A stretch of DNA of 64,000 nucleotides from a virus. How positions within the stretch are numbered: the first letter of the stretch is position 1; every line of letters begins with the position of its first letter. A model generated the notes under the pieces. It saw nothing but the letters and a program-made list of their open reading frames with translations, was not told where the DNA came from and did no database searches. Below are positions 1 through 64,000 of the stretch, in pieces. Both the position numbers and the translations under genes were made by a program. The DNA lies in the IMG/VR virus record IMGVR_UViG_3300042878_001497, positions 1 through 64,000 of that record; one strand, 5' to 3'.

Positions 1-2
1 GT

Positions 3-710
3 ATAACAGGAACTGCCACTCAAGGTATTCAAGGTATAACAGGAACTGCCACTCAAGGTATTCAAGGTATAACAGGAACTGCCACTCAAGGTATTCAAGG
101 TATAACAGGAACTGCCACTCAAGGTATCCAAGGAACAACTGGTACTGCTACTCAAGGTATTCAAGGTATAACAGGAACTGCCACTCAAGGTATCCAAGGA
201 ACAACTGGTACTGCTACTCAAGGTATTCAAGGTACTACCGGTTCTGCTACTCAAGGTATTCAAGGTATAACTGGTTCAACTGGCCCGGTAGCAGGTTCTG
301 CTAACCAGGTAGTATACAAGGACGGATCTAATAACCCAGCCGGTAGTGGTAACATGACCTTTGATGGGACTACGTTAACTGTTGCTGCACTATCAGAATC
401 TTCTGCATTAAAATACAAGGAAAGTATTTTAGCTTTATCATCTTCTTTACAATCTCTGAAAAGCGTACAAGGTGTATCCTTTATGAGAAAAGGAGAAGAT
501 AGAAGACAGATCGGATTTATAGCAGAAGAAGTACACAAGACCTTCCCAGAACTAATACAGTACAAGGACGGAGAAGTAGACAGCGTCTACTACCAGCGTA
601 TGACAGCTGTCCTAGTAGAGGCAGTTAAGGAACTAAGTGAAAAAGTTGAACAGCAAGAACTAATGATTAGTAACCTTATTGCAAGAGTAACTAAATTAGA
701 AGCTAAGTAG
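3..710 (+). CDS. Collagen-like tail fibre with C-terminal S74 chaperone domain (5' partial)
   Basis: The reading frame is open from the window edge, so the N-terminus is missing. The first 90 codons are GIQGITGTATQ-type collagen-like triplets encoded by a 33-bp DNA repeat. A short linker follows, then about 100 residues with the hallmarks of an intramolecular chaperone of endosialidase type (peptidase S74): a Ser at codon 402-404 with a Lys five residues later, the segment GFIAEEVHKTFPELI, and a C-terminal coiled coil (VEAVKELSEKVEQQEL). In this family the domain trimerises the fibre and then cuts itself off. The next gene starts one base after the stop, so the fibre genes are probably co-translated. 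It is related in sequence to the large collagen-like fibre at 46255-50688. Confidence 0.85.
   Translation: MTGTATQGIQGITGTATQGIQGITGTATQGIQGITGTATQGIQGTTGTATQGIQGITGTATQGIQGTTGTATQGIQGTTGSATQGIQGITGSTGPVAGSANQVVYKDGSNNPAGSGNMTFDGTTLTVAALSESSALKYKESILALSSSLQSLKSVQGVSFMRKGEDRRQIGFIAEEVHKTFPELIQYKDGEVDSVYYQRMTAVLVEAVKELSEKVEQQELMISNLIARVTKLEAK
24..254 (+). repeat. 33-bp tandem repeat encoding collagen-like triplets
   Basis: Seven 33-bp units start at 24, 57, 90, 123, 156, 189 and 222. Units at 24, 57, 90 and 156 are identical, as are those at 123 and 189; the last differs slightly. Each encodes 11 residues (GIQGITGTATQ or GIQGTTGTATQ). Base-level identity, beyond what the amino acids require, points to recent duplication or homogenisation. 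The array continues off the left edge. Confidence 0.9.
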
Positions 711-711
711 T

Positions 712-1749
712 ATGGCAATTTTACAAGCATCCACAGTTAATAGTTTAAAGTTCGGAAGAGGTAATAGTGCTTTAGTATCTAATACCGCTTTCGGAGTTAA
801 CTCTTTAATTAGTATATCTTCAGGAGCCTGCAATACAGGCTTTGGGTACAACACCCTAAACAACAAGTCCACAGGAGGATGCAATACTGCTTTTGGTGCT
901 CAAGCTCTCGCTTCCTCTAATAACTCTAAAAATACCGGCATAGGTAGATTAGCAGGATTTAATGTCGGAGGATATGCCGGTGGAACTCATATCGGAGCTC
1001 AGGCTGGAAGATATGCTGATGAATGTACTGTAACTATTGGATTTCAGGCCGGCTACTATAGCGGAAACTATGCAGTTTCAGTAGGACACCGAGCAGGGGT
1101 CAGTCTATCCGGAGGTAGCGTAGCAGTAGGGTTTAATGCTAAAGAAAACGGAGGAGGAGGAGCCACTCTCACAGTACTATCTTCAAGAGCAGGACAGTAC
1201 AACACTACAGGAGATCTCGCTACTCTAGTAGGATTCTACACGGGAAGATTTCTAGGAGGATCAAACTTTGATCTGCATGTAGGATGGTATGCCTACCAGC
1301 ACAACGGGTACGGAGTAAGCTGTCAAAGCTCAATAGGAAGATATCAAAACAATATCTGTAACTGTATATATACCAGCTGGAATAACGTTTCAGACTGTAG
1401 AGATAAAACAAATATCCAGCCGTTAACTAATCTAGGACTTAACTTTATACGTAAACTTAACCCTATTAAGTACAAATGGGACAACAGAGAGAAGTACGTA
1501 AATCAATGCGGTTTCGAATACGGAGTAAAAGATGGAACTTTAAAACAAGATAAAGTACACTATGGATTTTTAGCTCAAGAGTTAGACTTTGCAGCTAGGT
1601 CTGTAGGAGAAAAATTTGATGCTATCTCCCACGATACTTTCCGGGACCAGTATACGGTTAACTACCTGGATATGGTTGCGAGTCTTACCAAGGCTCTGCA
1701 AGAGATCAACAACGATTTAGATTTAATAGAAGCTCAACTGAACTCTTAA
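712..1749 (+). CDS. Tail fibre/adhesin with YadA-head-like repeats and S74 chaperone
   Basis: 345 residues. Residues about 20-215 are spaced repeats of the form NTAFGxxAL...STGGCNTxFG, resembling the left-handed beta-roll head repeats of trimeric autotransporter adhesins. Residues 227-345 are an S74 intramolecular chaperone: the SDCRDKTNI motif gives the expected Ser227/Lys232 pair, followed by YGFLAQEL and a C-terminal coiled coil. Family knowledge predicts a trimer that self-cleaves just before Ser227. It is the first of three tandem paralogues, each starting one base after the previous stop (stop-T-ATG). Probable role: distal receptor-binding fibre. Confidence 0.85.
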   Translation: MAILQASTVNSLKFGRGNSALVSNTAFGVNSLISISSGACNTGFGYNTLNNKSTGGCNTAFGAQALASSNNSKNTGIGRLAGFNVGGYAGGTHIGAQAGRYADECTVTIGFQAGYYSGNYAVSVGHRAGVSLSGGSVAVGFNAKENGGGGATLTVLSSRAGQYNTTGDLATLVGFYTGRFLGGSNFDLHVGWYAYQHNGYGVSCQSSIGRYQNNICNCIYTSWNNVSDCRDKTNIQPLTNLGLNFIRKLNPIKYKWDNREKYVNQCGFEYGVKDGTLKQDKVHYGFLAQELDFAARSVGEKFDAISHDTFRDQYTVNYLDMVASLTKALQEINNDLDLIEAQLNS

Positions 1750-1750
1750 T

Positions 1751-2791
1751 ATGGCTACATTTGCAAGTTTTGCTAACGCTAACTCAGTCTGCGCCTCAAG
1801 AGGCGGCGGTAACTGTATAAGTAATACTGCTTTTGGATTTGAAGCTTTGAAAAACAACAGCACCGGGTACTGCAATACCGCTATTGGAAGACTAGCACTA
1901 TACAATAACTCTACAGGTAACCGCAATACAGCTATTGGCTTTGCTGCACTAACAGCTAATTCATCCGGACTATGTAACACAGCCGTCGGAGCTTTTGCAG
2001 GGTACCTTATGACAAGCAGCAACCTAACAGCCGTTGGTTATATGGCTGCAAGAAACGCTGTAGGAGGCTCTAACACCATGGTCGGTGCTTTTGCAGGATG
2101 TAACGTAACCACAGGAGTTTCTAACGTATTAATAGGTGCACGTGCTGGATGCAACCTACAAGGAGGTTCTTGTAACGTAGGTATAGGCTTCGGCGCACTT
2201 GGATTATCTACCGGTAATGGTAATGTAGCAATAGGTTGTAACGCACTTAACAACATATCTTCCGGAGGCTGTCACATCGGAATAGGATGGAGAGCTAATC
2301 TTTGTTCAACCTCAGTCAACTGTACTATAGGTGTAGGAGAAAATTCAAACCCTCGTAACTGTGTAGGACATACAGCCTGGGGGAGTAGTAGTCTAAACTA
2401 TAACGGCGTAGCAGCAGCATGGACTAATGTATCGGACTGCAGAGATAAAACAAATATCGAAAACCTAGATAATAAATTAGGTTTAGATTTTATTCGTAAT
2501 CTAGACACAGTCTCTTTTAACTGGGATTACAGGGATAGGTACGTCCAAAGATGCGGATTTGAATACGGTACAAAAGACGGTACTTTAACCAGTCCTAAAA
2601 AATCATACGGATTTATCGCCCAGCAAATGAAGCAACTCACAGACAGTCTTGGGACTACCTTCGAAGCACTTCGTTACAACGAAGAAAAAGATGGATACAG
2701 ACTATCTTATGCTGATATGATAGCACCTCTTGCAAAAGCTGTACAACAGACCGCTCAGAGATTAGAAACCTTAGAAGCACTAGCAGTATAA
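1751..2791 (+). CDS. Tail fibre/adhesin with YadA-head-like repeats and S74 chaperone (paralogue 2)
   Basis: 346 residues with the same architecture as its upstream neighbour: NTAIGxxAL-type repeats over about residues 20-220, then the S74 motif SDCRDKTNI (Ser228, Lys233), YGFIAQQM and a terminal coiled coil. The chaperone halves of the two proteins are very similar, while the repeat halves differ in number and sequence, as expected for host-range determinants that diversify by repeat exchange. It starts one base after the upstream stop. Either co-assembled or alternative fibre tips are possible; the sequence does not decide. Confidence 0.85.
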   Translation: MATFASFANANSVCASRGGGNCISNTAFGFEALKNNSTGYCNTAIGRLALYNNSTGNRNTAIGFAALTANSSGLCNTAVGAFAGYLMTSSNLTAVGYMAARNAVGGSNTMVGAFAGCNVTTGVSNVLIGARAGCNLQGGSCNVGIGFGALGLSTGNGNVAIGCNALNNISSGGCHIGIGWRANLCSTSVNCTIGVGENSNPRNCVGHTAWGSSSLNYNGVAAAWTNVSDCRDKTNIENLDNKLGLDFIRNLDTVSFNWDYRDRYVQRCGFEYGTKDGTLTSPKKSYGFIAQQMKQLTDSLGTTFEALRYNEEKDGYRLSYADMIAPLAKAVQQTAQRLETLEALAV

Positions 2792-2792
2792 T

Positions 2793-3821
2793 ATGGCATC
2801 TTTACAACAATCTACAGTTAATAGCTTCCGCTTTGGTAGAGCAGCAGGTAATCAATCTCAAACAGCCGCTTTTGGCCGATATGCCGGCAACAGTACCAAC
2901 AACTACGCAACCCTGGCAGGATACCGATCAGGAATTAATAATACTAGTTATAGTGCTTTTGCAGGAGCAAGAGCCGGGGAATTTAACTACAACGTAAGTA
3001 ATGTAGGTATAGGCTTCTGTGCTTTTAATGGATCAGGAAACCGCTACCAAAACACAGCCGTAGGACAGAGAGCACAGCGTGCTGCTACAAGCGGCCGTCA
3101 TAACGTTGCTATAGGTTCATTTGCTTTTGATGGAGGTTCAACCAACGTACAGAGTATAGCTCTAGGGGTAAATGCCGGTAGATGTGCTAACGCCGATAAT
3201 GCCCTATTCATTGGAGTAGATGCAGCATGTAACACCACAGGAACTGAAAATACCTTTATCGGATTTAGAGCAGGTAGATGCAACACAGGCGGTGTACAGA
3301 ACACAGTAATAGGATTCTGTGCTGCTTATTCTTCAAACCTAAACAGAACTGTAGTAATTGGAACCAACACTTCTGTTTCAGCTAACTGTCACATGGTGTG
3401 GGGCGGTTCAAGCAATAATGTCGATAACTGTGTATGGGGCGGCTGGTCATACTTCTCAGACGCTAGAGATAAGACGGATATTACTCCCTTAACCTGTAAG
3501 ACAGGACTACAGTTTATTAAGAAATTAAGACCGGTAAGCTTTAATTTCGATAACAGAGAAAACTATGTTCGTGAATGTAATTTTCCTTACGGACAAAAAG
3601 ACGGTACATTAGCTGTTGCTAGAAAAGATTATGGATTCATTGCACAGGAAGTAAAACAGGCACTTGAAGAATTAGAGATTACAGACTTTTCAGGACTAGG
3701 CTACACTGAAAGTCAAGATGCTTACCGTATCACCTATGCTGAATTTATAGCACCTTTAACTAAAGCTATTCAAGAACTTGATGAAAGAACACAAGCTCTT
3801 AAACTTAAAGTTGGAATTTAA
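2793..3821 (+). CDS. Tail fibre/adhesin with YadA-head-like repeats and S74 chaperone (paralogue 3)
   Basis: 342 residues. The N-terminal MASLQQSTVNSFRFGR is close to the start of the gene at 712 (MAILQASTVNSLKFGR), suggesting a common attachment peptide. Beta-roll repeats of the NTxxG type follow to about residue 215. The S74 motif SDARDKTDI gives Ser222 and Lys227, followed by YGFIAQEV and a coiled coil. It is the last member of the tandem set; a 35-base gap with a promoter-like sequence follows. Confidence 0.85.
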   Translation: MASLQQSTVNSFRFGRAAGNQSQTAAFGRYAGNSTNNYATLAGYRSGINNTSYSAFAGARAGEFNYNVSNVGIGFCAFNGSGNRYQNTAVGQRAQRAATSGRHNVAIGSFAFDGGSTNVQSIALGVNAGRCANADNALFIGVDAACNTTGTENTFIGFRAGRCNTGGVQNTVIGFCAAYSSNLNRTVVIGTNTSVSANCHMVWGGSSNNVDNCVWGGWSYFSDARDKTDITPLTCKTGLQFIKKLRPVSFNFDNRENYVRECNFPYGQKDGTLAVARKDYGFIAQEVKQALEELEITDFSGLGYTESQDAYRITYAEFIAPLTKAIQELDERTQALKLKVGI

Positions 3822-3840
3822 CATTTAGTTTCATATATTA
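3811..3840 (+). promoter_or_regulatory. Candidate TTG-N20-TATATTA promoter
   Basis: TTG at 3811-3813, 20 bases, then TATATTA at 3834-3840 within TTTCATATATTA. This is one base off the TTTCGTATATTA core found at three other promoters in the window. It overlaps the end of the preceding fibre gene and would serve the gene at 3857. Confidence 0.4.
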
Positions 3841-3856
3841 ATTAAAAACAGATCGT

Positions 3857-4117
3857 ATGTCAGACCAAGTCACAACTGCTATAACCAATGCTCTAAGCGT
3901 AGCGACTCTGCTTAATAAGCTAGTTACAGGGGTAATTGATCCCTCTGATGATAGATTAAGCAGTTCAAATGTTTTTGAAAGAAAAACTTACGTTATTCGT
4001 AATGTAGGCCACCTTAAGAGACTTATGTCTCAGACATGGTTTACAAATGCCTTAACTATCGAACAGTTCACAACCCTCAACGACGCTATTGTAGCCGGAG
4101 AAGATTATATAGGATAA
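3857..4117 (+). CDS. Small hypothetical protein in the fibre region
   Basis: 86 residues with no recognised family. The sequence looks alpha-helical and soluble (TTAITNALSVATLLNKLV at the start, IEQFTTLNDAIVAGEDYIG at the end), with no signal or membrane segment. It lies between the S74 fibre set and the sulfotransferase, four bases upstream of the latter. Its position suggests a structural or assembly role, which is inference only. Confidence 0.65.
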   Translation: MSDQVTTAITNALSVATLLNKLVTGVIDPSDDRLSSSNVFERKTYVIRNVGHLKRLMSQTWFTNALTIEQFTTLNDAIVAGEDYIG

Positions 4118-4121
4118 TATT

Positions 4122-4943
4122 ATGGTAAAAAAAGTTATGTACAATAGCTCGATGCCTCGAGCCGGATCTACACTCATTCAAAACATTTTAGGACAGAACC
4201 CTGACCTATACGTTACTCCTACCTCAGGAGTATTTGACTTCTTATACAACGCACGAACCATCTACTCAACCAGTCCAGAAGTTAAAGCCCAGGATGCTGA
4301 AACTATGGAAAAAGCCTGGAAGGGTTACTGCAAAGGAGCGGTTCACGGATACTTTGAAGCTATTACCGACCGTCCATACGTAATGGATAAATGCAGAGGA
4401 TGGTCAGGTGAATATAACTTCCTCAAGTTCTTTGACGAAAATCCCAAGATTATCTCTATGATTAGAGATCCTAGAGCAGTTTATGCTTCTATGGAAAAGA
4501 AATACCGAGCAAATCCTCAGATTGAACACGGAATCTTAAACTGGGCAGATCTAACAGGCACTACAACCGACAAGAGAATAGTACACTGGTCTAATACAGT
4601 ACCCATCGGACCGGTTATGGACCGAATCTACCAATCCCTGCTAGAAGGTACTCACGAAAATGTACTTTTTATTAAGTTTGAAGACCTTACAACCAGCCCA
4701 GACCGTGAACTAAAAAGAATCTACGAGTACTTAGAGCTACCACACTACAAGCATGACTTTAATAACGTAGAACAGCTTACCTACGAAGATGACAAGGTAT
4801 GGGGAGTGTTTGGAGATCACAAAATTAAAAATAAAATAGAGCCGGTGAAAGAAGACTATAAGGAAATCTTAGGACCAACCGGCTGTCAGTTAATCACCGA
4901 TAACTACCAATGGTTTTATGATGCTTTCGAGTACAAAATCTAA
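4122..4943 (+). CDS. Sulfotransferase (PAPS-dependent)
   Basis: 273 residues. The 5'-phosphosulfate binding motif of sulfotransferases is at the N-terminus (SSMPRAGSTLIQNIL, residues 7-21), and the 3'-phosphate motif appears as MIRDPRAVYASM near residue 115. The length fits the carbohydrate-type sulfotransferase family. The expected reaction is transfer of sulfate from PAPS to a hydroxyl or amine. It opens a cassette with a GT9-like transferase, a glycosidase-like beta-propeller and an FkbM-type methyltransferase, so a glycan on a virion protein or on the host surface is the likely acceptor (inference). Confidence 0.85.
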   Translation: MVKKVMYNSSMPRAGSTLIQNILGQNPDLYVTPTSGVFDFLYNARTIYSTSPEVKAQDAETMEKAWKGYCKGAVHGYFEAITDRPYVMDKCRGWSGEYNFLKFFDENPKIISMIRDPRAVYASMEKKYRANPQIEHGILNWADLTGTTTDKRIVHWSNTVPIGPVMDRIYQSLLEGTHENVLFIKFEDLTTSPDRELKRIYEYLELPHYKHDFNNVEQLTYEDDKVWGVFGDHKIKNKIEPVKEDYKEILGPTGCQLITDNYQWFYDAFEYKI

Positions 4944-4956
4944 GAGAGTTTAACTA

Positions 4957-4964
4957 TATTTATA
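4957..4964 (+). promoter_or_regulatory. TATTTATA box (candidate late promoter)
   Basis: TATTTATA 16 bases upstream of the ATG at 4981, in a non-coding gap. The same octamer recurs ahead of most structural genes in this window. There is no TTG 20 bases upstream. Confidence 0.45.
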
Positions 4965-4980
4965 AGATATAAACACTAAT

Positions 4981-5364
4981 ATGGCTTACCACCTACTTTC
5001 AAATCGTCCGGTTATCTACGATGCCGTAACACAGGCAACTTCTTCGTTAGTATTAATTGCTAACCAGACTATCTACGTAGACCCCACCCACAACATGCCT
5101 GGTGACTCTTTCGTTACCCTTAACGGTATAGTCTTTGTTAACTATACCTCTCAAAACCCGCTTGGTATCAACCAAACTCGTTTAGTACTTCCAGTCGACG
5201 AATGGAACACTTACTACGAGTCATTGACTTACCCGGCCGGAATGACAGGTCAGTACGCCAAGCACGTTTACGCTCACCTAAACTACACCCTAGAGAACGT
5301 TCCTAATATGTTTGGATTAGCAGTAGGTGACTGGACTCTAGTATCTACTTCAGGGAGTCTTTAA
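4981..5364 (+). CDS. Hypothetical virion-associated protein
   Basis: 127 residues with no recognised family. The sequence is rich in beta-prone and aromatic residues (for example LVLIANQTIYVDPTHNMPGDSFVTLNGIVFVNY) and lacks a signal peptide or membrane segment, which fits a small beta-sandwich structural protein. It is preceded by a TATTTATA box and followed by a strong hairpin, so it may be a single-gene transcription unit. Confidence 0.6.
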   Translation: MAYHLLSNRPVIYDAVTQATSSLVLIANQTIYVDPTHNMPGDSFVTLNGIVFVNYTSQNPLGINQTRLVLPVDEWNTYYESLTYPAGMTGQYAKHVYAHLNYTLENVPNMFGLAVGDWTLVSTSGSL

Positions 5365-5369
5365 GTAAT

Positions 5370-5385
5370 AGACAGCTTGCTGTCT
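5370..5385 (+). terminator. Hairpin, possible terminator
   Basis: AGACAG, loop CTTG, CTGTCT: a perfect 6-bp stem with a stable tetraloop, just after the stop at 5364. What follows is TAAAATAGTTTTAA rather than a clean T-run, so termination is plausible but weak; processing or mRNA protection is also possible. Confidence 0.45.
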
Positions 5386-5400
5386 TAAAATAGTTTTAAT

Positions 5401-6306
5401 ATGAAAGCAGGTTATCAAGGGAAGGATAAGTACCTGGTCTGGCACATTGAAGGCGGACTGGGTAAAAACATAGCAGCTACATCGCTGCTTTCCTCCATTA
5501 AACAGACATATCCCGACCGTAAGATTATTTTGGTGGTTTCTTACCCGGAAATCTTCTTGAATTTCCCGGAAGTAGAGAGAGTATACCCGGTAGGCAACAC
5601 TCCGTACTTCTATCAGAATTATATCGAAGATAAAGATACATTAGTATTCCGCCATGAAGGATACTTCCAGAATGGACACATCCAGAAAGAGCAGCATATT
5701 ATCAAAAGCTGGTGTGAACTTCTAGGACTAGAATATACCGAACAAAAGCCGGTGCTTTTTCTGAACCTGGTACAGAAGAGATTTGCCAATGCCTGGAGAC
5801 GAGAGAAACCAGTAATAGTGATTCAAACCGGAGGAGGTCCCTTAGAAGATCAGCAGGTTTATAGCTGGACTAGAGATATTCCGCCAGCTATCTCAAACCT
5901 ACTGGTACAGCACTACTCCAAAGACTACCATGTAATTCAGATCTGTAGGAGTGAAAGAGAAGCTATTCCGGGTGCAGAAGCAATCTACCAGCCTCTATCA
6001 AACTTTGAACTGTTGACAGTTCTAGCAGCTTCAGAAAAAAGAATCCTTATAGATTCATGCTTACAGCACGCTGCAGCTGCTTTCAATCTACCATCTACCG
6101 TGATGTGGGTAGGAACATCTCCTAAAGTATTTGGATACGATCTACATACAAATATTCAAGCAAGCCCTCCTAAGTTTGCTCCTAAGCTAATTAATTCGTA
6201 TCTTTTCGATTATTCTTTTGACGGAGCAGCTATTCAATGTCCTTACGAAAGTCCGGATGAGATTTTTAATATAGCTGATATTATTAAAGCAGTAGATGGA
6301 AATTAA
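5401..6306 (+). CDS. Glycosyltransferase, GT9/heptosyltransferase-like (GT-B fold)
   Basis: 301 residues. The N-terminal segment WHIEGGLGKNIAATSLLSSI resembles the G-rich acceptor loop of ADP-heptose:LPS heptosyltransferases, followed by DRKIILVVSYPE and FLNFPEVERVYPVG (Rossmann strands). The C-terminal half has VIVIQTGGGP, then ILIDSCLQHAAAAFNLPSTVMWVGTSP, the family's typical donor-site region. The natural donor cannot be read from the sequence. The next gene overlaps by 11 bases, so it is co-translated with the glycosidase-like protein. Confidence 0.75.
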   Translation: MKAGYQGKDKYLVWHIEGGLGKNIAATSLLSSIKQTYPDRKIILVVSYPEIFLNFPEVERVYPVGNTPYFYQNYIEDKDTLVFRHEGYFQNGHIQKEQHIIKSWCELLGLEYTEQKPVLFLNLVQKRFANAWRREKPVIVIQTGGGPLEDQQVYSWTRDIPPAISNLLVQHYSKDYHVIQICRSEREAIPGAEAIYQPLSNFELLTVLAASEKRILIDSCLQHAAAAFNLPSTVMWVGTSPKVFGYDLHTNIQASPPKFAPKLINSYLFDYSFDGAAIQCPYESPDEIFNIADIIKAVDGN

Positions 6307-7282
6307 TTTTGTAAAAAGGGTTATTGAAGCAGGAGGAATAATCCGCCCTCTGCTTGTACCGGCCGAGTACACCGAAGGAACAGGACTATGCAACCCCTCA
6401 GTCTACATTGATGGAGATAGGATTCTAGTGAACCTACGTCACGTACAGTACAACCTCTACCATAACGAAGGCCGTAAAGAGTTTCATAGCCGTTGGGGAC
6501 CCATGACTTACATGCATCCTGAAGACGACTTAAAGCTACGTACGATCAACTATCTATGCATTTTAGATCAAGAGCTCAACCTTGTTAAGGGCAGTAAAGT
6601 AGACACCTCCCGACTGGATGTAACCCCGGTCTGGGATTTTATCGGGCTAGAAGATGCTAGAGTAGTAAGATGGGATAATAAACTCTACCTAATTGGTGTT
6701 CGAAGAGATACCAAGACCAACGGAGAGGGTAGAATGGAATTTAGCGAAGTAGTAGAATACGAGGACGGAGTAAAGGAACTGTCCCGTACCCGAATCGAAC
6801 CTCCTAGTGATCCGAATTCATACTGCGAGAAGAACTGGATGCCGATCATTGACCAGCCTTTTAGGTTTGTAAAATGGAGCAATCCTACCGAAGTAGTAGA
6901 AGTAGATCTTGCAACAAAATCAAGCAAGATTATCCATCAGAGTCAAAACTACCTACAAGGTTACCGAGATTTTAGAGGAGGTTCTCAGGTCATTCCTTGG
7001 GAAGGCGGTTACATCACTGTTACCCACGAAGTAGATATGTGGTATAACGAAGTAGGTAATAAAGACTGTCACTACTACCACCGGTTCTTGGTTTGGGATA
7101 AAGACTGGAATCTTGTTAAGATATCAAAAGAGTTTAAATACTTGACCGGTCACGTAGAATTTACCTGCGGGATTGCAGAATACCAGGGAGATATCCTCAT
7201 TACTTTTGGATTTCAGGATAATACTGCGTATATTTTAAAAACTCCTAAGAAAGTTATACAAGATTTTATAGATGGACAGTAA
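6296..7282 (+). CDS. Five-bladed beta-propeller protein, glycosidase/phosphorylase-like
   Basis: 328 residues. Repeated blade-like segments are visible: LCNPSVYIDGDRILVNLRH, FIGLEDARVVRWDNKLYLIGVRRD, EKNWMPIID and FRGGSQVIPWEGGYITVTHE. The LEDAR and NPS elements recall GH130 mannoside phosphorylases and related GH43-like propellers. Whether it is catalytic is uncertain, because the acid/base residue cannot be assigned without a structure. It overlaps the GT upstream (11 bases) and the methyltransferase downstream (11 bases), so the three are probably made together and act on the same glycan. Confidence 0.6.
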   Translation: MEINFVKRVIEAGGIIRPLLVPAEYTEGTGLCNPSVYIDGDRILVNLRHVQYNLYHNEGRKEFHSRWGPMTYMHPEDDLKLRTINYLCILDQELNLVKGSKVDTSRLDVTPVWDFIGLEDARVVRWDNKLYLIGVRRDTKTNGEGRMEFSEVVEYEDGVKELSRTRIEPPSDPNSYCEKNWMPIIDQPFRFVKWSNPTEVVEVDLATKSSKIIHQSQNYLQGYRDFRGGSQVIPWEGGYITVTHEVDMWYNEVGNKDCHYYHRFLVWDKDWNLVKISKEFKYLTGHVEFTCGIAEYQGDILITFGFQDNTAYILKTPKKVIQDFIDGQ

Positions 7283-8519
7283 TTTACAAAAAGCGATTGA
7301 GACATTTATACAATCTCCAGGAGATCCAGGTGTAAATTTTCTTATCGGGTACGAATACGACATAAGAGGTCAGATTGCTGCCGCTCTATCCTTTTACTTA
7401 CGAGTTGCTGAAACTACAACCGATAAAGATCTGCAGTATGAATGCCTGCTTCGTAACTTCTTAAACATTAATAAGCAAAAAGAACGTAAGCATTCTGCCA
7501 CCGGACAACTTCTGCATGCTATTTCCGTTCGTCCGGACCGTCCGGAAGGTTACTTCCTCCTCAGCCGGTACTACGAACGTGAGCAAAAATGGCAGGAATG
7601 CTATACAACCGCCTGTACCGGTCTGCAGTTTATCAAGCATGAGTATCGTTCACTAGTAACCGATGTAGAGTACCCGGCAGAGTACGCTCTCTATTTCCAA
7701 AAAGCAGTTTCGGCTTGGTGGATTGGTAAATGCGATGAATCAAGAGGTATGCTGCGCTGGATCATGGACAGTTACTACATGAGTGACTTATTCGCAAATG
7801 TTACTAGAGATAATATCATTAAACTCAAAGGAGAGTTATTCCCAATCACCCCGTATACTAAAGAACAGCACCCGGAACTTAAATATAAATTCCCAGGATC
7901 TGAAAAGATTGAAAAGAATTTTGCACAAGCCTACCAGGATATGTTTGTGCTAGCAGCACTGAAAGGTAAAAAGAACGGAACCTACCTGGAGATTGGATCA
8001 GGAGATCCTCACCACAACAACAATACCGCTCTTCTGGAAGAATCCTACGGATGGAAAGGAGCATCAATTGATATTGATCAGGCAGTGACTGATAAGTTTA
8101 AAGCTGCTAGGAAAAACCCGGTATACTGCCAGGATGCAGTAGCCACCGACTATAGAGACTTCCTACGCAAGATAGATCTAGGAAAGGATATTGATTTCCT
8201 ACAGCTTGACTGCGACCCGGAGTACAATACCTACGCTATCCTAGAAGCTATACCGTTTGATGAGTATCGATTTGCAGTAATTACCTATGAGCATGATTAC
8301 TACTACGACTCTACAAAAACCTATAGAGACAAGTCTAGAAAGTATCTGCAAGAGAAAGGATACGAACTTTTAGTAACTAACATTTCGGTAGATAAGAATA
8401 GTAGTTACGAGGATTGGTGGGTTCACCCACAGCTTATTGACCCTGAGACTATCGAATTAATGAAGAATACTTGCGATAAAACCAAGCAAGCTCAGGATTA
8501 CATGCTAGGAAAACTCTAA
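7272..8519 (+). CDS. TPR-like + FkbM-type SAM methyltransferase
   Basis: 415 residues in two parts. Residues 1-190 are helical and TPR-like (GYEYDIRGQIAAALSFYLRVAE, PEGYFLLSRYYEREQKWQECY). Residues about 215-395 form a methyltransferase: AQAYQDMFVLAAL, then motif I TYLEIGSGDP, GASIDID (acidic end of strand 2) and DFLQLDCDPEY (strand 4). This arrangement is typical of FkbM O-methyltransferases that act on sugars. It closes the sulfation/glycosylation cassette and is followed by a TATTTATA box. Confidence 0.75.
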   Translation: MDSNLQKAIETFIQSPGDPGVNFLIGYEYDIRGQIAAALSFYLRVAETTTDKDLQYECLLRNFLNINKQKERKHSATGQLLHAISVRPDRPEGYFLLSRYYEREQKWQECYTTACTGLQFIKHEYRSLVTDVEYPAEYALYFQKAVSAWWIGKCDESRGMLRWIMDSYYMSDLFANVTRDNIIKLKGELFPITPYTKEQHPELKYKFPGSEKIEKNFAQAYQDMFVLAALKGKKNGTYLEIGSGDPHHNNNTALLEESYGWKGASIDIDQAVTDKFKAARKNPVYCQDAVATDYRDFLRKIDLGKDIDFLQLDCDPEYNTYAILEAIPFDEYRFAVITYEHDYYYDSTKTYRDKSRKYLQEKGYELLVTNISVDKNSSYEDWWVHPQLIDPETIELMKNTCDKTKQAQDYMLGKL

Positions 8520-8537
8520 CACCTTAAGGCGCCGTCC

Positions 8538-8545
8538 TATTTATA
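8538..8545 (+). promoter_or_regulatory. TATTTATA box (candidate late promoter)
   Basis: TATTTATA 11 bases before the ATG at 8557, in a 37-base non-coding gap that separates the glycan cassette from the LamG block. Confidence 0.45.
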
Positions 8546-8556
8546 AAGAAAAAAGA

Positions 8557-10239
8557 ATGGCGTTTTCAAGCAATCCACAGATACAAAGAGATGGGCTTAT
8601 TCTGAATCTCGATGCTGCTGACCTAACATCAGCCCGGACCGTAAGATCAGTTGAAGTTATGGTCGTTGGCGGAGGCGGAGGCGGTGGTATGGATATGGGC
8701 GGTGGTGGAGGCGGCGGCGGAGTGCTTTACGACCCTAACTACAAAGTCACCCCGGGTGTAGGCATCACAGTCACTGTAGGAGCTGGAGGCTTCGGAGCAC
8801 CAGCAGGCAATGGCGGTTACAGAACCGATGGAGCAGGTCCGCAACCGAACAGTCACCAATTCACTATCTCAGCAACCAACGGATCCGATTCAGTATTTGG
8901 AAACTTAACTGCAAAAGGAGGAGGATTTGGAGCAAGCTCATACTACGGATACACTCCAAATTCAGGTATAGGAGGTTCAGGAGCATCCGGAGGAGGATGT
9001 TCAGCATACACTCACGGAGGAGAGCGGTACGTTGATACAAACAATATTGTAGGTCAGGGATATCCGGGCGGGAACTCCGGTAATCCGACTACAGGTGCCG
9101 ACGACCATTGGTCAGGAGGCGGCGGAGGAGCCGGAGGAAGAGGTACTAGTGGACCAGGTCACGTTGCTCCTAGCGGTAACGCCGGCCACGGAGGTCCTGG
9201 GATTCTTATATCAAGAATGAGTCCTTACTACTACAGCGGCGGTGGAGGCGGTTCTTGCTACTCCGGAACCAAGGGCGGCGACGGCGGGCTCGGAGGAGGA
9301 GGAGGCGGAGCAGCTGGTGGAAACGGAAACACTGTAGGGTTTGGAGATACTAACGGCAGGAATGCCGGCAGCAATGGCGGATTAGGTAATCAACAGCCAG
9401 GAGGTAACGCAGGAGCTAATACCGGAGGTGGAGGCGGAGGAGGATCTCACTACAACGCCAACAACAAAGGAGGAGAAGGGGGTTCAGGAATTGTAATTGT
9501 TCGTTACAACGGACCTCAAGCAGCTACAGGAGGAACTTATTCTTTTTCTAATGGAGTATCGTTTCATACCTTTACCTCTAGCGGTACTTTTACCCCTTAT
9601 GGTTCAACTCAAGACACAGTCTGGTACGATACCTCAGGAAATGGACACCATGCAACTTTATACGGAGGATGTACTTTTGAAACTATTAAAGGAGTACCGA
9701 GTGTAAACTTAGATGGAACAAGTGACTGGATTGGTAATACAACACTAACAGGGGGATGGTCAGATTTTACATTAGAGTTAATGTTCTACCATAATGGCTT
9801 AGACCAGGGCGGCTCTTACGGTGTTTTATCAATGGGCGCTAATGGTAACTACGGCCCAATGTTCTACTGCCACGGTTCCTGTATGGGATCTCACTACTTC
9901 CCCGATAGTCCTAGCGGGGCTTACCCCGGCGGTATGGGGTATTGGAGTAATGATACTTGGAATATTTTTACATGGGTATTTAAAAATACTGTTACGGATA
10001 ACACTACCGGAGATCTTAAAACCTACATAAACGGAGCATACAACTCAGGAACTTCTAATTATAATTTCCACAATAGTGGCATGGGTAGAGGATCTAACGG
10101 ATACGCATTAGGAACATATAGTGGAGGAGGATCCCTGTACAGAGGTGCTTTTGCTATATTTAGAGTTTATAATAGAGCTTTATCTGCTACCGAAGTTGCA
10201 AGAAATTATTCTTTGATTAAAACAAGATTTGGACTATGA
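8557..10239 (+). CDS. LamG-type adhesin with inserted glycine-rich domain
   Basis: 560 residues. It begins with the element shared by all LamG paralogues here (DGLILNLDAADL, residues 12-23). Instead of continuing into WYDxSGNGNNGT, it runs through about 300 glycine-rich residues (31-330; runs such as GGGGGGGMDMGGGGGGGG), then resumes with VWYDTSGNGHHATL at residue 355 and a complete LamG C-terminal half ending VYNRALSATEVARNY. The insert resembles glycine-rich domains of phage adhesins that pack as polyglycine helices. Probable role: receptor-binding tail protein. It ends in an ATGA overlap with the next small gene. Confidence 0.8.
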   Translation: MAFSSNPQIQRDGLILNLDAADLTSARTVRSVEVMVVGGGGGGGMDMGGGGGGGGVLYDPNYKVTPGVGITVTVGAGGFGAPAGNGGYRTDGAGPQPNSHQFTISATNGSDSVFGNLTAKGGGFGASSYYGYTPNSGIGGSGASGGGCSAYTHGGERYVDTNNIVGQGYPGGNSGNPTTGADDHWSGGGGGAGGRGTSGPGHVAPSGNAGHGGPGILISRMSPYYYSGGGGGSCYSGTKGGDGGLGGGGGGAAGGNGNTVGFGDTNGRNAGSNGGLGNQQPGGNAGANTGGGGGGGSHYNANNKGGEGGSGIVIVRYNGPQAATGGTYSFSNGVSFHTFTSSGTFTPYGSTQDTVWYDTSGNGHHATLYGGCTFETIKGVPSVNLDGTSDWIGNTTLTGGWSDFTLELMFYHNGLDQGGSYGVLSMGANGNYGPMFYCHGSCMGSHYFPDSPSGAYPGGMGYWSNDTWNIFTWVFKNTVTDNTTGDLKTYINGAYNSGTSNYNFHNSGMGRGSNGYALGTYSGGGSLYRGAFAIFRVYNRALSATEVARNYSLIKTRFGL

Positions 10240-10367
10240 CACCTGAAATTTTTGAATTAGGAACCGGACAAGCTACTATCTTTTTAGTTGCTTATGTACG
10301 TAATGGAAATCCTATAGGAGCTTTCCCGACCCGGGAACAAGCCGAAGAATTTTTAGCCAGCCTATAA
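10236..10367 (+). CDS. 43-residue microprotein
   Basis: The ATG lies in an ATGA overlap with the previous stop, and the frame runs to TAA at 10365-10367, two bases before the next ATG. The product begins MTPEIFELGTGQATIFLVAY and ends TREQAEEFLASL. The tight packing at both ends supports a real gene. The final helix, with its acidic and aromatic residues, resembles the last part of a short phage structural protein at 51398-51586 (SIEEANAFIEAS). No known function. Confidence 0.65.
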   Translation: MTPEIFELGTGQATIFLVAYVRNGNPIGAFPTREQAEEFLASL

Positions 10368-10368
10368 C

Positions 10369-12489
10369 ATGGGATCATCGTCCGGACCTAGGAATAGCCT
10401 AGCAACCAGCCTAGCGTTTGCTTTAGATGCAGCAGACACCAATACTATTACTCGCTGGTCTACTTTTAAAAACATGTCGTCATGGGGATTAGGATCCGGC
10501 GGAGCATCGGGATATTCTCAAAACGGAAATACTAACGAAAACGAAAGAGTCTGGGGTACAGACCCTTGGGGGAATAATGCTATCGTCTGGGAAACAAGAG
10601 CAAGCGGCGATGGCAACGCCGACGGCGGATGGAACGCTGACGGGTTTGGTATAGATAATACAAAACTTTATAGAACTTCCGTATGGGTTAAGAGAACCTC
10701 TAGTACAGGCGGCGGAACATTTTACCTGGGTACAAACGGCGGCGGACAATGCGTATTAAGATTATCAGACGGAGGAGAGGAATGTAACCCATACTGGCAT
10801 TGTGGCGGAGCTGGAGGTTTAACTCAAAATCAGTGGTACTTAGTTGTAGGACATTGTTTCCCGTATACTTATAATAGCTCAGCCGGCCACCCGGATACAG
10901 GGTTTTGGACTGTTGAGAACGGAGGTCAAAAAGTAGGCGGTATAAACGGATGTAACATCGGCAACGACTGTAAATCAGGTCCTTCTACGACTTCTCTTAA
11001 TCATAGAACTTACCACTACTACTGCGGGGATAGTACAACCCGTCTACAGTTTTATGATCCTAGAGTAGATCTAGTAGACGGTACTGAACCTAAAATTAGA
11101 GAGCTTCTAAAAGGACCAGCAGGCGCCACTCGAAACCCAGCCGGCCCCTACGCCCTTGGAGAGCTTGTAAACGGAATACAGTGGAGTCCAAGTAGAGGAG
11201 GAAGCTTTGTCTTCGATGGTACAAATGATTACATACAGTTGACCTCACATGCTTCAAAAGTAGTACCGGCAGGAAGCCAGGTAACAGTAGAGATTGTAAA
11301 TTACGGAGATGAAATTAGAAGCTCTTCTGTTATAGCAGGGTCTCATAACGGTTCAGATCAGAGCTTTAATATTCACCTACCCTGGTCAGATGGTAACATC
11401 TACTGGGACTGTGGACATCCTTTTAACCGTAACTATAAGTATGCAGGTAACGAAGTACTAGGTTGGCACCACTGGGTATTTACAAAAAATGTAAGTACCG
11501 GTATTATGAATATATATAGAGATGGAGTACTATGGTCTACAAACTCAGGTCAGACTTCAGCTATACCTACTTACACTTCTATGGTTATAGGAGCATACAC
11601 TAATAATGGATCTTCTACAAACTATTACCATAAGGGAACTGTACCGGTACTCAACACGTATAACCGGGAACTAACAGCAGCAGAAATTGCAGAAAATTAT
11701 AAGAACTATGCTAAGAGATATCCTCACAATATCACCATAGGAACTCAAAACTACCCTGCCTCTTCAGCTTCGGATATTAAAACAGCAAACCCAGACGCCC
11801 AGGACGGTATCTACTGGTTTACAATAGGAGGATCGACCTTCCAGGCACCAGTAATGTTTCATGCCGGTAAAGGTATGATCTGTGTTATGAAAGGAGGAGG
11901 AGGAAACGGATTTCTTCCAGATAATGCCCTATGGGAGAATAGCAGCACTCAAAACACATCAGACTTTGATTTAAATAGTAACGTAGCAAGTAAATATGCA
12001 AGCTACCATACAGTTCCTCTATCGGAATTTTACTTTAAACTAGGAGCTACAAACTACCCAGTAACGTTTAGGTTAGCAACTGCTGCTTCTAGTATGCTAG
12101 TAGCCCAGCAACGAAGCTGGAATGATTCCGGAAACAGAAGCACTCCTCACTACGGAATGAATCAGGACTACAGGACAGTCCAAGGCGCTGACGCAGGTAT
12201 TACTGCTACTATGGGAACAGAAATCTATATGTACGGAATGGATCTTAAACACGAAGGTCACTACGGAGGCGGTGCTGGAAACTCAGGCGGTAGAATCAGA
12301 GCAGGAAGTATTCTGGATGAAAGCACAGGGAATACAGGAGCTTTAAGCTACGGTACAGCCGGCTCAGCTTTCGGTATAGGAGTTAACGGAGGTAACCCGT
12401 TAAAAACAGCAGTTGTTGGATATGCAGGATGGTCTGAATCTTCTGTCTATGCTTCTACTACTCAGTGGAGCTTATGGGTGGTGTCCTAA
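10369..12489 (+). CDS. Large multi-domain LamG adhesin
   Basis: 706 residues. The N-terminal region (LATSLAFALDAADTNT, then residues 30-245) looks like a carbohydrate-binding beta-sandwich (RTSVWVKRTSSTGGGTFYLG). A LamG module covers about residues 280-445 (SFVFDGTNDYIQLTS, then LNTYNRELTAAEIAENYKNY). The C-terminal part (about 450-706) starts with ASDIKTANPDAQDGIYWFTI, which recalls the opening of fibrinogen-like or COLFI-like recognition domains, and ends in a Gly-rich stretch. It is the largest of the LamG set and a probable tail adhesin; the C-terminal assignment is tentative. Confidence 0.7.
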   Translation: MGSSSGPRNSLATSLAFALDAADTNTITRWSTFKNMSSWGLGSGGASGYSQNGNTNENERVWGTDPWGNNAIVWETRASGDGNADGGWNADGFGIDNTKLYRTSVWVKRTSSTGGGTFYLGTNGGGQCVLRLSDGGEECNPYWHCGGAGGLTQNQWYLVVGHCFPYTYNSSAGHPDTGFWTVENGGQKVGGINGCNIGNDCKSGPSTTSLNHRTYHYYCGDSTTRLQFYDPRVDLVDGTEPKIRELLKGPAGATRNPAGPYALGELVNGIQWSPSRGGSFVFDGTNDYIQLTSHASKVVPAGSQVTVEIVNYGDEIRSSSVIAGSHNGSDQSFNIHLPWSDGNIYWDCGHPFNRNYKYAGNEVLGWHHWVFTKNVSTGIMNIYRDGVLWSTNSGQTSAIPTYTSMVIGAYTNNGSSTNYYHKGTVPVLNTYNRELTAAEIAENYKNYAKRYPHNITIGTQNYPASSASDIKTANPDAQDGIYWFTIGGSTFQAPVMFHAGKGMICVMKGGGGNGFLPDNALWENSSTQNTSDFDLNSNVASKYASYHTVPLSEFYFKLGATNYPVTFRLATAASSMLVAQQRSWNDSGNRSTPHYGMNQDYRTVQGADAGITATMGTEIYMYGMDLKHEGHYGGGAGNSGGRIRAGSILDESTGNTGALSYGTAGSAFGIGVNGGNPLKTAVVGYAGWSESSVYASTTQWSLWVVS

Positions 12490-12504
12490 TTATAATAGCA
12501 AACT

Positions 12505-13692
12505 ATGTTCTTCTCTCCTAAAACATCTGCCGACGGTCTGGTATTTCATTACGATACCGGTAATACTGTACGTTCGTATCTGGGAGAGCCGACGGTTAAT
12601 TTGCTATACAGTGCCGGCGCTTATAACCTTATAGACGGAGCTACTGACATATACGGTAGATGTACTAGAACTGATCTAGGCAACGGAAAGTACAGGTTTG
12701 TAAATAACGGAACAGGAGTTAGTACTGTCAGAGTTTATACCAACCAGGGGGATTTAATAAACGGAGCAACATATGCATGCAGTGTATACTACGAAAATTT
12801 AGTAGGTGGTATAGGCATAGACTGGTGTGATACCGGCATAACAGGTTTAAACTATTCAACTAACGTATCAGGGAGGCTAGGTGGATACGGTACCCGGGGT
12901 ACGTACGACGGACCTTACTATTTTCTGGATATTAATTTTGATTCCGGAGGAGCTGTAACTTTATATAATCCGCAGGTTGAATACAAATCACACGTTACCC
13001 CCTTTGTAGCCGGAACCCGATCAGCAACCCAGGGATTAAAAGACTTGACAGGAAATAAGACAATCGACCTATCTACTGTATCATTTGACTCAAATGCTCA
13101 AATGACTTTTGATGGAACTGACGATACTCTTGATACCGGAATCCCCTTGACTACCCTACCGGCTCTTTCAAACTTCACTATTGAATGTACGGTAAAGATT
13201 GACGCATATCCTACAGCTGCACCTCCTAACTTTTACAACAACACTACTAGAGCTGGGGTTTTAGTAGGAGCTACATACTACAGCGGAACCGCTCTATACT
13301 GGTACGGAAATAGTTCCGGTACAGCATGTACAATCTACGGCTATATCAGGGGAGCAGATGCTTATAGAAATACTGCAGGGTTTAATCTAACACCAGGTCG
13401 CTACCATCATTTAGTACTGGTAAATGATTACTCTGGAGGAACTATAAAACTTTATGCAAACGGTACTTTGAATGGATCAGCTACTACCGCCACTCAGGAG
13501 TATAATCCTAGCCTGACCCCATCCGCTGGCAATATCGGAATCAGCAAAGCTCAGGTAGACGGCGGTGGCGAATCGGTATACTCTTACCTACCCTGCCAGG
13601 TACCGTCTGTAAAGATTTTCAACCGAGCATTAACAGCCGACGAAGTGGCAAGAAACTATAACGCGATTAAATCACGTTTTAACATAGGATAA
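12505..13692 (+). CDS. LamG-domain tail protein
   Basis: 395 residues. The N-terminal ADGLVFHYDTGNTVRSYLGEPTVNL is shared with the gene at 14434. Residues 40-180 form an accessory beta-sandwich (GKYRFVNNGTGVSTVRVYTNQ). The LamG domain occupies about 190-390 (MTFDGTDDTLDTGI, FTIECTVKIDAYP, then KIFNRALTADEVARNYNAIKSRF). There is no signal peptide, as expected for a virion protein. The next gene starts one base after the stop. Confidence 0.75.
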   Translation: MFFSPKTSADGLVFHYDTGNTVRSYLGEPTVNLLYSAGAYNLIDGATDIYGRCTRTDLGNGKYRFVNNGTGVSTVRVYTNQGDLINGATYACSVYYENLVGGIGIDWCDTGITGLNYSTNVSGRLGGYGTRGTYDGPYYFLDINFDSGGAVTLYNPQVEYKSHVTPFVAGTRSATQGLKDLTGNKTIDLSTVSFDSNAQMTFDGTDDTLDTGIPLTTLPALSNFTIECTVKIDAYPTAAPPNFYNNTTRAGVLVGATYYSGTALYWYGNSSGTACTIYGYIRGADAYRNTAGFNLTPGRYHHLVLVNDYSGGTIKLYANGTLNGSATTATQEYNPSLTPSAGNIGISKAQVDGGGESVYSYLPCQVPSVKIFNRALTADEVARNYNAIKSRFNIG

Positions 13693-13693
13693 G

Positions 13694-14434
13694 ATGGGAA
13701 TTAGAAGAGGACCGAATATTATAAGAGAAGGACTGGTACTATCCCTGGATGCCGGTAATGTGAGATCTTATCCGGGATCTGGAGCTACCTGGTATGATGT
13801 GAGCGGGAACGGTAATAACGGAACTATAAGCAATGGAGAATTTGTTACCAGTCAAAGATACTTAAGAAATTCTGGAAACGTATCTAACTTTTTTACAATT
13901 AGTATTCCACATAGTACTAGCTTAAATTCTGCACTTACTACAACCACGGGCGGATGGACTATTGAAGAAATTATCTGGACTAATTCTGTAGATTATCCGG
14001 AAGCAGACGGAGGTAGTGTAGCCAGTGATATAGCTTACGGAGGAGGCGCTACTGGATTTGATTGGAACCATGGCAATGGTTTAAATTCTGTAAGATTTGG
14101 TATGAGCAGTAACTCAGGAGGATCCTACGAAGACGATGTGTACATTTCAACAGGAGTTATTAACCAGACTAACACCTGGAGAGCTCGTACAATGATCTGG
14201 AACAGAGGAGCTAGTCAGGTAGGACTTTATATGGACGGAATTTACATGGGTGCTGCAAGTACTCCTAACACTGCCGGAACCGCTGTGTATGATGGAGGAG
14301 GAATAGTATTCGGAAGCCTGTACGGATGGAAACATTACGGAAGACGAGCTAGTATTAAACTATACAACCGAGTACTCACAGCCTCAGAAATTCTACAGAA
14401 CTACAACATGACTAAATCTAGATTCGGTAAGTAA
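13694..14434 (+). CDS. Minimal LamG-domain tail protein
   Basis: 246 residues, the shortest member of the set and in effect one LamG module: IREGLVLSLDAGN, SYPGSGATWYDVSGNGNNGTI, a beta-rich core, then KLYNRVLTASEILQNYNMTKSRF. It provides the undisturbed template showing where the glycine-rich domain was inserted in the gene at 8557. It ends in a TAATG overlap with the next gene. Confidence 0.75.
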   Translation: MGIRRGPNIIREGLVLSLDAGNVRSYPGSGATWYDVSGNGNNGTISNGEFVTSQRYLRNSGNVSNFFTISIPHSTSLNSALTTTTGGWTIEEIIWTNSVDYPEADGGSVASDIAYGGGATGFDWNHGNGLNSVRFGMSSNSGGSYEDDVYISTGVINQTNTWRARTMIWNRGASQVGLYMDGIYMGAASTPNTAGTAVYDGGGIVFGSLYGWKHYGRRASIKLYNRVLTASEILQNYNMTKSRFGK

Positions 14435-15561
14435 TGGCAAGTAGAATATCCCCGTACGTAGATAATACCGGACTGGTGTTTGCTTATGATCTAGCGAATA
14501 TCAAGCGTTCGTATTTAGGAGAGCCGACGGTTAATCTTGTAATTTCACCAGACGGTAATGCTAATGTTATCACGTCTGATATCCCCCCTCAAACTAACGT
14601 TATCGGGTTTGCTCAATATAGCAGTGGCTATTTTGTAAACCCTAGAAATACTACAAATACTGCAGCTACAGGTAAAACCTTTACCTACTCAGTGTGGATG
14701 CGATCTAGATCTGCTACCTCTAGTACCTACCTAATGTATGTATACACAGGAACCGGTCCTGACGGTGGGTGGTGGTATTTTGGTGACGGACCTCTTACTC
14801 AAGACTGGAATAAGTACTCTTATAGTAGGAGTGATATGACCGGTACAATCTCTCAGGTTACAGTATACCGGTACAATCAACTAGGTACGATCGATATCGC
14901 CGCCCCACAGATTGAAGAAAAAACACATCCAACCCAGTTCACCGCCGGAACCCGTTCCGTCACCCAAGGCCTCAAAGACTTAACCGGCAGATCAACCATC
15001 GATCTAACAAATGTATCATTTGATGCAAATGCTCAAATAACTTTTGATGGTACGGATGACCACATACTGACTTCTGAAAATATAACACTAAACGGATCTC
15101 AGACATTTGAAGTTATAACAACAATCTCCGGAGGACCACAATCCCCAGCAGGTATAATCTCAAATCACGATTATGCTAATACAAGTAATTTTGGACTTAA
15201 CCATATAAGTAGTAATAGAATAGGAATATCTATAGGATACACAGACAATACTAGAGAATATGATTCCAAATATACAACATATGCCGCTACTATAGGGACT
15301 CCTTTTCATCTTGTAATGACCTTCGACCAGCCTTCAAATACAGTTAAACTATATGTTAATGGTGCCTTAGATTCTACTTTTGTTTTAACTAAAACTGTAA
15401 AATTTACAAACAGACCAATAGTATTAGGAAGATGGGACTACCAATACAATTACTACTACTTTAACGGTAAAGTACCAGTAGCTAAAGTTTATAACAGAGC
15501 ACTACCAGCCTCAGAAATCCAGCAAAACTTCAACGCAATCAAAGGACGTTACGGTCTCTAA
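14434..15561 (+). CDS. LamG-domain tail protein
   Basis: 375 residues. The SYLGEPTVNL element near residue 30 is shared with the gene at 12505, as is the linker TAGTRSVTQGLKDLTG (FVAGTRSATQGLKDLTG there). This is evidence of duplication of the whole N-terminal accessory domain. The LamG domain covers residues 190-375 (ITFDGTDDHILTSEN; FEVITTISGG; VYNRALPASEIQQNFNAIKGRY). It starts on the last base of the upstream stop. Probable adhesin. Confidence 0.75.
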   Translation: MASRISPYVDNTGLVFAYDLANIKRSYLGEPTVNLVISPDGNANVITSDIPPQTNVIGFAQYSSGYFVNPRNTTNTAATGKTFTYSVWMRSRSATSSTYLMYVYTGTGPDGGWWYFGDGPLTQDWNKYSYSRSDMTGTISQVTVYRYNQLGTIDIAAPQIEEKTHPTQFTAGTRSVTQGLKDLTGRSTIDLTNVSFDANAQITFDGTDDHILTSENITLNGSQTFEVITTISGGPQSPAGIISNHDYANTSNFGLNHISSNRIGISIGYTDNTREYDSKYTTYAATIGTPFHLVMTFDQPSNTVKLYVNGALDSTFVLTKTVKFTNRPIVLGRWDYQYNYYYFNGKVPVAKVYNRALPASEIQQNFNAIKGRYGL

Positions 15562-15573
15562 ATATTTATAGTT

Positions 15574-16794
15574 ATGGCAATAGCAGCAGGCTTCAGCAAA
15601 ACAGTCACCGACGGACTCATACTCGGGTATGATACCGCAGATACTATCAACAGCTTTAGAGGTCAACCAACCATCAACAAGTTCGCACTCCCGGGTACAG
15701 CCGGACCAGGCCCAGCCTCAGACAACAACGTTGGATTTGAAGTAAACGGAAACGGTACGTTTGTGAGACTGGGTTGGGGGCAGATGATAGGGGACTACCT
15801 CACACAGCCCGGGGACGTAGTCTACAAGTACACTCTAGGATCGAATGGATGTCACTACCACGGCAATGACCTAGCAATACCCGGTGGAACCTATGCAACC
15901 TTCACGATGGATTACTACGTAACTCCTGATGCTACAGGCTTTCCGGAAAACTCAACTCTACTTGTTTTTGAAAACGCCTTAGGAGGATCTACTAATGTAA
16001 ACTCGGAGGTAGGTGTTTGGCGCACCCTCACTTTTACTTCCGGTCCAACAGGCGGAGCCGGCACCCTTAGAATGCTAGTCTACCCGGGAGGCTGCGGACC
16101 CCGCATGGCATCAAGCGGTACCCTTTACATGAAAAACCCAAGAGTTGAATACAGGGCATACAGTACAGCCTTTGTAAACGGTGAAAGAACAGCAACTAGA
16201 AGTTTATTGGATGTAAAGAACAGTTTTACTTTCGACGTTTCGAATGCTTCATTTGTTTCACCCGGTAATATGGAGTTTGACGGCACAAACGATTCGATTA
16301 CAGCAGCCTGTAGCGGGGAGATGTATTGCCTGGAGATGGTGCTGTACAACAACAACGCTATTCCCGGGAACGACACCGCTATTGGAGGACCTTCAACCTA
16401 CCAGACTCCTATTTCATGGAACGGAACTAGTAACGGAGTCCACCTAGGAGCATGGACAGGTGGATTTAGTAATGAAGCAATACATATCTGGAACGGAGGA
16501 GGTGCGACCTCTACACAAACTGCCCGTCCAGTAGGGTACCACCACGTACTGTTTAACTGGAATGGAAGCAGCTACGATATTTGGGTGGACGGAGACAAAG
16601 AAATTACATACCCGTTAAGCGGAACCACTCACGCTTCCAGAGTCACTATAAGCTCAGCCCTCAGAGTAGGAGGGGATCCGGACAATTACTTCTTTAACGG
16701 AAAAATACCAGTAGTTAAAACGTACAATAGAGCTCTGACAACCTCAGAGATTCTACAGAATTTTAGCACTTATAGAGCCCGGTATAAGATATAA
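15574..16794 (+). CDS. LamG-domain tail protein
   Basis: 406 residues with the same plan as its neighbours: TDGLILGYDTADTINSFRGQPTINK at the N-terminus, an accessory sandwich (residues 40-200), and a LamG module (MEFDGTNDSITAAC; YNRALTTSEILQNFSTYRARY). A TATTTATA box ends three bases before its ATG, too close to act as its own promoter. It is the last of the contiguous LamG run. Confidence 0.75.
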   Translation: MAIAAGFSKTVTDGLILGYDTADTINSFRGQPTINKFALPGTAGPGPASDNNVGFEVNGNGTFVRLGWGQMIGDYLTQPGDVVYKYTLGSNGCHYHGNDLAIPGGTYATFTMDYYVTPDATGFPENSTLLVFENALGGSTNVNSEVGVWRTLTFTSGPTGGAGTLRMLVYPGGCGPRMASSGTLYMKNPRVEYRAYSTAFVNGERTATRSLLDVKNSFTFDVSNASFVSPGNMEFDGTNDSITAACSGEMYCLEMVLYNNNAIPGNDTAIGGPSTYQTPISWNGTSNGVHLGAWTGGFSNEAIHIWNGGGATSTQTARPVGYHHVLFNWNGSSYDIWVDGDKEITYPLSGTTHASRVTISSALRVGGDPDNYFFNGKIPVVKTYNRALTTSEILQNFSTYRARYKI

Positions 16795-16802
16795 GATATT
16801 GA

Positions 16803-16810
16803 TATTTATA
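16803..16810 (+). promoter_or_regulatory. TATTTATA box (candidate late promoter)
   Basis: TATTTATA in the non-coding gap after the LamG run, 16 bases before the ATG at 16827. Confidence 0.45.
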
Positions 16811-16826
16811 ATTAAACTAAAAAACC

Positions 16827-17174
16827 ATGAGTATGTTTGAAAACAGGCGCTGGGTGATCATCCCGGTCACCGAAGTAACCAACATCGACTTCAGTCAAGT
16901 AATGGAATCTTCCCCTGAAAGCCTCCGGCATTCGGTAGACGGTTCTAAGACCTTCATCAAGTATGAAATCAATATCATACCCCAGGACATCACCCACACC
17001 TTTACCGACATTGAAACCGGTGAGGAGAGGACCTCTGTGACTCTGGCCGGAACTTACGGCCGTCCGGACTTTCTGGACTACGACGTAGTAACGGAATATA
17101 ATCATTCTGAGATTCTAGCAATCCTAGCTACCGAAGAGTGGACTGCCCCTAGAACTGAAGGAGCACCAATTTAA
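16827..17174 (+). CDS. Hypothetical protein
   Basis: 115 residues with no recognised family. It begins MSMFENRRWVIIPVTEVTNIDFSQVME, and its middle has a beta-hairpin look (FIKYEINIIPQDITHTFTDIETGEERTSV). No signal or membrane segment. It lies between the LamG genes and a small Cys-containing protein, so a minor tail role is likely but unproven. Confidence 0.65.
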   Translation: MSMFENRRWVIIPVTEVTNIDFSQVMESSPESLRHSVDGSKTFIKYEINIIPQDITHTFTDIETGEERTSVTLAGTYGRPDFLDYDVVTEYNHSEILAILATEEWTAPRTEGAPI

Positions 17175-17187
17175 TATTTTTTAAGTT

Positions 17188-17352
17188 ATGGAATCAAAAG
17201 GACTCGGCGATTCAATCGCAAAAGTAACACAGGTAACAGGAATTGCAAAGGCTGTAGAAACAGTAACTCATGCAGTCGGTATTCCGGACTGCGGATGCAA
17301 GAAAAGACAAGAGCAATTAAATAATCTCTTCCCTTACAGTACTACAAAATAA
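17188..17352 (+). CDS. 54-residue CxC microprotein
   Basis: ATG at 17188, TAA at 17350. An amphipathic N-terminal helix (LGDSIAKVTQVTGIAKAVETV) is followed by IPDCGCKKRQEQLNNLFPY. The compact CGCKKRxExLNxLFP end is a pattern I associate with small phage proteins near structural or lysis genes. It is followed directly by a clear terminator. Function unknown. Confidence 0.65.
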   Translation: MESKGLGDSIAKVTQVTGIAKAVETVTHAVGIPDCGCKKRQEQLNNLFPYSTTK

Positions 17353-17389
17353 CACGTATTTTTAACGACTTGCATGCCATGCACACACC

Positions 17390-17411
17390 AGAGGGTTTCG
17401 GCCCTCTTTTT
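17390..17411 (+). terminator. Rho-independent terminator
   Basis: AGAGGG, loop TTTCGG, CCCTCT, then a T-run. It lies 38 bases after the stop at 17352 and just upstream of a TATTTATA box, marking a transcription-unit boundary. Confidence 0.8.
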
Positions 17412-17412
17412 C

Positions 17413-17420
17413 TATTTATA
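17413..17420 (+). promoter_or_regulatory. TATTTATA box (candidate late promoter)
   Basis: TATTTATA directly after a rho-independent terminator and 15 bases before the ATG at 17436. The terminator-then-box order is repeated at 20768-20809 and 45931-45959, which supports a promoter role. Confidence 0.55.
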
Positions 17421-17435
17421 TAAAACTTTCCCCAC

Positions 17436-18443
17436 ATGGCTTTAGGAGACAAAAAATCTGGATTACAACCTAGCTCTGTACAGGCACAGCAGTACAGACT
17501 ACAGTTCTCTAATCTAACATCGAGAGCAGCCCGTACCATTACTAGCGGACAGGCTGCACAGCCTATCAGCAGACCTGCTGTCTCTACGCTAGCACCACCT
17601 CCGGCCGGCCCAACTACAGGCGGTTCATCACAAGGATCAGACACCTCACAGGGTTCCGGAACAACACCTTCAATTTTTAAGAAGGCAGCATTCTTCGACG
17701 GAGCAACTGCCCTATCAGCTTCCCTAGTAGGAGGTAATGAGGCAGGTACTGGAAGAGCTGCTAACAACCAGATTGAAATTGCACTAGTATTCAAACCGGT
17801 ACTTTTCTCAGACAACACCCGCCGTACAATCTTTCATACCTACAGTGGAAGTGCAATGAGTCAATCTTTAGAACTTTATACAATAGGTCCTACTCTCTAT
17901 TTAGAGATGACTCACGACGTAACTACCTTAAATGGACAAACAGTACCTTATACCTGGTATACAAGCACAGATCTAGGCTGGGCTAAGGCAGCTGGATATG
18001 CTGAACATACAACCAATCAGTATACCTATTATGCAAATAGAATGAACCCAATATACGTCGCTTCTACTTTTGTTATATTGAAAGGGAATATAATGACTTT
18101 TGGAGGAGTAGGAAACAAGACAAGCTTCCCAATTGAGATAAACCCAAATTTTAATACTACCAATAATACACACTTCTATATTGGAGGATCTCCAGCTAAA
18201 AATAGTTATTTCTCAGGCTCTATTGCTTCTATTACGTTTACAAGCGGTAGCTACCTTCCTAACCAGACCTGGGGAGATATAGCATTACGCGATAAACCTG
18301 CAGAAACAGCAACCCCTCAACTAAGGACCTATACATTCAACAACGCTGTAGTAGAAACTACAGGAAGTCAGGCTAGGTATTCACGTCCTCTAATGGTAGT
18401 AACCGGAAGCTTGACCTACGTCGATGGCTATTTGAGAAACTAA
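17436..18443 (+). CDS. Concanavalin/LamG-like virion protein
   Basis: 335 residues. Residues 1-80 are a low-complexity, Ser/Thr/Pro/Gly-rich arm (TLAPPPAGPTTGGSSQGS). Residues about 85-335 have the beta-sandwich character of LamG domains (KAAFFDGATALSASLVGG; IEIALVFKPVLFSDN; SYFSGSIASITFTSG). It differs from the earlier LamG set in lacking the DGLxLxLDA start, and it sits immediately upstream of the sheath gene. Probably an adhesin or decoration protein. Confidence 0.65.
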   Translation: MALGDKKSGLQPSSVQAQQYRLQFSNLTSRAARTITSGQAAQPISRPAVSTLAPPPAGPTTGGSSQGSDTSQGSGTTPSIFKKAAFFDGATALSASLVGGNEAGTGRAANNQIEIALVFKPVLFSDNTRRTIFHTYSGSAMSQSLELYTIGPTLYLEMTHDVTTLNGQTVPYTWYTSTDLGWAKAAGYAEHTTNQYTYYANRMNPIYVASTFVILKGNIMTFGGVGNKTSFPIEINPNFNTTNNTHFYIGGSPAKNSYFSGSIASITFTSGSYLPNQTWGDIALRDKPAETATPQLRTYTFNNAVVETTGSQARYSRPLMVVTGSLTYVDGYLRN

Positions 18444-18463
18444 TGGTTTGTACTAAAGACACA

Positions 18464-18471
18464 TATTTATA
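18464..18471 (+). promoter_or_regulatory. TATTTATA box (candidate late promoter)
   Basis: TATTTATA 26 bases before the sheath gene ATG, in a 54-base gap. The distance would give a leader of about 20 bases. Confidence 0.5.
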
Positions 18472-18497
18472 TTAAGATCAATTAACCTTTCATCAAA

Positions 18498-20225
18498 ATG
18501 GCAGAAAGAATTTTATCACCAGGCGTTTTTTCAAGAGAGAATGACCTGTCTTTCGTAACCCCAGCTGCTGCTGAAATTTCTACAGCGCTTGTAGGACCTA
18601 CCGCAAGAGGTCCTGTTAGCATCCCGACTGTAGTTCGTTCATATGGCGAGTACTTAAACGTATTCGGTGGCTCATTCAAATCAGGTAGCGACTACTACTC
18701 ACACTTCACTGCATTAACTGCCGAGAAGTATTTCGAGCAGGGCGGTACAAGCCTTCTAGTAACCAGAGTATCTGACCAGTCGTTCTCTCCTGCTACTGCT
18801 ACTGTAGCAAGTGCTAGTACAACGCTCTTCACTCTTGCTACTATCGGCGAGGGTACGATCATGAACAACAGCGGTAGCGTAGGCAGCAACAACGCACTTG
18901 GTACAGGTTCAGTAGATAATGTAAGATGGGAGATTACTTCTGCCAATTCTTCTCTCGGTACTTTCTCGCTTGTAGTTAGAAGAGGTGACGATAACGAAAG
19001 AAATAAAATCATTCTCGAGTCTTACTCTAACCTATCTCTTGACCCTAAATCACCAAACTACGTTTCTAAGCAGATCGGTGATATGTACAAAACAGTAGGT
19101 GTAGACGGAGCTGTATCAATCAACGGAGAATACCAAAACGCTTCTAAGTACGTTTACGTAGACTCTGTAGCAGTTAAGACCCCAGATTACTTTGATAACA
19201 ACGGTACTGCTAAATCAGCCTACACTCCATACTTCGCTGCAGGACTAGCAGGAGCTTCTGGTTCAGCTCACGGTTCATTCACAGGAGCAACTGGTACCCT
19301 ATTCAACAACGTAGCTGCAGCATTCGGATCATCAGCTCCATCTGCAACAGAATCACAAGGTATTGATCCTTCTAATAGCAGTGCTTACGCTCTTGCTAAA
19401 CTAACTCTAGGGAACAGAGACGAGTACAAATTCAACGTACTTCTAACCCCAGGTATCTACGATAGCGTACACTCTTCACGAGTAGGGGCTTTTGTAGACC
19501 TTGCAGAAGAAAGAGGAGATTTAATCTATATTCTTGACACCGTTCCTTACGCAGGTACATTAACAGGTGCAACTACTCAAGCTTCTGCACTTAACAGCTC
19601 ATTCGCAGCCACTTACTGGCCTTGGGTTAAAGTTAGAAGTCAGGAACTAGGAAGAGACATCTGGTCTCCAGCCTCTACAGTATTAGGCGGTGTATTTGCC
19701 TTCAACGACAAAGTAGGTGCTGAATGGTTCGCACCAGCAGGCCTACTAAGAGGTGGTATCCCAGGCGTGACTATGGCAGCAAGAAAGCTTTCTCAATCAG
19801 ACAGAGACACTCTTTACTTAGCCAAAGTTAACCCACTTGCTACATTCCCAGGAACAGGAGTAGTTGCTTACGGTCAGAAGACTTTACAGACTAAGTCTTC
19901 AGCTCTAGACAGAGTAAACGTAAGAAGATTACTTATCAACCTTAAGAACTTCATTGGTGATCAGGCTAACAACCTAGTATTCGAACAGAACACAATCACA
20001 ACTCGTAACAGATTCCTTGCTCTAGTAAATCCTTACTTAGACACAGTAGTACAGCGCCAAGGCTTGTACGCTTACAGAGTTGTAATGGACGACACCAACA
20101 ACACTGCTGACGTTATCGATAGAAACCAGTTAGTAGGTCAGATCTTCATCCAACCTACCAAGACTGCGGAATTCATCGTACTTGACTTCGTAGTTCAACC
20201 TACAGGAGCAACATTTAACGTATAA
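18498..20225 (+). CDS. Contractile tail sheath protein (gp18-like)
   Basis: 575 residues. The N-terminus is classic for myovirus sheaths: ILSPGVFSRENDLSFVTPAAAEISTALVGPTARGPVSIPTVVRSYGEYLNVFGG, followed by YFEQGGTSLLVTRV. The C-terminal domain includes RRLLINLKNFIGDQANNLVFEQN and ends in a beta segment (AEFIVLDFVVQPTGATFNV), which forms the subunit-linking arms in this family. It polymerises around the tube and contracts on infection. The tube gene follows 31 bases later. Confidence 0.95.
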   Translation: MAERILSPGVFSRENDLSFVTPAAAEISTALVGPTARGPVSIPTVVRSYGEYLNVFGGSFKSGSDYYSHFTALTAEKYFEQGGTSLLVTRVSDQSFSPATATVASASTTLFTLATIGEGTIMNNSGSVGSNNALGTGSVDNVRWEITSANSSLGTFSLVVRRGDDNERNKIILESYSNLSLDPKSPNYVSKQIGDMYKTVGVDGAVSINGEYQNASKYVYVDSVAVKTPDYFDNNGTAKSAYTPYFAAGLAGASGSAHGSFTGATGTLFNNVAAAFGSSAPSATESQGIDPSNSSAYALAKLTLGNRDEYKFNVLLTPGIYDSVHSSRVGAFVDLAEERGDLIYILDTVPYAGTLTGATTQASALNSSFAATYWPWVKVRSQELGRDIWSPASTVLGGVFAFNDKVGAEWFAPAGLLRGGIPGVTMAARKLSQSDRDTLYLAKVNPLATFPGTGVVAYGQKTLQTKSSALDRVNVRRLLINLKNFIGDQANNLVFEQNTITTRNRFLALVNPYLDTVVQRQGLYAYRVVMDDTNNTADVIDRNQLVGQIFIQPTKTAEFIVLDFVVQPTGATFNV

Positions 20226-20227
20226 GC

Positions 20228-20235
20228 TATTTATA
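20228..20235 (+). promoter_or_regulatory. TATTTATA box (candidate late promoter)
   Basis: TATTTATA between sheath and tube genes, 21 bases before the tube ATG. A separate promoter here would allow higher tube expression. Confidence 0.5.
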
Positions 20236-20256
20236 ATTAAATAATCAGACAGCAAA

Positions 20257-20742
20257 ATGCCAGTACTAGATCCAAACGAAATCATGTTCACCGCCTTCGA
20301 GCCGAAGGTAGCTAACAGGTTTATCATGTACATCGATGGAATTCCATCATACTTGGTTAAGAGTGCAACTTCACCTTCATTCACTGATGGTGTTATCAAG
20401 CTTGACCACATCAACACTTACAGAAAAATCCGTGGTAAAAGAGAGTGGCAGAACATGACTCTAAACCTTTACGATCCAATCACTCCCTCAGGTGCTCAGG
20501 CAGTTATGGAGTGGGCTCGTCTAGGATACGAATCAGTAACTGGCCGTGCTGGATACTCAGACTTCTACAAGAAAGACGTAACCCTAAACGTACTAGGACC
20601 TGTAGGTGATATCGTTGGTGAATGGATCATTAAAGGTGCATTTGTAGTCTCTTCTAACTTCGGTCAGTATAACTGGTCTACAGAAGATGCCATCAACGTT
20701 GAGCTGCAGCTTGCAATGGACTACTGCGTATTGAACTTCTAA
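20257..20742 (+). CDS. Tail tube protein (gp19-like)
   Basis: 161 residues, the usual size for T4-type tube subunits. Motifs include NRFIMYIDGIPSYLVKSATSPSF and WARLGYESVTGRAGYSDFYKKDVTLNVLGPVGDIVGEWIIKGAFV, ending in a beta strand (VELQLAMDYCVLNF). It forms the inner tube beneath the sheath. A strong terminator follows. Confidence 0.92.
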   Translation: MPVLDPNEIMFTAFEPKVANRFIMYIDGIPSYLVKSATSPSFTDGVIKLDHINTYRKIRGKREWQNMTLNLYDPITPSGAQAVMEWARLGYESVTGRAGYSDFYKKDVTLNVLGPVGDIVGEWIIKGAFVVSSNFGQYNWSTEDAINVELQLAMDYCVLNF

Positions 20743-20767
20743 ACCCCGCCCTGTCAAACAGCGCAAG

Positions 20768-20792
20768 CCCGGTCTTTATGGCCGGGTTTTTT
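20768..20792 (+). terminator. Rho-independent terminator
   Basis: CCCGGTC, loop TTTAT, GGCCGGG (7 bp with one G-U), then TTTTTT. It separates sheath/tube from the baseplate operon. Confidence 0.88.
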
Positions 20793-20801
20793 ATTTTCAT
20801 A

Positions 20802-20809
20802 TATTTATA
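20802..20809 (+). promoter_or_regulatory. TATTTATA box (candidate late promoter)
   Basis: TATTTATA right after a terminator, 19 bases before the ATG at 20829. The flank TTTTCATATATTTATA also resembles the TTTCATATATTA early-type core. Confidence 0.5.
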
Positions 20810-20828
20810 TATAAATTAATAAAGTTAT

Positions 20829-21575
20829 ATGGAGTCAAAATTTAAGTTACCTACTGAAACAGTAGAACTTCCTTCAAAAGGTTTGCTATATCCCGAAGGT
20901 CATCCTCTAGCCGCCGGCAGTATTGAAATGAAATACATGACCGCAAAAGAGGAAGACATCCTAACCAACCAAAACTACATTAAGAACGGTACGGTTATTG
21001 ATAAGCTCCTACAGTCGATGATTATAACGGAGTTTAATTATGACGATTTGCTTATCGGTGATAAAAATGCTATCATGGTAGCTGCTCGTATCCTTTCATA
21101 CGGTAAGGACTATGAATTTAATTACGACGGATATCCTCAAAATGTAGATTTATCTACAATGGAGAATAAAGAACTTGATGAAAGTCTTTACACAAGAGGA
21201 CAAAACGAATTTACTTTTACACTACCTCATACCAGCAACGTAGTTACCTTCAAAGTACTTACTCACGGTGACGAAAAGAAGATTGACCAGGAAATTAAAG
21301 GTCTACAAAAGATTAACAAAGATAATATCTCAGAAGTTACTTCCCGTCTTAAGTACCTTATCACATCCGTTAACGGATCCTCAGATAAGAAAGATGTTAG
21401 AGACTTTGTAGAGCAGGGATTACTTGCTAGAGATGCAAGAGCACTCAGAGAAGAGTACACCAGAATAAGTCCGGATATCAACCTTAAGTTTACTTATACC
21501 GACGGTACAGGTGCAGAGAAGGAGGCTGCCCTGCCAATCGGAGTTAACTTTTTTTGGCCTGACGCCGCACTATAG
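20829..21575 (+). CDS. T4 gp26-like baseplate protein
   Basis: 248 residues. The N-terminal block is diagnostic of the T4 baseplate (gp26) family widespread in T4-like phages: LPTETVELPSKGLLYPEGHPLAAGSIEMKYMTAKEEDILTNQNYI, then KLLQSMIITEFNYDDLLIGDKNAIMVAARILSYG. The C-terminus ends GVNFFWPDAAL. In T4 the protein belongs to the hub assembly pathway. The 3' end overlaps the gp51-like frame by 65 bases and contains a run of seven T (21549-21555). Confidence 0.8.
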   Translation: MESKFKLPTETVELPSKGLLYPEGHPLAAGSIEMKYMTAKEEDILTNQNYIKNGTVIDKLLQSMIITEFNYDDLLIGDKNAIMVAARILSYGKDYEFNYDGYPQNVDLSTMENKELDESLYTRGQNEFTFTLPHTSNVVTFKVLTHGDEKKIDQEIKGLQKINKDNISEVTSRLKYLITSVNGSSDKKDVRDFVEQGLLARDARALREEYTRISPDINLKFTYTDGTGAEKEAALPIGVNFFWPDAAL

Positions 21576-21828
21576 AACCTCGGTATTTAATCAAATCCAT
21601 GAGATTGTATTTCATGGCAATGGAGGGTATACTTGGGAGACCGTTTACGGAATGCCGATCTGGCTTAGAAAGTTTACCTTTGAAAGTTTGAGAAAATACT
21701 ACGAAGAGAAGAAAGAAGCAGAAGAAGAAGCTTACAGTAAAGCTAAGGGAATTGAGAAAGCAGCCCCTACAGTTGCTAAGCCGAACATAAAACCTGCTAC
21801 TTACTCTACAAAGGTCCCTAAAAACTAG
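21511..21828 (+). CDS. T4 gp51-like hub assembly protein (start uncertain)
   Basis: The conserved part is HYRTSVFNQIHEIVFHGNGGYTWETVYGMPIWLRKFTFESL, followed by a Lys/Glu-rich coiled tail, matching the small gp51-like proteins next to gp26 in T4-like phages. The frame is open from a GTG at 21511, but no ATG precedes the conserved segment. The coordinates are therefore those of the open frame. It may start at a non-ATG codon or arise from a +1 shift out of the upstream gene at the T7 run (21549-21555), which would join FF to GLTPHYRTS. Confidence 0.65.
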   Translation: MQRRRLPCQSELTFFGLTPHYRTSVFNQIHEIVFHGNGGYTWETVYGMPIWLRKFTFESLRKYYEEKKEAEEEAYSKAKGIEKAAPTVAKPNIKPATYSTKVPKN

Positions 21829-21848
21829 GGACTTTCTATTTATAATAT

Positions 21849-24074
21849 ATGGCAGACGAAACTCCAAACATAGATCAGCAGTTTATCGACAGAGCTTCGG
21901 AGATTAAATCAATCTTCGGAGATATTGTTAGTTCTACTGCTAGTTTGAATCGTGCTTTGCGAACAGCTGGAGAAAGTACTACAAATATTGGTTCCACCTA
22001 TAGAGGACTTATAGCTTCTGCCAGTAAAGTAGCCGAGCTACAGGAACAGGCTAGACGAAGTAGCGAAGGCACTCAAAAAATTCTACAAGAGAAGTCAAAG
22101 ATTCAAAATAAAGAAAGAGAACTTACAGCAGAGATTAATAGATTAACTGCTACTGCTGTAAGACAGACTGGGCAAACTAGGGAAAATACACTAAAACTTG
22201 CTGAGAATCTTTCTAACGCTAGAAATGAGACTAGAGAGCTCGAAAAACTCTACCAGGAACTAGCTGATGAAGCTGCTCGACTGGATAAATCAACCCAGTT
22301 CTTCGGAACTCTTAGCACGTTCATCGGTACTATCCCAGGACTTAGAGCTTTTGCGGGACCTTTCAAGCAAGCCGAAGAAGCTGCAAGAAGGACAGTAGCA
22401 GCAGGCAAGTCGTCCGCCGAAGGATTTGCTGCCGGAGGAAAAGCTCTTGCTTCGAGCTTTAAGGAAATGCTAGGACCTGTTGCTGTGATCACAGGACTGG
22501 TAAAAGCTTTTCAGATGCTTGTACAGCTAGGATTCCAGGTAAGTAAGCAAGTTACTGAAATCGGGAAGTCAATGGGACTTTCGGAAGAGCAATCAAGACT
22601 CGTCAGAGATAATTTCGAAAGCATAAGCATAACCTCAGGAAATGTACTAGTAAACACTAATAGCTTATTTGAAGCACAGACACAATTACAGGATTCTTTA
22701 GGAGCTTCCGCAAGATTTACTAGAGGTCAGTTGGAAGATCAGATTATGCTGACCAAGCAAGTAGGTCTGCAAGCTGAATCAGCACAAGCTATTCAGGAGT
22801 TTGGACTTGCTAACGGTAAGACTGCAGAAGAGAATCTTGCAGCGATTGTAGGACAAACAGCCTCTCTTGCAAAACAAACAGGTATACAGCTTGATAATAG
22901 AAAAGTTATCTCCGATGTTGCTAAAGTAGAAGGTCAGTTAAGACTTATCTACCAAAATAACCCCGGACTTATTGCTAAAGCAGTAGTACAGGCCAAGCAG
23001 CTAGGCTTAACAGTTGAGCAGACTAAAAAAGCTGCTAAAGGTCTGCTAGATTTCGAGCAATCTATTGGAAATGAGTTAGAAGCAGAATTACTAACCGGTA
23101 AAGACCTTAATCTTGAAAGAGCTAGAGCACTAGCACTACAGGGTAAGACAGTTGAAGCAACAGCCGAAATTGCCCGCCAAGTAGGCTCTGCAGCTGAGTT
23201 TGGAAGAATGAACGTACTTCAGCAAGATGCCTTTGCGGACGCTGTAGGACTATCAGCAGACGAACTTGCTAACTCCTTAATACAGAGAGAAAACCTAGCT
23301 AAGCTAGGAACTCAGACTAGACAGGAAATTGAGCGTGAAGCAGAAGCTTTAAGAAAAAGAGGAGAGGTAGAAAAAGCAAACCAGCTTCTAGCCTCAATAG
23401 GTAACGAAGAAGAAGCTTTAGCTGCTCTAAAAAGAGTTGACGAGCAAGCTAAATTTAATGCAGCTGTTGAAAAACTCAAATCACTGTTTGCTGATCTAGC
23501 AGAACCTATTTCTAGAATTGTCGGCCCACTAGTCGGAGCTGTAGACTTCATGATGAAAGGTTTCCCGCTTATTGCAGGAGCAGCCGGAGCAATTGCCACA
23601 GCATTAGCACTCTCTGCAACCAGGGCAGGATTTTTAGCTATTCAAACATCAGTTGTAGCAATTCAGACAGCAATCGCAGCAGGTTCAGCAATTACCCTAG
23701 CTTCTGCTACAACCCTTGGAATAGGACTTGTCTCTATTGCAGCAGGCATTGCAACAGGTATGGCTGCTTTAAATCAAGCTCAAGAAGGAGCTGCTCAAAG
23801 TGCTGAACAAGCAGGGCCTAAAGTAGCTCTAGCGAAAGGCGGTATTGTAACCAAGCCAACCACAGCGCTTGTAGGTGAAGCAGGTCCTGAAGCTGTTGTG
23901 CCGTTAGATAAATCCTTGAATACTACAAGCAAAGGAGTAGAGAGTAGATTAGACGCACTAATTGCTGCAGTATCAAAAGGTGGTAATGTTTACATGGATA
24001 CCAATAAAGTAGGTCAGGTAAACAACATGCTAGGTTCTTATTCATACACAATGGGTAGCGCACAACTTGGATAA
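21849..24074 (+). CDS. Tape measure protein
   Basis: 741 residues. A long coiled-coil N-terminal half (residues 20-150 rich in Ala/Glu/Arg) leads to hydrophobic helices (GPVAVITGLVKAFQMLVQLG near 215; FPLIAGAAGAIATALALSATRAG near 580; ITLASATTLGIGLVSIAAGIATG near 620). The C-terminus holds the tape-measure signature GGIVTKPTTALVGEAGPEAVVPLDK. It sets tail length and is ejected toward the host. A length of 741 suggests a tail of around 100 nm by the usual 1.5 angstrom per residue rule. A TATTTATA box ends four bases upstream of the ATG. Confidence 0.88.
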   Translation: MADETPNIDQQFIDRASEIKSIFGDIVSSTASLNRALRTAGESTTNIGSTYRGLIASASKVAELQEQARRSSEGTQKILQEKSKIQNKERELTAEINRLTATAVRQTGQTRENTLKLAENLSNARNETRELEKLYQELADEAARLDKSTQFFGTLSTFIGTIPGLRAFAGPFKQAEEAARRTVAAGKSSAEGFAAGGKALASSFKEMLGPVAVITGLVKAFQMLVQLGFQVSKQVTEIGKSMGLSEEQSRLVRDNFESISITSGNVLVNTNSLFEAQTQLQDSLGASARFTRGQLEDQIMLTKQVGLQAESAQAIQEFGLANGKTAEENLAAIVGQTASLAKQTGIQLDNRKVISDVAKVEGQLRLIYQNNPGLIAKAVVQAKQLGLTVEQTKKAAKGLLDFEQSIGNELEAELLTGKDLNLERARALALQGKTVEATAEIARQVGSAAEFGRMNVLQQDAFADAVGLSADELANSLIQRENLAKLGTQTRQEIEREAEALRKRGEVEKANQLLASIGNEEEALAALKRVDEQAKFNAAVEKLKSLFADLAEPISRIVGPLVGAVDFMMKGFPLIAGAAGAIATALALSATRAGFLAIQTSVVAIQTAIAAGSAITLASATTLGIGLVSIAAGIATGMAALNQAQEGAAQSAEQAGPKVALAKGGIVTKPTTALVGEAGPEAVVPLDKSLNTTSKGVESRLDALIAAVSKGGNVYMDTNKVGQVNNMLGSYSYTMGSAQLG

Positions 24075-24076
24075 TT

Positions 24077-25309
24077 ATGCCGTTAATTAATTTACAAACC
24101 AACCTCAAGTCTCTTTCGTACAACGGAAACGGTCCGTACGTACAGAAAGATATTAACAATCCAGGTAACCCAGCATCAGGGTATATTCAAGGCAGGGTTG
24201 ACGACACTACTAGAATGCTAAGACTTTTAGCAGATAAAGGTGCTGTATTTACAGGCAAGCAAGCCCTACTGCTAGCAAGTACAAAAGGTCTAGGAGCTAT
24301 TCCTCAAGCAGCAAACATCCTAGCTAACATCATAGCACAGGTTCCTGTAAACGGAACAGGTACACACTTCCTACCAATTAGTGATTCAGCTTACTATACC
24401 GGGGTAACTAATGCAAGTTCAAGAGCATTGCAAGGCGGTGCTATCGGAACACCCTCAGGCAGGCCCTATAATAGACCTAGCCGTGCTGTAGATAGAGTAA
24501 GTGCCTACCAAAGAGCTAGCTTTACATCCGACCTAGGAGAGTATATCGACTATACACCCGGATTTGAATATACAAGACCTACAGAAGCTATTTTAGATGT
24601 CCAATCTAAATCAACAATAACAATTAATAGTTTCAAAGGTTCAGGTTCTTTAGATACTAGATACGGTTTTGCAGAAGCTAACAAATCCGATAAAGTAGGC
24701 TTACAGGATATCGATAACGAAACCTTAAGCGATTCAGTTCCTATTAAGTTTACCCTTTACAACGGAACAGATATTACAGCTACCCTAGTATTTAGGGGAT
24801 TTATTGAAAGTTTATCAGACGATATGTCCGGTAACTGGGATAATATTCGCTATATTGGTAGAGCAGAAGAACTATACAGCTACTCAGGCTTCTCTAGAGG
24901 AATAAACTTAAGCTTCCAAATACCGATATTCAGCTCTCAAGAACAAACTCCTGTACTAAATAAAGTAAATGCGTTGAAATCAGCAGTACTTCCTAAATAT
25001 AAAAATAACCTACCGGTTGCTACATTCTGCAAACTTAGAATAGGAGATTTGATTGGGGATGATACGACTTATGTAGTATTGACAGGAGTTAATCAGACTA
25101 TAGAGAACGATGTACCGTGGAGTGTAGGAAGCGACCTCTTACTACTACCGCAGCTGCACAAACTCTCAGTTAGTATGAAAGTACTTCACAAAGATATTCC
25201 TCAAGTTTGGAGTCCATTAGTAGGTAGACAGTTTTTAGGACACGACACAGCAGCACAGCAATTTAGAAATCAGCTTAGTACTGCATTATCTGTTTTTTAT
25301 AAGACATGA
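24077..25309 (+). CDS. Baseplate/tail-tube terminus protein
   Basis: 410 residues. The C-terminal two thirds carry a pattern I associate with phage tube-initiator or baseplate proteins: PIKFTLYNGTDITATLVFRGFIESLSDDMSGNWDNIRYIGRAEELYSYSGFSRGINLSFQIPIFS, then VATFCKLRIGDLIG and KLSVSMKVLHKDIPQVWSP. By position (after the tape measure, before the LysM wedge protein and hub) it may play the part of T4 gp48/gp54; this is inferred from context. It overlaps the next gene by four bases. Confidence 0.65.
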   Translation: MPLINLQTNLKSLSYNGNGPYVQKDINNPGNPASGYIQGRVDDTTRMLRLLADKGAVFTGKQALLLASTKGLGAIPQAANILANIIAQVPVNGTGTHFLPISDSAYYTGVTNASSRALQGGAIGTPSGRPYNRPSRAVDRVSAYQRASFTSDLGEYIDYTPGFEYTRPTEAILDVQSKSTITINSFKGSGSLDTRYGFAEANKSDKVGLQDIDNETLSDSVPIKFTLYNGTDITATLVFRGFIESLSDDMSGNWDNIRYIGRAEELYSYSGFSRGINLSFQIPIFSSQEQTPVLNKVNALKSAVLPKYKNNLPVATFCKLRIGDLIGDDTTYVVLTGVNQTIENDVPWSVGSDLLLLPQLHKLSVSMKVLHKDIPQVWSPLVGRQFLGHDTAAQQFRNQLSTALSVFYKT

Positions 25310-25611
25310 GTAGATACAATTCCATACCTGTTACCAAGACCGACGACGGAACTGAATACAAACAGACTACTGTTTATGTAGCACCGGCAGCATCTACTCA
25401 AGACTACTACGTAATTACTACGGTAGGAGATCGCTTTGATATACTAGCCAAGCAATTCTACGGAGATTCAGATCTTTGGTGGATTATCGCTAGTGCAAAC
25501 CCGCAAGTTAGAAAAGACACTTTATTTATCGAACCAGGCCTACAGCTGAGAATACCTTCACAGGCAGGTCTAGCAGAAGAGCTTTTTAGAAAAGAAAATA
25601 GAGAAAGATAA
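25306..25611 (+). CDS. LysM-domain baseplate wedge protein (gp53-like)
   Basis: 101 residues. A LysM-like module covers residues 43-88: VGDRFDILAKQFYGDSDLWWIIASANP followed by FIEPGLQLRIPS. T4 gp53, a wedge protein, is built the same way, so a baseplate rather than a cell-wall-binding role is most likely. ATGA-type junctions on both sides (starts at 25306 inside the previous stop; next gene starts at its own stop). Confidence 0.8.
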   Translation: MSRYNSIPVTKTDDGTEYKQTTVYVAPAASTQDYYVITTVGDRFDILAKQFYGDSDLWWIIASANPQVRKDTLFIEPGLQLRIPSQAGLAEELFRKENRER

Positions 25612-28565
25612 TGGGAGTTTTAAGAATTGGTGATGCATTTGATAAAGGTGTCTCTGACAGTATTGAACTAAGACAAGCAGTACTAGCTCAGTCTTCAGAA
25701 TTCAATGGAACTGTTTTAGATCCTCAATCTAGAATTAAGTATGTTAGTTCTAGAGTACCCTGGGTACGTCTAAGCTCCTCAGTATCTGTTACTCCTAATT
25801 CTTCAAAAGCTCAAATTTTCGGTAAGACAGGTACCGAACTTGCAAGAACAAATGTATTAGAAGGGTATAATCCCAATAATGATCCTACCGATCTAGCAGC
25901 AGGATATCAAAACACCCCACAGTTCGGTATCCGTCCAAAACCCGGTATTACTCAGGTCAGTATAAAAGCTCACCAGAGATTCGGTACCCTGAGAACAGCT
26001 AGCGTACAGTTTAAATGCTGGTCAGTAGAGCAGCTTGAGATAATGGACGTGCTCTATATGAGACCGGGGTATACAGTCCTTCTGGAGTTCGGTACAAGTA
26101 CCTACGTAGATTCAGATGGAAAAGTGAAGACGGACATGGTTCCGTTAAACCTATACGATAATTCTAAGAAGTGGACTAAAAACTCCTTACTTAATGCGAT
26201 CGAAACTAGAAAAAAAGATTACAACTACCAGTACGATGCTATTTTTGGATTTGTTAAAAACTTCTCTTGGAGTTTAAATCCTGATGGAAGTTACGAATGT
26301 ACAACTTCCATTATTACATTTGGAGAGATTATCGAATCATTAAAGTCAACGTTTACCTTCCCTTCTACCGCAAACAGAGAACAGGCACAGGAAGATGCCA
26401 AGAATAGTAGAAACAATTCTTTTACCGGCGGCCCGATAGGAAGTCTATTAGATAACTACTACTCAGAAAAGACAGTACTGCATTACGCTCTTACAACGCT
26501 AAAATCCTGGGCAGTAAGTGCAGCTGTAGTTTTTACTAATGCGGGTGGAGGAAACGCTCAAACAATTTCCGATAGAGCAGAGTACCTCTCTTTACCTAAA
26601 AAAGAAAAGCAAAAAATAGCTTTTAAAGCAGGTAAGAAGGTTAAAGATTATGCTGATACATTAGCAGAAGAAGGAGAGAATATAGCAACAGGTATTCAAC
26701 TATCTGCTCCTGATCTAGACGGACTTCTACAGGATGAAATAACTACATTATCCTCCACCGATAAAAGCATTCCCCAGCGAGAATTTAAATTAGATGTTCT
26801 CAATACTTTAGTAGATCAAGCTCCTTCCTACGGTAAATACATACTCGTTTCTACTAACATCACAGACCCTTCTCATTTTAAGCAACCTACCGATAGAGAT
26901 CCTGTCTACATAAAACTAGATACTTTCTTGACTATCCTAAATAAGCTAGCTCTTAAAAGCGGAGCTGATAATATCGTTACTTTTGATATAGACGAATCAG
27001 GCTACCGCAGGTACCGTTCTTTTGACTTACATTTTTCTGTTGACCCTAAAGTATGTTTTATTCCTCGGAGTACTATGCAACTGCTTTTGGGAATAGCAGA
27101 AGATTTTAAAGCTAAGGACCCTGACCTAGACACACCGTTAATCAGAAGTATCTGGCTTAACCTAGATCATATCCTACAGGTATACGATAGTAACTTTAGC
27201 AACAGTACTAATAATGAAGTTTCTATTTACGAACTAGTAATGAGTATTATGAAAGATGTTCAATCAGCTTTAGGGCAGATGAATGCTTTCGATATTGATT
27301 ATGATGAAGCTAGAGCAGTATACAGGATTGTAGACCGTAACTATATTCGTATTGATCCTACCCGTCCTAAGATCGAATTACTAGGAAATAAGTCCATAAT
27401 CCGAAATGTATCTTTAGAAAGTAAACTCTCTCCTAAGATTACAACCATGATTGCAATCTCGGCTCAAGCCGGTGCGGAATCTCTAGGAATGGAAGCAACA
27501 GCCTTCTCACAGTTAAACGAAGGACTTATAGATAATATAATCCCAGTTAAGGCTGACTTCACTTCAAAAGTAGTACCGATTGAAGGTGTAGAAGAAATTG
27601 AACTAGCAGGAGGAATCCCGTATAAGGTACTGAGATATTACGACGAAGTTTATAACCTGGGCAGAATTGTTGTAGAAGAAGATCCTGAAATAGTACGACA
27701 AACATACATGGAGTTTATCAATAGAGTTTCAGCAAAGACCGGTCGACAGGCTTCTTTTGTGATTCCGTTTGAATTAGGATTCACTTTAGACGGAACATCA
27801 GGAATGGTAATCGGAAGTAGTTTCGATATAAACCCTAATATACTGCCAGCTCCTTATAAAGTGAATAAAGATAAAGCTGCTGTAGCTTTTCTACTTACCG
27901 GAGTTGAACACACTATTAACCCGACCAGCTGGACTACCTCTTTAAGATCTCAGATGTTTATTTCTGAAGGTAAAACAGGTACGTACTTTACAGTAGGAGT
28001 AGCAGATGTACTAGACACTGCTAGAAAACAGGTTAAGCAGATAAGCTCTCCTTCTAGAGATCTTACCACTACTAGAGCTATAGAAGATCTGCATCCTAAA
28101 TTTAGAGACAAAATTACAGTACTTTTGACCCTACTTGAGAGAGATGGACTAAACACAGGAGTTGCCGCCACAGAATGGCAACCTACTATCGGTAACGGAT
28201 ATAGAAGCGTTTCAGATCAGGCTCAGAAATATAGAGAAGGTAAGAGCAAGGTTACTCTTGGGTTTCATAACGTAGTTGTAGGTACTTCAGATAATCCACG
28301 AAGAGCATCTTTAGCTGCTGATATTATAGACAGGAGGTATTCATGGAATCAGGTAAACGGATCCTACGATATTCCTGCAGAGTTCTTTAAAGCTGTTGGT
28401 AAATACGCCAAGCAGCTAGGACTAGAATGGGGAGGAGATTTCGCACAAACTGATCCAACTTGGAAAGAATATGGGATGGGCTGGGATGTTGCTCACGTAC
28501 AATATGCTGGAAAAGATAGAGCTACTCTAGTAGCAGAAGCAAGAAAAATTCACGGATTAGACTAG
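25611..28565 (+). CDS. Baseplate hub protein with C-terminal M15-type peptidase
   Basis: 984 residues. The N-terminal region (ISIKAHQRFGTLRTASVQFKCWSVEQLEIMDVLYMRPGYTVLLEFG, about residues 110-170) has the beta-barrel look of gp27-like hub proteins. The last 130 residues form a separate domain: GNGYRSVSDQAQKYREGKSKV, GFHN (His886), SLAADIID (Asp904), LEWGGDF and WDVAHVQY (His962). The His, Asp, His order and GYRS and LEWGGD elements match zinc D-Ala or L-Ala-D-Glu peptidases of family M15. It would cut cell-wall peptides at the puncture site, replacing the lysozyme of T4 gp5. Confidence 0.82.
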   Translation: MGVLRIGDAFDKGVSDSIELRQAVLAQSSEFNGTVLDPQSRIKYVSSRVPWVRLSSSVSVTPNSSKAQIFGKTGTELARTNVLEGYNPNNDPTDLAAGYQNTPQFGIRPKPGITQVSIKAHQRFGTLRTASVQFKCWSVEQLEIMDVLYMRPGYTVLLEFGTSTYVDSDGKVKTDMVPLNLYDNSKKWTKNSLLNAIETRKKDYNYQYDAIFGFVKNFSWSLNPDGSYECTTSIITFGEIIESLKSTFTFPSTANREQAQEDAKNSRNNSFTGGPIGSLLDNYYSEKTVLHYALTTLKSWAVSAAVVFTNAGGGNAQTISDRAEYLSLPKKEKQKIAFKAGKKVKDYADTLAEEGENIATGIQLSAPDLDGLLQDEITTLSSTDKSIPQREFKLDVLNTLVDQAPSYGKYILVSTNITDPSHFKQPTDRDPVYIKLDTFLTILNKLALKSGADNIVTFDIDESGYRRYRSFDLHFSVDPKVCFIPRSTMQLLLGIAEDFKAKDPDLDTPLIRSIWLNLDHILQVYDSNFSNSTNNEVSIYELVMSIMKDVQSALGQMNAFDIDYDEARAVYRIVDRNYIRIDPTRPKIELLGNKSIIRNVSLESKLSPKITTMIAISAQAGAESLGMEATAFSQLNEGLIDNIIPVKADFTSKVVPIEGVEEIELAGGIPYKVLRYYDEVYNLGRIVVEEDPEIVRQTYMEFINRVSAKTGRQASFVIPFELGFTLDGTSGMVIGSSFDINPNILPAPYKVNKDKAAVAFLLTGVEHTINPTSWTTSLRSQMFISEGKTGTYFTVGVADVLDTARKQVKQISSPSRDLTTTRAIEDLHPKFRDKITVLLTLLERDGLNTGVAATEWQPTIGNGYRSVSDQAQKYREGKSKVTLGFHNVVVGTSDNPRRASLAADIIDRRYSWNQVNGSYDIPAEFFKAVGKYAKQLGLEWGGDFAQTDPTWKEYGMGWDVAHVQYAGKDRATLVAEARKIHGLD

Positions 28566-28566
28566 T

Positions 28567-29163
28567 ATGTACCTGCCTAAATTTAAAGTAACAGAACCTC
28601 AGTACACTTACGGAGATGAATATGAGCTATCCACTACAGGACTAGTTTATACAGGCTTTTATTTTAAAAGCAGTACCGGACAAGCCTATACCGGTAAAGC
28701 ACCGGGAGACGGTGAAAACACGCTTTTAAATGTGAGTAGAGATTTTAGAACAGATTTTGAACGAGACCAGCCCTACCTAACGGACTATGATGTACTTGTA
28801 AACGATCCTAATTTATTTGCTTTAAGAAAAACTTTACCTTTACCTCCTCACTATCCGATGCCTTCTACACAGGAGAGTGCAATCATGCGATATTTTGCAA
28901 AAGAGAAAGTAACTGGTCAAATTATTGAGATTTCAAAATCTACATACCAAGCATTAAAAAAGAAATCCACTCTTTACTTTCATCCAGGTTACGATATTCT
29001 TGAAATGATGTGGATTATTCAAGGATCTGTTGAAGATACAACAAGTGGTGCTTATATTATACCGGGAATTAAATCAAAAAACAGAAAACAGCTAGAGCAA
29101 GCTGAGAAGACACTACCCGGTATATCAGCAGTATTAACCGACTTAGCACAGTTTGCGCAATGA
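28567..29163 (+). CDS. Hypothetical tail/baseplate protein
   Basis: 198 residues. The start is beta-rich with YTGFYFKSSTGQAYTGKAPGDGENTLL, a motif style seen in uncharacterised phage tail proteins. The middle includes YPMPSTQESAIMRYFAKEKVTGQIIEISKSTYQALKKKS and the end is helical (QLEQAEKTLPGISAVLTDLAQFA). It is the last gene of the baseplate operon. Its end overlaps the promoter of the polymerase gene. Unknown function. Confidence 0.65.
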   Translation: MYLPKFKVTEPQYTYGDEYELSTTGLVYTGFYFKSSTGQAYTGKAPGDGENTLLNVSRDFRTDFERDQPYLTDYDVLVNDPNLFALRKTLPLPPHYPMPSTQESAIMRYFAKEKVTGQIIEISKSTYQALKKKSTLYFHPGYDILEMMWIIQGSVEDTTSGAYIIPGIKSKNRKQLEQAEKTLPGISAVLTDLAQFAQ

Positions 29164-29182
29164 AACTTCTTTCGTATATTAG
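29152..29182 (+). promoter_or_regulatory. Bacteroidota-type promoter upstream of DNA polymerase
   Basis: TTTG at 29152-29155, 19 bases, then TATATTAG at 29175-29182, inside an exact TTTCGTATATTA (29170-29181). The same 12-mer occurs at 44828 and 60807. It sits at the tail/replication boundary, 22 bases before the polymerase ATG. Confidence 0.6.
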
Positions 29183-29203
29183 GAAAGGTTATGGAAATGG
29201 GTT

Positions 29204-30544
29204 ATGTTTTATATCGTCGAGAGTCAAGAGCAGTTTAACTACCTACAAGCCCTTGGTAGACAAGGTGGCTATGTCGAGATCGTTTCAGGTAACGACTACT
29301 ACCATCCTATACTTAATACTGCTGTTTGTGTTTACGTACGCCCTAACCAACACGACTCCGGATACATTATTCCCGTAAATCATTCCGAAGGAATTAACGT
29401 ACCTAAAGAACGCATACAGCAGTTATTAAACTGCTTTACTACCCTATATACGTTTAATAAGAAGAACTTCTTATATCATTTCTCTCACGGTAATATCAAC
29501 GATATTAACCTGATGTACTCTATGGCAGAGTACGAGAGTTTGGAACTACCGAACCCTCCTCAGGTTATAAGCTGGTACTATAATCATTACAGGGATAAGC
29601 CCGACCTAAACTCTATCATCCCTATCTCTAAATTATTTGAGAGATGTGAGAGAAATTACAGATCCCTAGAGGAAGTCATTACCGAGTATAGTTATATACT
29701 GGAGCTACCGGCCTGGGAGTTCTACAACCGGTTAACTACCGGAGTTTTTTATTTAGCTGAACAATCTGGAATTAGAATTATTTATGACAAATTTATTGAA
29801 AAGTTTACTCCTGCGAATCCAAAATTTAGCATTTCAGATAACATTTGCTTTACTAGCTACAATCTGTATAATCCCACTAGCCGTCCTACTTCTGCCTTTA
29901 ATAGTGTTAACTTCGCCGCGATCCCCAAAAAAGACGAGTACCGAAAATGCTTTATCCCGCGTAGTGGACGATTTGTAGAGTTTGACTTTGACGGCTACCA
30001 CATCCGTCTGATTGCAGAGATTCTAGGATACGAGTTTACACCTGAAAGTGTTCATACCCAGCTAGGACGTCTGTACTTCAATAAAGAGGAATTAACCGAA
30101 GACGAATACCGTCAATCCAAGACCAATACCTTCCAGATCATGTACGGAGGTGTGCCGGACAAATGGCGTCATATCGAATTCTTTGATAGGGTATCTATTT
30201 ACACTACCCAGTTATGGAAGGAGTTCCTTGAGAACGGAGTCGTATATGCTCCTATCTCCAAGAAGCCCTTTTATAGTACCCTAAAGGATATGAATCCTCA
30301 GAAACTTTTTAATTATGTCATCCAGAGCTTGGAAACTAGCCGGAACGTTCTTATATTAAAAGAGGTGCTAAAGTACCTCCAAGCCAAAAAAACAAAGGTT
30401 ACGTTATATACTTATGATGCTATCTTGTTTGACTTCTTCCTTGAGGACGGTAAAGAGACGTTAGAGAATCTAAAGAAAATCCTAGAACAGGGGGGAAAAT
30501 ATCCTGTTAAGTTTAAGTTTGGCAATAATCTAGTTTTAGACTAG
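29204..30544 (+). CDS. Short family A-type DNA polymerase
   Basis: 446 residues. Family A motifs are recognisable: motif A FVEFDFDGYHIRLIAEIL (Asp261; the usual Glu is His266), motif B RQSKTNTFQIMYGG (Arg303, Lys306, Tyr314) and motif C LYTYDAILFDF (Asp405, where the usual HDE reads YDA). The first 100 residues recall the exonuclease-region strand of PolA (GYIIPVNHSEG) without DEDD catalytic residues. The protein is far shorter than PolA or T7 polymerase, so proofreading must come from elsewhere. Some phages with family A enzymes encode exonuclease separately. It is probably the replicative polymerase, given the neighbours. Confidence 0.78.
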   Translation: MFYIVESQEQFNYLQALGRQGGYVEIVSGNDYYHPILNTAVCVYVRPNQHDSGYIIPVNHSEGINVPKERIQQLLNCFTTLYTFNKKNFLYHFSHGNINDINLMYSMAEYESLELPNPPQVISWYYNHYRDKPDLNSIIPISKLFERCERNYRSLEEVITEYSYILELPAWEFYNRLTTGVFYLAEQSGIRIIYDKFIEKFTPANPKFSISDNICFTSYNLYNPTSRPTSAFNSVNFAAIPKKDEYRKCFIPRSGRFVEFDFDGYHIRLIAEILGYEFTPESVHTQLGRLYFNKEELTEDEYRQSKTNTFQIMYGGVPDKWRHIEFFDRVSIYTTQLWKEFLENGVVYAPISKKPFYSTLKDMNPQKLFNYVIQSLETSRNVLILKEVLKYLQAKKTKVTLYTYDAILFDFFLEDGKETLENLKKILEQGGKYPVKFKFGNNLVLD

Positions 30545-30559
30545 TAAATTATATTTATA

Positions 30560-31015
30560 ATGGAAGTTAAATTCCCACCTATATCCGGTTATGACTTCGT
30601 CAGTGAAACCTTAACCTGGAATGACGACATGAGTAATAAACTGTTCTGTACCTTTACCACAGAAGAACATCTTGAAGAACTAATCTCTACGATCAGTAAG
30701 AGGTATACTATTCTATATAGCAAGATTTTTGTACTCCATGCAAAAAGCAACGATGAGTTTATTTGCACTTATAACGTTGACTTTAACAACGTTGCTAACT
30801 TTTTAGATAATACGATTTTGGTTCATCGTAAAAAAGAATCTAACACCCTTTACACTATCAACGCCCTTAACACGCTCATCAAAGAGCTGAATGACGGGTA
30901 CCTTGACCCCAGCTACAAAGTAGACTGGAACGACTACCGCAACTGCATCTTGCTGACCCGCGGTAATGAACTAAAACGAATCAATACCAGACTCCACAAA
31001 ATAGTTGAGCTGTAA
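30560..31015 (+). CDS. Hypothetical protein between polymerase and SSB
   Basis: 151 residues, acidic and mixed alpha/beta, no recognised motif. Segments such as EFICTYNVDFNNVANFLDNTILVHRKKESNTLYTINALNTLI suggest a compact fold that may bind nucleic acid or a partner protein; this is speculation. A TATTTATA octamer abuts its ATG directly. Its place between polymerase and gp32-like SSB suggests a replication-linked role. Confidence 0.6.
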   Translation: MEVKFPPISGYDFVSETLTWNDDMSNKLFCTFTTEEHLEELISTISKRYTILYSKIFVLHAKSNDEFICTYNVDFNNVANFLDNTILVHRKKESNTLYTINALNTLIKELNDGYLDPSYKVDWNDYRNCILLTRGNELKRINTRLHKIVEL

Positions 31016-31016
31016 G

Positions 31017-31047
31017 TTGGATCGTAAAGGTTTTTTTCTTAAATTAG
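31017..31047 (+). promoter_or_regulatory. Bacteroidota-type promoter upstream of SSB
   Basis: TTG at 31017-31019, 20 bases, then TAAATTAG at 31040-31047. Located just after the stop at 31015, it leaves a leader of about 25 bases before the SSB ATG at 31081. It would drive the SSB-UvsX-nuclease-helicase operon. Confidence 0.6.
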
Positions 31048-31080
31048 TTATGTAACAGTTATTAATCAGTTATTATTATT

Positions 31081-31902
31081 ATGGATTTATCCCTCATTAA
31101 ACAAAAGATGTCCGCCATGCAGAGTGGCGGTCGTCAAGAACGCGAAAAAGTAGACTACGAAAAGATCTTCTGGAAGCCGGCTTTCGGCAAGCACCAGATC
31201 CGAATCGTACCGGCTTTCGACAATCCAGCTTATCCTTTCAAGGAGCTGTATTTCCACTACGGTATTGGAAAATACCCAATGATTGCTCTTACCAATTTTG
31301 GAGAGCAAGATCCAATCGTTAACTTCGTAAATGAACTTCGTAAGACTTCCGACAAAGACAACTGGTCTCTGTCAGGAAAGATCTCCCCTAAGATGCGAGT
31401 TTTCGCACCAGTAGTAGTACGAGGTGAAGAAGACAAAGGAGTTCGTCTATGGAGCTTCGGTAAGGAGGTTTATAAGACTCTCTTACAGCTTGCAGAAGAC
31501 GAGGAGATCGGTGACTACACCGATGTTGTCAACGGATGGGATATGACTCTAGAGCTTACCCAAGGTAACCCTTACCCTTCGACATCAGTACGTATTCGTC
31601 CTAAGCAGACTCCTCTTTCTGATGATAGCTCAAAAGTAGAGTCATGGATTAAAAATCAGCCCGTAGCTGTTGATTCATTCTCTAAGTACGATTTTAACTT
31701 TATTAAAAAGCAGCTGGAAAGCTACTTATCAGGCGGAGAAGAGACTGCTGAAGAATCAGCACCAGCTCCTATCCAATCAGCTCCTGCTGCCGTCCAAGCA
31801 CCTAAGCAGTCGTTTACTCTTGAGAGTGTAGTCGCAGAGAAGAAAGACGCAGTAAGTCAGTTCGACGATCTGTTCAAGGATACTGACGACCTACCTTTCT
31901 AA
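31081..31902 (+). CDS. gp32-like single-stranded DNA-binding protein
   Basis: 273 residues. The core resembles T4-like gp32: IFWKPAFGKHQIRIVPAFDNPAYPFKELYFHYGIGK, VRLWSFGKEVYKTLLQLAEDEEIGDYTD and GWDMTLELTQGNPYPSTSVRI. A flexible Ala/Pro/Glu linker (residues 228-250) leads to an acidic tail ending DDLFKDTDDLPF, the usual protein-interaction tip of phage SSBs. It coats ssDNA and organises polymerase, recombinase and helicase. UvsX follows two bases later. Confidence 0.85.
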   Translation: MDLSLIKQKMSAMQSGGRQEREKVDYEKIFWKPAFGKHQIRIVPAFDNPAYPFKELYFHYGIGKYPMIALTNFGEQDPIVNFVNELRKTSDKDNWSLSGKISPKMRVFAPVVVRGEEDKGVRLWSFGKEVYKTLLQLAEDEEIGDYTDVVNGWDMTLELTQGNPYPSTSVRIRPKQTPLSDDSSKVESWIKNQPVAVDSFSKYDFNFIKKQLESYLSGGEETAEESAPAPIQSAPAAVQAPKQSFTLESVVAEKKDAVSQFDDLFKDTDDLPF

Positions 31903-31904
31903 GG

Positions 31905-32993
31905 ATGGCTAAAAAAGGCATTTCTGAAGTCGCTCAAGCAGCGATCAAGAATAACTTCGACCTCGGGAAGTTTAAGAAGAACAAGGGACTAGCATCTGCT
32001 AGCGTTAAGTTCAAAGAGCAGAGATGGATTCCTCTATCTAAAGCTTTCCAGGACATCACTTCGATTCCTGGCATCCCTCAAGGTCACATCACGCTTTTGC
32101 GAGGTCATAGTGATACTGGAAAGACTACCGCTTTGCTAGAAGCTGCAGTAGCAGCCCAGAAGATGGGAGTACTTCCAGTATTCATTATCACGGAGATGAA
32201 GTGGAGCTGGGAGCATGCCCGGGAGATGGGTCTGCAGTTCCAAGAGGTTGTTGATAAGGACACCGGAGAGATCATTGACTTCGAAGGTTTCTTCCTTTAC
32301 GTAGACCGAGGCAACATCAATACTATCGAAGACGTATCAACGTTTATTCTCGATCTAATTGATGAGCAGAAGAAAGGAGAACTACCCCATAACCTTTTGT
32401 TCCTGTGGGATTCAATCGGTTCGGTACCATGTGAGCTATCAGTTCGTTCTAACAAGAACAACAACGAGTGGAATGCCGGCGCTATGAGCACCCAGTTCGG
32501 TAATAACGTCAACCAGAAAATCCTCCTATCTAGGAAGGAAGGTCAACCTTACACCAACACTCTAGTTGCTATCAACAAGGTTTGGACTATGAAACCCGGC
32601 ATGCCGATGGAACAGCCCAAGCTTCAGAACAAGGGCGGTATGGCGATGTGGTATGATGCTACTTTGGTAATCACTTTTGGTAACATCACCAACTCCGGCA
32701 CCAGCAAGATCAAGGCTATCAAAGGAGGTAAGCAGGTAGAATTTGCCAAGCGTACTAAGATCCAGGTAGATAAGAACCACATCAACGGTATCACTACCCG
32801 AGGTGCGATCGTCATGACTACTCACGGCTTCTTAGAAGACGAAAAAAAAGCAATCGATAATTATAAAAAGGAACATTCCGACTACTGGCTCACGACCCTC
32901 GGTTCAACCGATTTTGTGCTGGTAGAGGAAGGCAGTATGGAAGAGGACATCCGAGACATCGGAATAGAGTTCGGCCTTAACATGGAAGTGTAA
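31905..32993 (+). CDS. uvsX: UvsX/RecA-like recombinase
   Basis: 362 residues. Walker A is GHSDTGKT (67-74), the catalytic Glu is in FIITEMKWSW (Glu97) and Walker B is LLFLWDS (Asp169). The surrounding sequence (IPGIPQGHITLLRG, then KNNNEWNAGAMSTQFG, and DNA-contact-type loop GMPMEQPKLQNKGGMAMWYDA) is that of phage UvsX rather than host RecA. It promotes strand exchange and recombination-dependent replication with the gp32-like protein. It ends in a TAATG overlap with the nuclease gene. Confidence 0.88.
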   Translation: MAKKGISEVAQAAIKNNFDLGKFKKNKGLASASVKFKEQRWIPLSKAFQDITSIPGIPQGHITLLRGHSDTGKTTALLEAAVAAQKMGVLPVFIITEMKWSWEHAREMGLQFQEVVDKDTGEIIDFEGFFLYVDRGNINTIEDVSTFILDLIDEQKKGELPHNLLFLWDSIGSVPCELSVRSNKNNNEWNAGAMSTQFGNNVNQKILLSRKEGQPYTNTLVAINKVWTMKPGMPMEQPKLQNKGGMAMWYDATLVITFGNITNSGTSKIKAIKGGKQVEFAKRTKIQVDKNHINGITTRGAIVMTTHGFLEDEKKAIDNYKKEHSDYWLTTLGSTDFVLVEEGSMEEDIRDIGIEFGLNMEV

Positions 32994-34012
32994 TGGGTAA
33001 GTACGACGATATACTGGCTAAGATCCAGGTATCGGAACCCAGAAGACTTAATGATAACATCCTAGTTATCGACGCGATGAATACCTTTATAAGGAATTTC
33101 ACGATGATTAATCTTATGAATCCGCAAGGCTCCCATGTCGGGGGTCTTGTTGGGTTCCTTAAGAGCTTAGGATTTCTAGTTAGGACTTTTGATCCCACCC
33201 GGATTATAATTGTCTTTGACGGACCCGGCTCTACAGCCGCCCGGAAGCTAGTCAACTCAGACTATAAAGCCAACCGGAACCTTAGTCGGATCACCAACTG
33301 GGAGATGTACGACAACAAGGATCAGGAGTACGCTTCTATGTCCGCACAGATCGAGCGACTGGTCGAATACCTGCATATGCTACCGGTAGACCTGCTTGCG
33401 ATCAACAAGGTAGAGGCTGATGACGTGATTGCTTTTATAGCTAAGGAATTTAGTCAGAGCAAGGTCACGATCGTATCTTCGGATAAGGACTTCATGCAGG
33501 TTGTCAATGATAACGTCCGGGTCCACTCCCCTATAAAGAAGAAAAACTACGGACCTGCAGAGGTGCTAGAGGAGCAGGGTGTTCTCCCAAGCAATTACTT
33601 GATTGTAAAATCATTGCTAGGAGATAATTCCGATAACCTACAAGGTGTTAAGGGGCTAGGAATAAAGGGTGTCCTCAAACATTTCCCGAACCTCGCCACT
33701 ATCCCTAACACCGACCTAGACTATGTTTACGAGGTGTGTGAAGAGGGTGTGCAGAAGACTAAAATCCTTGCAAAGATCCTAGAACGTAAGCACGTAGTAG
33801 ATCAAAACTACGGACTGATGAATCTCATGGAGCCACAGTTGTCAGACACCCAGATTAGTATTATATTAGATGTCCTAGGATCGCCCTGCCAGCAGTTAAA
33901 TGCAACAGCATTTATGTTAATGCTCCAGCAAGACAACATCCAACATGGGATTACGAAAAACACAGAAAGTTGGTTAGAAACCTTCAGATACATCTTAACA
34001 GTTAAAAAGTGA
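32993..34012 (+). CDS. 5'-3' exonuclease / flap nuclease (T4 RNase H-like)
   Basis: 339 residues of the FEN/5' nuclease family. Acidic metal-site segments appear in order: NILVIDAMNTF, RIIIVFDGPGS, INKVEADDVIAF, TIVSSDKDFMQVV and LLGDNSDNLQGVKGLGIKG (the last followed by the helix-hairpin-helix). Expected role: removing RNA primers and 5' flaps, compensating for a polymerase without its own 5' nuclease domain. It starts on the last base of the uvsX stop and ends in a GTGA overlap with the helicase. Confidence 0.88.
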   Translation: MGKYDDILAKIQVSEPRRLNDNILVIDAMNTFIRNFTMINLMNPQGSHVGGLVGFLKSLGFLVRTFDPTRIIIVFDGPGSTAARKLVNSDYKANRNLSRITNWEMYDNKDQEYASMSAQIERLVEYLHMLPVDLLAINKVEADDVIAFIAKEFSQSKVTIVSSDKDFMQVVNDNVRVHSPIKKKNYGPAEVLEEQGVLPSNYLIVKSLLGDNSDNLQGVKGLGIKGVLKHFPNLATIPNTDLDYVYEVCEEGVQKTKILAKILERKHVVDQNYGLMNLMEPQLSDTQISIILDVLGSPCQQLNATAFMLMLQQDNIQHGITKNTESWLETFRYILTVKK

Positions 34013-35373
34013 CACTACAAAAACTCAGTCAATACGGTAAAGGTTTTCAGATTAAAGTACTGGGTTCACTACTTACTGATAAAACATTCCTACTCAATGT
34101 TAGGGATACTATTATCGAAGAATACTTTGATGCTGATTCCCATAAATGGATCATCAAGAATACTTTATCGTATTTCGATAAGTACCATACTACTATCTCG
34201 CTAGATGTTCTAAGGATCGAACTTCAGAAAGTTGAAAACGATGTCCTTAAGACTGCTATCAAGGAAGAGCTTCGAAACTCTTACCAAGCCTCCCAAGAAG
34301 ACCTAAAGTACGTCCAGGAAGAGTTTAATACCTTCTGCAAAAATCAGAAGCTTAAGCAAGCACTTATGGATAGCGCCGATCTGCTTAATGCAGGTGACTA
34401 CGACTCTATCCGAGGAATGATTGAGGCTGCTTTAAAAGCAGGTATGGATAAAAATATCGGTCATGAGTACCTTAAGGATATCGAGAGCCGATACCGAGAA
34501 GACTACCGACCGACTGTCTCCACCCCCTGGGCTACCATCAACCAAGCCATACAAGGGGGGTGGGGACCCGGAGACCTCGCTATCATCTTCGGTAACCCGG
34601 GTGGCGGTAAATCTTGGATGATGGTTGCTGCTGGTGCTCATGCAGTCCAGCAAGGCTTCAACGTCGTCTACTATACCCTAGAGCTAGGAGAAGACTATGT
34701 AGGTAAGAGGTTTGACTGCTACTTCACCGGCTACAGTATCGACGAAGTCAATAAGCATAGACCCGAAGTAGAGAAGATCGTTAATGGCTTGAAAGGAAAG
34801 CTTATAGTTAAGGAGTATGCTCCTAAAGCAGCTACCGTTACTACTATCAAGTCCCATCTTCAGAAATGTACTGATATGGGTCATAAGCCTGATCTAGTGA
34901 TAATCGACTACGTTGACTATCTCCGAGCTCCCTCCCGGAAGTACGCTGAACGTAAAGACGAAATCGATGACGTATTTGTTGCCGTAAAAGGGTTGGCTAA
35001 GGAGCTAAAAATTCCTATCTTAACACCATCACAGGTTAACAGAATGGGTGCTAAAGACGACGTTATTGAAGGCGATAAGGCTGCCGGATCTTACGACAAG
35101 ATGATGGTTGCAGATATTGCAATCTCGCTTTCACGTAAGAAAGAGGATAAGGTCAACGGTACCGGCCGGGTACATATCATGAAAAACCGCTACGGTATGG
35201 ATGGTATGACTTACGGTGCTAAGGTCAACACCAATAACGGACACATCGACATCTCAGAAGATATACATCTCGAAGAAATGCCAACTGCCGCACCTACCTC
35301 AGTTAGCGGAGTTGATACCCTGGACCGTAAACTTTTAGCAAATAAATTTTTCGAACTACAGGCAAAAATATAG
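34009..35373 (+). CDS. DnaB-type replicative helicase (gp41-like)
   Basis: 454 residues, starting at GTG in a GTGA overlap. An N-terminal helical domain (residues 10-145) is followed by a RecA-fold ATPase: Walker A GNPGGGKS (195-202), VVYYTLELGEDYVGKR (motif with catalytic Glu), Walker B LVIIDYVDYLRAP, ILTPSQVNR (sensor) and GRVHIMKNRYG (arginine-finger region). The order matches DnaB-family phage helicases. No primase domain is present and no primase is visible elsewhere in the window. A terminator follows at 35396. Confidence 0.9.
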   Translation: MTLQKLSQYGKGFQIKVLGSLLTDKTFLLNVRDTIIEEYFDADSHKWIIKNTLSYFDKYHTTISLDVLRIELQKVENDVLKTAIKEELRNSYQASQEDLKYVQEEFNTFCKNQKLKQALMDSADLLNAGDYDSIRGMIEAALKAGMDKNIGHEYLKDIESRYREDYRPTVSTPWATINQAIQGGWGPGDLAIIFGNPGGGKSWMMVAAGAHAVQQGFNVVYYTLELGEDYVGKRFDCYFTGYSIDEVNKHRPEVEKIVNGLKGKLIVKEYAPKAATVTTIKSHLQKCTDMGHKPDLVIIDYVDYLRAPSRKYAERKDEIDDVFVAVKGLAKELKIPILTPSQVNRMGAKDDVIEGDKAAGSYDKMMVADIAISLSRKKEDKVNGTGRVHIMKNRYGMDGMTYGAKVNTNNGHIDISEDIHLEEMPTAAPTSVSGVDTLDRKLLANKFFELQAKI

Positions 35374-35395
35374 CCCCGAGCCGTATTTATAACAC

Positions 35396-35429
35396 ACGGC
35401 CCGAGGGATGAACCCCGAGGGCTGTTTTT
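35396..35429 (+). terminator. Rho-independent terminator after the replication operon
   Basis: ACGGCCC pairs with GGGCTGT (7 bp, one G-U) around an inner GGG/CCC stem, followed by TTTTT. A TATTTATA octamer (35384-35391) lies just upstream. The hairpin covers an in-frame ATG at 35408, supporting a later start for nrdB. Confidence 0.75.
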
Positions 35430-35458
35430 GTCTAACCATCTATCAAATATATAAAGAT

Positions 35459-36442
35459 ATGAGCATCCTTCAAGAGCGTATCGTCTACAAACCCTTCGAA
35501 TATCCCCAGGCCTACGAGTACTGGTTAAAGCAACAGCAAGCCCACTGGCTGCACACCGAAGTACCCATTGCCAACGATATCACTGACTGGAAGTCAAACT
35601 TAAAGGATCACGAAAAGAATGTAATAGGAGGAATCCTAAAAGGCTTCGCCCAGACCGAGACTGTGGTAAACGATTACTGGACCGGACTTGTTACTAAGTG
35701 GTTCCGCAAGCCCGAGATCATTATGATGGCAACTACGTTCGGATCATTCGAAACTATCCATGCCGAGGCTTACTCTCTATTAAACGAGGAGTTAGGTTTA
35801 GATAACTTTGCCGAATTTATGGAGGACGAAGCTACTAAGAATAAGATCGAATCGCTAATGAAAGTTCGTGATGGTCACAACGGAGCTATCGACTATACCG
35901 AAGTTGCAAGATCTTTAGCCATCTTCTCAGCATTCACCGAAGGAGTAAATCTATTCAGCTCTTTCGCCGTACTGCTTTCTTTTAAGATGAGAAACAAGCT
36001 AAAGGGTGTTGGTCAGATCGTTGAATGGTCAGTACGTGATGAATCTCTTCATTCGGAAGCCGGGTGCTGGTTATTCCGTCAGCTGATCAAAGAGCATCCT
36101 GAGCTTAAGACTCCGGAGCTTGTTAGCGAGATCGAAAAAGCTGCTTTGATGGCTTTGGATCTAGAGTTTAAGTTTATCGATAAGATCTTTGAGATGGGTG
36201 ATCTAGAGAACTTAAGCAAAGACGAGCTTAAGAACTTCATCAAGCACCGGGTAAATACCAAGATGGGTGACCTGGGATTAAAGCCTCTTATTCCTTCTTC
36301 AGAGATTGACAAGGGAGCACTGAAGACTATGAAGTGGTTTGATATGGTTATCGCCGGCAAGCAGCACACAGACTTCTTTGCTAGCAGAGTAACAAACTAC
36401 TCAAAAGGTCATATGGAGTGGGATTCAAGCTCTATCTTCTAA
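35459..36442 (+). CDS. nrdB: Ribonucleotide reductase class I small subunit
   Basis: 327 residues from the ATG at 35459. An earlier in-frame ATG lies inside the terminator hairpin and would add an unrelated leader peptide. Iron ligands and radical site are visible: FAQTETVVND, then FETIHAEAYSLL (Glu, His and the radical Tyr at His+4) and VRDESLHSEAG. The protein supplies the tyrosyl radical for NDP reduction to dNDPs by NrdA, two genes downstream. The presence of the Tyr argues for a classic class I enzyme, not a Tyr-less subclass. Confidence 0.93.
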   Translation: MSILQERIVYKPFEYPQAYEYWLKQQQAHWLHTEVPIANDITDWKSNLKDHEKNVIGGILKGFAQTETVVNDYWTGLVTKWFRKPEIIMMATTFGSFETIHAEAYSLLNEELGLDNFAEFMEDEATKNKIESLMKVRDGHNGAIDYTEVARSLAIFSAFTEGVNLFSSFAVLLSFKMRNKLKGVGQIVEWSVRDESLHSEAGCWLFRQLIKEHPELKTPELVSEIEKAALMALDLEFKFIDKIFEMGDLENLSKDELKNFIKHRVNTKMGDLGLKPLIPSSEIDKGALKTMKWFDMVIAGKQHTDFFASRVTNYSKGHMEWDSSSIF

Positions 36443-36443
36443 G

Positions 36444-36965
36444 ATGGCTTCTCACAGTACTTTATTAGTTCCTTTAATTAAGGAGATGCTTGTCAAAGAA
36501 ATTGGAGAAGCAAACATTCAACCTCTGAAGTGGACTCAAGTAGCCCTAACTAGGTACAAATTCCTAGTAGATGTAGGTGACTTTACTGAAGTAGTAACGG
36601 TAGATTTCGACAAACTTATAGAACCCGAGACTAAACAGTTTTACCTACCTCAGAAATACAGAGACCTAGAAGATGTATACAACGTAGGATATGCTGTATC
36701 GGGAACTGAACTTCAACTAGCTAAATCTGATTTAAAGACTTTACTTACAATCTTATCAACAGTTGTAGATATCGTAAAGGACTTTCTAGATAAGAACGAT
36801 GTAGACGGGTTATACATAAGAGGTACAGCTAAGGATACAGACAGTAAAGATACTTCTCAAAAATCTAACCTGTATCAAGCTTTTATCAAAAAACAGTTGC
36901 AACAGATTATCGATTTCGGGTTTGATACTTACAGAAACGGTTTTATATTAGTTAAAAGAAAATAA
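36444..36965 (+). CDS. Hypothetical protein between nrdB and nrdA
   Basis: 173 residues, unrecognised. The sequence is mixed alpha/beta with a long helical part (LAKSDLKTLLTILSTVVDIVKDFLDKN), no signal or membrane segment, and the C-terminus ends in FILVKRK. It is packed with single-base gaps between the two reductase genes, so it is co-expressed with them. A regulatory or unrelated passenger role cannot be told apart. Confidence 0.65.
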   Translation: MASHSTLLVPLIKEMLVKEIGEANIQPLKWTQVALTRYKFLVDVGDFTEVVTVDFDKLIEPETKQFYLPQKYRDLEDVYNVGYAVSGTELQLAKSDLKTLLTILSTVVDIVKDFLDKNDVDGLYIRGTAKDTDSKDTSQKSNLYQAFIKKQLQQIIDFGFDTYRNGFILVKRK

Positions 36966-36966
36966 G

Positions 36967-38682
36967 ATGAATAATAGCATTTACGTAGACTCCTCTCAGT
37001 GGGAGGCAGGGAAGGATTTTCCCGAATGGATGAACGATATGTCTCTAGCAACTATCTCGAAAGGATACTTGCTGCCAGGCGAAACCCCGAAGAAAGCCTA
37101 CCAGCGTGTTGCTAACGCTGTAGCGGCTAGACTTAAGAGACCGGACCTAGCTCCGAAGTTCTTTAAATATATGTGGAAGGGATGGTTAAATCTAGCTTCT
37201 CCCGTGCTTTCAAACACAGGAACAGAAAGAGGTCTACCTATCTCATGCTTTGGTATCGATACACCCGATAGCATTAGAGGAATCGGGCTTACAAATGCAG
37301 AGCTAATGCGACTCTCCTCACTGGGTGGTGGTGTAGGTATCGGATTATCTCGTGTTAGAGAAAGAGGAACACCTATCACCGGCAACGGCTACTCAGAAGG
37401 AATCGTGCCCTGGGCTAAAATCTACGATTCAACTATTATCGCCACTAACCAAGGAGCCGTTCGCAGAGGAGCTGCTTCGGTAAACCTAGACATTAATCAT
37501 GGAGATATTAAAGAATTCCTCCAAATTAGGAGACCTAAAGGAGATCCCAACCGTCAATGTCTCAACCTACATCAATGCGTGGTTGTCGATGACGAGTTTA
37601 TGCGCAAACTTGAAAGACGAAACCCAGAAGCAGTCGAACTCTGGGTCGAAATCCTTAAGTCAAGAGTAGAGACGGGAGAACCTTATATCATGTTTAAGGA
37701 TAATGTCAACAACGACAATCCTACAGCCTACGTTAAGAACAACTTAGAGGTATCGATGACTAACATCTGTACCGAAATTACTCTTCATACCGATGAAGAA
37801 CACTCGTTTATCTGCTGCTTATCTTCGGTAAACCTAGCCAAGTACGAGGAATGGAAAGATACAGACTTGATTGAGACTGCAATCTACTTCCTGGACGGAG
37901 TAATGGAAGAGTTTCTTCACAAGACCGACGGAAAGGATTCGCTGATCCGTTCACATCGTTCAGCTAAGAAAGGACGTGCAATCGGACTAGGGGTACTAGG
38001 CTGGCATACTTTCTTACAGCAAAAAGGCTTACCATTCAACTCAATCGCTTCAACGGGCTGGACCAATACAATCTTCTCACAAATCAGAACTCAGGCCGAA
38101 GCAGCTTCGAGAAAATTAGCCATCGAATATGGAGAACCCGAATGGTGCAAAGGCACGGGAATGCGCAACACGCACCTGCTTGCGATTGCGCCGACTGTTT
38201 CTAATAGTACTATTTCCGGAGGTGTATCTGCTGGTATTGAGCCGATACCTGCCAACATTTATACGTTCAACAGCGGCAAGGGTACGTTCATTCGTAAGAA
38301 CCCGGTGCTGGAAGCGTACCTAGAGGAGAGAGGTCACAACACCGAAGAGGTATGGGATCAGATTATCAGAGATAGAGGTTCTGTAGCAGGTCTACCGGAC
38401 GATATTATTTCAGCTTACGATAAGGAGATCTTCTATACTTTTACCGAGATCAATCAGCTAGCATTAGTAGAGCAGGCTGCTATCCGTCAGAAGTATATTG
38501 ACCAGACTCAATCACTGAATCTGTCATTCGATCCTACCGATTCTCCTAAGTTTATTAACCTGGTACACCAGACAGCTTGGAAGCTTGGCATCAAGACTCT
38601 TTACTACCTACGTACCGACTCAGTTATTAACGGGGATATTGGTAGCCGTACTTCAGAAGATTGCCTTTCTTGTGACGGCTAG
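36967..38682 (+). CDS. nrdA: Ribonucleotide reductase class I large subunit
   Basis: 571 residues, shorter than bacterial NrdA (about 760), and it begins directly at the core, so the N-terminal ATP-cone that senses overall dATP is absent. Active-site residues are in place: Cys94 (GLPISCFG), MTNICTEI with the thiyl-radical Cys268 and Glu270, Cys284 in CCLSSVNL, and the redox tail CLSC (Cys566, Cys569) at the extreme C-terminus. It makes dNDPs together with NrdB. Lack of the cone would let it run under high dATP. Confidence 0.92.
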   Translation: MNNSIYVDSSQWEAGKDFPEWMNDMSLATISKGYLLPGETPKKAYQRVANAVAARLKRPDLAPKFFKYMWKGWLNLASPVLSNTGTERGLPISCFGIDTPDSIRGIGLTNAELMRLSSLGGGVGIGLSRVRERGTPITGNGYSEGIVPWAKIYDSTIIATNQGAVRRGAASVNLDINHGDIKEFLQIRRPKGDPNRQCLNLHQCVVVDDEFMRKLERRNPEAVELWVEILKSRVETGEPYIMFKDNVNNDNPTAYVKNNLEVSMTNICTEITLHTDEEHSFICCLSSVNLAKYEEWKDTDLIETAIYFLDGVMEEFLHKTDGKDSLIRSHRSAKKGRAIGLGVLGWHTFLQQKGLPFNSIASTGWTNTIFSQIRTQAEAASRKLAIEYGEPEWCKGTGMRNTHLLAIAPTVSNSTISGGVSAGIEPIPANIYTFNSGKGTFIRKNPVLEAYLEERGHNTEEVWDQIIRDRGSVAGLPDDIISAYDKEIFYTFTEINQLALVEQAAIRQKYIDQTQSLNLSFDPTDSPKFINLVHQTAWKLGIKTLYYLRTDSVINGDIGSRTSEDCLSCDG

Positions 38683-38684
38683 TC

Positions 38685-38692
38685 TATTTATA
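38685..38692 (+). promoter_or_regulatory. TATTTATA box (candidate late promoter)
   Basis: TATTTATA three bases after the nrdA stop and 14 bases before the ATG at 38707. Confidence 0.45.
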
Positions 38693-38706
38693 ATAAATCT
38701 TTTCGT

Positions 38707-39075
38707 ATGAAATTAAGCGATATCATCCTAACAGAAGGAGTTAACCCTAGGGAATTAGACAAGTACATCGAAGAACTTGTAGAACTCCTTAAAGACGGTA
38801 AAGAAGTTCAAGTACCGGCCCCAGGCGGTTCCGTAAACGTCTTGAAGCAAGATAGAGTGCTACGAATGTTTCTATTCGATAGAATTAATACTTATGTAAA
38901 AGAAAAAGGCGATGCCCTTGCAGGTATTGAAGGAATCAAAACAGATTCTATGACAAAAGCACCTTACCTCGCTTTTAAACTTTCAGATAAAGAATTAGAA
39001 GCTCGAAAAGATCGCGATCAGGGAATGCGAGATTACATAGCCGGCGAACGAGAAGCCGGACGCTCAATAGATTAA
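38707..39075 (+). CDS. Hypothetical protein
   Basis: 122 residues starting MKLSDIILTEGVNPRELDKYIEELVELL, a start style common in small phage proteins. It is highly charged and mostly helical, ending AGEREAGRSID. It has its own TATTTATA box upstream and a strong terminator 5 bases after the stop, so it looks like a monocistronic late unit. Function unknown; a head or internal protein would fit this expression pattern (inference). Confidence 0.65.
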   Translation: MKLSDIILTEGVNPRELDKYIEELVELLKDGKEVQVPAPGGSVNVLKQDRVLRMFLFDRINTYVKEKGDALAGIEGIKTDSMTKAPYLAFKLSDKELEARKDRDQGMRDYIAGEREAGRSID

Positions 39076-39080
39076 AAGAG

Positions 39081-39103
39081 AAGGGCCTTGCGGCCCTTTT
39101 TTT
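39081..39103 (+). terminator. Bidirectional-type terminator between convergent genes
   Basis: AAGGGCC, loop TTGC, GGCCCTT, then TTTTT. It lies between the + strand gene ending at 39075 and the minus-strand lipoprotein gene ending at 39102. The AA/TT-flanked stem could stop transcription from both sides. Confidence 0.85.
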
Positions 39104-39311
39104 ATTTCTGTTTATTCTGATCATTTAAAGCTACCATTTGAGCATATTGCTCTCTGGTAAGCTCCCTGGAAGTTACAATCACCACTTTATCATCATAGAT
39201 GTAGGCGACACGGGTATGGCTTGGCTTTTGAGTGCCAACTGAGACTGCTCGTGGGGTTGAACATGACACCATCAAGGTCAACCCTGAAAGGAAAAGGAGT
39301 ACTTTTTTCAT
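39102..39311 (-). CDS. Small lipoprotein (only minus-strand gene)
   Basis: 69 residues. The N-terminus MKKVLLFLSGLTLMVSC is a lipoprotein signal with the lipobox ending at Cys17; the mature peptide has about 52 residues (VGTQKPSHTRVAYIYDDKVVIVTSRELTREQYAQMV). It is the only likely gene on the minus strand, convergent with its left neighbour and sharing a terminator. A lone, oppositely oriented surface lipoprotein is the layout of superinfection-exclusion or lysogenic-conversion-type factors, but nothing in the sequence proves that. Confidence 0.75.
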   Translation of the reverse strand: MKKVLLFLSGLTLMVSCSTPRAVSVGTQKPSHTRVAYIYDDKVVIVTSRELTREQYAQMVALNDQNKQK

Positions 39312-39364
39312 GGGTCTTAATATTATATTAATATATAGTTAAACTTCTCTTAAACTTGGAGAAG

Positions 39365-39395
39365 TTGTATATTAAGTTTTTTCTTCTTATCTTTA
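39365..39395 (+). promoter_or_regulatory. Bacteroidota-type promoter upstream of the lysis-region genes
   Basis: TTG at 39365-39367, 20 bases, then TATCTTTA at 39388-39395, matching TAnnTTT. The ATG at 39407 follows closely, so the leader would be very short. Confidence 0.55.
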
Positions 39396-39406
39396 TCGAA
39401 ATAAAA

Positions 39407-39607
39407 ATGGTTATGACTAGAAAAGAACTTTTAGAGTACACCCGATCTGAAAAGCTTGATAAGCTCTTCATACTGGCAAGTCAAATGGATACTCTCGCTT
39501 TTAAGAGTGTTGAACAGCTTGAGAGCCTGATAGCTCAAAAGGCTGAACTAGAGCGAGAACTCGGTCGATTGGACGAGCGTCTGGCTAAGTTAAACGAAGA
39601 AAAATAA
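39407..39607 (+). CDS. Small coiled-coil protein
   Basis: 66 residues from the ATG at 39407 (MVMTRKELLEYTRSEKLDKL...); an alternative start at 39413 would remove two residues. An in-frame upstream ATG at 39356 would run through the predicted promoter and is rejected. The C-terminal half is a strong coiled coil (EQLESLIAQKAELERELGRLDERLAKLNEE). It lies two bases before the glucosaminidase gene, so a role in lysis timing is possible but not shown. Confidence 0.65.
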   Translation: MVMTRKELLEYTRSEKLDKLFILASQMDTLAFKSVEQLESLIAQKAELERELGRLDERLAKLNEEK

Positions 39608-39609
39608 TC

Positions 39610-40167
39610 ATGTTTTACATCTACGACAAAAACCAACTTCAGTTTAAGAAACTGCTGCGTACTAAAGTAGGCGTTACTTTAGGAATGATACTGGGATTAT
39701 CTCTAGCAATCTCATACGGCATCGGACGATTTACTTGGATTAATAATTTGTCCGAATACGAGAAGAACATTCTTCTTATTAATATGAAACAAACTCCCTT
39801 CACTGAGGACGAACTAGTTGCTCTCATGAAGGATTTAGGAATTAAGTTTCCTCACATTGTACTGGCTCAATCCAAGCTTGAGACCAATAACTTCCAGTCG
39901 GGTATCTTCCGGGAGAATCACAACCTGTTCGGAATGAAAGAAGCTCGGGCTCGAATCAGTACTGCCCGCGGTACCAACCGCAATCATGCTTACTACGACA
40001 CTTGGGAGAGTTCGGTCTACGACTATGCTTTCTACCAATGCCGATACCTAAGTGCTATTGGAACAGAAGCTCAGTACTACAGCTACCTGTCCGGCAGCTA
40101 TGCCGAAGATCCTCACTACGTAGCTAAAGTAAGAAAGTTAGCTGAAAAGTTGAAAGAGAAGTTTTAA
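39610..40167 (+). CDS. Membrane-anchored glucosaminidase-type lysin
   Basis: 185 residues. A hydrophobic segment at 20-41 (VGVTLGMILGLSLAISYGIGRF) follows a positively charged start, giving an N-in signal anchor. Residues 60-160 match FlgJ/GH73-type glucosaminidases: FPHIVLAQSKLETNNFQSGIFRENHNLFGMK, with Glu91 the likely catalytic acid, and a later aromatic YDTWESSVYDYAFYQ. This fits a lysin exported by the Sec pathway and tethered to the membrane. The next genes encode a proline-rich membrane protein and a tiny hydrophobic peptide, suggesting a lysis module. Confidence 0.78.
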   Translation: MFYIYDKNQLQFKKLLRTKVGVTLGMILGLSLAISYGIGRFTWINNLSEYEKNILLINMKQTPFTEDELVALMKDLGIKFPHIVLAQSKLETNNFQSGIFRENHNLFGMKEARARISTARGTNRNHAYYDTWESSVYDYAFYQCRYLSAIGTEAQYYSYLSGSYAEDPHYVAKVRKLAEKLKEKF

Positions 40168-40180
40168 GTTCGTATCTTTA
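40150..40180 (+). promoter_or_regulatory. Bacteroidota-type promoter
   Basis: TTG at 40150-40152, 20 bases, then TATCTTTA at 40173-40180, the same -7 element as at 39388 and 40916. It overlaps the end of the lysin gene and serves the gene at 40199. Confidence 0.55.
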
Positions 40181-40198
40181 TAAAGTTAAATCAAGGTT

Positions 40199-40615
40199 AT
40201 GCAACATAAATTAAAACGTTTTACCCAGCGAGTAGGCATCGGCCTATTCCGTTTGATAGACCCTTCTAAGTACCAGGCTCCTAAGAATGAGTACGAGGTA
40301 GAAGCTCTAGCAATTTGCAAGCGACTAGCTTGTAGAAAGTCCAGTACTTTACTAATGTCTCCGATTTCAGGCAAGCGCTACATCCGCAGTAAGGATAATC
40401 AGATCCACGTTATTATCGAAGGACATTTGATTACTATCGTAAATCACTCCTATAGTTACGTTATCCCGGTAGAGGGTAAATCTCATGAACGTCTTATCCG
40501 GATGTTTGATATGGAGGTAGAGGCTCGCCGCAATGTAATGGAAGCTGAAATTCGAGCTAACATCAAACACTCACTGTCTAATATTTACCAGGCCCTGATC
40601 AATGAACAAGTTTAA
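40199..40615 (+). CDS. Hypothetical protein
   Basis: 138 residues, basic at the N-terminus (MQHKLKRFTQRVGIGLFRLIDPSKY). The middle (RYIRSKDNQIHVIIEGHLITIVNHSYSYVI) looks like a beta-hairpin and the C-terminal part is a helix (RLIRMFDMEVEARRNVMEAEIRANIKHSL). No known family. Its 3' end overlaps the start of the proline-rich membrane protein by 14 bases, so the two are translationally coupled. Confidence 0.65.
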   Translation: MQHKLKRFTQRVGIGLFRLIDPSKYQAPKNEYEVEALAICKRLACRKSSTLLMSPISGKRYIRSKDNQIHVIIEGHLITIVNHSYSYVIPVEGKSHERLIRMFDMEVEARRNVMEAEIRANIKHSLSNIYQALINEQV

Positions 40616-40910
40616 ACGTTTACAACTGACCGGTACTTTGGTACTAGCCTCACCGGCTATCTTAGTATCCTTAGCAGTGATGGCTTTTTACTTTCCTAGC
40701 TATCCTCAAGAAGATCTTGCAGAATCTATCGAAGCATCAGCTCCAGAGGCTGTTAAAGCAGATACCGTGATCGTAGTTAAGGAAGTAGAGAAAGTAGCAC
40801 CACCGGCCCCGGTAGTCAAGAAACCGGTTGCAGTTCCACCGCCTCCTCCTCCTCCAGTCGTCAAAGACACGGTAAAGAAAGTTACCGCAGAGTTGGATAC
40901 AGCTAAATAA
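40602..40910 (+). CDS. Proline-rich single-pass membrane protein (TonB/spanin-like)
   Basis: 102 residues. A basic start is followed by one membrane segment (residues 9-31, LTGTLVLASPAILVSLAVMAFYF), then an acidic patch and a periplasm-spanning-type linker of Val/Lys/Pro with seven prolines in a row (VAVPPPPPPPVVKDTVKKV). The layout is that of TonB-like linkers and of some spanins that bridge the envelope. With the lysin two genes upstream, an envelope-disruption role is plausible. No TonB C-terminal domain is present. Confidence 0.65.
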   Translation: MNKFKRLQLTGTLVLASPAILVSLAVMAFYFPSYPQEDLAESIEASAPEAVKADTVIVVKEVEKVAPPAPVVKKPVAVPPPPPPPVVKDTVKKVTAELDTAK

Positions 40911-40923
40911 GTTTATATCTTTA
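40893..40923 (+). promoter_or_regulatory. Bacteroidota-type promoter
   Basis: TTG at 40893-40895, 20 bases, then TATCTTTA at 40916-40923, serving the microprotein at 40943 and the metallophosphoesterase operon. Confidence 0.55.
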
Positions 40924-40942
40924 AGTATTATTAAAAAAAAAT

Positions 40943-41014
40943 ATGTTTGCACTAGGAATAATCGTAATTGTACTTCTACTAGCTATTTTAGGGAAGATGC
41001 CTAAGACTAAGTAA
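40943..41014 (+). CDS. 23-residue hydrophobic membrane peptide
   Basis: MFALGIIVIVLLLAILGKMPKTK: one membrane helix with a basic tail. It starts 20 bases after a good promoter and ends one base before the next ATG. This tight fit supports a real gene. Its size and layout resemble small holin-type or regulatory membrane peptides; function unproven. Confidence 0.55.
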   Translation: MFALGIIVIVLLLAILGKMPKTK

Positions 41015-41015
41015 A

Positions 41016-41702
41016 ATGAAAATCACATTCATCAGCGACACTCACACTAAACACAGGGAAATCAATAAAGATCTTCCTGGTGGTGACTTGATCATTCACG
41101 CTGGTGATTTTATGAATTCAGGTTATGAGTCACAAGACGTAGCTGATTTTGTTAACTGGTATAGTTCATTGCTTACAATGGATTACAAACACCGAGTGTT
41201 TATTGCTGGTAATCACGATCGAATGTTTGAAGATTATCCTAATTTAGCTAAAGAGTTGATGGATGCCTACAGTGGTGGATTGATTTACTTAAAAGATCAA
41301 ACTCACGTTATTGATGGGGTAAAAATTTATGGTTCACCTTGGCAACCAGAATTTTGCGATTGGGCTTTTAATTTACCTCGTAATGGTGTTGAATTGCAAG
41401 AAAAATGGAATGCAATTCCAAACGACACTGATATTTTAATAACTCATGGTCCTCCATTTGGACATTGTGATGTTACCCCTTCGGGTAACCTAAATGTAGG
41501 CTGTGAGTTACTCAGGGTTCGAGTAGATGAAATCAAACCTAAAATTCACGTGTTTGGACATATCCATTCAGGTTATGGTTACAAATTCCATAATGATACC
41601 CACTTTATCAACGCTGCTGTGTTAAATGAGCGTTACAAATACGCAAATAAACCTGTTACTATTGACTGGGATCCTGAAACAAACGAATTAGAATTTATTT
41701 AG
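41016..41702 (+). CDS. Metallophosphoesterase
   Basis: 228 residues of the calcineurin-like fold with all metal motifs in order: ISDTHTKH, IIHAGDFMNSG, FIAGNHDRMF, ILITHGPPFGHCD and HVFGHIHSGYG. Likely a phosphodiesterase or phosphatase, substrate unknown. From here to about 43720 the codon choice changes: GGT, TTA/TTG and AAT dominate, where the core genes favour GGA, CTA and GTA. That suggests the block came from another source. Confidence 0.85.
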   Translation: MKITFISDTHTKHREINKDLPGGDLIIHAGDFMNSGYESQDVADFVNWYSSLLTMDYKHRVFIAGNHDRMFEDYPNLAKELMDAYSGGLIYLKDQTHVIDGVKIYGSPWQPEFCDWAFNLPRNGVELQEKWNAIPNDTDILITHGPPFGHCDVTPSGNLNVGCELLRVRVDEIKPKIHVFGHIHSGYGYKFHNDTHFINAAVLNERYKYANKPVTIDWDPETNELEFI

Positions 41703-41704
41703 TT

Positions 41705-42289
41705 ATGAGTCAATTTGAATTTTTAAAAATACTTAACTCCCCGTTTAAGATACCTCGAGTTAAGTTTTATATTGGTAAGGTAGCTATTGGTACACCATAT
41801 TTTCATCCACGCAAATTGGTTAAACCAACCCCTAAAATGGCTATGGATGAAGCTATAAGGGAATTAGCACGTAGGGAGAAGTGGAATAACGCAAATCCCG
41901 ATGTTCAATTTAAACAAGATATCAAACCACTTGATGAAATGTATAAAGAAAAACTACGTTACCGATTCCCAGTTCCTAAAAAGATTGGATTTGATTTCGT
42001 AGGATTGGGCTATAAAACTAAATGGAGTGAAACCGATTACAGACACGAATGGAATCCTATTTGGTCTTTTGTATTTTTTAAATACCAAATTGCTCTAGTA
42101 TTTACTTCTCCAGAACGTGAGTGTGTCTCTCAATACTGGGAGGCTTGGTTGTACTATCAGTACCATACTAAAGGAAGTAAGCAAGAACGTATTAAACAGT
42201 GTAAGAAAGATTACCCCCAAAAATATACTATCAATAACATTGATGGTGGTATTAAAAAGGTTGATTACTATGATATTATTTTAAAATAA
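41705..42289 (+). CDS. Hypothetical protein
   Basis: 194 residues, rich in aromatic and basic residues, for example PVPKKIGFDFVGLGYKTKWSETDYRHEWNPIWSFVFFKYQIALVF. The repeated Trp/Tyr patches and absence of a signal suggest a compact cytoplasmic protein. I recognise this type as a conserved but uncharacterised phage protein. It shares the atypical codon use of its neighbours. Confidence 0.65.
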   Translation: MSQFEFLKILNSPFKIPRVKFYIGKVAIGTPYFHPRKLVKPTPKMAMDEAIRELARREKWNNANPDVQFKQDIKPLDEMYKEKLRYRFPVPKKIGFDFVGLGYKTKWSETDYRHEWNPIWSFVFFKYQIALVFTSPERECVSQYWEAWLYYQYHTKGSKQERIKQCKKDYPQKYTINNIDGGIKKVDYYDIILK

Positions 42290-42291
42290 AA

Positions 42292-42438
42292 ATGCCTAAA
42301 TATCTTAAAACCGCATTTGTGAGAGAACTAGAACAACAGGTTAGAAGAGGTGAACTTTCACACACCCGAATGCTTGACTTAATCCAAGATGAGGTAATTA
42401 AAAATTATACCGAAACCTTTAACACCAACGAGAAATGA
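42292..42438 (+). CDS. 48-residue helical microprotein
   Basis: Starts two bases after the previous stop and ends in an ATGA overlap with the next gene. Product: MPKYLKTAFVRELEQQVRRG..., ending TFNTNEK, predicted helical and charged. Its last codons are part of a 17-bp element repeated before the gene at 42675. Function unknown. Confidence 0.6.
   Translation: MPKYLKTAFVRELEQQVRRGELSHTRMLDLIQDEVIKNYTETFNTNEK
42422..42438 (+). repeat. 17-bp direct repeat around two start codons (copy 2 at 42662-42678)
   Basis: ACACCAACGAGAAATGA is present exactly at 42422-42438 and 42662-42678. In both copies the ATG of the next gene is inside the repeat and the segment in front reads CGAGAA. It may be a duplicated ribosome-entry region or the scar of a tandem gene duplication. 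Confidence 0.7.
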
Positions 42439-42662
42439 AAACACTAACATTTGTAATTGCAGACCGCCTAGACGAATTAGCTGGAGAGTGGTCTAAACAC
42501 ACCGCACAGTGCGAGGCATTGATGATGGCAGCGAAAGAGGTTGCGACATTTGAACAAGAGGAAAAAGATCGAATGGTTGACTTTGCCTACAAGTATGGAA
42601 ACTTGACCCTTCAACAGATTTCTGATGCTTTTGACAATGAATATAAAAACGAGAATCTTTGA
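42435..42662 (+). CDS. Small helical hypothetical protein
   Basis: 75 residues (MKTLTFVIADRLDELAGEWSKHTAQCEALMMAAKEV), acidic and helical, with no recognised family. It begins in an ATGA overlap inside the first copy of the 17-bp repeat, and its stop at 42660-42662 touches the second copy, so the gene is bracketed by the repeat like a duplicated or inserted unit. Confidence 0.6.
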   Translation: MKTLTFVIADRLDELAGEWSKHTAQCEALMMAAKEVATFEQEEKDRMVDFAYKYGNLTLQQISDAFDNEYKNENL

Positions 42663-42674
42663 CACCAACGAGAA

Positions 42675-43028
42675 ATGAGCAAACTCAAACAAACTAAAAT
42701 TCCAATGACATTAGAAGATAATGTTATGAAGGTTGCTCTTGAACAAAATGTAATTGAAAACGAATTCAATTGGAAATTAGTTCGTGAACGAGACGGACTA
42801 ACCAATCAATCTAAAGAAGTAATGTGGGTTGAGTGGAATGAAGATAGAACATTTAAAGCCCGACACGATAAACCAGCAATTGGTTATTCATTGATTATGT
42901 CTCCATTCAACCAGTTTTTTACTTGGCAAACAACTCCCATTACAGAGGTGTTGGAAAAACGAGAAAATTTTCTTAAATTTAAGACTAAGAACTCAGTATA
43001 CGAATTGTGGAAAAAAGGAAACGATTAA
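42675..43028 (+). CDS. Hypothetical protein
   Basis: 117 residues: MSKLKQTKIPMTLEDNVMKVALEQNV..., with a beta-rich centre (EVMWVEWNEDRTFKARHDKPAIGYSLIMSP). No signal or membrane segment. Its start lies in the second copy of the repeated leader, and its end overlaps the following gene by 22 bases. Unknown. Confidence 0.6.
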   Translation: MSKLKQTKIPMTLEDNVMKVALEQNVIENEFNWKLVRERDGLTNQSKEVMWVEWNEDRTFKARHDKPAIGYSLIMSPFNQFFTWQTTPITEVLEKRENFLKFKTKNSVYELWKKGND

Positions 43029-43318
43029 CTCGAGAACAAAAAAAAGACAAAGCAATCATTGATCTAATCAATCAAATGTTTATTATTGCTGGTCATAATG
43101 TTACCTATGATGATATTGTAGGTGTAAAGGATTGGTTTAGAGAATACACAATGACTGTTGAACAGGGTGAAGAATTTAAAAAATGGGGTAAAAAATACCT
43201 TATGAAGGAATTACGCGAATCAGCTAAATCAGCAGAACGTGAAATGTCGTGGTTTAATCTACAATGGGGTTTGACTTACAGTAACTGGGAAGATTATCAT
43301 AAACTAGATAAAAAATGA
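43007..43318 (+). CDS. Basic helical hypothetical protein
   Basis: 103 residues from a GTG at 43007 (MEKRKRLTREQKKDKAIIDLIN...), overlapping its neighbour. It is highly charged with Trp-rich helical stretches (VKDWFREYTMTVEQGEEFKKWGKKYLMKEL). The exact start is uncertain because no ATG exists near the 5' end. Unknown function. Confidence 0.55.
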   Translation: MEKRKRLTREQKKDKAIIDLINQMFIIAGHNVTYDDIVGVKDWFREYTMTVEQGEEFKKWGKKYLMKELRESAKSAEREMSWFNLQWGLTYSNWEDYHKLDKK

Positions 43319-43464
43319 AAATCGAACGCTACCATCAATCCTACGAGTTTTTTATAACTCCTACAATCAAATACACTTACGATAAGATACTATTTGGTTT
43401 TAAATGTGTAGATTTTATTTGGGGACGTAAAGGTTTTTCCGTATCTTGGGGACATAAGAAATAA
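43315..43464 (+). CDS. 49-residue microprotein
   Basis: Begins in an ATGA overlap with the previous stop and ends at TAA 43462-43464, four bases before the next ATG. Product MKIERYHQSYEFFITPTIKY..., ending FSVSWGHKK; beta-rich and aromatic. Function unknown. Confidence 0.55.
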   Translation: MKIERYHQSYEFFITPTIKYTYDKILFGFKCVDFIWGRKGFSVSWGHKK

Positions 43465-43468
43465 TGTT

Positions 43469-43720
43469 ATGACAGAGGAAATTTTTGAAAAATTGGGTTT
43501 TGAACGTGTTGATGTGTCTGCTGAAGAAGCAGGAGATGAACGTGGGTTTTACTACTACTCTATAGATATTGGTGACATCTGTATTATGTCAAATTCAGAT
43601 GACGAAGCAGCTAAGGATGGTTGGGAATGTTCTATCTTTGATTCAATGACTCTTAAAATTAAAGGTTCAGGTGATTTAGAGGATTTGGTTCGTATCATTC
43701 GAAACAATACCAATGGTTAA
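43469..43720 (+). CDS. Acidic hypothetical protein
   Basis: 83 residues (MTEEIFEKLGFERVDVSAEEAGDERGFYYYSIDIGDICIMSNSD), strongly acidic, with an alternating beta pattern and a terminal helix (GDLEDLVRIIRNN). The charge pattern is common among small phage inhibitors of host proteins, but no target can be named. It overlaps the next gene by eight bases. Last gene of the atypical-codon block. Confidence 0.6.
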   Translation: MTEEIFEKLGFERVDVSAEEAGDERGFYYYSIDIGDICIMSNSDDEAAKDGWECSIFDSMTLKIKGSGDLEDLVRIIRNNTNG

Positions 43721-43883
43721 GAAAAAACAGGTAGCAGAAAAGTGGGTTGTGATTGATTCAGACGATCACATCTACCACTACCCTACTTTCCTAGCTGCAC
43801 TAAAGCACCCAGGCAGTAGAGTAAGCATAATGACAGACGAGTATTATGAAACAGCTTATAGAGAAATTACAGCTAAGACATGA
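43713..43883 (+). CDS. 56-residue hypothetical protein
   Basis: ATG at 43713 inside the previous gene, TGA at 43881-43883 overlapping the next ATG. Product MVKKKQVAEKWVVIDSDDHI..., with a later YHYPTFLAALKHP, looks like a small beta-alpha fold. Overlap at both ends supports a real gene. Unknown. Confidence 0.55.
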   Translation: MVKKKQVAEKWVVIDSDDHIYHYPTFLAALKHPGSRVSIMTDEYYETAYREITAKT

Positions 43884-44164
43884 AAGAACCAGCAAAGCCG
43901 GTATCAGGATTCACGGATACATTTTTATCTAAACTAAAAGAGCAATCTTTCACCATAGTCCTTATGATAGGTATTATTTGGTATCAAGGTAAACTGATGG
44001 AAGAAAGAGTTAATTATTGGCAAAAGCTATATGAGGACCAGAAAGCTTATATAGAGCAAACAGCAAAAGATAATAAACAACTTATGTTAGACCGGATTGA
44101 ATATCTTCAACAGCAAAACGACAAGTATGCTGAAGATGCAATTAACGAATTAAAAACAAAATAA
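43880..44164 (+). CDS. Membrane-anchored coiled-coil protein
   Basis: 94 residues. A membrane segment at about residues 23-38 (SFTIVLMIGIIWYQGKL) is followed by an extended charged coiled coil (NYWQKLYEDQKAYIEQTAKDNKQLMLDRIEYLQQQNDKYAEDAINEL). This N-anchor plus coiled-coil layout is that of Rz-type inner-membrane spanins, among other phage envelope proteins. The lysin lies 4 kb upstream, so the assignment is tentative. Confidence 0.6.
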   Translation: MKEPAKPVSGFTDTFLSKLKEQSFTIVLMIGIIWYQGKLMEERVNYWQKLYEDQKAYIEQTAKDNKQLMLDRIEYLQQQNDKYAEDAINELKTK

Positions 44165-44167
44165 ATT

Positions 44168-44257
44168 ATGGAATGGTTAAAAGCAGGATTTCTTATTTTA
44201 TTTGCATTATTCTTTTTAGCAAATATTTTTCATCACTTTAGTTGGGACTTAGGATAA
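44168..44257 (+). CDS. 29-residue membrane peptide
   Basis: MEWLKAGFLILFALFFLANIFHHFSWDLG: one membrane helix. It starts three bases after the previous stop and ends in a TAATG overlap with the next gene. The tight junctions support translation. Function unknown. Confidence 0.5.
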   Translation: MEWLKAGFLILFALFFLANIFHHFSWDLG

Positions 44258-44508
44258 TGGACGAAAATAAATGGCATTACGTAATCATGTACCTAACATT
44301 CTTTAGCTTAGGTATGATAACAACTGCAATAGCAATCACACAAGGATTCTTCCAAGAGTTTATTTTTGTACTGCTTGCAGGAGTACTCTTCTTAGTATTC
44401 TCTCTAGCCTACCACTACGTTAGAGGAATTGACTACATGGAGGAATTCCATCCAGACTACAAAGGAGAGGATATGTACGATGAAGGAGAAACTAAATCCA
44501 AACTTTAA
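44257..44508 (+). CDS. Two-helix membrane protein
   Basis: 83 residues from the ATG at 44257; a TTG five codons earlier is less likely because the ATG sits in a TAATG junction. Two membrane segments (about 8-27 and 33-54: MYLTFFSLGMITTAIAI and FIFVLLAGVLFLVFSLAYHYV) are followed by an acidic tail. The topology fits a class II holin-like or envelope protein; no family is recognised. Confidence 0.6.
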   Translation: MDENKWHYVIMYLTFFSLGMITTAIAITQGFFQEFIFVLLAGVLFLVFSLAYHYVRGIDYMEEFHPDYKGEDMYDEGETKSKL

Positions 44509-44725
44509 GTTCAGATCCGGCAAATACGCCGGCTGGACCATTAGGGATGTATTTGATACAGCACCCGGGTACCTAAACTGGATATACCAAAACAAACCCG
44601 AAATGCTTAAAGGTGCAGAAATTAAATCAGCACCCAAGCCTGAACCCAAAGTTGCAGATTCGGAAAAAGGTAATTATCTTTACAACAAGAACATTAGACC
44701 GGCCACCTACGACGAAGCATTTTAA
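44480..44725 (+). CDS. DUF3820-like / exonuclease-tail-like small protein
   Basis: 81 residues starting MKEKLNPNFKFRSGKYAGWTIRDVFDTAPGYLNWIYQNKPEML. The pattern FxxGKYxGxxIxxV...PxYLxWI is that of the small domain found alone (DUF3820) or at the end of DnaQ-like exonucleases, where it is thought to help bind substrate. It overlaps the previous gene by 29 bases, and the ATG at 44480 fits the beginning of the conserved domain. Confidence 0.65.
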   Translation: MKEKLNPNFKFRSGKYAGWTIRDVFDTAPGYLNWIYQNKPEMLKGAEIKSAPKPEPKVADSEKGNYLYNKNIRPATYDEAF

Positions 44726-44727
44726 GA

Positions 44728-44871
44728 ATGGTTGAAGTTATTAAACATACCCTAGGCTTTTGCGGTGAGCACTGGCACCTAAATCTATTTAATATTATAG
44801 CAACGGGTGTTGGCTCCTTGCCGGTTATTTCGTATATTAAGTATAACTTAAAAAGGATATGGAAGCACTAG
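44728..44871 (+). CDS. 47-residue hypothetical membrane-associated protein
   Basis: ATG two bases after the previous stop; TAG at 44869-44871. Product MVEVIKHTLGFCGEHWHLNL..., then FNIIATGVGSLPVISYIKYNLKR. The LGFCGE-H-L pattern recurs, as far as I recall, in small phage proteins with one membrane helix. Its 3' half contains the promoter for the next gene. Confidence 0.55.
   Translation: MVEVIKHTLGFCGEHWHLNLFNIIATGVGSLPVISYIKYNLKRIWKH
44810..44840 (+). promoter_or_regulatory. Bacteroidota-type promoter upstream of queC
   Basis: TTG at 44810-44812, 20 bases, then TATATTAA at 44833-44840, inside an exact TTTCGTATATTA (44828-44839). It would drive the 37-residue membrane peptide and queC. Confidence 0.58.
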
Positions 44872-44972
44872 TTTATTTACTCCAAGGCATGGCTGCTACT
44901 GCTGGCGGACTTCTCGTATTTTACGTAGTGAAGTTTCTAGTTGAGGTAGCTCAAGGTAAGCACAGAAGTTAA
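44859..44972 (+). CDS. 37-residue membrane peptide upstream of queC
   Basis: MEALVYLLQGMAATAGGLLV...: one membrane helix with a basic tail (AQGKHRS). It starts inside the end of the preceding gene, right after a good promoter, and is the first cistron of the queC transcript. It could be a real membrane peptide or a leader peptide. Confidence 0.5.
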   Translation: MEALVYLLQGMAATAGGLLVFYVVKFLVEVAQGKHRS

Positions 44973-44976
44973 GATT

Positions 44977-45014
44977 TATAGGGTTTGCCTATACCCTTAT
45001 AATACCTGGCAGTT
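44977..45014 (+). promoter_or_regulatory. Structured queC leader with alternative hairpins and pseudoknot
   Basis: Two mutually exclusive stems can form: TATAGG (44977-44982) with CCTATA (44988-44993), or AGGGT (44980-44984) with ACCCT (44993-44997). In the second state the loop TGCC (44986-44989) can pair with GGCA (45008-45011), giving an H-type pseudoknot. Such a switchable leader in front of queC suggests regulation; no ligand can be assigned. Confidence 0.4.
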
Positions 45015-45030
45015 ATAAATTATATTTAAA

Positions 45031-45906
45031 ATGGCAAAACACGTTGTAGTTTCGTTATCTGGAGGAATGGATTCCTCAACACTCTTGCTTAGAGCATTGA
45101 GTGAATTTGATACTGTAACAGCAGTATCGTTTGACTACGGTCAAAAACACCGAGTAGAGCTTGAACGAGCTCAAGACCTGGTTAACTATTTGAATCTTAG
45201 AGCTGATGAGACTAAGTATAAAAGCGATGTAGCTGAAGTTATTATGCATCACTTTCCTAAAGTTAACTACCAGTTAATTAAACTTGACGGCTTGAGTCAA
45301 CTACTAAACTCGGCTCTAGTAACTGGAGGTGATGAAGTACCGGAAGGTCACTATGCTGCCGAGAACATGAAAGCTACCGTAGTACCTAACCGAAATAAAA
45401 TCTTCAGTTCAATCACCCAGGCAATCGCTTTATCTATCGCAAATGAAACAAAAGAAGAATGCTCCATCGCTCTCGGTATCCATGCCGGAGACCATGACAT
45501 CTACCCAGACTGCCGACAGGAGTTCCGCGACGCCGACGATCATGCGTTTCGTATGGGTAACTGGGATAACGATCGGGTATCTTATTGGACTCCTTACCTG
45601 GAAGGTAATAAGTTTACTATCTTAGAAGATGGAGAGAAGTTATGTGAGGAACTAGGACTTGAATTTGATGAAGTCTATAAGCGCACTAATACCTCTTATA
45701 AACCCATTAAGTGGTACAGTCGCAAAGAAACCAATGCATACGAATGGTACTCAGACTACAAATCAGCTTCTTCAGTAGAACGAGTTGAAGCATTTATCAA
45801 GCTAGGGCGTCCTGATCCTGCACCTTATGCTGACGAGACTGGCCCTGTGACCTGGGAGCACGTTGTGACCGAAGTATCTAAAGTACTTGAATCGCATACA
45901 AAGTAA
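45031..45906 (+). CDS. queC: 7-cyano-7-deazaguanine (preQ0) synthase
   Basis: 291 residues. The ATP pyrophosphatase loop SGGMDSS is at 10-16, followed by VSFDYGQKHRVELERAQ and the acidic segment IHAGDHDIYPDCRQEF typical of QueC. It converts 7-carboxy-7-deazaguanine to preQ0 with ATP and ammonia. Unusually, the C-terminal zinc site is gone: the usual SCY is TSY at 221-223 and the CGxCxxC stretch reads YSDYKSASSV (240-249), while the flanking ERVEAFIKLGRPDP is kept. With folE, queD and queE in this window it completes the preQ0 route. A terminator follows. Confidence 0.9.
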   Translation: MAKHVVVSLSGGMDSSTLLLRALSEFDTVTAVSFDYGQKHRVELERAQDLVNYLNLRADETKYKSDVAEVIMHHFPKVNYQLIKLDGLSQLLNSALVTGGDEVPEGHYAAENMKATVVPNRNKIFSSITQAIALSIANETKEECSIALGIHAGDHDIYPDCRQEFRDADDHAFRMGNWDNDRVSYWTPYLEGNKFTILEDGEKLCEELGLEFDEVYKRTNTSYKPIKWYSRKETNAYEWYSDYKSASSVERVEAFIKLGRPDPAPYADETGPVTWEHVVTEVSKVLESHTK

Positions 45907-45930
45907 AAGGTAGTAATATCTAAGAAGGAG

Positions 45931-45949
45931 GAGGGCATTTGCCCTCTTT
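45931..45949 (+). terminator. Rho-independent terminator after queC
   Basis: GAGGGC, loop ATTT, GCCCTC, then TTTC. Followed directly by a TATTTATA box, it marks the switch from queC to the fibre operon. Confidence 0.78.
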
Positions 45950-45951
45950 CC

Positions 45952-45959
45952 TATTTATA
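45952..45959 (+). promoter_or_regulatory. TATTTATA box (candidate late promoter)
   Basis: TATTTATA right after the queC terminator, eight bases before the ATG at 45968, heading the second tail-fibre operon. Confidence 0.5.
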
Positions 45960-45967
45960 TATAAGTT

Positions 45968-46243
45968 ATGGCAGATAAACTACTAAAGTTACTACAGCAG
46001 CAGGAAGCTCGCCTAGGAGGTTCTCCTAAGCCACGCTACCTAGAAGCTATGGTAGCAACCCGTGGTACGGTAGCAGATGTTGTATTCATGCGACAGCTCG
46101 AACCAGTATCTAGTGTCTTCCAAACTTATAATGTCGCTGTTAACGGAACTAATCTTATACCAAGAACCGTTTACAGCGGTACTCCAGAACGCTACCTGTT
46201 TATAGATTATCTAGAAGAAGATTATTTAGATCCGCAATTTTAA
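45968..46243 (+). CDS. Hypothetical protein ahead of the large fibre
   Basis: 91 residues (MADKLLKLLQQQEARLGG..., then YLEAMVATRGTVADVVFMRQLEPVSSVF), with an N-terminal helix and beta-rich remainder. It ends in an acidic tail (DYLEEDYLDPQF). It is co-transcribed with the 1477-residue fibre, 11 bases upstream. It may be a fibre-attachment protein or chaperone; this is only positional inference. Confidence 0.6.
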   Translation: MADKLLKLLQQQEARLGGSPKPRYLEAMVATRGTVADVVFMRQLEPVSSVFQTYNVAVNGTNLIPRTVYSGTPERYLFIDYLEEDYLDPQF

Positions 46244-46254
46244 CTAAGTAAAGA

Positions 46255-49200
46255 ATGGCTATCATATTAAGGCAAAATACTGCTACAAATACCGGTAAAG
46301 GAAGTAGGCTTACCTTTACTGAAATGGATAGCAATCTAGAATCTTTCTATATTTCTAGTTCTTTTGCGAATAACACGCTCATACTTTACACCACCGGTAG
46401 CGTTAGTCATTCCGTAGACTTAAGCTCTTTCGGAGGAAATGTAGATTCAGGCTCATTTATGGCATCGGCATCCGCTGCCGGAGGTGTAATTACTTTTGAA
46501 AAAGTAGATGGAAGTACATTCGATGTTACTGTTACTAATGTAGCATCTGCTTCTAAAGTCAATATTACAAATACTAGTAGCAGCCAGGGTTACTACTTAG
46601 TTTTTGCAGAAGCTACTTCAGGTCACCAAGATCTTAGAGCAGATTCCTCTATTGTATATAATCCGGATTCAAACACTCTGCAGACAGCAAACCTAATACT
46701 TACAGGAGACCTTACAGTACAGGGAACTAGAACAGAGCTTCAGGTTACTGAACTTAATGTAGAGGATAAGCTCATCACAGTCGCCTCAGGATCTACTACC
46801 TCAGCTCAAGCAGACGGAGCCGGTATTCAAATCGCCGGCGCAAATCAATCTGTTACTTGGGATCATACTAATTCACGTTTAAAAACTTCCACTGATTTAG
46901 GAGTTACAGGTACCCTGAACGTCTCTACAGTAGCAACAGATAACGCACTTACAGACTTTGTTGTACTTGCCGGAGACGGAACTTTAAAGAAAAGAACTTC
47001 TATAGTAGGAGCTCAGGGCGTACAGGGTACAACAGGTACTCAAGGTATTCAAGGAATAACCGGCACCCAGGGAACCCAGGGTACTCAAGGTACTCAGGGC
47101 ACCGATGGCTTACAGGGCATTCAAGGTATAACAGGTACCCAGGGTACTCAAGGTATAACAGGTACCCAGGGTACTCAAGGTACCCAGGGAACTCAAGGTA
47201 TCCAAGGAATTCAAGGAATAACCGGCACCCAGGGGGTACAAGGTACAACAGGTACTCAGGGCACTGACGGCTTACAAGGTATCCAAGGTATAACAGGCAC
47301 CCAGGGGGTACAAGGTATTACAGGCATCCAGGGAACTCAAGGAACTCAAGGCACCCAAGGAACTCAAGGAGCCCAGGGTATAACAGGTACTCAAGGCATT
47401 CAAGGTGTTACCGGAGTACAGGGTACAGACGGACTACAGGGTACTCAAGGTATTCAAGGTATTACAGGCACACAGGGTACTCAAGGTATACAAGGTACTT
47501 ACGGCGTACAGGGCGTTCAAGGTGTACAAGGTACCGACGGTTCTTTTGGTGGAGCTACCTTTGACTACACTTTCGACTCCACTACTACTTCAGGAGATCC
47601 AGGGCAAGGAAAAATTAGACTAAGTAATTCTAACGAAAATACATCTACGCAGATGTATATTGATGATTTGGATGATTTTGGAAATGATATTTCCTCATTC
47701 ATGCAAACCATTGACAGCGTAACCTCTACAGTTAAAGGTTATGCTAGAATAGCTAATCGTACCGACGCTACTCAATATCTATTATTTCAGATTTCAAACC
47801 TGACAGACAATACAGGTTGGTGGACTATAGACATTACAAACCAGGCTTCTTCAGCTACCTCTCCATTCACCAATCTGGAAGATATAACAATATCATTTAT
47901 AACTACCGGAGATAAAGGTGACACAGGTCCTCAAGGTGTTCAGGGAACTACCGGCACCCAGGGCACCAACGGTACTCAAGGTATTCAAGGTATTACTGGA
48001 GCTCAAGGTATTCAAGGCACGACAGGTACTCAAGGTACTGATGGAACTCAAGGTATACAGGGTATTACTGGTACAGGCTTACAAGGTATTCAAGGTACTC
48101 AAGGTACTAACGGTACTCAAGGCATACAAGGTATTACCGGAGCAGGTACTCAAGGTATTCAGGGTACAACAGGTACTCAGGGTAACAACGGTACTCAAGG
48201 TATCCAGGGTATTACCGGAGCCGGAACCCAAGGCATCCAAGGAATAACCGGAGCACAAGGTACCGATGGTACCCAAGGTATTCAAGGTATTACCGGAGCT
48301 GGAACTCAAGGAACACAAGGTACTACCGGAACTGCTACACAAGGCATCCAAGGTACTCAGGGAACGACAGGTTCAGCAACCCAGGGTATTCAAGGTATTG
48401 ATGGTAACCAAGGCATTCAAGGTACTACAGGAACTGCTACACAAGGTATTCAAGGAACACAAGGTACCACTGGAACTGCTACACAAGGTATTCAAGGTAC
48501 TACTGGAACTGCTACACAAGGTATTCAAGGAACACAAGGTACCACTGGAACTGCTACACAAGGTATTCAAGGTACTACTGGAACTGCTACACAGGGCATA
48601 CAGGGAACACAAGGTACCACTGGAACTGCTACACAAGGTATTCAAGGAACACAAGGTACCACTGGAACTGCTACTCAAGGCATCCAGGGCATTATTGGAA
48701 GCCAGGGTATACAAGGTACTACTGGTTCCGCTACTCAAGGCATTCAAGGAACACAAGGTACCACTGGAACTGCAACTCAAGGTACACAAGGTACCCAGGG
48801 CACAACAGGAACTGCAACTCAAGGAATACAAGGTACTACTGGTTCCGCTACTCAAGGTATTCAGGGAACACAAGGCACTACCGGAACTGCCACACAAGGT
48901 ATACAAGGCATTCAAGGTACTATCGGAACTGCTACTCAAGGCATTCAAGGAACACAGGGCACTACCGGAACTGCTACACAGGGCATACAGGGAATAACAG
49001 GCACTCAAGGAACCGACGGTACTCAAGGAATCCAGGGTATTACCGGAGGTCAGGGTACACAAGGTACCACTGGAACTGCAACTCAAGGTATTCAAGGTAT
49101 AACAGGTATTCAAGGTACTCAAGGAATTCAAGGTCCTTCAAACCCAAATGCTATAAGCGTAGATATAGCTAATGCTACAGGGGATGTTGAGTATAGAAGT

Positions 49201-50688
49201 CTATTAATTGATGCCTCGGGAAATACAGGTGAAACATTATATGCTACCAGCTCTTTTATTTATAATCCAACCTTAAATAGATTATCTATTGGGGATGATC
49301 CTAATAGACAAATTTACCTTTGGGGAGGTTCTCCCATTGTAACGGGCAGTACTGCCCTAGGTTTCTTTACTTTAGGAGACAATTCAGGCAATTATAATAC
49401 AGCTGTAGGATATTTTTCTCAAAGAACAAACTACGGTAGAGAAAATACTACTTTAGGCGCTTTTACTTTAGAGCTCCCAGCCGCTGGTGAAAGTGTAGAA
49501 AGTATTAAAAATACTGTAGTAGGATATGGTGCTTTGCGAAATACTGGGGATAGTACAAATACTCTAGCTGTAGCTATAGGATATAATGCATTAGGAACTG
49601 GGGGATCTAATAAAGATATTGCTATTGGTAACAGTGCTTTAATTGCAGGAAATACTGTCCCAGCAGGTACTGGTAAAAATATAGCCATTGGAGATAATGC
49701 AATGGCTGGAGGAATTGCAAGTGATGGTGGTAATAATATTGCTATAGGAACTAGCACTCTCAGTACTCTTTTAGGCAACGTATCTAATAATATAGCTATA
49801 GGTAATTTAGCCGGTAGTAGTGTATCTAGTGGAGCCGATAATGTTTTCTTAGGTGCGGATGCAGGCAGAACTGTATCTACTGGAACTCATAATACTTTTT
49901 TAGGTACTGAAGCGGGGGAACTTGTGACTACAGGTATTACGAATACTTTTGTAGGTAGGAGCGCCGGAGTTTCTTTTACAACAGGTAATAATAATGTTGT
50001 AATTGGTGGGTTTGGTGGAGCTGCTACAGGATATGTTTCACAAAATTCAAATATTTTTATATCAGATGGAGCTGGTCAAGTAAGAATTTTTGCTACAGGT
50101 TCTACAGGTAATATTGGTATTGATACATTTACTCCAGCTTTTAAGGTAGATGTAAACGGTACTTTAGGAGCTGAATTATCTAGTACTTCTGATAATTCTA
50201 ATATAGTATCTTGGAATAGTGCTACAGATGAAGTACAGTACATTCCCAAAATAAGCGTAGATACTAACGCATATAATCCTAGTGGGAGCGGTGGAGTTAG
50301 TGATAAGACTTATCTGGTATTAAATGACGGATACAGTATTGATAACGAGATAGAGTACGGATATTTCGCCCGCTCGTCACTGGTTAACTCTCCTCCTACA
50401 ACCTATACAGTTCTCACTGTCCCTCAAACCACATACCACTCAGTAGTAATAGACTACACAACCTCAGATTCATCTTATGCGTTTACTAGATCGCAAAGGT
50501 TTATTTGTCATTGGGATAACGGTAGTGGTATTTTCTATACTAATTCTGGAGCTCCAGATTTGGGATCTATAAATGCCTCTCATATACTAACTGGTGTTAT
50601 CTCTGCCGGTAATATTCAAATAAGGTTAACTAATTACCTTTCAGGTGGTAGAATTATAGGAGATTATAAGCTCTTTAAGAAAATATAA
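46255..50688 (+). CDS. Large collagen-like tail fibre with beta-roll repeats
   Basis: 1477 residues. The N-terminus (ILRQNTATNTGKGSRLTFTEMDSNLE) is of the tail-attachment type found at the start of phage fibres. Two collagen-like blocks with GTQGIQGITG triplets cover about residues 252-428 and 558-960, separated by a globular domain of about 130 residues. Residues about 1030-1250 hold NTAVGYxS / NTVVGYGAL / NIAIGxxAL beta-roll repeats, and the last 170 residues form a beta-rich tip (YHSVVIDYTTSDSSYAFTRSQRF). Unlike the fibres at the left end of the window it has no S74 chaperone. Expected to be a trimeric, long flexible host-binding fibre. Confidence 0.85.
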   Translation: MAIILRQNTATNTGKGSRLTFTEMDSNLESFYISSSFANNTLILYTTGSVSHSVDLSSFGGNVDSGSFMASASAAGGVITFEKVDGSTFDVTVTNVASASKVNITNTSSSQGYYLVFAEATSGHQDLRADSSIVYNPDSNTLQTANLILTGDLTVQGTRTELQVTELNVEDKLITVASGSTTSAQADGAGIQIAGANQSVTWDHTNSRLKTSTDLGVTGTLNVSTVATDNALTDFVVLAGDGTLKKRTSIVGAQGVQGTTGTQGIQGITGTQGTQGTQGTQGTDGLQGIQGITGTQGTQGITGTQGTQGTQGTQGIQGIQGITGTQGVQGTTGTQGTDGLQGIQGITGTQGVQGITGIQGTQGTQGTQGTQGAQGITGTQGIQGVTGVQGTDGLQGTQGIQGITGTQGTQGIQGTYGVQGVQGVQGTDGSFGGATFDYTFDSTTTSGDPGQGKIRLSNSNENTSTQMYIDDLDDFGNDISSFMQTIDSVTSTVKGYARIANRTDATQYLLFQISNLTDNTGWWTIDITNQASSATSPFTNLEDITISFITTGDKGDTGPQGVQGTTGTQGTNGTQGIQGITGAQGIQGTTGTQGTDGTQGIQGITGTGLQGIQGTQGTNGTQGIQGITGAGTQGIQGTTGTQGNNGTQGIQGITGAGTQGIQGITGAQGTDGTQGIQGITGAGTQGTQGTTGTATQGIQGTQGTTGSATQGIQGIDGNQGIQGTTGTATQGIQGTQGTTGTATQGIQGTTGTATQGIQGTQGTTGTATQGIQGTTGTATQGIQGTQGTTGTATQGIQGTQGTTGTATQGIQGIIGSQGIQGTTGSATQGIQGTQGTTGTATQGTQGTQGTTGTATQGIQGTTGSATQGIQGTQGTTGTATQGIQGIQGTIGTATQGIQGTQGTTGTATQGIQGITGTQGTDGTQGIQGITGGQGTQGTTGTATQGIQGITGIQGTQGIQGPSNPNAISVDIANATGDVEYRSLLIDASGNTGETLYATSSFIYNPTLNRLSIGDDPNRQIYLWGGSPIVTGSTALGFFTLGDNSGNYNTAVGYFSQRTNYGRENTTLGAFTLELPAAGESVESIKNTVVGYGALRNTGDSTNTLAVAIGYNALGTGGSNKDIAIGNSALIAGNTVPAGTGKNIAIGDNAMAGGIASDGGNNIAIGTSTLSTLLGNVSNNIAIGNLAGSSVSSGADNVFLGADAGRTVSTGTHNTFLGTEAGELVTTGITNTFVGRSAGVSFTTGNNNVVIGGFGGAATGYVSQNSNIFISDGAGQVRIFATGSTGNIGIDTFTPAFKVDVNGTLGAELSSTSDNSNIVSWNSATDEVQYIPKISVDTNAYNPSGSGGVSDKTYLVLNDGYSIDNEIEYGYFARSSLVNSPPTTYTVLTVPQTTYHSVVIDYTTSDSSYAFTRSQRFICHWDNGSGIFYTNSGAPDLGSINASHILTGVISAGNIQIRLTNYLSGGRIIGDYKLFKKI

Positions 50689-50699
50689 TATAAAACAAC

Positions 50700-51386
50700 A
50701 TGGGTAAATTTCAAGCAACAGAAGGTATAACATCTATAGGAGCTGCTGAGTTTTCTTCTAGCCTGGCAACTACTACAACCGGAACTAGTATCTTTAATAA
50801 CGATACTTTTCTAAGAGATAATACATACTTCTCAGGTTCTACTTTTATAGGTCCGGCTGCTGCTTCTTATATGTCTAGTACAGACTGGGATAACCTAGCA
50901 GGGACAGTACTAGGAACTACAACAGGAGGTAGAATAGGGTTTATGTACCCTTTTAACATATTTTCAGGTGGCAGACGAATTTATTTAGGAGCAGGAAACC
51001 AAGTTATAGGAAGTACTTCAGGATTAGGTTGGGATAGGTTAAACGGAGGATTGTGGGAGTTTTATATCAATAGCGTGAGCACCACAATAGACTTAGATAC
51101 TACAACCTTAGCTACAGCAGGTATGAACTTTGCTAGCTTTACATTCATTACTACCCAGCAAAATCCAGTAGGTCTTAGAGCTAGAGCGGTTTGGGCAAGT
51201 GGTGCTGCATGGACTACTCGTTGGACCGGGACAGTTTCTACTGCTAACTATGCCTACGAGAACACTGTAACTATGACATCTAACGTATATGCTTCGGATA
51301 AATACCCAGACTACACAGGAATTACTCACGTAATTGTAGACTCCTCAGATAGAAGAATTACACTACACTCAACTAACTGGTCTTAA
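50700..51386 (+). CDS. Fibre-associated hypothetical protein
   Basis: 228 residues. MGKFQATEGITSIGAAEFSSSLATTTTGTSIF is Ser/Thr-rich; the rest is beta-rich with Gly and Trp (GLGWDRLNGGLWEFYINSVS, ASGAAWTTRWTGTVS). The C-terminal half resembles in style the tip domain of the preceding fibre. It follows that gene by 11 bases. Could be a fibre-tip adhesin or cap. Not recognised. Confidence 0.6.
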   Translation: MGKFQATEGITSIGAAEFSSSLATTTTGTSIFNNDTFLRDNTYFSGSTFIGPAAASYMSSTDWDNLAGTVLGTTTGGRIGFMYPFNIFSGGRRIYLGAGNQVIGSTSGLGWDRLNGGLWEFYINSVSTTIDLDTTTLATAGMNFASFTFITTQQNPVGLRARAVWASGAAWTTRWTGTVSTANYAYENTVTMTSNVYASDKYPDYTGITHVIVDSSDRRITLHSTNWS

Positions 51387-51397
51387 ATAATCAAGCT

Positions 51398-51586
51398 ATG
51401 TCAACTAATACGATATACCAACTAAGTTTAAAAGATTGGCCAATAGGATCAGATGGTCAAATCAATAAAAATCACACAGATATAGTCACCTTTTCTTCTA
51501 TAGAAGAAGCTAATGCTTTTATTGAAGCTAGCGGTTCAGAAGGAACATATAATATACAGGCCTTTATAGTAAAAACAGCCGAATAG
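51398..51586 (+). CDS. Small hypothetical protein
   Basis: 62 residues (MSTNTIYQLSLKDWPIGSDGQINKNHTDIVTFSSIEEANAFIEASGSEG), with a beta/alpha pattern and terminal strand (NIQAFIVKTAE). The EEANAFIEAS helix is similar in layout to the end of the 43-residue protein at 10236. Last gene of the fibre operon. Unknown function. Confidence 0.6.
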   Translation: MSTNTIYQLSLKDWPIGSDGQINKNHTDIVTFSSIEEANAFIEASGSEGTYNIQAFIVKTAE

Positions 51587-51617
51587 TTGTAGATTCAACT
51601 ATTTATTCTTATATTGT
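51587..51617 (+). promoter_or_regulatory. Bacteroidota-type promoter of the queD/queE operon
   Basis: TTG at 51587-51589, 20 bases, then TATATTGT at 51610-51617. The predicted start falls at about 51620-51623, right at the first base of the structured leader. Confidence 0.62.
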
Positions 51618-51618
51618 A

Positions 51619-51653
51619 TAGGTGTCGTAGCACCACCTTAAAAAAACACTAAT
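51619..51653 (+). promoter_or_regulatory. preQ1-I-like riboswitch candidate (queD/queE leader)
   Basis: Stem AGGT (51620-51623) / ACCT (51635-51638), an 11-base loop GTCGTAGCACC, then an A7 tail and CACTAA up to the ATG at 51654. UAG in the loop (51628-51630) can pair with CUA (51649-51651), forming an H-type pseudoknot. Length, CACC before the 3' strand, and the A-rich tail match class I preQ1 riboswitches. Nearly the same leader precedes folE. A competing hairpin GGTG/CACC (51621-51634) is possible. Confidence 0.55.
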
Positions 51654-51929
51654 ATGGCAAAAAAGCAGTTATTGACTGAACCGGTCCTTCCTAAGGACAG
51701 TATTATCAATCCCGAACTCTACCACAAGGTAAAAGGGACCAATTCTAAGATTGATACCAAGTTTAAGCACTTGGAGAAGATGCCTGATCAAAAATGGCAT
51801 CAAATTATTTCTTTTATTAAATCTGGCGTTCGAATTGTAGGCTACGGAATCATTCCTTTTGATTTGGTAGCAGCTGCAATCGTTCTTATATTTAGTGAAG
51901 TAATCGGTATTATTGAAGAATTAGTATGA
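51654..51929 (+). CDS. Single-pass membrane protein heading the queD/queE operon
   Basis: 91 residues. A charged soluble part (residues 1-50, with KVKGTNSKIDTKFKHLEKMPDQKW) is followed by a hydrophobic C-terminal region (GVRIVGYGIIPFDLVAAAIVLIFSEVIGIIEEL). It overlaps queD by four bases and shares the preQ1-like leader. A transporter for a queuine precursor would normally have more helices, so that role is unlikely. Unknown function. Confidence 0.6.
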   Translation: MAKKQLLTEPVLPKDSIINPELYHKVKGTNSKIDTKFKHLEKMPDQKWHQIISFIKSGVRIVGYGIIPFDLVAAAIVLIFSEVIGIIEELV

Positions 51930-52390
51930 GCACATTTAGATCAACAAAAGTATTTGATGGTTACTCAACAGTATTCCGTCAATGGAAAGCCGAAGGAACA
52001 CACTGCAGATTCCTTCACGGCTATGGAGTAAGTTTAAAAGTATGGTTCGAAGGTGAACTTGACGAACGTAACTGGGTATGGGATTTCGGAGGTATGAAAC
52101 GTGCTACTGGAACTATTGACGGTATGAATCCTAAAGCATGGATGGATCATATGCTCGACCATACTACAATTATTGCAGAAGATGATCCGTATCTTTCTTA
52201 CTTCCAGAATATGTACACAGAAGGTATGATTCAATTACGAGTTATTCCAGCTACTGGAGCAGAGCGTTTTGCAGAGTATTTCTACAATAAACTGAATACA
52301 TTTATTCAAGAAGAAACAGATAATCGTGTTAAAGTAGTTCAAGTTGAATTTCGTGAGCACGAAAAGAACACAGCATTTTATAAAGGTTAA
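51926..52390 (+). CDS. queD: 6-carboxy-tetrahydropterin synthase homologue
   Basis: 154 residues of the QueD/PTPS fold: THCRFLHGYGVSLKVWFEGELDERNWVWDFGGMK, with catalytic Cys27, MLDHTTII (Asp78-His79) and ATGAERFAEYFY (Glu113). It converts dihydroneopterin triphosphate to 6-carboxytetrahydropterin. Two of the three usual zinc histidines are not where expected: FDAAH reads FDGYS and HGH reads HGY (Tyr33), leaving His31 and a nearby His26. This may be a subfamily trait with a rearranged metal site. It starts inside the preceding stop; queE follows two bases later. Confidence 0.85.
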   Translation: MSTFRSTKVFDGYSTVFRQWKAEGTHCRFLHGYGVSLKVWFEGELDERNWVWDFGGMKRATGTIDGMNPKAWMDHMLDHTTIIAEDDPYLSYFQNMYTEGMIQLRVIPATGAERFAEYFYNKLNTFIQEETDNRVKVVQVEFREHEKNTAFYKG

Positions 52391-52392
52391 TT

Positions 52393-53175
52393 ATGCCATT
52401 AGGAAGAATAGAAGATTATAGTAAAGTTCTACCGATTGTAGAGCTTTACACTTGCATCCAGTCAGAAGGCAGCCGTGCCGGCCGTCCTACTGTTGCAGTC
52501 CGTACTACAGGCTGTACCCACCGCTGCTACTTCGGAGAAGGCGGATGGTGTGATAGCTGGTACACTTCAATCCATCCGGAGAAAGGTAAATACACTTTCC
52601 AGGATATTATCAACATTTACGATCAGAATCCTGAAATTAAGGAGATGATGCTGACGGGCGGTTCACCGACCATGCACCCTAAGCTTGTAAATGAACTAAC
52701 TCACTTTGCAAATGAAAGGCAAATTATCATCACAATCGAAACAGAAGGGTCTGCTTTCCTCGAAACAGATCATCCTATTGGGCTTATATCTTTCAGCCCT
52801 AAATTTAGCAACAGCGTGCCTGTACTTGGGACTACTACACCTCTTGGGGATATTGTAGACGAGAAACTTATCAAGACTCACAACCGTTACCGTCTCAATA
52901 AAGAGTCGATTGCTAAGTCAATGACTTACCATTCGGACTACCATATGAAGGTAGTAGTAAACCCAGTGGAGGACCCTCAGACATGGGCAGAGATTAAGTC
53001 TTTCCTAGATGAACTACAGGTACCTAAGCATAAGATTTGGATCATGCCTCCGGGGGATAATCGTCAGGAACTTATCCGAGTTTACCCAGCGGTAATTCAA
53101 TGGTGTACAGACAATATGTACAACTTCACCGGCCGTGAACACATCATTGCTTTTGATACTAAAAGAGAAGTTTAA
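52393..53175 (+). CDS. queE: 7-carboxy-7-deazaguanine synthase (radical SAM)
   Basis: 260 residues. PIVELYTCIQSEGSRAGRPTVAVRTTGCTHRC is a classic QueE start, followed by MMLTGGSPTMHP (SAM-binding GG motif) and IITIETEGSAF. It rearranges 6-carboxytetrahydropterin to 7-carboxy-7-deazaguanine. The cluster cysteines are Cys41, Cys45 and Cys53, a CX3CX7C spacing instead of the usual CX3CX2C, so the cluster loop has five extra residues. The 3' end overlaps a small gene (TAATG). Confidence 0.9.
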   Translation: MPLGRIEDYSKVLPIVELYTCIQSEGSRAGRPTVAVRTTGCTHRCYFGEGGWCDSWYTSIHPEKGKYTFQDIINIYDQNPEIKEMMLTGGSPTMHPKLVNELTHFANERQIIITIETEGSAFLETDHPIGLISFSPKFSNSVPVLGTTTPLGDIVDEKLIKTHNRYRLNKESIAKSMTYHSDYHMKVVVNPVEDPQTWAEIKSFLDELQVPKHKIWIMPPGDNRQELIRVYPAVIQWCTDNMYNFTGREHIIAFDTKREV

Positions 53176-53354
53176 TGTCTTTCGTCATTCTTAAGCATAC
53201 TAGCATCCAAGGAACCCCTCGTACTATCATCGTGAATGATAGCGAGGGTATTGCTATGGAATTTGAATCTGCAGATGCTGCTTTGAAACTAGCAGAGATC
53301 TTTCAAGCCAATACTACCTCAGGAAATATTTACGAAGTAAAACAGTTAAAATAA
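53175..53354 (+). CDS. 59-residue hypothetical protein
   Basis: Starts on the last base of the queE stop and ends on the first base of the next ATG. Product MSFVILKHTSIQGTPRTIIV..., with a later ESADAALKLAEIFQA helix: a small beta-beta-alpha fold of about 60 residues. Fully coupled to the queD/queE operon. Unknown. Confidence 0.6.
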   Translation: MSFVILKHTSIQGTPRTIIVNDSEGIAMEFESADAALKLAEIFQANTTSGNIYEVKQLK

Positions 53355-53527
53355 TGCCACACGGATATCTAGCAAACCTACATCAGTTGTGGGCTCTTGG
53401 CGTTCTTGAGCCAGCAGGCGTTATCGCCGCTATACATCCTTACGGGTACAAACTAAACTACCTTACCTTAAATGGGATCGGAGTAGGAAAAGAAAACGAA
53501 AGGTTTGAGTTCAAGTACAGAGAATAG
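53354..53527 (+). CDS. 57-residue hypothetical protein
   Basis: TAATG junction on the left, TAG at 53525-53527 on the right. Product MPHGYLANLHQLWALGVLEP..., ending ERFEFKYRE. Compact and unrecognised. Gene packing supports translation. Confidence 0.55.
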   Translation: MPHGYLANLHQLWALGVLEPAGVIAAIHPYGYKLNYLTLNGIGVGKENERFEFKYRE

Positions 53528-53529
53528 TA

Positions 53530-53721
53530 ATGACATTAGGACAGGTTATAACAGTAGGAGATGATTGGTACCAGGTTATTAGAACAGTTAGAGAAGGTCG
53601 TGAATGGGATGTTGAACTTCTTAAACAGTACTGGTTTTGTTCGCATACCTTCCGTAAGGATGGTTTACTCTATTTTTGCCGAGCGATTGAAAAAGTTGAA
53701 TTTGAAGAAATAACAGAGTGA
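53530..53721 (+). CDS. Small hypothetical protein
   Basis: 63 residues (MTLGQVITVGDDWYQVIRTVREGREWDVELLKQYWFCSHTF), a beta-barrel-like pattern with Cys and Trp in the centre. Ends in a GTGA overlap with the sugar reductase gene, so it is co-translated with the glycan cluster. Unknown. Confidence 0.6.
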   Translation: MTLGQVITVGDDWYQVIRTVREGREWDVELLKQYWFCSHTFRKDGLLYFCRAIEKVEFEEITE

Positions 53722-54392
53722 TTGCAATACTAGGAGGAACAGGGTTGCTGGGAAAAGAGTTACAAAAGCTAGATTCTTCCTTAGTCTGTACGGGCCGGGA
53801 AATTGATATTACTAACTTTAAAGAAGTCTTCTACTACCTTAATAAAGTAAACCCGGATACTGTAGTCAACGCAGCTGCAATAACAAATTCCATAGAGGTT
53901 TCTGAGAATCCTATTCCTGCTATAGACGTTAATATTATAGGTGCTGCTAATATAGCTAAGTACTGTCAGCAATATGGTAAGAGATTGGTATATATTAGCA
54001 CAGACTACGTCTATCCCGGAACTGGTAACCATGTAGAGGATGATGCTCTATACCCAAATAACGAATATGCGTGGACTAAATTAGGGGGAGAATGTTCTTC
54101 TAGATTGGTGAAAGATCATTGTATAATTCGTACTAGTTTTGGAAGTAGAAAATTTCCTTATCCTGCTGCATATATAAATTTATTTACAAGTAAAGAATAC
54201 GTAGGTGTGCTTGCTCCTCAAATCTTAAAAATTATACAGAGTAAACTTAACGGAATTGTAAATGTAGGAGGTTACAGAAAAAGTTCATATATTTACGCAT
54301 CACAGTACAGCAAGGTTGACAAAATTCAATTAGAACATAGTAAAGATTTTAGCCTAAACACAGCAAAATATAATGAGAATTTCCCAGAGTGA
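53718..54392 (+). CDS. RmlD-like NAD(P)-dependent sugar reductase/epimerase
   Basis: 224 residues starting at GTG. The Rossmann motif GGTGLLGKEL is at the N-terminus; VVNAAAITN and the catalytic YISTDYVYPG and YAWTKLGGE (Tyr-x3-Lys) follow, as in dTDP-4-dehydrorhamnose reductases. It is shorter than RmlD (about 290), lacking part of the substrate domain. First enzyme of a five-gene glycan cluster; it would supply or remodel a deoxysugar. Confidence 0.78.
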   Translation: MIAILGGTGLLGKELQKLDSSLVCTGREIDITNFKEVFYYLNKVNPDTVVNAAAITNSIEVSENPIPAIDVNIIGAANIAKYCQQYGKRLVYISTDYVYPGTGNHVEDDALYPNNEYAWTKLGGECSSRLVKDHCIIRTSFGSRKFPYPAAYINLFTSKEYVGVLAPQILKIIQSKLNGIVNVGGYRKSSYIYASQYSKVDKIQLEHSKDFSLNTAKYNENFPE

Positions 54393-55605
54393 TTCATGCC
54401 CGATAACCGGAACTTCAGAAAGACTTAAGTACTTTTCTCTAGGCGAAATGCCGCTTGTTAATAATCTTGCCGATACTTTAGAAGAATCTTTAACCTGCAA
54501 AAAGATTCCTTTAGAACTAAACTATTTTGCAGAATCAAAACTTACTGCTTTAACTACTTTTGTAGACAGTCAGTCTTTGTTTAGTAACTACCTTTACAAG
54601 TCTGGAGTTAACACTCCCTACATTTCTCATAGTAGAAAAATGTTCAAAGATGTACGGAAGCTCTTACAACTTAAAGACCAGGACCTTATTGTAGACATTG
54701 GAGGTAATGATGGAACACTTCTTAAAACTTTTCGAGAAACTTCTAAAACATCCCTACAGTACCTAAATATTGATGGTTCTGAAAACATCACACAGTACTC
54801 TAAAGAACAGGGAATTAATACACTCTGCGAGTTTTTTAATGAAGATACCCCTACCCGAGTTAAAACTTTAGCCAAAGTTGTTGTATCCACAAATGTTTTT
54901 CAACATTTACAGGATACTAATTCTTTTGTTAGAGGGGTAAAAAAACTTCTACAATCAGACGGTGTATGGGTACTAGAATTTCCGTACTGGCTTCATGATA
55001 TGAAGACCAAGCAATTTGACCAGGTGTACCATGAGCATATGTACTACTACACAGTTACTCCGCTAGTAGCAATGATGCAAAAACACGAGTTGGAAGTTTT
55101 ACGAGTAGTTCCTCAAAAAATACATGGAGGTACTTTGCGTCTAATCATAGGGCATTTAGGAGGTAATCAACACCTAAAAGATAGTAGTGTAGAAGTTTAC
55201 CTAAAGAGAGAATCTAAACTTACACCCAAGTTCTACCAGCAGTGGGGAGCAAAAATTAAACAGCATTTGGTATCCTGTGAGAGTGAACTAAAGTACCTAA
55301 AAGGTAAAGGTAAGACCCTGGTAGGATTTGCTGCAAGTGCTAAGGGATGTGTCTTTCTAAACAGTGCCGGGATAGATTGTAAAGTACTTGATTTCATTAT
55401 CGATGATACTGATATAAAACAAGGCAAATTTATGCCGGGTACCGGACTAGAAATTAAAGGGAGAGGAGATGTAGATTTTGAACAAATTGATTACATTCTT
55501 ATACTCTCTCATAATTTTAGTGATCATATCATAAAAAGTCTTAAAGACGAAGGATATGAAGGTAAGTTTGTTGTGTGTTTACCTTCTTATAAAGTACTAT
55601 CATGA
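54373..55605 (+). CDS. Sugar C-methyltransferase-like protein
   Basis: 410 residues with the three-part plan of TylC3/NovU-type C-methyltransferases: an N-terminal part (CPITGTSERLKYFSLGEMPLVNNLAD, normally zinc-binding with more Cys, so the zinc site may be reduced), a SAM-binding core (LIVDIGGNDGTLL; VVVSTNVFQHLQD; VWVLEFPYW) and a C-terminal domain (GKTLVGFAASAKGCVFLNSAGI). It would methylate a nucleotide sugar made by the preceding reductase. Overlaps its neighbours on both sides. Confidence 0.78.
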   Translation: MRISQSDSCPITGTSERLKYFSLGEMPLVNNLADTLEESLTCKKIPLELNYFAESKLTALTTFVDSQSLFSNYLYKSGVNTPYISHSRKMFKDVRKLLQLKDQDLIVDIGGNDGTLLKTFRETSKTSLQYLNIDGSENITQYSKEQGINTLCEFFNEDTPTRVKTLAKVVVSTNVFQHLQDTNSFVRGVKKLLQSDGVWVLEFPYWLHDMKTKQFDQVYHEHMYYYTVTPLVAMMQKHELEVLRVVPQKIHGGTLRLIIGHLGGNQHLKDSSVEVYLKRESKLTPKFYQQWGAKIKQHLVSCESELKYLKGKGKTLVGFAASAKGCVFLNSAGIDCKVLDFIIDDTDIKQGKFMPGTGLEIKGRGDVDFEQIDYILILSHNFSDHIIKSLKDEGYEGKFVVCLPSYKVLS

Positions 55606-56378
55606 ATTCAATCCCAGTAATAGGAACAGCAATTGTAAACACGCCCTACTGGCTATACCGGCTGATTGCTAGTGTAGACTACCCGGTGGATAACTTTGTT
55701 ATCTTTAATAACAACGGTCGAGGAGAAATCACAGAAGAGCTTGACAATCTAGCTAAACTCTCTCATAAGTTTATTAAGAAAATTACAGTATGCCACTTAC
55801 CTGCTAATCTAGGTGTGCCTGGAGCATTTAACCTTATTATAAAAAGTTATATAAATTCTCCTAGCTGGTTGATAGTAAACTACGATGTAGCTTTTGGACC
55901 AGGCTTCTTAAAAGAGATGGCAGAGAAAGCTTCTGACCCGGAAGTAGGAATGGTACATGGTAAAGCAGGTGATTTTGATTTACCGAGCTGGGATGTATTC
56001 CTAATTAAAGACTGGGTAGTACAGCAGTACGGACTCTTTGACGAAAACTTAACCCCAGCTTACTGCGAAGATGCAGATTATTTTATGAGATTTGTGCATA
56101 GGCCTATAAAAGTAGTAAAGCAGCTAGACAGTATTTATTACCACGGCCCTGGTGTAGATTACTACGAACACGGAAGTCAAACCAAAAAAGGAGAACCTGC
56201 ACTAGCAGCAAAATTAGATCAGGTTAACGAAATAAATTTTGAATATATGTTTAAAAAGTGGGGTGAAGGTTGGAGATGGGTAAACCCACTACCTACACCT
56301 TTTGATATAGAAGGAACTCCTATCTCAACAACTACTTTTGATTTAGAATTTGTACGCAAAAAACATTTAGGCTTTTAA
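55602..56378 (+). CDS. Family 2-like glycosyltransferase
   Basis: 258 residues with a GT-A-type start (IPVIGTAIVNTPYWLYRLIASVDYPVDNFVIFNNNGRG), the acceptor pocket LPANLGVPGAFNLIIK, LIVNYDVAFGPGF (metal site) and PAYCEDADYFMRFV, a typical EDxD motif of rhamnosyltransferase-like enzymes. The donor is probably the sugar from the upstream genes. The acceptor could be a virion protein, host surface or DNA base; sequence alone does not tell. Confidence 0.8.
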   Translation: MNSIPVIGTAIVNTPYWLYRLIASVDYPVDNFVIFNNNGRGEITEELDNLAKLSHKFIKKITVCHLPANLGVPGAFNLIIKSYINSPSWLIVNYDVAFGPGFLKEMAEKASDPEVGMVHGKAGDFDLPSWDVFLIKDWVVQQYGLFDENLTPAYCEDADYFMRFVHRPIKVVKQLDSIYYHGPGVDYYEHGSQTKKGEPALAAKLDQVNEINFEYMFKKWGEGWRWVNPLPTPFDIEGTPISTTTFDLEFVRKKHLGF

Positions 56379-56379
56379 T

Positions 56380-57054
56380 ATGGACGAATATACTTTATAC
56401 GACGCTGAACCGGATTCACAGTGGGGAATCATTACAGGAAATTTAGCACAACACAACCCTCAGCAGAATCCACGATTCTGGGTGGTTGATAATTTTTATA
56501 AGAATCCCGACCAAATTAGGGAGTACGGTCTCTCGCAAGTATACTTTGAGGGGGAAGGAGCAGTGGGTTGGAGAACCCGTAAGCAGTTCCTTTTTGATGG
56601 ACTCAAAGAGCAGTTTGAAAAAATTACAAACAAGAAGATTTTAGATCATACCCCGGAAGGAACCGGCTGGTACGATGTAGGTATTAACGGACGCTTCCAG
56701 GCCTGTGAAGCAGGAACTAAGACGGTATTTCACTGCGATAGCCAGCAATGGGCTGCAGTTCTCTATCTAACTCCAGATGCTCCTCCCCAGAGCGGTACTA
56801 GCTTCTACCGACATAAGGAGACTAAAGTTAGACATAGTTCTGAGATTGCTTGGGGTACCGGGGAAGAACTGGCCACATTTAATCAAAAGACCTTTGTTGA
56901 TCCTACTCCTTTTGAGAGAGTAGATACAGTTGGTAACGTTTATAACAGGCTTGTTATTTTTGATGGAAAGCTTATTCACTCCGGTAATGATTACTTTGGA
57001 TGGGATATTCCTTCTAGCAGGTTCTTTCAAATTTTCTTTTTTGATGTTGAGTAA
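56380..57054 (+). CDS. 2-oxoglutarate/Fe(II)-type oxygenase-like protein
   Basis: 224 residues. The iron triad is seen in VFHCDSQQWAAVLYLTPDAP (His-x-Asp) and LVIFDGKLIHSGNDYFG (distal His), with TSFYRHK between. I associate this pattern with the phage 2OG-like family annotated DUF6445. It would hydroxylate a sugar, base or protein. Situated between the glycosyltransferase and a HAD phosphatase; the gene overlaps the latter by 11 bases. Confidence 0.72.
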   Translation: MDEYTLYDAEPDSQWGIITGNLAQHNPQQNPRFWVVDNFYKNPDQIREYGLSQVYFEGEGAVGWRTRKQFLFDGLKEQFEKITNKKILDHTPEGTGWYDVGINGRFQACEAGTKTVFHCDSQQWAAVLYLTPDAPPQSGTSFYRHKETKVRHSSEIAWGTGEELATFNQKTFVDPTPFERVDTVGNVYNRLVIFDGKLIHSGNDYFGWDIPSSRFFQIFFFDVE

Positions 57055-57409
57055 AGTTTTTTTAATTGACATCGACGGTACAATCTGCGATGATATCAAG
57101 AACGAAGAAAGCCACCTGTACCCGGCCGCTAACCCTTTGCCCAATGCTAGGGATATTATCAATAAATGGTACGATGAAGGTAGCGTAATTACTTTCTTTA
57201 CTGCCCGAGAATCCAAAGATAGAGCAGTAACAGAGGAGTGGCTTCACCGCCACGGTTTCAAGTACCACGGGCTTGTAATGGACAAGCCTAGAATTAAAGA
57301 TGGACAGGAGTATGTCTGGATTGATAACAGGAAAGTTAGAGCAATCACCTATCTTGGTACTTGGTCCGAACTAACAGAAGTAGATGCAAGAATACAAACC
57401 TTTCAGTAA
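57044..57409 (+). CDS. HAD-family phosphatase
   Basis: 121 residues from the ATG at 57044; frames open further upstream belong to the preceding gene region. Motif I is LIDIDGTICDD (two Asp), motif II ITFFTARES, and a later LVMDKPRIKDG and WIDNRK complete the fold. Short HADs of this kind act on nucleotides or sugar phosphates. It overlaps thyA by one base (TAATG), so a nucleotide role is as likely as a sugar one. Confidence 0.78.
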   Translation: MLSKVFLIDIDGTICDDIKNEESHLYPAANPLPNARDIINKWYDEGSVITFFTARESKDRAVTEEWLHRHGFKYHGLVMDKPRIKDGQEYVWIDNRKVRAITYLGTWSELTEVDARIQTFQ

Positions 57410-58404
57410 TGAACAACTTAGATAAAGCATACCAGGCACTCCTACAGGACATCCTAGATAACGGAGTGAAAAAGGAAGACAGAACAGGTACTGGAACTAT
57501 CTCAGTATTTGGTCGTCAAATTAGACATAAAATGTCCGAAGGTTATCCTTTGCTTACTATCAAGAAAATGGCATTCAAGACTATGGTAACTGAGTTACTA
57601 TGGTTTTTGAAAGGAGATACCAATATCAAGTATTTGGTTGAGAATGGATGTAACATATGGACTGGGGATGCTTATAAGAATTATTCAAGTAAAGTTCAAC
57701 CATGGGAACCTCATTCAGATCTGAATCATTTCATTGAACGAATCAAAACTGATGATAAGTTTGCTAAGAAGTGGGGTGAATTAGGTCCAATTTACGGTAA
57801 GCAATGGAGAGCATTTGATGAAGAGGAATGGGGTGGTATAGACCAAATCCAAAACCTAATTAACGACCTCAAAACAAACCCAGACTCAAGACGATTAATG
57901 GTTACAGCTTGGAATCCATCCTATCAGCATCAAATGGTTCTTCCGCCTTGTCATTATGGATTTCAAGTCTATACTCGTGAATTACATTTGGATGAGCGAA
58001 TTGACATTTATAATGGTGATAGAATTCCCATGAATCAAAGTAGCGATTATTTTCACGAGCATATGGATGCTTACGGTATTCCTCGTAGAGCAATCTCTTT
58101 AATGTGGAATCAACGTTCAGTAGATACATTCTTAGGTTTACCTTTCAATATTGCCTCTTACGGACTATTGCTTGAAATGATTGCTAAAGAAGTAAACATG
58201 GTACCTGACGAATTGATTGGTAATTTAGGAGATGTTCATTTGTATTCAAATCACATTGAACAAGCAAAAGAACAAATCACTAGAAAGCCAATGACATTAC
58301 CTACAGTAGAGATAACAGAACTAAATTTGTTGGAAGGTAGTGTATCGGTAGAACTAAAAAATTATATTCACCACGACCCAATTAAAGCACCTTTATCAAA
58401 TTAA
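57409..58404 (+). CDS. thyA: Thymidylate synthase
   Basis: 331 residues from the ATG at 57409, which lies in the TAATG junction; an earlier in-frame ATG would add 16 unrelated residues. Catalytic Cys is in LPPCHYGFQVY; LPFNIASYGLL keeps the Asn that selects dUMP (dCMP hydroxymethylases have Asp there). It has a phage-size insert relative to the 264-residue bacterial enzyme. It makes dTMP for phage DNA. Codon use (GGT, TTA/TTG, AAT) departs from neighbours as in the 41016-43720 block. Confidence 0.93.
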   Translation: MNNLDKAYQALLQDILDNGVKKEDRTGTGTISVFGRQIRHKMSEGYPLLTIKKMAFKTMVTELLWFLKGDTNIKYLVENGCNIWTGDAYKNYSSKVQPWEPHSDLNHFIERIKTDDKFAKKWGELGPIYGKQWRAFDEEEWGGIDQIQNLINDLKTNPDSRRLMVTAWNPSYQHQMVLPPCHYGFQVYTRELHLDERIDIYNGDRIPMNQSSDYFHEHMDAYGIPRRAISLMWNQRSVDTFLGLPFNIASYGLLLEMIAKEVNMVPDELIGNLGDVHLYSNHIEQAKEQITRKPMTLPTVEITELNLLEGSVSVELKNYIHHDPIKAPLSN

Positions 58405-58406
58405 TT

Positions 58407-59000
58407 ATGAAAAAACTAATACTACTATTTTTATTTCCTATCTCGCTGTTTGGACAGCTCCGTGATAGTGTTTACTTTAATAACAACAATTTTATTGTTA
58501 ACTACTCCGAAACCCTAGAAGGACCTCGTTCGATACGTTATACAGTGCTTTGTCCGACCGGCACAGCTTCAAGATCGGGTATGGAGTTCTACAAGGAGAA
58601 AAAGATTCACACCTCAGATCACAAAGACTATGAAGCAAACGAATGGGATAAAGGGCACATGGCCCCCGCGGCATCTTTTAATTGCAATCGTGATATGCTA
58701 TACGGTACTTTCACCTATGTCAATTCTAGCCTTCAACAACAAAGTCTAAATAGAGGAGTTTGGAAAAAACTCGAAGTAAGAGAAAGAGAATTAGCTACAT
58801 CAGGACCAGTACGAGTTTTTATCCGAGTTGAATACCCTACTACTCCTGTTAGAGTTACAACCGGTGCTGCTATACCTTTAGGGTACTATAAGGAAATAAA
58901 AGTTGGAAATAAGAGAGAATGTTACTATTTTAAGAACGTAGCCCCGTCTACTTCGGACTTGGAGGCTTTTAAATGTACTTGCAAAAACGTTATCCAATGA
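58407..59000 (+). CDS. Exported DNA/RNA non-specific endonuclease
   Basis: 197 residues. MKKLILLFLFPISLFGQ is a Sec signal peptide. The active site DKGHMAPAASFN (normally DRGHxAPAxDF in NUC1/Serratia-type nucleases) is about residue 87, with the expected Asn in TYVNSSLQQQSLN downstream. The mature protein would act outside the cytoplasm, for example degrading free or competing DNA. It overlaps the next signal-peptide gene (ATGA). Confidence 0.82.
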   Translation: MKKLILLFLFPISLFGQLRDSVYFNNNNFIVNYSETLEGPRSIRYTVLCPTGTASRSGMEFYKEKKIHTSDHKDYEANEWDKGHMAPAASFNCNRDMLYGTFTYVNSSLQQQSLNRGVWKKLEVRERELATSGPVRVFIRVEYPTTPVRVTTGAAIPLGYYKEIKVGNKRECYYFKNVAPSTSDLEAFKCTCKNVIQ

Positions 59001-59905
59001 AAAAATTACTAATTCTACTAACCCTAGTATTAGGGTTTACCTCAAGTGCATCACACCTCCTAGGAGGCGGTATAGGAGTATTTCAAACCAGTAAAGATTC
59101 TACCTCTGTAGGAGTATGGCTGGTCTCGGATGCTCAAGGGTTTCCAATGCCAAACTCAATCAATGTTGAGAAGTGGGAGATGAACTCGGTAGGATGGTAC
59201 GTTCAAAACGGAGCTATCTCACTCTCTAAAACTACCTCTGCGACCTTCCAAGGACACATCCTTACCAACTATACTTCAGAGTACCTGGATCTAGATTCTA
59301 ATAAGTACCGGTTTATTTATAGGAACTGCTGCTGGGGCATGCTAAGTAATTCTACCAGTTCTATGAACTCAGAATTTATTATTTCAGCTGATTACTGGCA
59401 TATCGCACTTAACTCAACTCCGTACGTTAGACTGCCTTTTATTATTAACCAGCAGACAGGTACTCGCAATACAATGAAACCGATCTGGGGAACAAATGCA
59501 TTCTTAGTTAATCCTGATACCTGGGATAATACGTCCATTACGCAGACAGACCTGCATTCAGGTTATGCTAACGGAGTATTCGTACCTCAAATTCATACTG
59601 AGATTCCTATGTATGTAAGTAATGACAGCATTAGCTGGGTACCTGGTACTCTTGGCAGATACGCAACAGGGTTTGAAATTAAAGATATGCGAAATGGACA
59701 GGTCATTGGCATTCAACGAGCACAGTGGACTTTTCTGGTAGTTCCCTCTACTATAGGTATAGAAGAAAATATTAAAGATTCTCAGACACAGTACCTGGTA
59801 TATGATTGGTACGGCCGGATTGTAGGAGATAAGTCAGAAGGGTTGAAAGGACTTTACGTAGTAAGGTACAGTAACGGTGAAGTAGAAAAAGTACTGTGCA
59901 ACTAA
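58997..59905 (+). CDS. Secreted protein with T9SS-like C-terminal domain
   Basis: 302 residues from the ATG at 58997 in an ATGA overlap. Signal peptide MKKLLILLTLVLGFTSSASH, followed by HLLGGGIGVFQTSKDSTSVGV, the SHxxGG start seen in Bacteroidota surface proteins. The last 50 residues (TQYLVYDWYGRIVGDKSEGLKGLYVVRY) match the pattern of type IX secretion C-terminal sorting domains (vYD..Gr.v.....l..G.Y.v.). If functional, the protein would be moved to the surface of an infected flavobacterial cell. It points to horizontal gain from such a host. Confidence 0.72.
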   Translation: MKKLLILLTLVLGFTSSASHLLGGGIGVFQTSKDSTSVGVWLVSDAQGFPMPNSINVEKWEMNSVGWYVQNGAISLSKTTSATFQGHILTNYTSEYLDLDSNKYRFIYRNCCWGMLSNSTSSMNSEFIISADYWHIALNSTPYVRLPFIINQQTGTRNTMKPIWGTNAFLVNPDTWDNTSITQTDLHSGYANGVFVPQIHTEIPMYVSNDSISWVPGTLGRYATGFEIKDMRNGQVIGIQRAQWTFLVVPSTIGIEENIKDSQTQYLVYDWYGRIVGDKSEGLKGLYVVRYSNGEVEKVLCN

Positions 59906-60303
59906 TCAACACCCACCCGATCAAGAAATCAGACCTAGGCTTCCACGGAAATCTCTTCGGTGGAAAGCTTATGGCCTGGATCGATGCGGCAGCAGCCTCT
60001 TATGCAATGGAGGTGTGTCACAATCGCAGAATGGTTACCGTCTGCATTGATAAGTGTGTGTTTAAGAAGCCTGCAAAGGAAGGGTCTCTGCTAAAGATAT
60101 ACGGGGATACCCTACATATCGGCACTACTAGCGTAACGCTTTACCTGGAAGGAAGAAGCTTTAACGTCTACACCCACGGTGAGGATGTAGTGCTGAGTAC
60201 CAACATTACCTTTGTCCGCATTGACGAAGAAGGAAGTGCTATTCCAATTTCAGATACAGTAAGAGAAAATTTAAAAAAGTATTTAGATGCAAAGTCTATT
60301 TGA
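59896..60303 (+). CDS. Hotdog-fold acyl-CoA thioesterase
   Basis: 135 residues from GTG at 59896. DLGFHGNLFGGKLMAWIDAAAASYAMEVC is the hotdog helix region of YciA-like thioesterases, with VTVCIDKCVFKKPAKEGSLLKIYGDTLHIGTTSVTLYLEG completing the sheet. It would hydrolyse acyl-CoA or a similar thioester. Uncommon in phages; overlaps the secreted-protein gene by 10 bases and the HPRT gene by 17. Confidence 0.78.
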   Translation: MQLINTHPIKKSDLGFHGNLFGGKLMAWIDAAAASYAMEVCHNRRMVTVCIDKCVFKKPAKEGSLLKIYGDTLHIGTTSVTLYLEGRSFNVYTHGEDVVLSTNITFVRIDEEGSAIPISDTVRENLKKYLDAKSI

Positions 60304-60799
60304 TATTAAAGAGATCGAAATCCAGACTAAAATCCTTGCCAAGAAGATTTCAGCTGAACACCAAGGAGACAAAACTCCCGTTGTAATGGTAGGACTGTTG
60401 AACGGAGCATTTATGTTCTATGCAGACCTGGTACGCAATATGGGCATTGATGTGGAATGTGACTTCATGAGAGTTAAAAGCTACACAGCCCAGTTCAAGC
60501 AAGGAGATATTAAGATTATTAAAGATCTCGAGACTCCTATCAGAGGAAAGCACGTGTACCTGGTAGACGATATCTACGATACCGGCTCTACTATGAAAGC
60601 ATTAATTGAGTACCTAGAGGTAAAAAAGCCCGCCTCTATCTCAATTGTAACTCTACTCCGTAGAGAAACCTCTCCAATCCCGGATCAAGCCTTCTACAAG
60701 TACCATGCATTCACCATCAAGGATGAATGGGTAGTAGGATTTGGAATGGATGACGAAAAAGGTTATTCAAGAAATCTCAATGGAGTATTTGCTCTGTAA
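60287..60799 (+). CDS. hpt: Hypoxanthine/guanine phosphoribosyltransferase
   Basis: 170 residues. The PRPP loop VYLVDDIYDTGSTM is clear, preceded by VVMVGLLNGAFMFYADLVRNM and DFMRVKSYT, as in type I HPRTs, and followed by WVVGFGMDDEKGYSRNL. It salvages hypoxanthine or guanine with PRPP to IMP/GMP, which could feed the GTP needed by FolE just downstream (inference). Confidence 0.85.
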   Translation: MQSLFDIKEIEIQTKILAKKISAEHQGDKTPVVMVGLLNGAFMFYADLVRNMGIDVECDFMRVKSYTAQFKQGDIKIIKDLETPIRGKHVYLVDDIYDTGSTMKALIEYLEVKKPASISIVTLLRRETSPIPDQAFYKYHAFTIKDEWVVGFGMDDEKGYSRNLNGVFAL

Positions 60800-60819
60800 G
60801 AGAAGTTTTCGTATATTAA
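60788..60819 (+). promoter_or_regulatory. Bacteroidota-type promoter of folE
   Basis: TTTG at 60788-60791, 20 bases, then TATATTAA at 60812-60819, inside an exact TTTCGTATATTA (60807-60818). The predicted start coincides with the first bases of the structured leader. Confidence 0.62.
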
Positions 60820-60821
60820 AC

Positions 60822-60858
60822 AAAGGTGTTCGAAGCACCACCTTAAAAAAACAATTAT
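60822..60858 (+). promoter_or_regulatory. preQ1-I-like riboswitch candidate (folE leader)
   Basis: Stem AAGGT (60823-60827) / ACCTT (60840-60844), a 12-base loop GTTCGAAGCACC, then A7, CAATTAT and the ATG at 60859. It shares GGTG, GCACCACCTT and the A-rich tail with the leader at 51619-51653. The stem-loop, CACC and A-tail order fits class I preQ1 riboswitches; the pseudoknot here (GTT 60828-60830 with AAC 60850-60852, or only G-C) is less clear than in the other copy. Confidence 0.52.
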
Positions 60859-61569
60859 ATGGCAGATAAAAAACGTTATGATGTAGAGTTAGCTCAAGCC
60901 GGCTTTGCCAACGGTATTTCCTCTCAACTGGCAGAGAAATTTAACATGCATAAGATGAACGATATCTCTCTTACCGAACAAGAGAAATACGTTATTATTG
61001 AAAGAGCAGCTAAAGCATTCGGTGAGTTTCTCGATGCATTAGGAGTTGATTGGAAGAACGATCCTAACTCTTCAGATACTCCACGTCGTGTAGCAAAAGC
61101 TTATGTAAACGATTTATGGTACGGCCGATTCAATCCTATGCCTGCTATCACAGCCTTCCCTTCAGATGGTTACGACGGCATTGTATTTGAAGGAAATATT
61201 CCTTTGACTTCGATGTGTTCACATCACCATCAGACCATTACCGGTCGAGTTCATATCGGCTACATCCCCTCTAAGGACGGAAAGGTAATCGGGCTTTCTA
61301 AACTGAATCGTATTGTAGAGCATTTCGGCCGTCGAGGAGCTATTCAGGAGCAGCTTACTGTTGCTATCCATAACGCAGTTGATACTGTGTGTGAAGGTAA
61401 CCTTGGAGTAGCTGTAATGATTGAGGCAGGTCATAACTGTGTATCATGCCGAGGCACCAAGCACGCCGGTGCATCAATGAAAACATCAAAGCTTTCAGGC
61501 AGCTTCCTTGAAGAAGATTCAGCCCGTGCAGAGTTTTATGAATTTGTAAAAGGATACGCATGCAAGTAA
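60859..61569 (+). CDS. folE: GTP cyclohydrolase I
   Basis: 236 residues. Zinc and active-site motifs are complete: TSMCSHHHQTITGRVHIGYIP (Cys120, His123), GLSKLNRIVEHFGRR and AGHNCVSCRGTKH (Cys194/Cys197). It opens GTP to dihydroneopterin triphosphate, the first step of the preQ0 route. The N-terminal 60 residues are family-typical helix. It is followed by a MazG-like protein (overlap 10 bases) and then dpdA in the same operon. Confidence 0.92.
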   Translation: MADKKRYDVELAQAGFANGISSQLAEKFNMHKMNDISLTEQEKYVIIERAAKAFGEFLDALGVDWKNDPNSSDTPRRVAKAYVNDLWYGRFNPMPAITAFPSDGYDGIVFEGNIPLTSMCSHHHQTITGRVHIGYIPSKDGKVIGLSKLNRIVEHFGRRGAIQEQLTVAIHNAVDTVCEGNLGVAVMIEAGHNCVSCRGTKHAGASMKTSKLSGSFLEEDSARAEFYEFVKGYACK

Positions 61570-62054
61570 AATTTGTTGACGAAGTAGAACTATTTAATTC
61601 TACCTTCGGTAAGCCGAATAACTACACCCCTATCATTCCTAATGATAAGAAGCTTACAGACTTTGTTGTTAACTTTATTAAAGAAGAAACCGATGAACTC
61701 GCCGAAGCAATCGAAAATAAAGACATCGTGGAAGTGTTGGATGCTATTTGTGATCTCCTGTATGTTGCCGTGGGCAATGCTACTATGGTCTTTGGCCTCA
61801 AAGATAAGTTAGAGGCAGCTTACGCTGAGGTACAGGCATCGAATATGTCTAAGAGCTGTGAGACCTACGATGAAGCAATGGAAACTATCGATGCTCATTA
61901 TAAAGACCATGGTACTTGTTACACTCGCCAGGTGGGAGATCGATGGGTTGTATACCGTGAATCGGACGATAAGGTAATGAAGTCAATCAATTACTTTGCT
62001 CCTAACCTAGAGCAATTTTTTACCGAAGAAGAAATTAAAAACTCCAAGCAATGA
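61560..62054 (+). CDS. MazG-like nucleotide pyrophosphohydrolase
   Basis: 164 residues. The all-alpha NTP pyrophosphatase signature is seen in IKEETDELAEAIENKDIVEVLDAICDLLYVAVG (EExxE, then ExxD spacing), residues about 38-75. The C-terminal half (YTRQVGDRWVVYRESDDKVMKS) is a small beta domain. MazG-like enzymes hydrolyse (d)NTPs or (p)ppGpp and are common in phages. Here it lies in the folE-dpdA operon. Confidence 0.78.
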   Translation: MQVKFVDEVELFNSTFGKPNNYTPIIPNDKKLTDFVVNFIKEETDELAEAIENKDIVEVLDAICDLLYVAVGNATMVFGLKDKLEAAYAEVQASNMSKSCETYDEAMETIDAHYKDHGTCYTRQVGDRWVVYRESDDKVMKSINYFAPNLEQFFTEEEIKNSKQ

Positions 62055-62239
62055 CACCCCAGCAGCTAATCGATCAAAATAAAACCTTCTCAGAAGAGTT
62101 GCAGCAATGGATTGTACCTCTTATCTTTGTAGACGAAGCTCTTCAGATGAAAACTGCCCAGGATGTAGATGCTAGTATGAAGAGACTTGAAGAAGTAATG
62201 CAAGACCTCAACACAGTAATTAGCAAGATAAATGATTAA
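62051..62239 (+). CDS. Small helical protein
   Basis: 62 residues (MTPQQLIDQNKTFSEELQQWIVPLIFVDEALQMKTAQDVDASMKRLEEVMQDLN), one long helical hairpin. ATGA overlap with the MazG gene and eight bases of overlap with dpdA. Possibly a partner protein of one of them; no family recognised. Confidence 0.65.
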   Translation: MTPQQLIDQNKTFSEELQQWIVPLIFVDEALQMKTAQDVDASMKRLEEVMQDLNTVISKIND

Positions 62240-63062
62240 AATTGCCCATGAGTCTCCAAAAGCTATTTTTAAAGAGATTCAAGAACTTACCGACTACGAC
62301 TACGCTCTAGTTCACCTCTTTGAAGAGGATCCTGAATACCTTCAGAAGTTTAAGGATGCTCTGGCAGCCGGCCGAGAAGTTATTCTAGATAATTCTATTT
62401 TTGAGTTAGAAGAAGCTTTTGATGCTAATCGTTTTGCTTACTGGATTAACGAACTTAAGCCAACCTGGTACATCGTTCCTGACTCGTTAGAGAATGTAGA
62501 GAAGACTATGTCTAATATGGCAGAATGGAATATACACTATGCTGATAAAGTTCCTGCAGAATGTAAGAAGATTGGAGTAGTACAGGGAAAGACTTACTCT
62601 CAGATAGTCAATTGCTACGAATACATGGTCAGTATAGCCGAAGTAGATATGGTGGCAATCTCTTTCGATTACAGTTATTTCCAAGAGAAATTCCCTCATC
62701 CTAACAAATACGTTAGCTGGATGCTAGGCCGGGTACAGTTGCTAGGTCGAATGCTTAAAGACGGAGTTATTAATCCTGACGTACCTCACCACCTTTTAGG
62801 TTGCGGACTACCTCAAGAGTTTCAATTCTACCGAGAGGCTAAGTACGATTGGATTTACTCCCTAGATACTTCCAATCCTGTGGTTCACGGACTGAAGGAG
62901 ATTTACTACAAAGACCAAGGACTGTGGAATAAAGAATCTCAGAAGCTCTTTACCATGATTAACTCCGAAGTTACGGAGAAGCAAATGGAGGTCATTCGTC
63001 ATAATGTTTCACGCTTTAGATGGTTTGCAAATGGAAACGCGCCCGTGGGTAACATTCTTTAG
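62232..63062 (+). CDS. dpdA: DNA guanine transglycosylase (TGT-like)
   Basis: 276 residues. The TIM-barrel signature of tRNA-guanine transglycosylases is present in reduced form: VILDNSIFELEEAF (Asp53, base-binding), YIVPDSLENVEKT (Asp84), IGVVQGKTYSQIV (QG motif, 118-119), HHLLGCGLPQEF (GxGxP loop) and IYSLDTSNPVVHG (Asp212 as likely nucleophile). No tRNA-binding zinc domain follows, as expected for DpdA, which exchanges guanine in DNA for a 7-deazaguanine. With FolE, QueD, QueE and QueC in the same genome this is the insertion enzyme. Subfamily not assigned. Confidence 0.82.
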   Translation: MIKIAHESPKAIFKEIQELTDYDYALVHLFEEDPEYLQKFKDALAAGREVILDNSIFELEEAFDANRFAYWINELKPTWYIVPDSLENVEKTMSNMAEWNIHYADKVPAECKKIGVVQGKTYSQIVNCYEYMVSIAEVDMVAISFDYSYFQEKFPHPNKYVSWMLGRVQLLGRMLKDGVINPDVPHHLLGCGLPQEFQFYREAKYDWIYSLDTSNPVVHGLKEIYYKDQGLWNKESQKLFTMINSEVTEKQMEVIRHNVSRFRWFANGNAPVGNIL

Positions 63063-63567
63063 TCAGACAGGTTCTGAGATCGTTCAGATCTCGGAAGCTC
63101 TAGGGCGGTGGCCGGATATGATTATTAGTAATCGCCGACCGACTGATGCTAGAATTATTAGTCCTGCTCTTCCTAAAGATCGTCTGTACTTTACCTCCAA
63201 TAAGCCAGAAGCTTACGAATACTTACATTATCTCCGTCAGGCAAAAGATCCGATTGTAACTCTACACGGATGGCTTAGAGTACTTCCTGAAGAGGTTTGT
63301 GACAGTTACGAAGTTTACAACGGTCATCCAGGTTTGATTACCCGCTACCCTGAACTGAAGGGTAAAGATCCTCAGATGCGAGCTTTTGAAGGAGATTATA
63401 ATACTGGTGGTTGCGTGATTCATAAAGTAACTCCCGGAGTAGACGAAGGAGAGATTCTAATGGAAAAAGAAATTAGCATTAGACTGTTGGATCTTGACGG
63501 ACTATTCCGTACATTACATAAGACTTCAGTCAATATGTGGATTGAATTCCTTAAAGAACGTCTATGA
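63031..63567 (+). CDS. Formyltransferase (PurN-like; DpdN candidate)
   Basis: 178 residues from the ATG at 63031, overlapping dpdA by 32 bases; an earlier in-frame ATG at 63004 is possible. The 10-formyltetrahydrofolate-dependent active site is seen in EVYNGHPGLITRYPELKG (Asn97, His99) and HKVTPGVDEGEIL (Asp138), the Asn-His-Asp set of GAR transformylases. It lacks an obvious purine-ribonucleotide context. Lying on dpdA, it is a strong candidate for the proposed dPreQ1 formyltransferase (DpdN), giving a formylaminomethyl-deazaguanine in DNA. Confidence 0.78.
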   Translation: METRPWVTFFSQTGSEIVQISEALGRWPDMIISNRRPTDARIISPALPKDRLYFTSNKPEAYEYLHYLRQAKDPIVTLHGWLRVLPEEVCDSYEVYNGHPGLITRYPELKGKDPQMRAFEGDYNTGGCVIHKVTPGVDEGEILMEKEISIRLLDLDGLFRTLHKTSVNMWIEFLKERL

Positions 63568-64000
63568 TTAAAAGAGTTGCATTAGTAGGAGCTAGTAGTA
63601 CCGGTAAGACGACTGTGTATGAGCTTCTTAAGAATCAGTTCCCGAAGTGGGAGTTTGTAAATGAGAGTACTCGTTCGGTAGCTCGTTACGGCTTTCCTAT
63701 CAATGAACTAGGTACTACAGAAACTCAGTTAGCTATCTCAAGCTTTCATTTAGAGGCATTGCTTAAACCTTATAATCTTATTCTGGATCGTTGTTACTTA
63801 GATCTAATAGTTTACTCTCGTCATATGCCGGGACTATCTCAATCAGGCTTAGATTTTATCGAAGCTACCTGGCAGCGAGTTCAAGACGAATATACTCATT
63901 ATATCTACTTTCCTATCGAATTCGATGCAGTCGATGACGGAGAAAGAAGTGTTGATGAAGATTGGAGAAAAATTATCGACGAAGAGTTCAAGTATCAATT
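63564..64000 (+). CDS. P-loop nucleotide kinase-like protein (3' partial)
   Basis: 145 codons are visible; the window ends inside the gene. Starts MIKRVALVGASSTGKTTVYELL (Walker A GASSTGKTT), followed by FVNESTRSVARYG and LILDRCYLDLIVYSRHMPG (DR-type motif), as in AAA_28/deoxynucleoside-kinase-like proteins. ATGA overlap with the formyltransferase gene. Probably a phage nucleotide or nucleoside kinase; a NadR-like ATPase is the alternative. Confidence 0.72.
   Translation, partial: MIKRVALVGASSTGKTTVYELLKNQFPKWEFVNESTRSVARYGFPINELGTTETQLAISSFHLEALLKPYNLILDRCYLDLIVYSRHMPGLSQSGLDFIEATWQRVQDEYTHYIYFPIEFDAVDDGERSVDEDWRKIIDEEFKYQ

Follow-up and report, generated by a model that had tools for sequence, protein, structure and literature searches.

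Class I preQ1 riboswitches carry, directly before the 3' strand of helix P1, the dinucleotide AC in type II and UC in type I (PMC11625349). The phage leaders described here come closest to the type II aptamers of T. tengcongensis and B. subtilis, with which they have in common P1, the AC before its 3' strand, a C-ended A-rich third loop and preQ-pathway genes 3' of the element. Moreover, we equate a conserved C and G of the phage loop with the Tte C7-G11-C30 ceiling (PMC11625349). Unlike type II aptamers, the phage leaders have neither a conserved UAG-CUA helix nor a Shine-Dalgarno sequence in the platform. The type III aptamer of E. coli (Eco), called the smallest naturally occurring preQ1 aptamer in PMC10622847, resembles the leaders, as we interpret them, in being very compact, in having AC at the specificity base and in acting on translation. 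However, it has a pyrimidine-rich loop, a longer variable tail and an AAGG Shine-Dalgarno that touches preQ1, and it controls yhhQ in gammaproteobacteria, whereas in the phage leaders the loop carries UCGNAG, the A-tract is short and a Shine-Dalgarno is absent. Phage riboswitches are described as rare in PMC9004378. The glutamine riboswitch of Melnitz and its relatives is likewise phage-borne, but it belongs to another ligand class and sits at the tmRNA gene rather than at a modified-base pathway.

The window, that is the whole 64,000-nucleotide stretch of viral DNA that was analysed, contains two leaders, at 51621-51647 ahead of a queD/queE operon and at 60825-60852 ahead of folE. They have in common an exact 17-mer, GCACCACCTTAAAAAAA, at 51630-51646 and 60835-60851. 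The segments 51619-51653 and 60822-60858 read as the earlier note had described them, as a shared leader with a potential stem, a CACC-containing loop and an A-rich tail. With up to three mismatches allowed, GCACCACCTTAAAAAAA matches the window at these two sites and nowhere else; shuffled sequences gave a mean of 0.33 matches, and 4 of 100 shuffles reached two. The spacing between GGTG and its paired CACC is 9 nt in leader 1 (51621) and 10 nt in leader 2 (60825). The features of the two leaders are:

51610-51615, + strand: TATATT, promoter-like, 5' of leader 1
51621-51624, + strand: leader 1, P1 5' strand GGUG, covariation; a fifth pair, A51620-U51638, is possible
51625-51633, + strand: leader 1, 9-nt loop UCGUAGCAC, loop conservation; 51633 is the presumed specificity C
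51634-51637, + strand: leader 1, P1 3' strand CACC, covariation
51638-51647, + strand: leader 1, A-rich third loop UUAAAAAAAC, its last base the conserved C
60812-60817, + strand: TATATT, promoter-like, 5' of leader 2
60825-60828, + strand: leader 2, P1 5' strand GGUG; A60824-U60843 and A60823-U60844 could extend it
60829-60838, + strand: leader 2, 10-nt loop UUCGAAGCAC; 60838 is the presumed specificity C
60839-60842, + strand: leader 2, P1 3' strand CACC, covariation
60843-60852, + strand: leader 2, A-rich third loop UUAAAAAAAC, its last base the conserved C

In both leaders the ATG start codon lies 6 nt past the C that closes the A-tract, and the comparison of leaders agrees with the start-codon placement proposed earlier. 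A search of the whole 173,415-base record with R1, a model of 23 leaders that includes both window copies, matches these two leaders alone. A third pattern match in the record, at 165920 with two mismatches, falls within codons 2-6 of a 418-aa ORF and was rejected. Among 17 stretches with an exact 18-mer, five are the leader, and the other twelve, set aside, represent a different sequence family that may form a larger pseudoknot.

Relatives of the leaders vary in P1 in a compensating manner. In a scan that made no demand on pairing, the outer pair is Watson-Crick in 82 of 84 matches, with three pair types, and the third pair in all 84, with two; these are raw counts, uncorrected for kinship, and they include four chance phage matches (L309, L313, L314, L315) that were excluded from the 101-leader set. 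Among the distinct pattern matches, where pairing was again no requirement, the same two pairs are Watson-Crick in 77/77 each. When P1 is formed via the second CACC, 16 cells of the 23-leader alignment are altered on both strands, the 100% pairing there being partly selected. P1 comprises 4 bp in most phage leaders and gains a fifth pair in 7/101, and the length of the A-tract tracks that of P1 (6/7 versus 2/89), as expected if the third loop runs along the helix. The loop, of consensus UCGNAG-N-AC and 9-10 nt, measures 9 nt in 100/101 leaders. Directly before the P1 3' strand stands AC in 100 leaders and UC in one, the search pattern having admitted A or U only. UC at this place was also seen in locus L326. 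The pattern likewise demanded the C after the A-tract; this base lies 6-9 nt ahead of the AUG in 75/101 leaders, and its contact with the loop G is invariant and hence gives no covariation signal. Thus, the covariation of P1, the coupled lengths of P1 and third loop and the conserved loop positions bear out the preQ1-I-like topology proposed in the earlier note, whose UAG-CUA pseudoknot was not supported: within the window it is present in copy 1 only, and across the relatives the pairing is possible in 9/101 leaders, under the shuffled-tail mean of 22.9, which gives a canonical P2 helix no support.

Scored at the Rfam gathering score, the window yields nothing, and RF00522, the preQ1-I family, is found in 0 of 20 records. 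The RF00522 match envisaged earlier does exist, RF00522 ranking first among the Rfam matches of leader 2, but at 21.8 bits (E 0.0075 for 91 nt), the best obtained, it stays under the gathering score of 39; for copy 1, RF00522 comes third of three matches with 10.2 bits. Six loci searched against Rfam gave no riboswitch match with E up to 1, nor did L296-L298, and R1 misses the bacterial RF00522 members (17 loci). A further RF00522 match of 19.8 bits, at record position 119428, was discarded: the hairpin there lies in an AT-rich stretch, precedes a 127-aa ORF and is not matched by R1. Nine bacterial RF00522 members above threshold have a P1 of 5 bp and, by our count, loops of 11-14 nt, whereas the phage leaders mostly have 4 bp and 9 nt; the loop of the Tte aptamer is 10 nt. 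Phage leaders and RF00522 coincide in P1, the AC/UC, the A-rich third loop with its C and the association with preQ1 genes, and differ in the gathering score and in the curated size of P1 and loop. The element is best read as a compact preQ1-I variant, to date seen in phages only, rather than as a standard member of RF00522.

We consider it quite probable that each leader is a compact riboswitch of the class I preQ1 type, nearest to type II, which would lower the translation of folE and queD/queE as product builds up. Alternatively, the leader could serve as the operator of a translational repressor, an RNA-binding protein of the phage that would coordinate the preQ0 genes with no small molecule involved. 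Phage translational repressors likewise use small conserved hairpins placed right at the start codons of a handful of co-regulated genes, and the position of the leader beside start codons and the unconserved UAG-CUA helix both fit such an operator. The likeness to RF00522 at the presumed pocket, the AC/UC before P1 and the coupling of P1 to the A-tract would be unexpected for it, however, and we regard a repressor as unlikely.

TATATT occurs within 26 nt upstream of 90/101 leaders, compared with 5/101 in the preceding stretch and a background of 1.1%. As to the transcription start predicted at each leader in the earlier note, scans for sigma-70-type promoters and terminators found nothing at either leader, but TATATT makes a promoter close upstream likely. 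The genes concerned in the window are:

45031-45906, + strand: queC (PF06508, 6.5e-38)
51654-51929, + strand: 91-aa small membrane-like protein, first gene behind leader 1
51926-52390, + strand: queD, 6-carboxytetrahydropterin synthase-like (PF01242, 8.5e-15; phrog_2389)
52393-53175, + strand: queE, 7-carboxy-7-deazaguanine synthase-like (PF04055; phrog_2076, 1.4e-47)
60859-61569, + strand: folE, GTP cyclohydrolase I (PF01227, 9.2e-44; phrog_2197)
62232-63062, + strand: DpdA-like protein, putative DNA guanine transglycosylase (71% identity to a phage immuto protein annotated DpdA)

In viral contigs, 70/76 distinct R1 matches stand directly before folE, queD, queE or a membrane-protein gene heading queDE. 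Similarly, 71/77 distinct pattern matches stand directly before preQ-linked genes, the other six being cut short or set off by one inserted ORF. Where an extra ORF is inserted, the leader stays at the head of the operon, and one leader fronts folE2, which is non-homologous to folE; its retention there speaks for a switch that is tied to the reaction rather than to the gene family. The tie to preQ0/preQ1 genes that had been drawn from the two window copies thus extends to leaders adjoining folE, folE2, queD and queE. The leader is missing from the stretch before folE in 49/80 folE relatives and from the DNA retrieved around 75/80 queD relatives, and Cellulophaga phage phiST and Chryseobacterium phage MA9V-3 have folE and queE and no leader. 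Two bacterial/archaeal matches were excluded from later counts; they lie antisense inside ORFs of 560 and 618 aa, with no preQ genes nearby in the stretch examined.

The frequent TATATT, together with the fact that an inverted repeat could be a DNA site, raises the alternative that the leader is a 5' UTR with no ligand, or else a DNA operator, and merely spread along with a promoter. This is very improbable, since the repeat changes in compensating pairs around a fixed, asymmetric loop, and the leaders keep to preQ-linked genes and do not serve unrelated promoters. Least probable of all is that the minimum-energy hairpin of both copies, GGUGU paired to the first GCACC, is the functional one and that GGUG does not pair with the second CACC, since this different hairpin pairs in 76% of cells of the 23-leader alignment with zero compensatory changes and, in the groups with GGAG and UGAG, cannot form fully. 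In the GGUG group it could be the unliganded alternative. Single-strand folding shows no unusual stability in either copy (z -0.76 and -0.96).

For the preferred reading, a preQ1-type riboswitch, we propose the following mechanism. The leaders would lie near the 5' end of phage mRNAs, with the A-rich third loop running along a 4-bp P1, here extendable to 5-6 bp. A 7-deazaguanine product, preQ1 or preQ0, would pair with the last loop C, sit between P1 and a minimal upper helix made of the conserved G of NAG and the C after the A-tract, and so lock the pseudoknot. Ligand binding would bury the A-tract, 8-14 nt before the AUG, and block loading of the 30S subunit, so that folE and the queD/queE operon would be turned down as product accumulates. 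No Shine-Dalgarno would take part; the A-tract roughly matches in position the adenines with which Bacteroidota mRNAs initiate translation, and Shine-Dalgarno cores precede 5/62 ORFs. We are evenly divided on whether the leaders constitute a further, phage-specific preQ1-I subtype that ranks with the smallest aptamers for metabolites. Such a subtype would respond to a precursor of the phage's own modified bases, be it preQ0, preQ1 or some other 7-deazaguanine, and would act without a Shine-Dalgarno, its pseudoknot-completing A-tract doubling as the adenine-rich ribosome-recruiting element of Bacteroidota. The virus infects bacteria, its host probably being a flavobacterium.

The phage codes for the pathway to preQ1 (queC, queD, queE, folE and queF) and, in addition, for the DpdA-like protein. 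The fold model of the latter, built from three sequences, has a low confidence (pLDDT 60.5); in the PDB it best matches pyruvate kinase and further barrels, and weak TGT entries appear among the top ones. queC has no leader, the R1 search of its stretch being empty. The 91-aa membrane-like protein has no match in Pfam, PHROG or NCBIfam and none in cultured phages; its relatives in other phages lie directly 3' of the leader. If the leaders bind ligand, class I preQ1 riboswitches would include a form still more compact than the bacterial members of this comparison, the phage would exert product-feedback control, during infection, over the bases that modify its DNA, and a riboswitch platform would be defined for bacteria whose translation does without Shine-Dalgarno sequences. 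Flavobacterium phage immuto_3-5A, which is in culture and was the single immuto record examined, has the leader before folE, and the element is therefore testable in infection.

The same small leader is found at two segments of the window, 9.2 kb apart:

Copy 1: GGUG 51621-51624, loop UCGUAGCAC, CACC 51634-51637, then UUAAAAAAAC to 51647; downstream lies a 91-aa ORF overlapping queD, then queE
Copy 2: GGUG 60825-60828, loop UUCGAAGCAC, CACC 60839-60842, then UUAAAAAAAC to 60852; downstream lies folE

In both copies 6 nt separate the leader end from the AUG. A 17-mer common to both has no further site in the window, even with up to 3 mismatches tolerated. Moreover, R1, a model built from 23 distinct leaders including these two, finds exactly copies 1 and 2 in the whole 173,415-base record, so that in this phage the leader is present only on the queDE operon and folE. 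The sequence, the unique 17-mer and the R1 sites confirm the two-copy leader abutting start codons described in the earlier note, whose interpretation is supported except for the detail of the upper pseudoknot helix (P2). Judged by sequence comparison, this candidate riboswitch of phages is a compact class I preQ1 variant.

As a first step, leaders were read unfiltered from the 80 best folE relatives. The 23 leaders of R1 were picked by a script that required pairing of P1, the GGUG/CACC helix, and the 100% P1 pairing in their alignment is therefore partly circular. R1 matches at E up to 1 (53 in 84 sources, 8 in 80 and 100 in 80) collapse from 161 to 76 distinct 80-nt leaders. The gene directly 3' is a small membrane protein in 35, folE in 30, queD in 3, queE in 2 and another in 6. 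In two of these six, a 197-aa ORF stands between the leader and the genes for membrane protein, queD and queE; one precedes the start of a similar ORF at a contig end, and in two the contig ends within 70 nt. The sixth (L236) precedes folE2 (PF02649, 1.6e-25), a protein family distinct from folE that catalyses the folE reaction. At another folE2 locus (L326), a weaker leader of the UC type (20.7 bits, E 0.32) lies about 35 nt 5' of the matched start. In the remaining folE2 relatives whose upstream DNA was usable (at most 78 of 80), R1 had no match before folE2, and the L227 upstream region, which was outside that search and read directly, has no leader. Where the membrane protein is missing the leader adjoins queD, and in two loci it stands directly before queE. 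Together with the folE2 case, this points to a putative control element for the pathway, not for a single gene. The leader is not universal: it precedes folE in 31 of 80 folE relatives, and R1 had no match in the fetched DNA of 75 of 80 queD relatives; in many of these, by our reading, what lies upstream of queD is a thioredoxin-like gene.

The 91-aa membrane-like protein (51654-51929) lies between leader and queD in many leader-bearing phages. Its relatives have 61-107 aa and end in ...SFIKSGIRIxGY...SEIVGIxEELV; it has no match in Pfam, PHROG, NCBIfam or cultured phages.

Scans without a pairing requirement recover the same helix. A degenerate pattern gave 119 matches (77 distinct) in 114 stretches of viral contigs. 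Directly behind 71 of the 77 are the membrane protein (46), folE (20), queD (3) or queE (2); contig ends truncate three more, and another three start with an ORF of the 197-aa type. Although mismatches were allowed, the outer pair is exclusively G..C (18) or A..U (59) and the third A..U (12) or U..A (65). In 257 billion bases of bacterial and archaeal genomes the pattern matched twice, both times antisense inside long unrelated ORFs. We dismissed these matches, and by this pattern the element is thus seen only in phages. A looser pattern, with pairs one and three wholly free, matched at least 120 stretches, which with the degenerate-pattern loci makes at least 134 loci and at least 93 distinct matches. 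Among the 93 listed, 84 have a preQ-linked gene within 2.6 kb, and in these the outer pair is Watson-Crick in 82 (58 AU, 16 GC, 8 UA) and the third in all 84. Five of the other nine are contig-end or 197-aa-type cases with pairing intact. The remaining four we consider chance matches: none is Watson-Crick at both pairs, and one could wobble-pair.

The minimum-energy fold of both copies favours another hairpin, GGUGU/GCACC, and their folding stability is unremarkable (z -0.76 and -0.96). Across the 23-leader alignment, however, this hairpin is paired in 76% of cells with zero compensatory changes, whereas P1 has 16 cells altered on both sides.

The anatomy of the P1-based leader was read from 101 distinct leaders, matched by a pattern with pairs two and four fixed as G..C, most loop letters fixed and an A-tract plus C required; the set excludes six chance loci and any leaders close to a locus end. 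The outer pair is Watson-Crick in 99 and the third in all 101, the loop has 9 nt in 100 and 10 nt in one, and the bases before the 3' strand of P1 are AC in 100 and UC in one. P1 gains a fifth pair in 7 leaders. Among 96 leaders, the tail reaches at least 9 nt in 6 of the 7 with this pair versus 2 of the 89 without it (Fisher p 2e-7, kinship ignored), as would follow from an A-tract lying alongside P1 in the manner of the third loop (L3) of preQ1-I. An A follows the conserved C in 95 of 96. The UAG-CUA helix of the earlier note does not hold: it is formable in 9 of 101 leaders, fewer than with shuffled tails (mean 22.9), and the predicted upper helix must therefore be minimal or non-canonical. 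Loop positions were equated by us with those of the T. tengcongensis (Tte) sequence. By our equation, the phage loop retains C, G and C at the positions of Tte C7-G11-C30, as named in PMC11625349.

At gathering scores Rfam has zero matches in the window. The earlier note had likened both copies to preQ1-I (RF00522); this model does match both, weakly, and always below its gathering score of 39. In 91-base stretches it is the top match for copy 2 (21.8 bits, E 0.0075), while for copy 1 it ranks last of three by bits (10.2 bits, E 6.6). None of 20 hand-chosen leader-bearing records exceeds the gathering score. Of the 38 weak matches listed for them (coordinates converted by hand), 32 lie elsewhere and six coincide with a leader: two belong to the window's record and one each to G001, G002, G003 and G014 (9.8-21.8 bits). 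Rfam alone would not have named the element. Nine above-threshold RF00522 members come from 5 of 199 genomes in the phylum to which the L296 genome (Ruminococcus bromii) belongs. Their P1 has 5 bp and their loops, by hand count, 11-14 nt, in contrast to 9 nt in 100/101 phage leaders. R1 recovers none of these members, and RF00522 recovers no phage leader above its threshold. We therefore regard the phage element as a compact variant and, on these sequence criteria, would leave it outside the curated RF00522 family.

Of 62 long ORFs in the window, 5 follow a Shine-Dalgarno core, which is below the background of 18%, and adenine is common upstream of the long ORFs at -13 to -10, -6 and -3, which fits a Bacteroidota host. 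In F. johnsoniae, according to PMC6847099, adenines at -14 to -11, -6 and -3 accompany strong initiation, and initiation is reduced by structure around the start codon. In 75 of 101 leaders the C closing the A-tract is positioned at -6 to -9, so a ligand-locked L3 would conceal adenines used in initiation. TATATT lies just 5' of the leader in 90 of 101, which suggests a putative transcript start at or near the aptamer.

The record encodes queC, queD, queE and folE, and beyond the window:

64703-64930: queF

A 276-aa protein is 71% identical to a DpdA-annotated protein of the cultured Flavobacterium phage immuto; the fold model of the 276-aa protein, of low confidence, matches several barrels, TGT entries among them. 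7-Deazaguanines are present in the DNA of some phages that have genes of this kind, such as dPreQ1 in Streptococcus phage Dp-1 (PMC6884629). Given these genes and modified DNAs, product feedback by preQ1 or preQ0 is plausible. R1 locates a single copy in phage immuto, before folE, and scores no higher than noise (18.2 bits or less) in the phiST and MA9V-3 records.

Among the openly available journal papers listed, we found none on a preQ1 riboswitch in a phage. The Seurat paper (PMC4342423) has riboswitches solely in a reference, the word 'riboswitch' is absent from PMC6884629, and 'phage' is absent from the preQ1 review PMC11625349. Glutamine riboswitches of phages are already known (PMC9004378).

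The DpdA-like protein (62232-63062) has relatives 37-40% identical, mostly unannotated, in 14 Campylobacter phage records; dADG-rich Campylobacter phages are mentioned in PMC6884629. Around folE (59896-63567) are also genes for a thioesterase-like protein, a PRA-PH/MazG-like hydrolase, a hypoxanthine phosphoribosyltransferase (TIGR01203, above cut-off) and a PurN-like formyltransferase, whose counterpart stands beside dpdA in phage immuto. At 46255-50688 a 1,477-aa protein has long collagen-like GTQG/GIQG repeats and is perhaps a tail fibre. Finally, the 18-mer GCACCACCTTAAAAAAAC is common to twelve viral stretches (L004-L006, L009-L012, L015, L016, L018-L020; e.g. L005:2388-2465), within a different conserved sequence that might fold into a larger H-type pseudoknot by pairing of GGTGG with CCACC and of TTAGTTT with AAACTAA.
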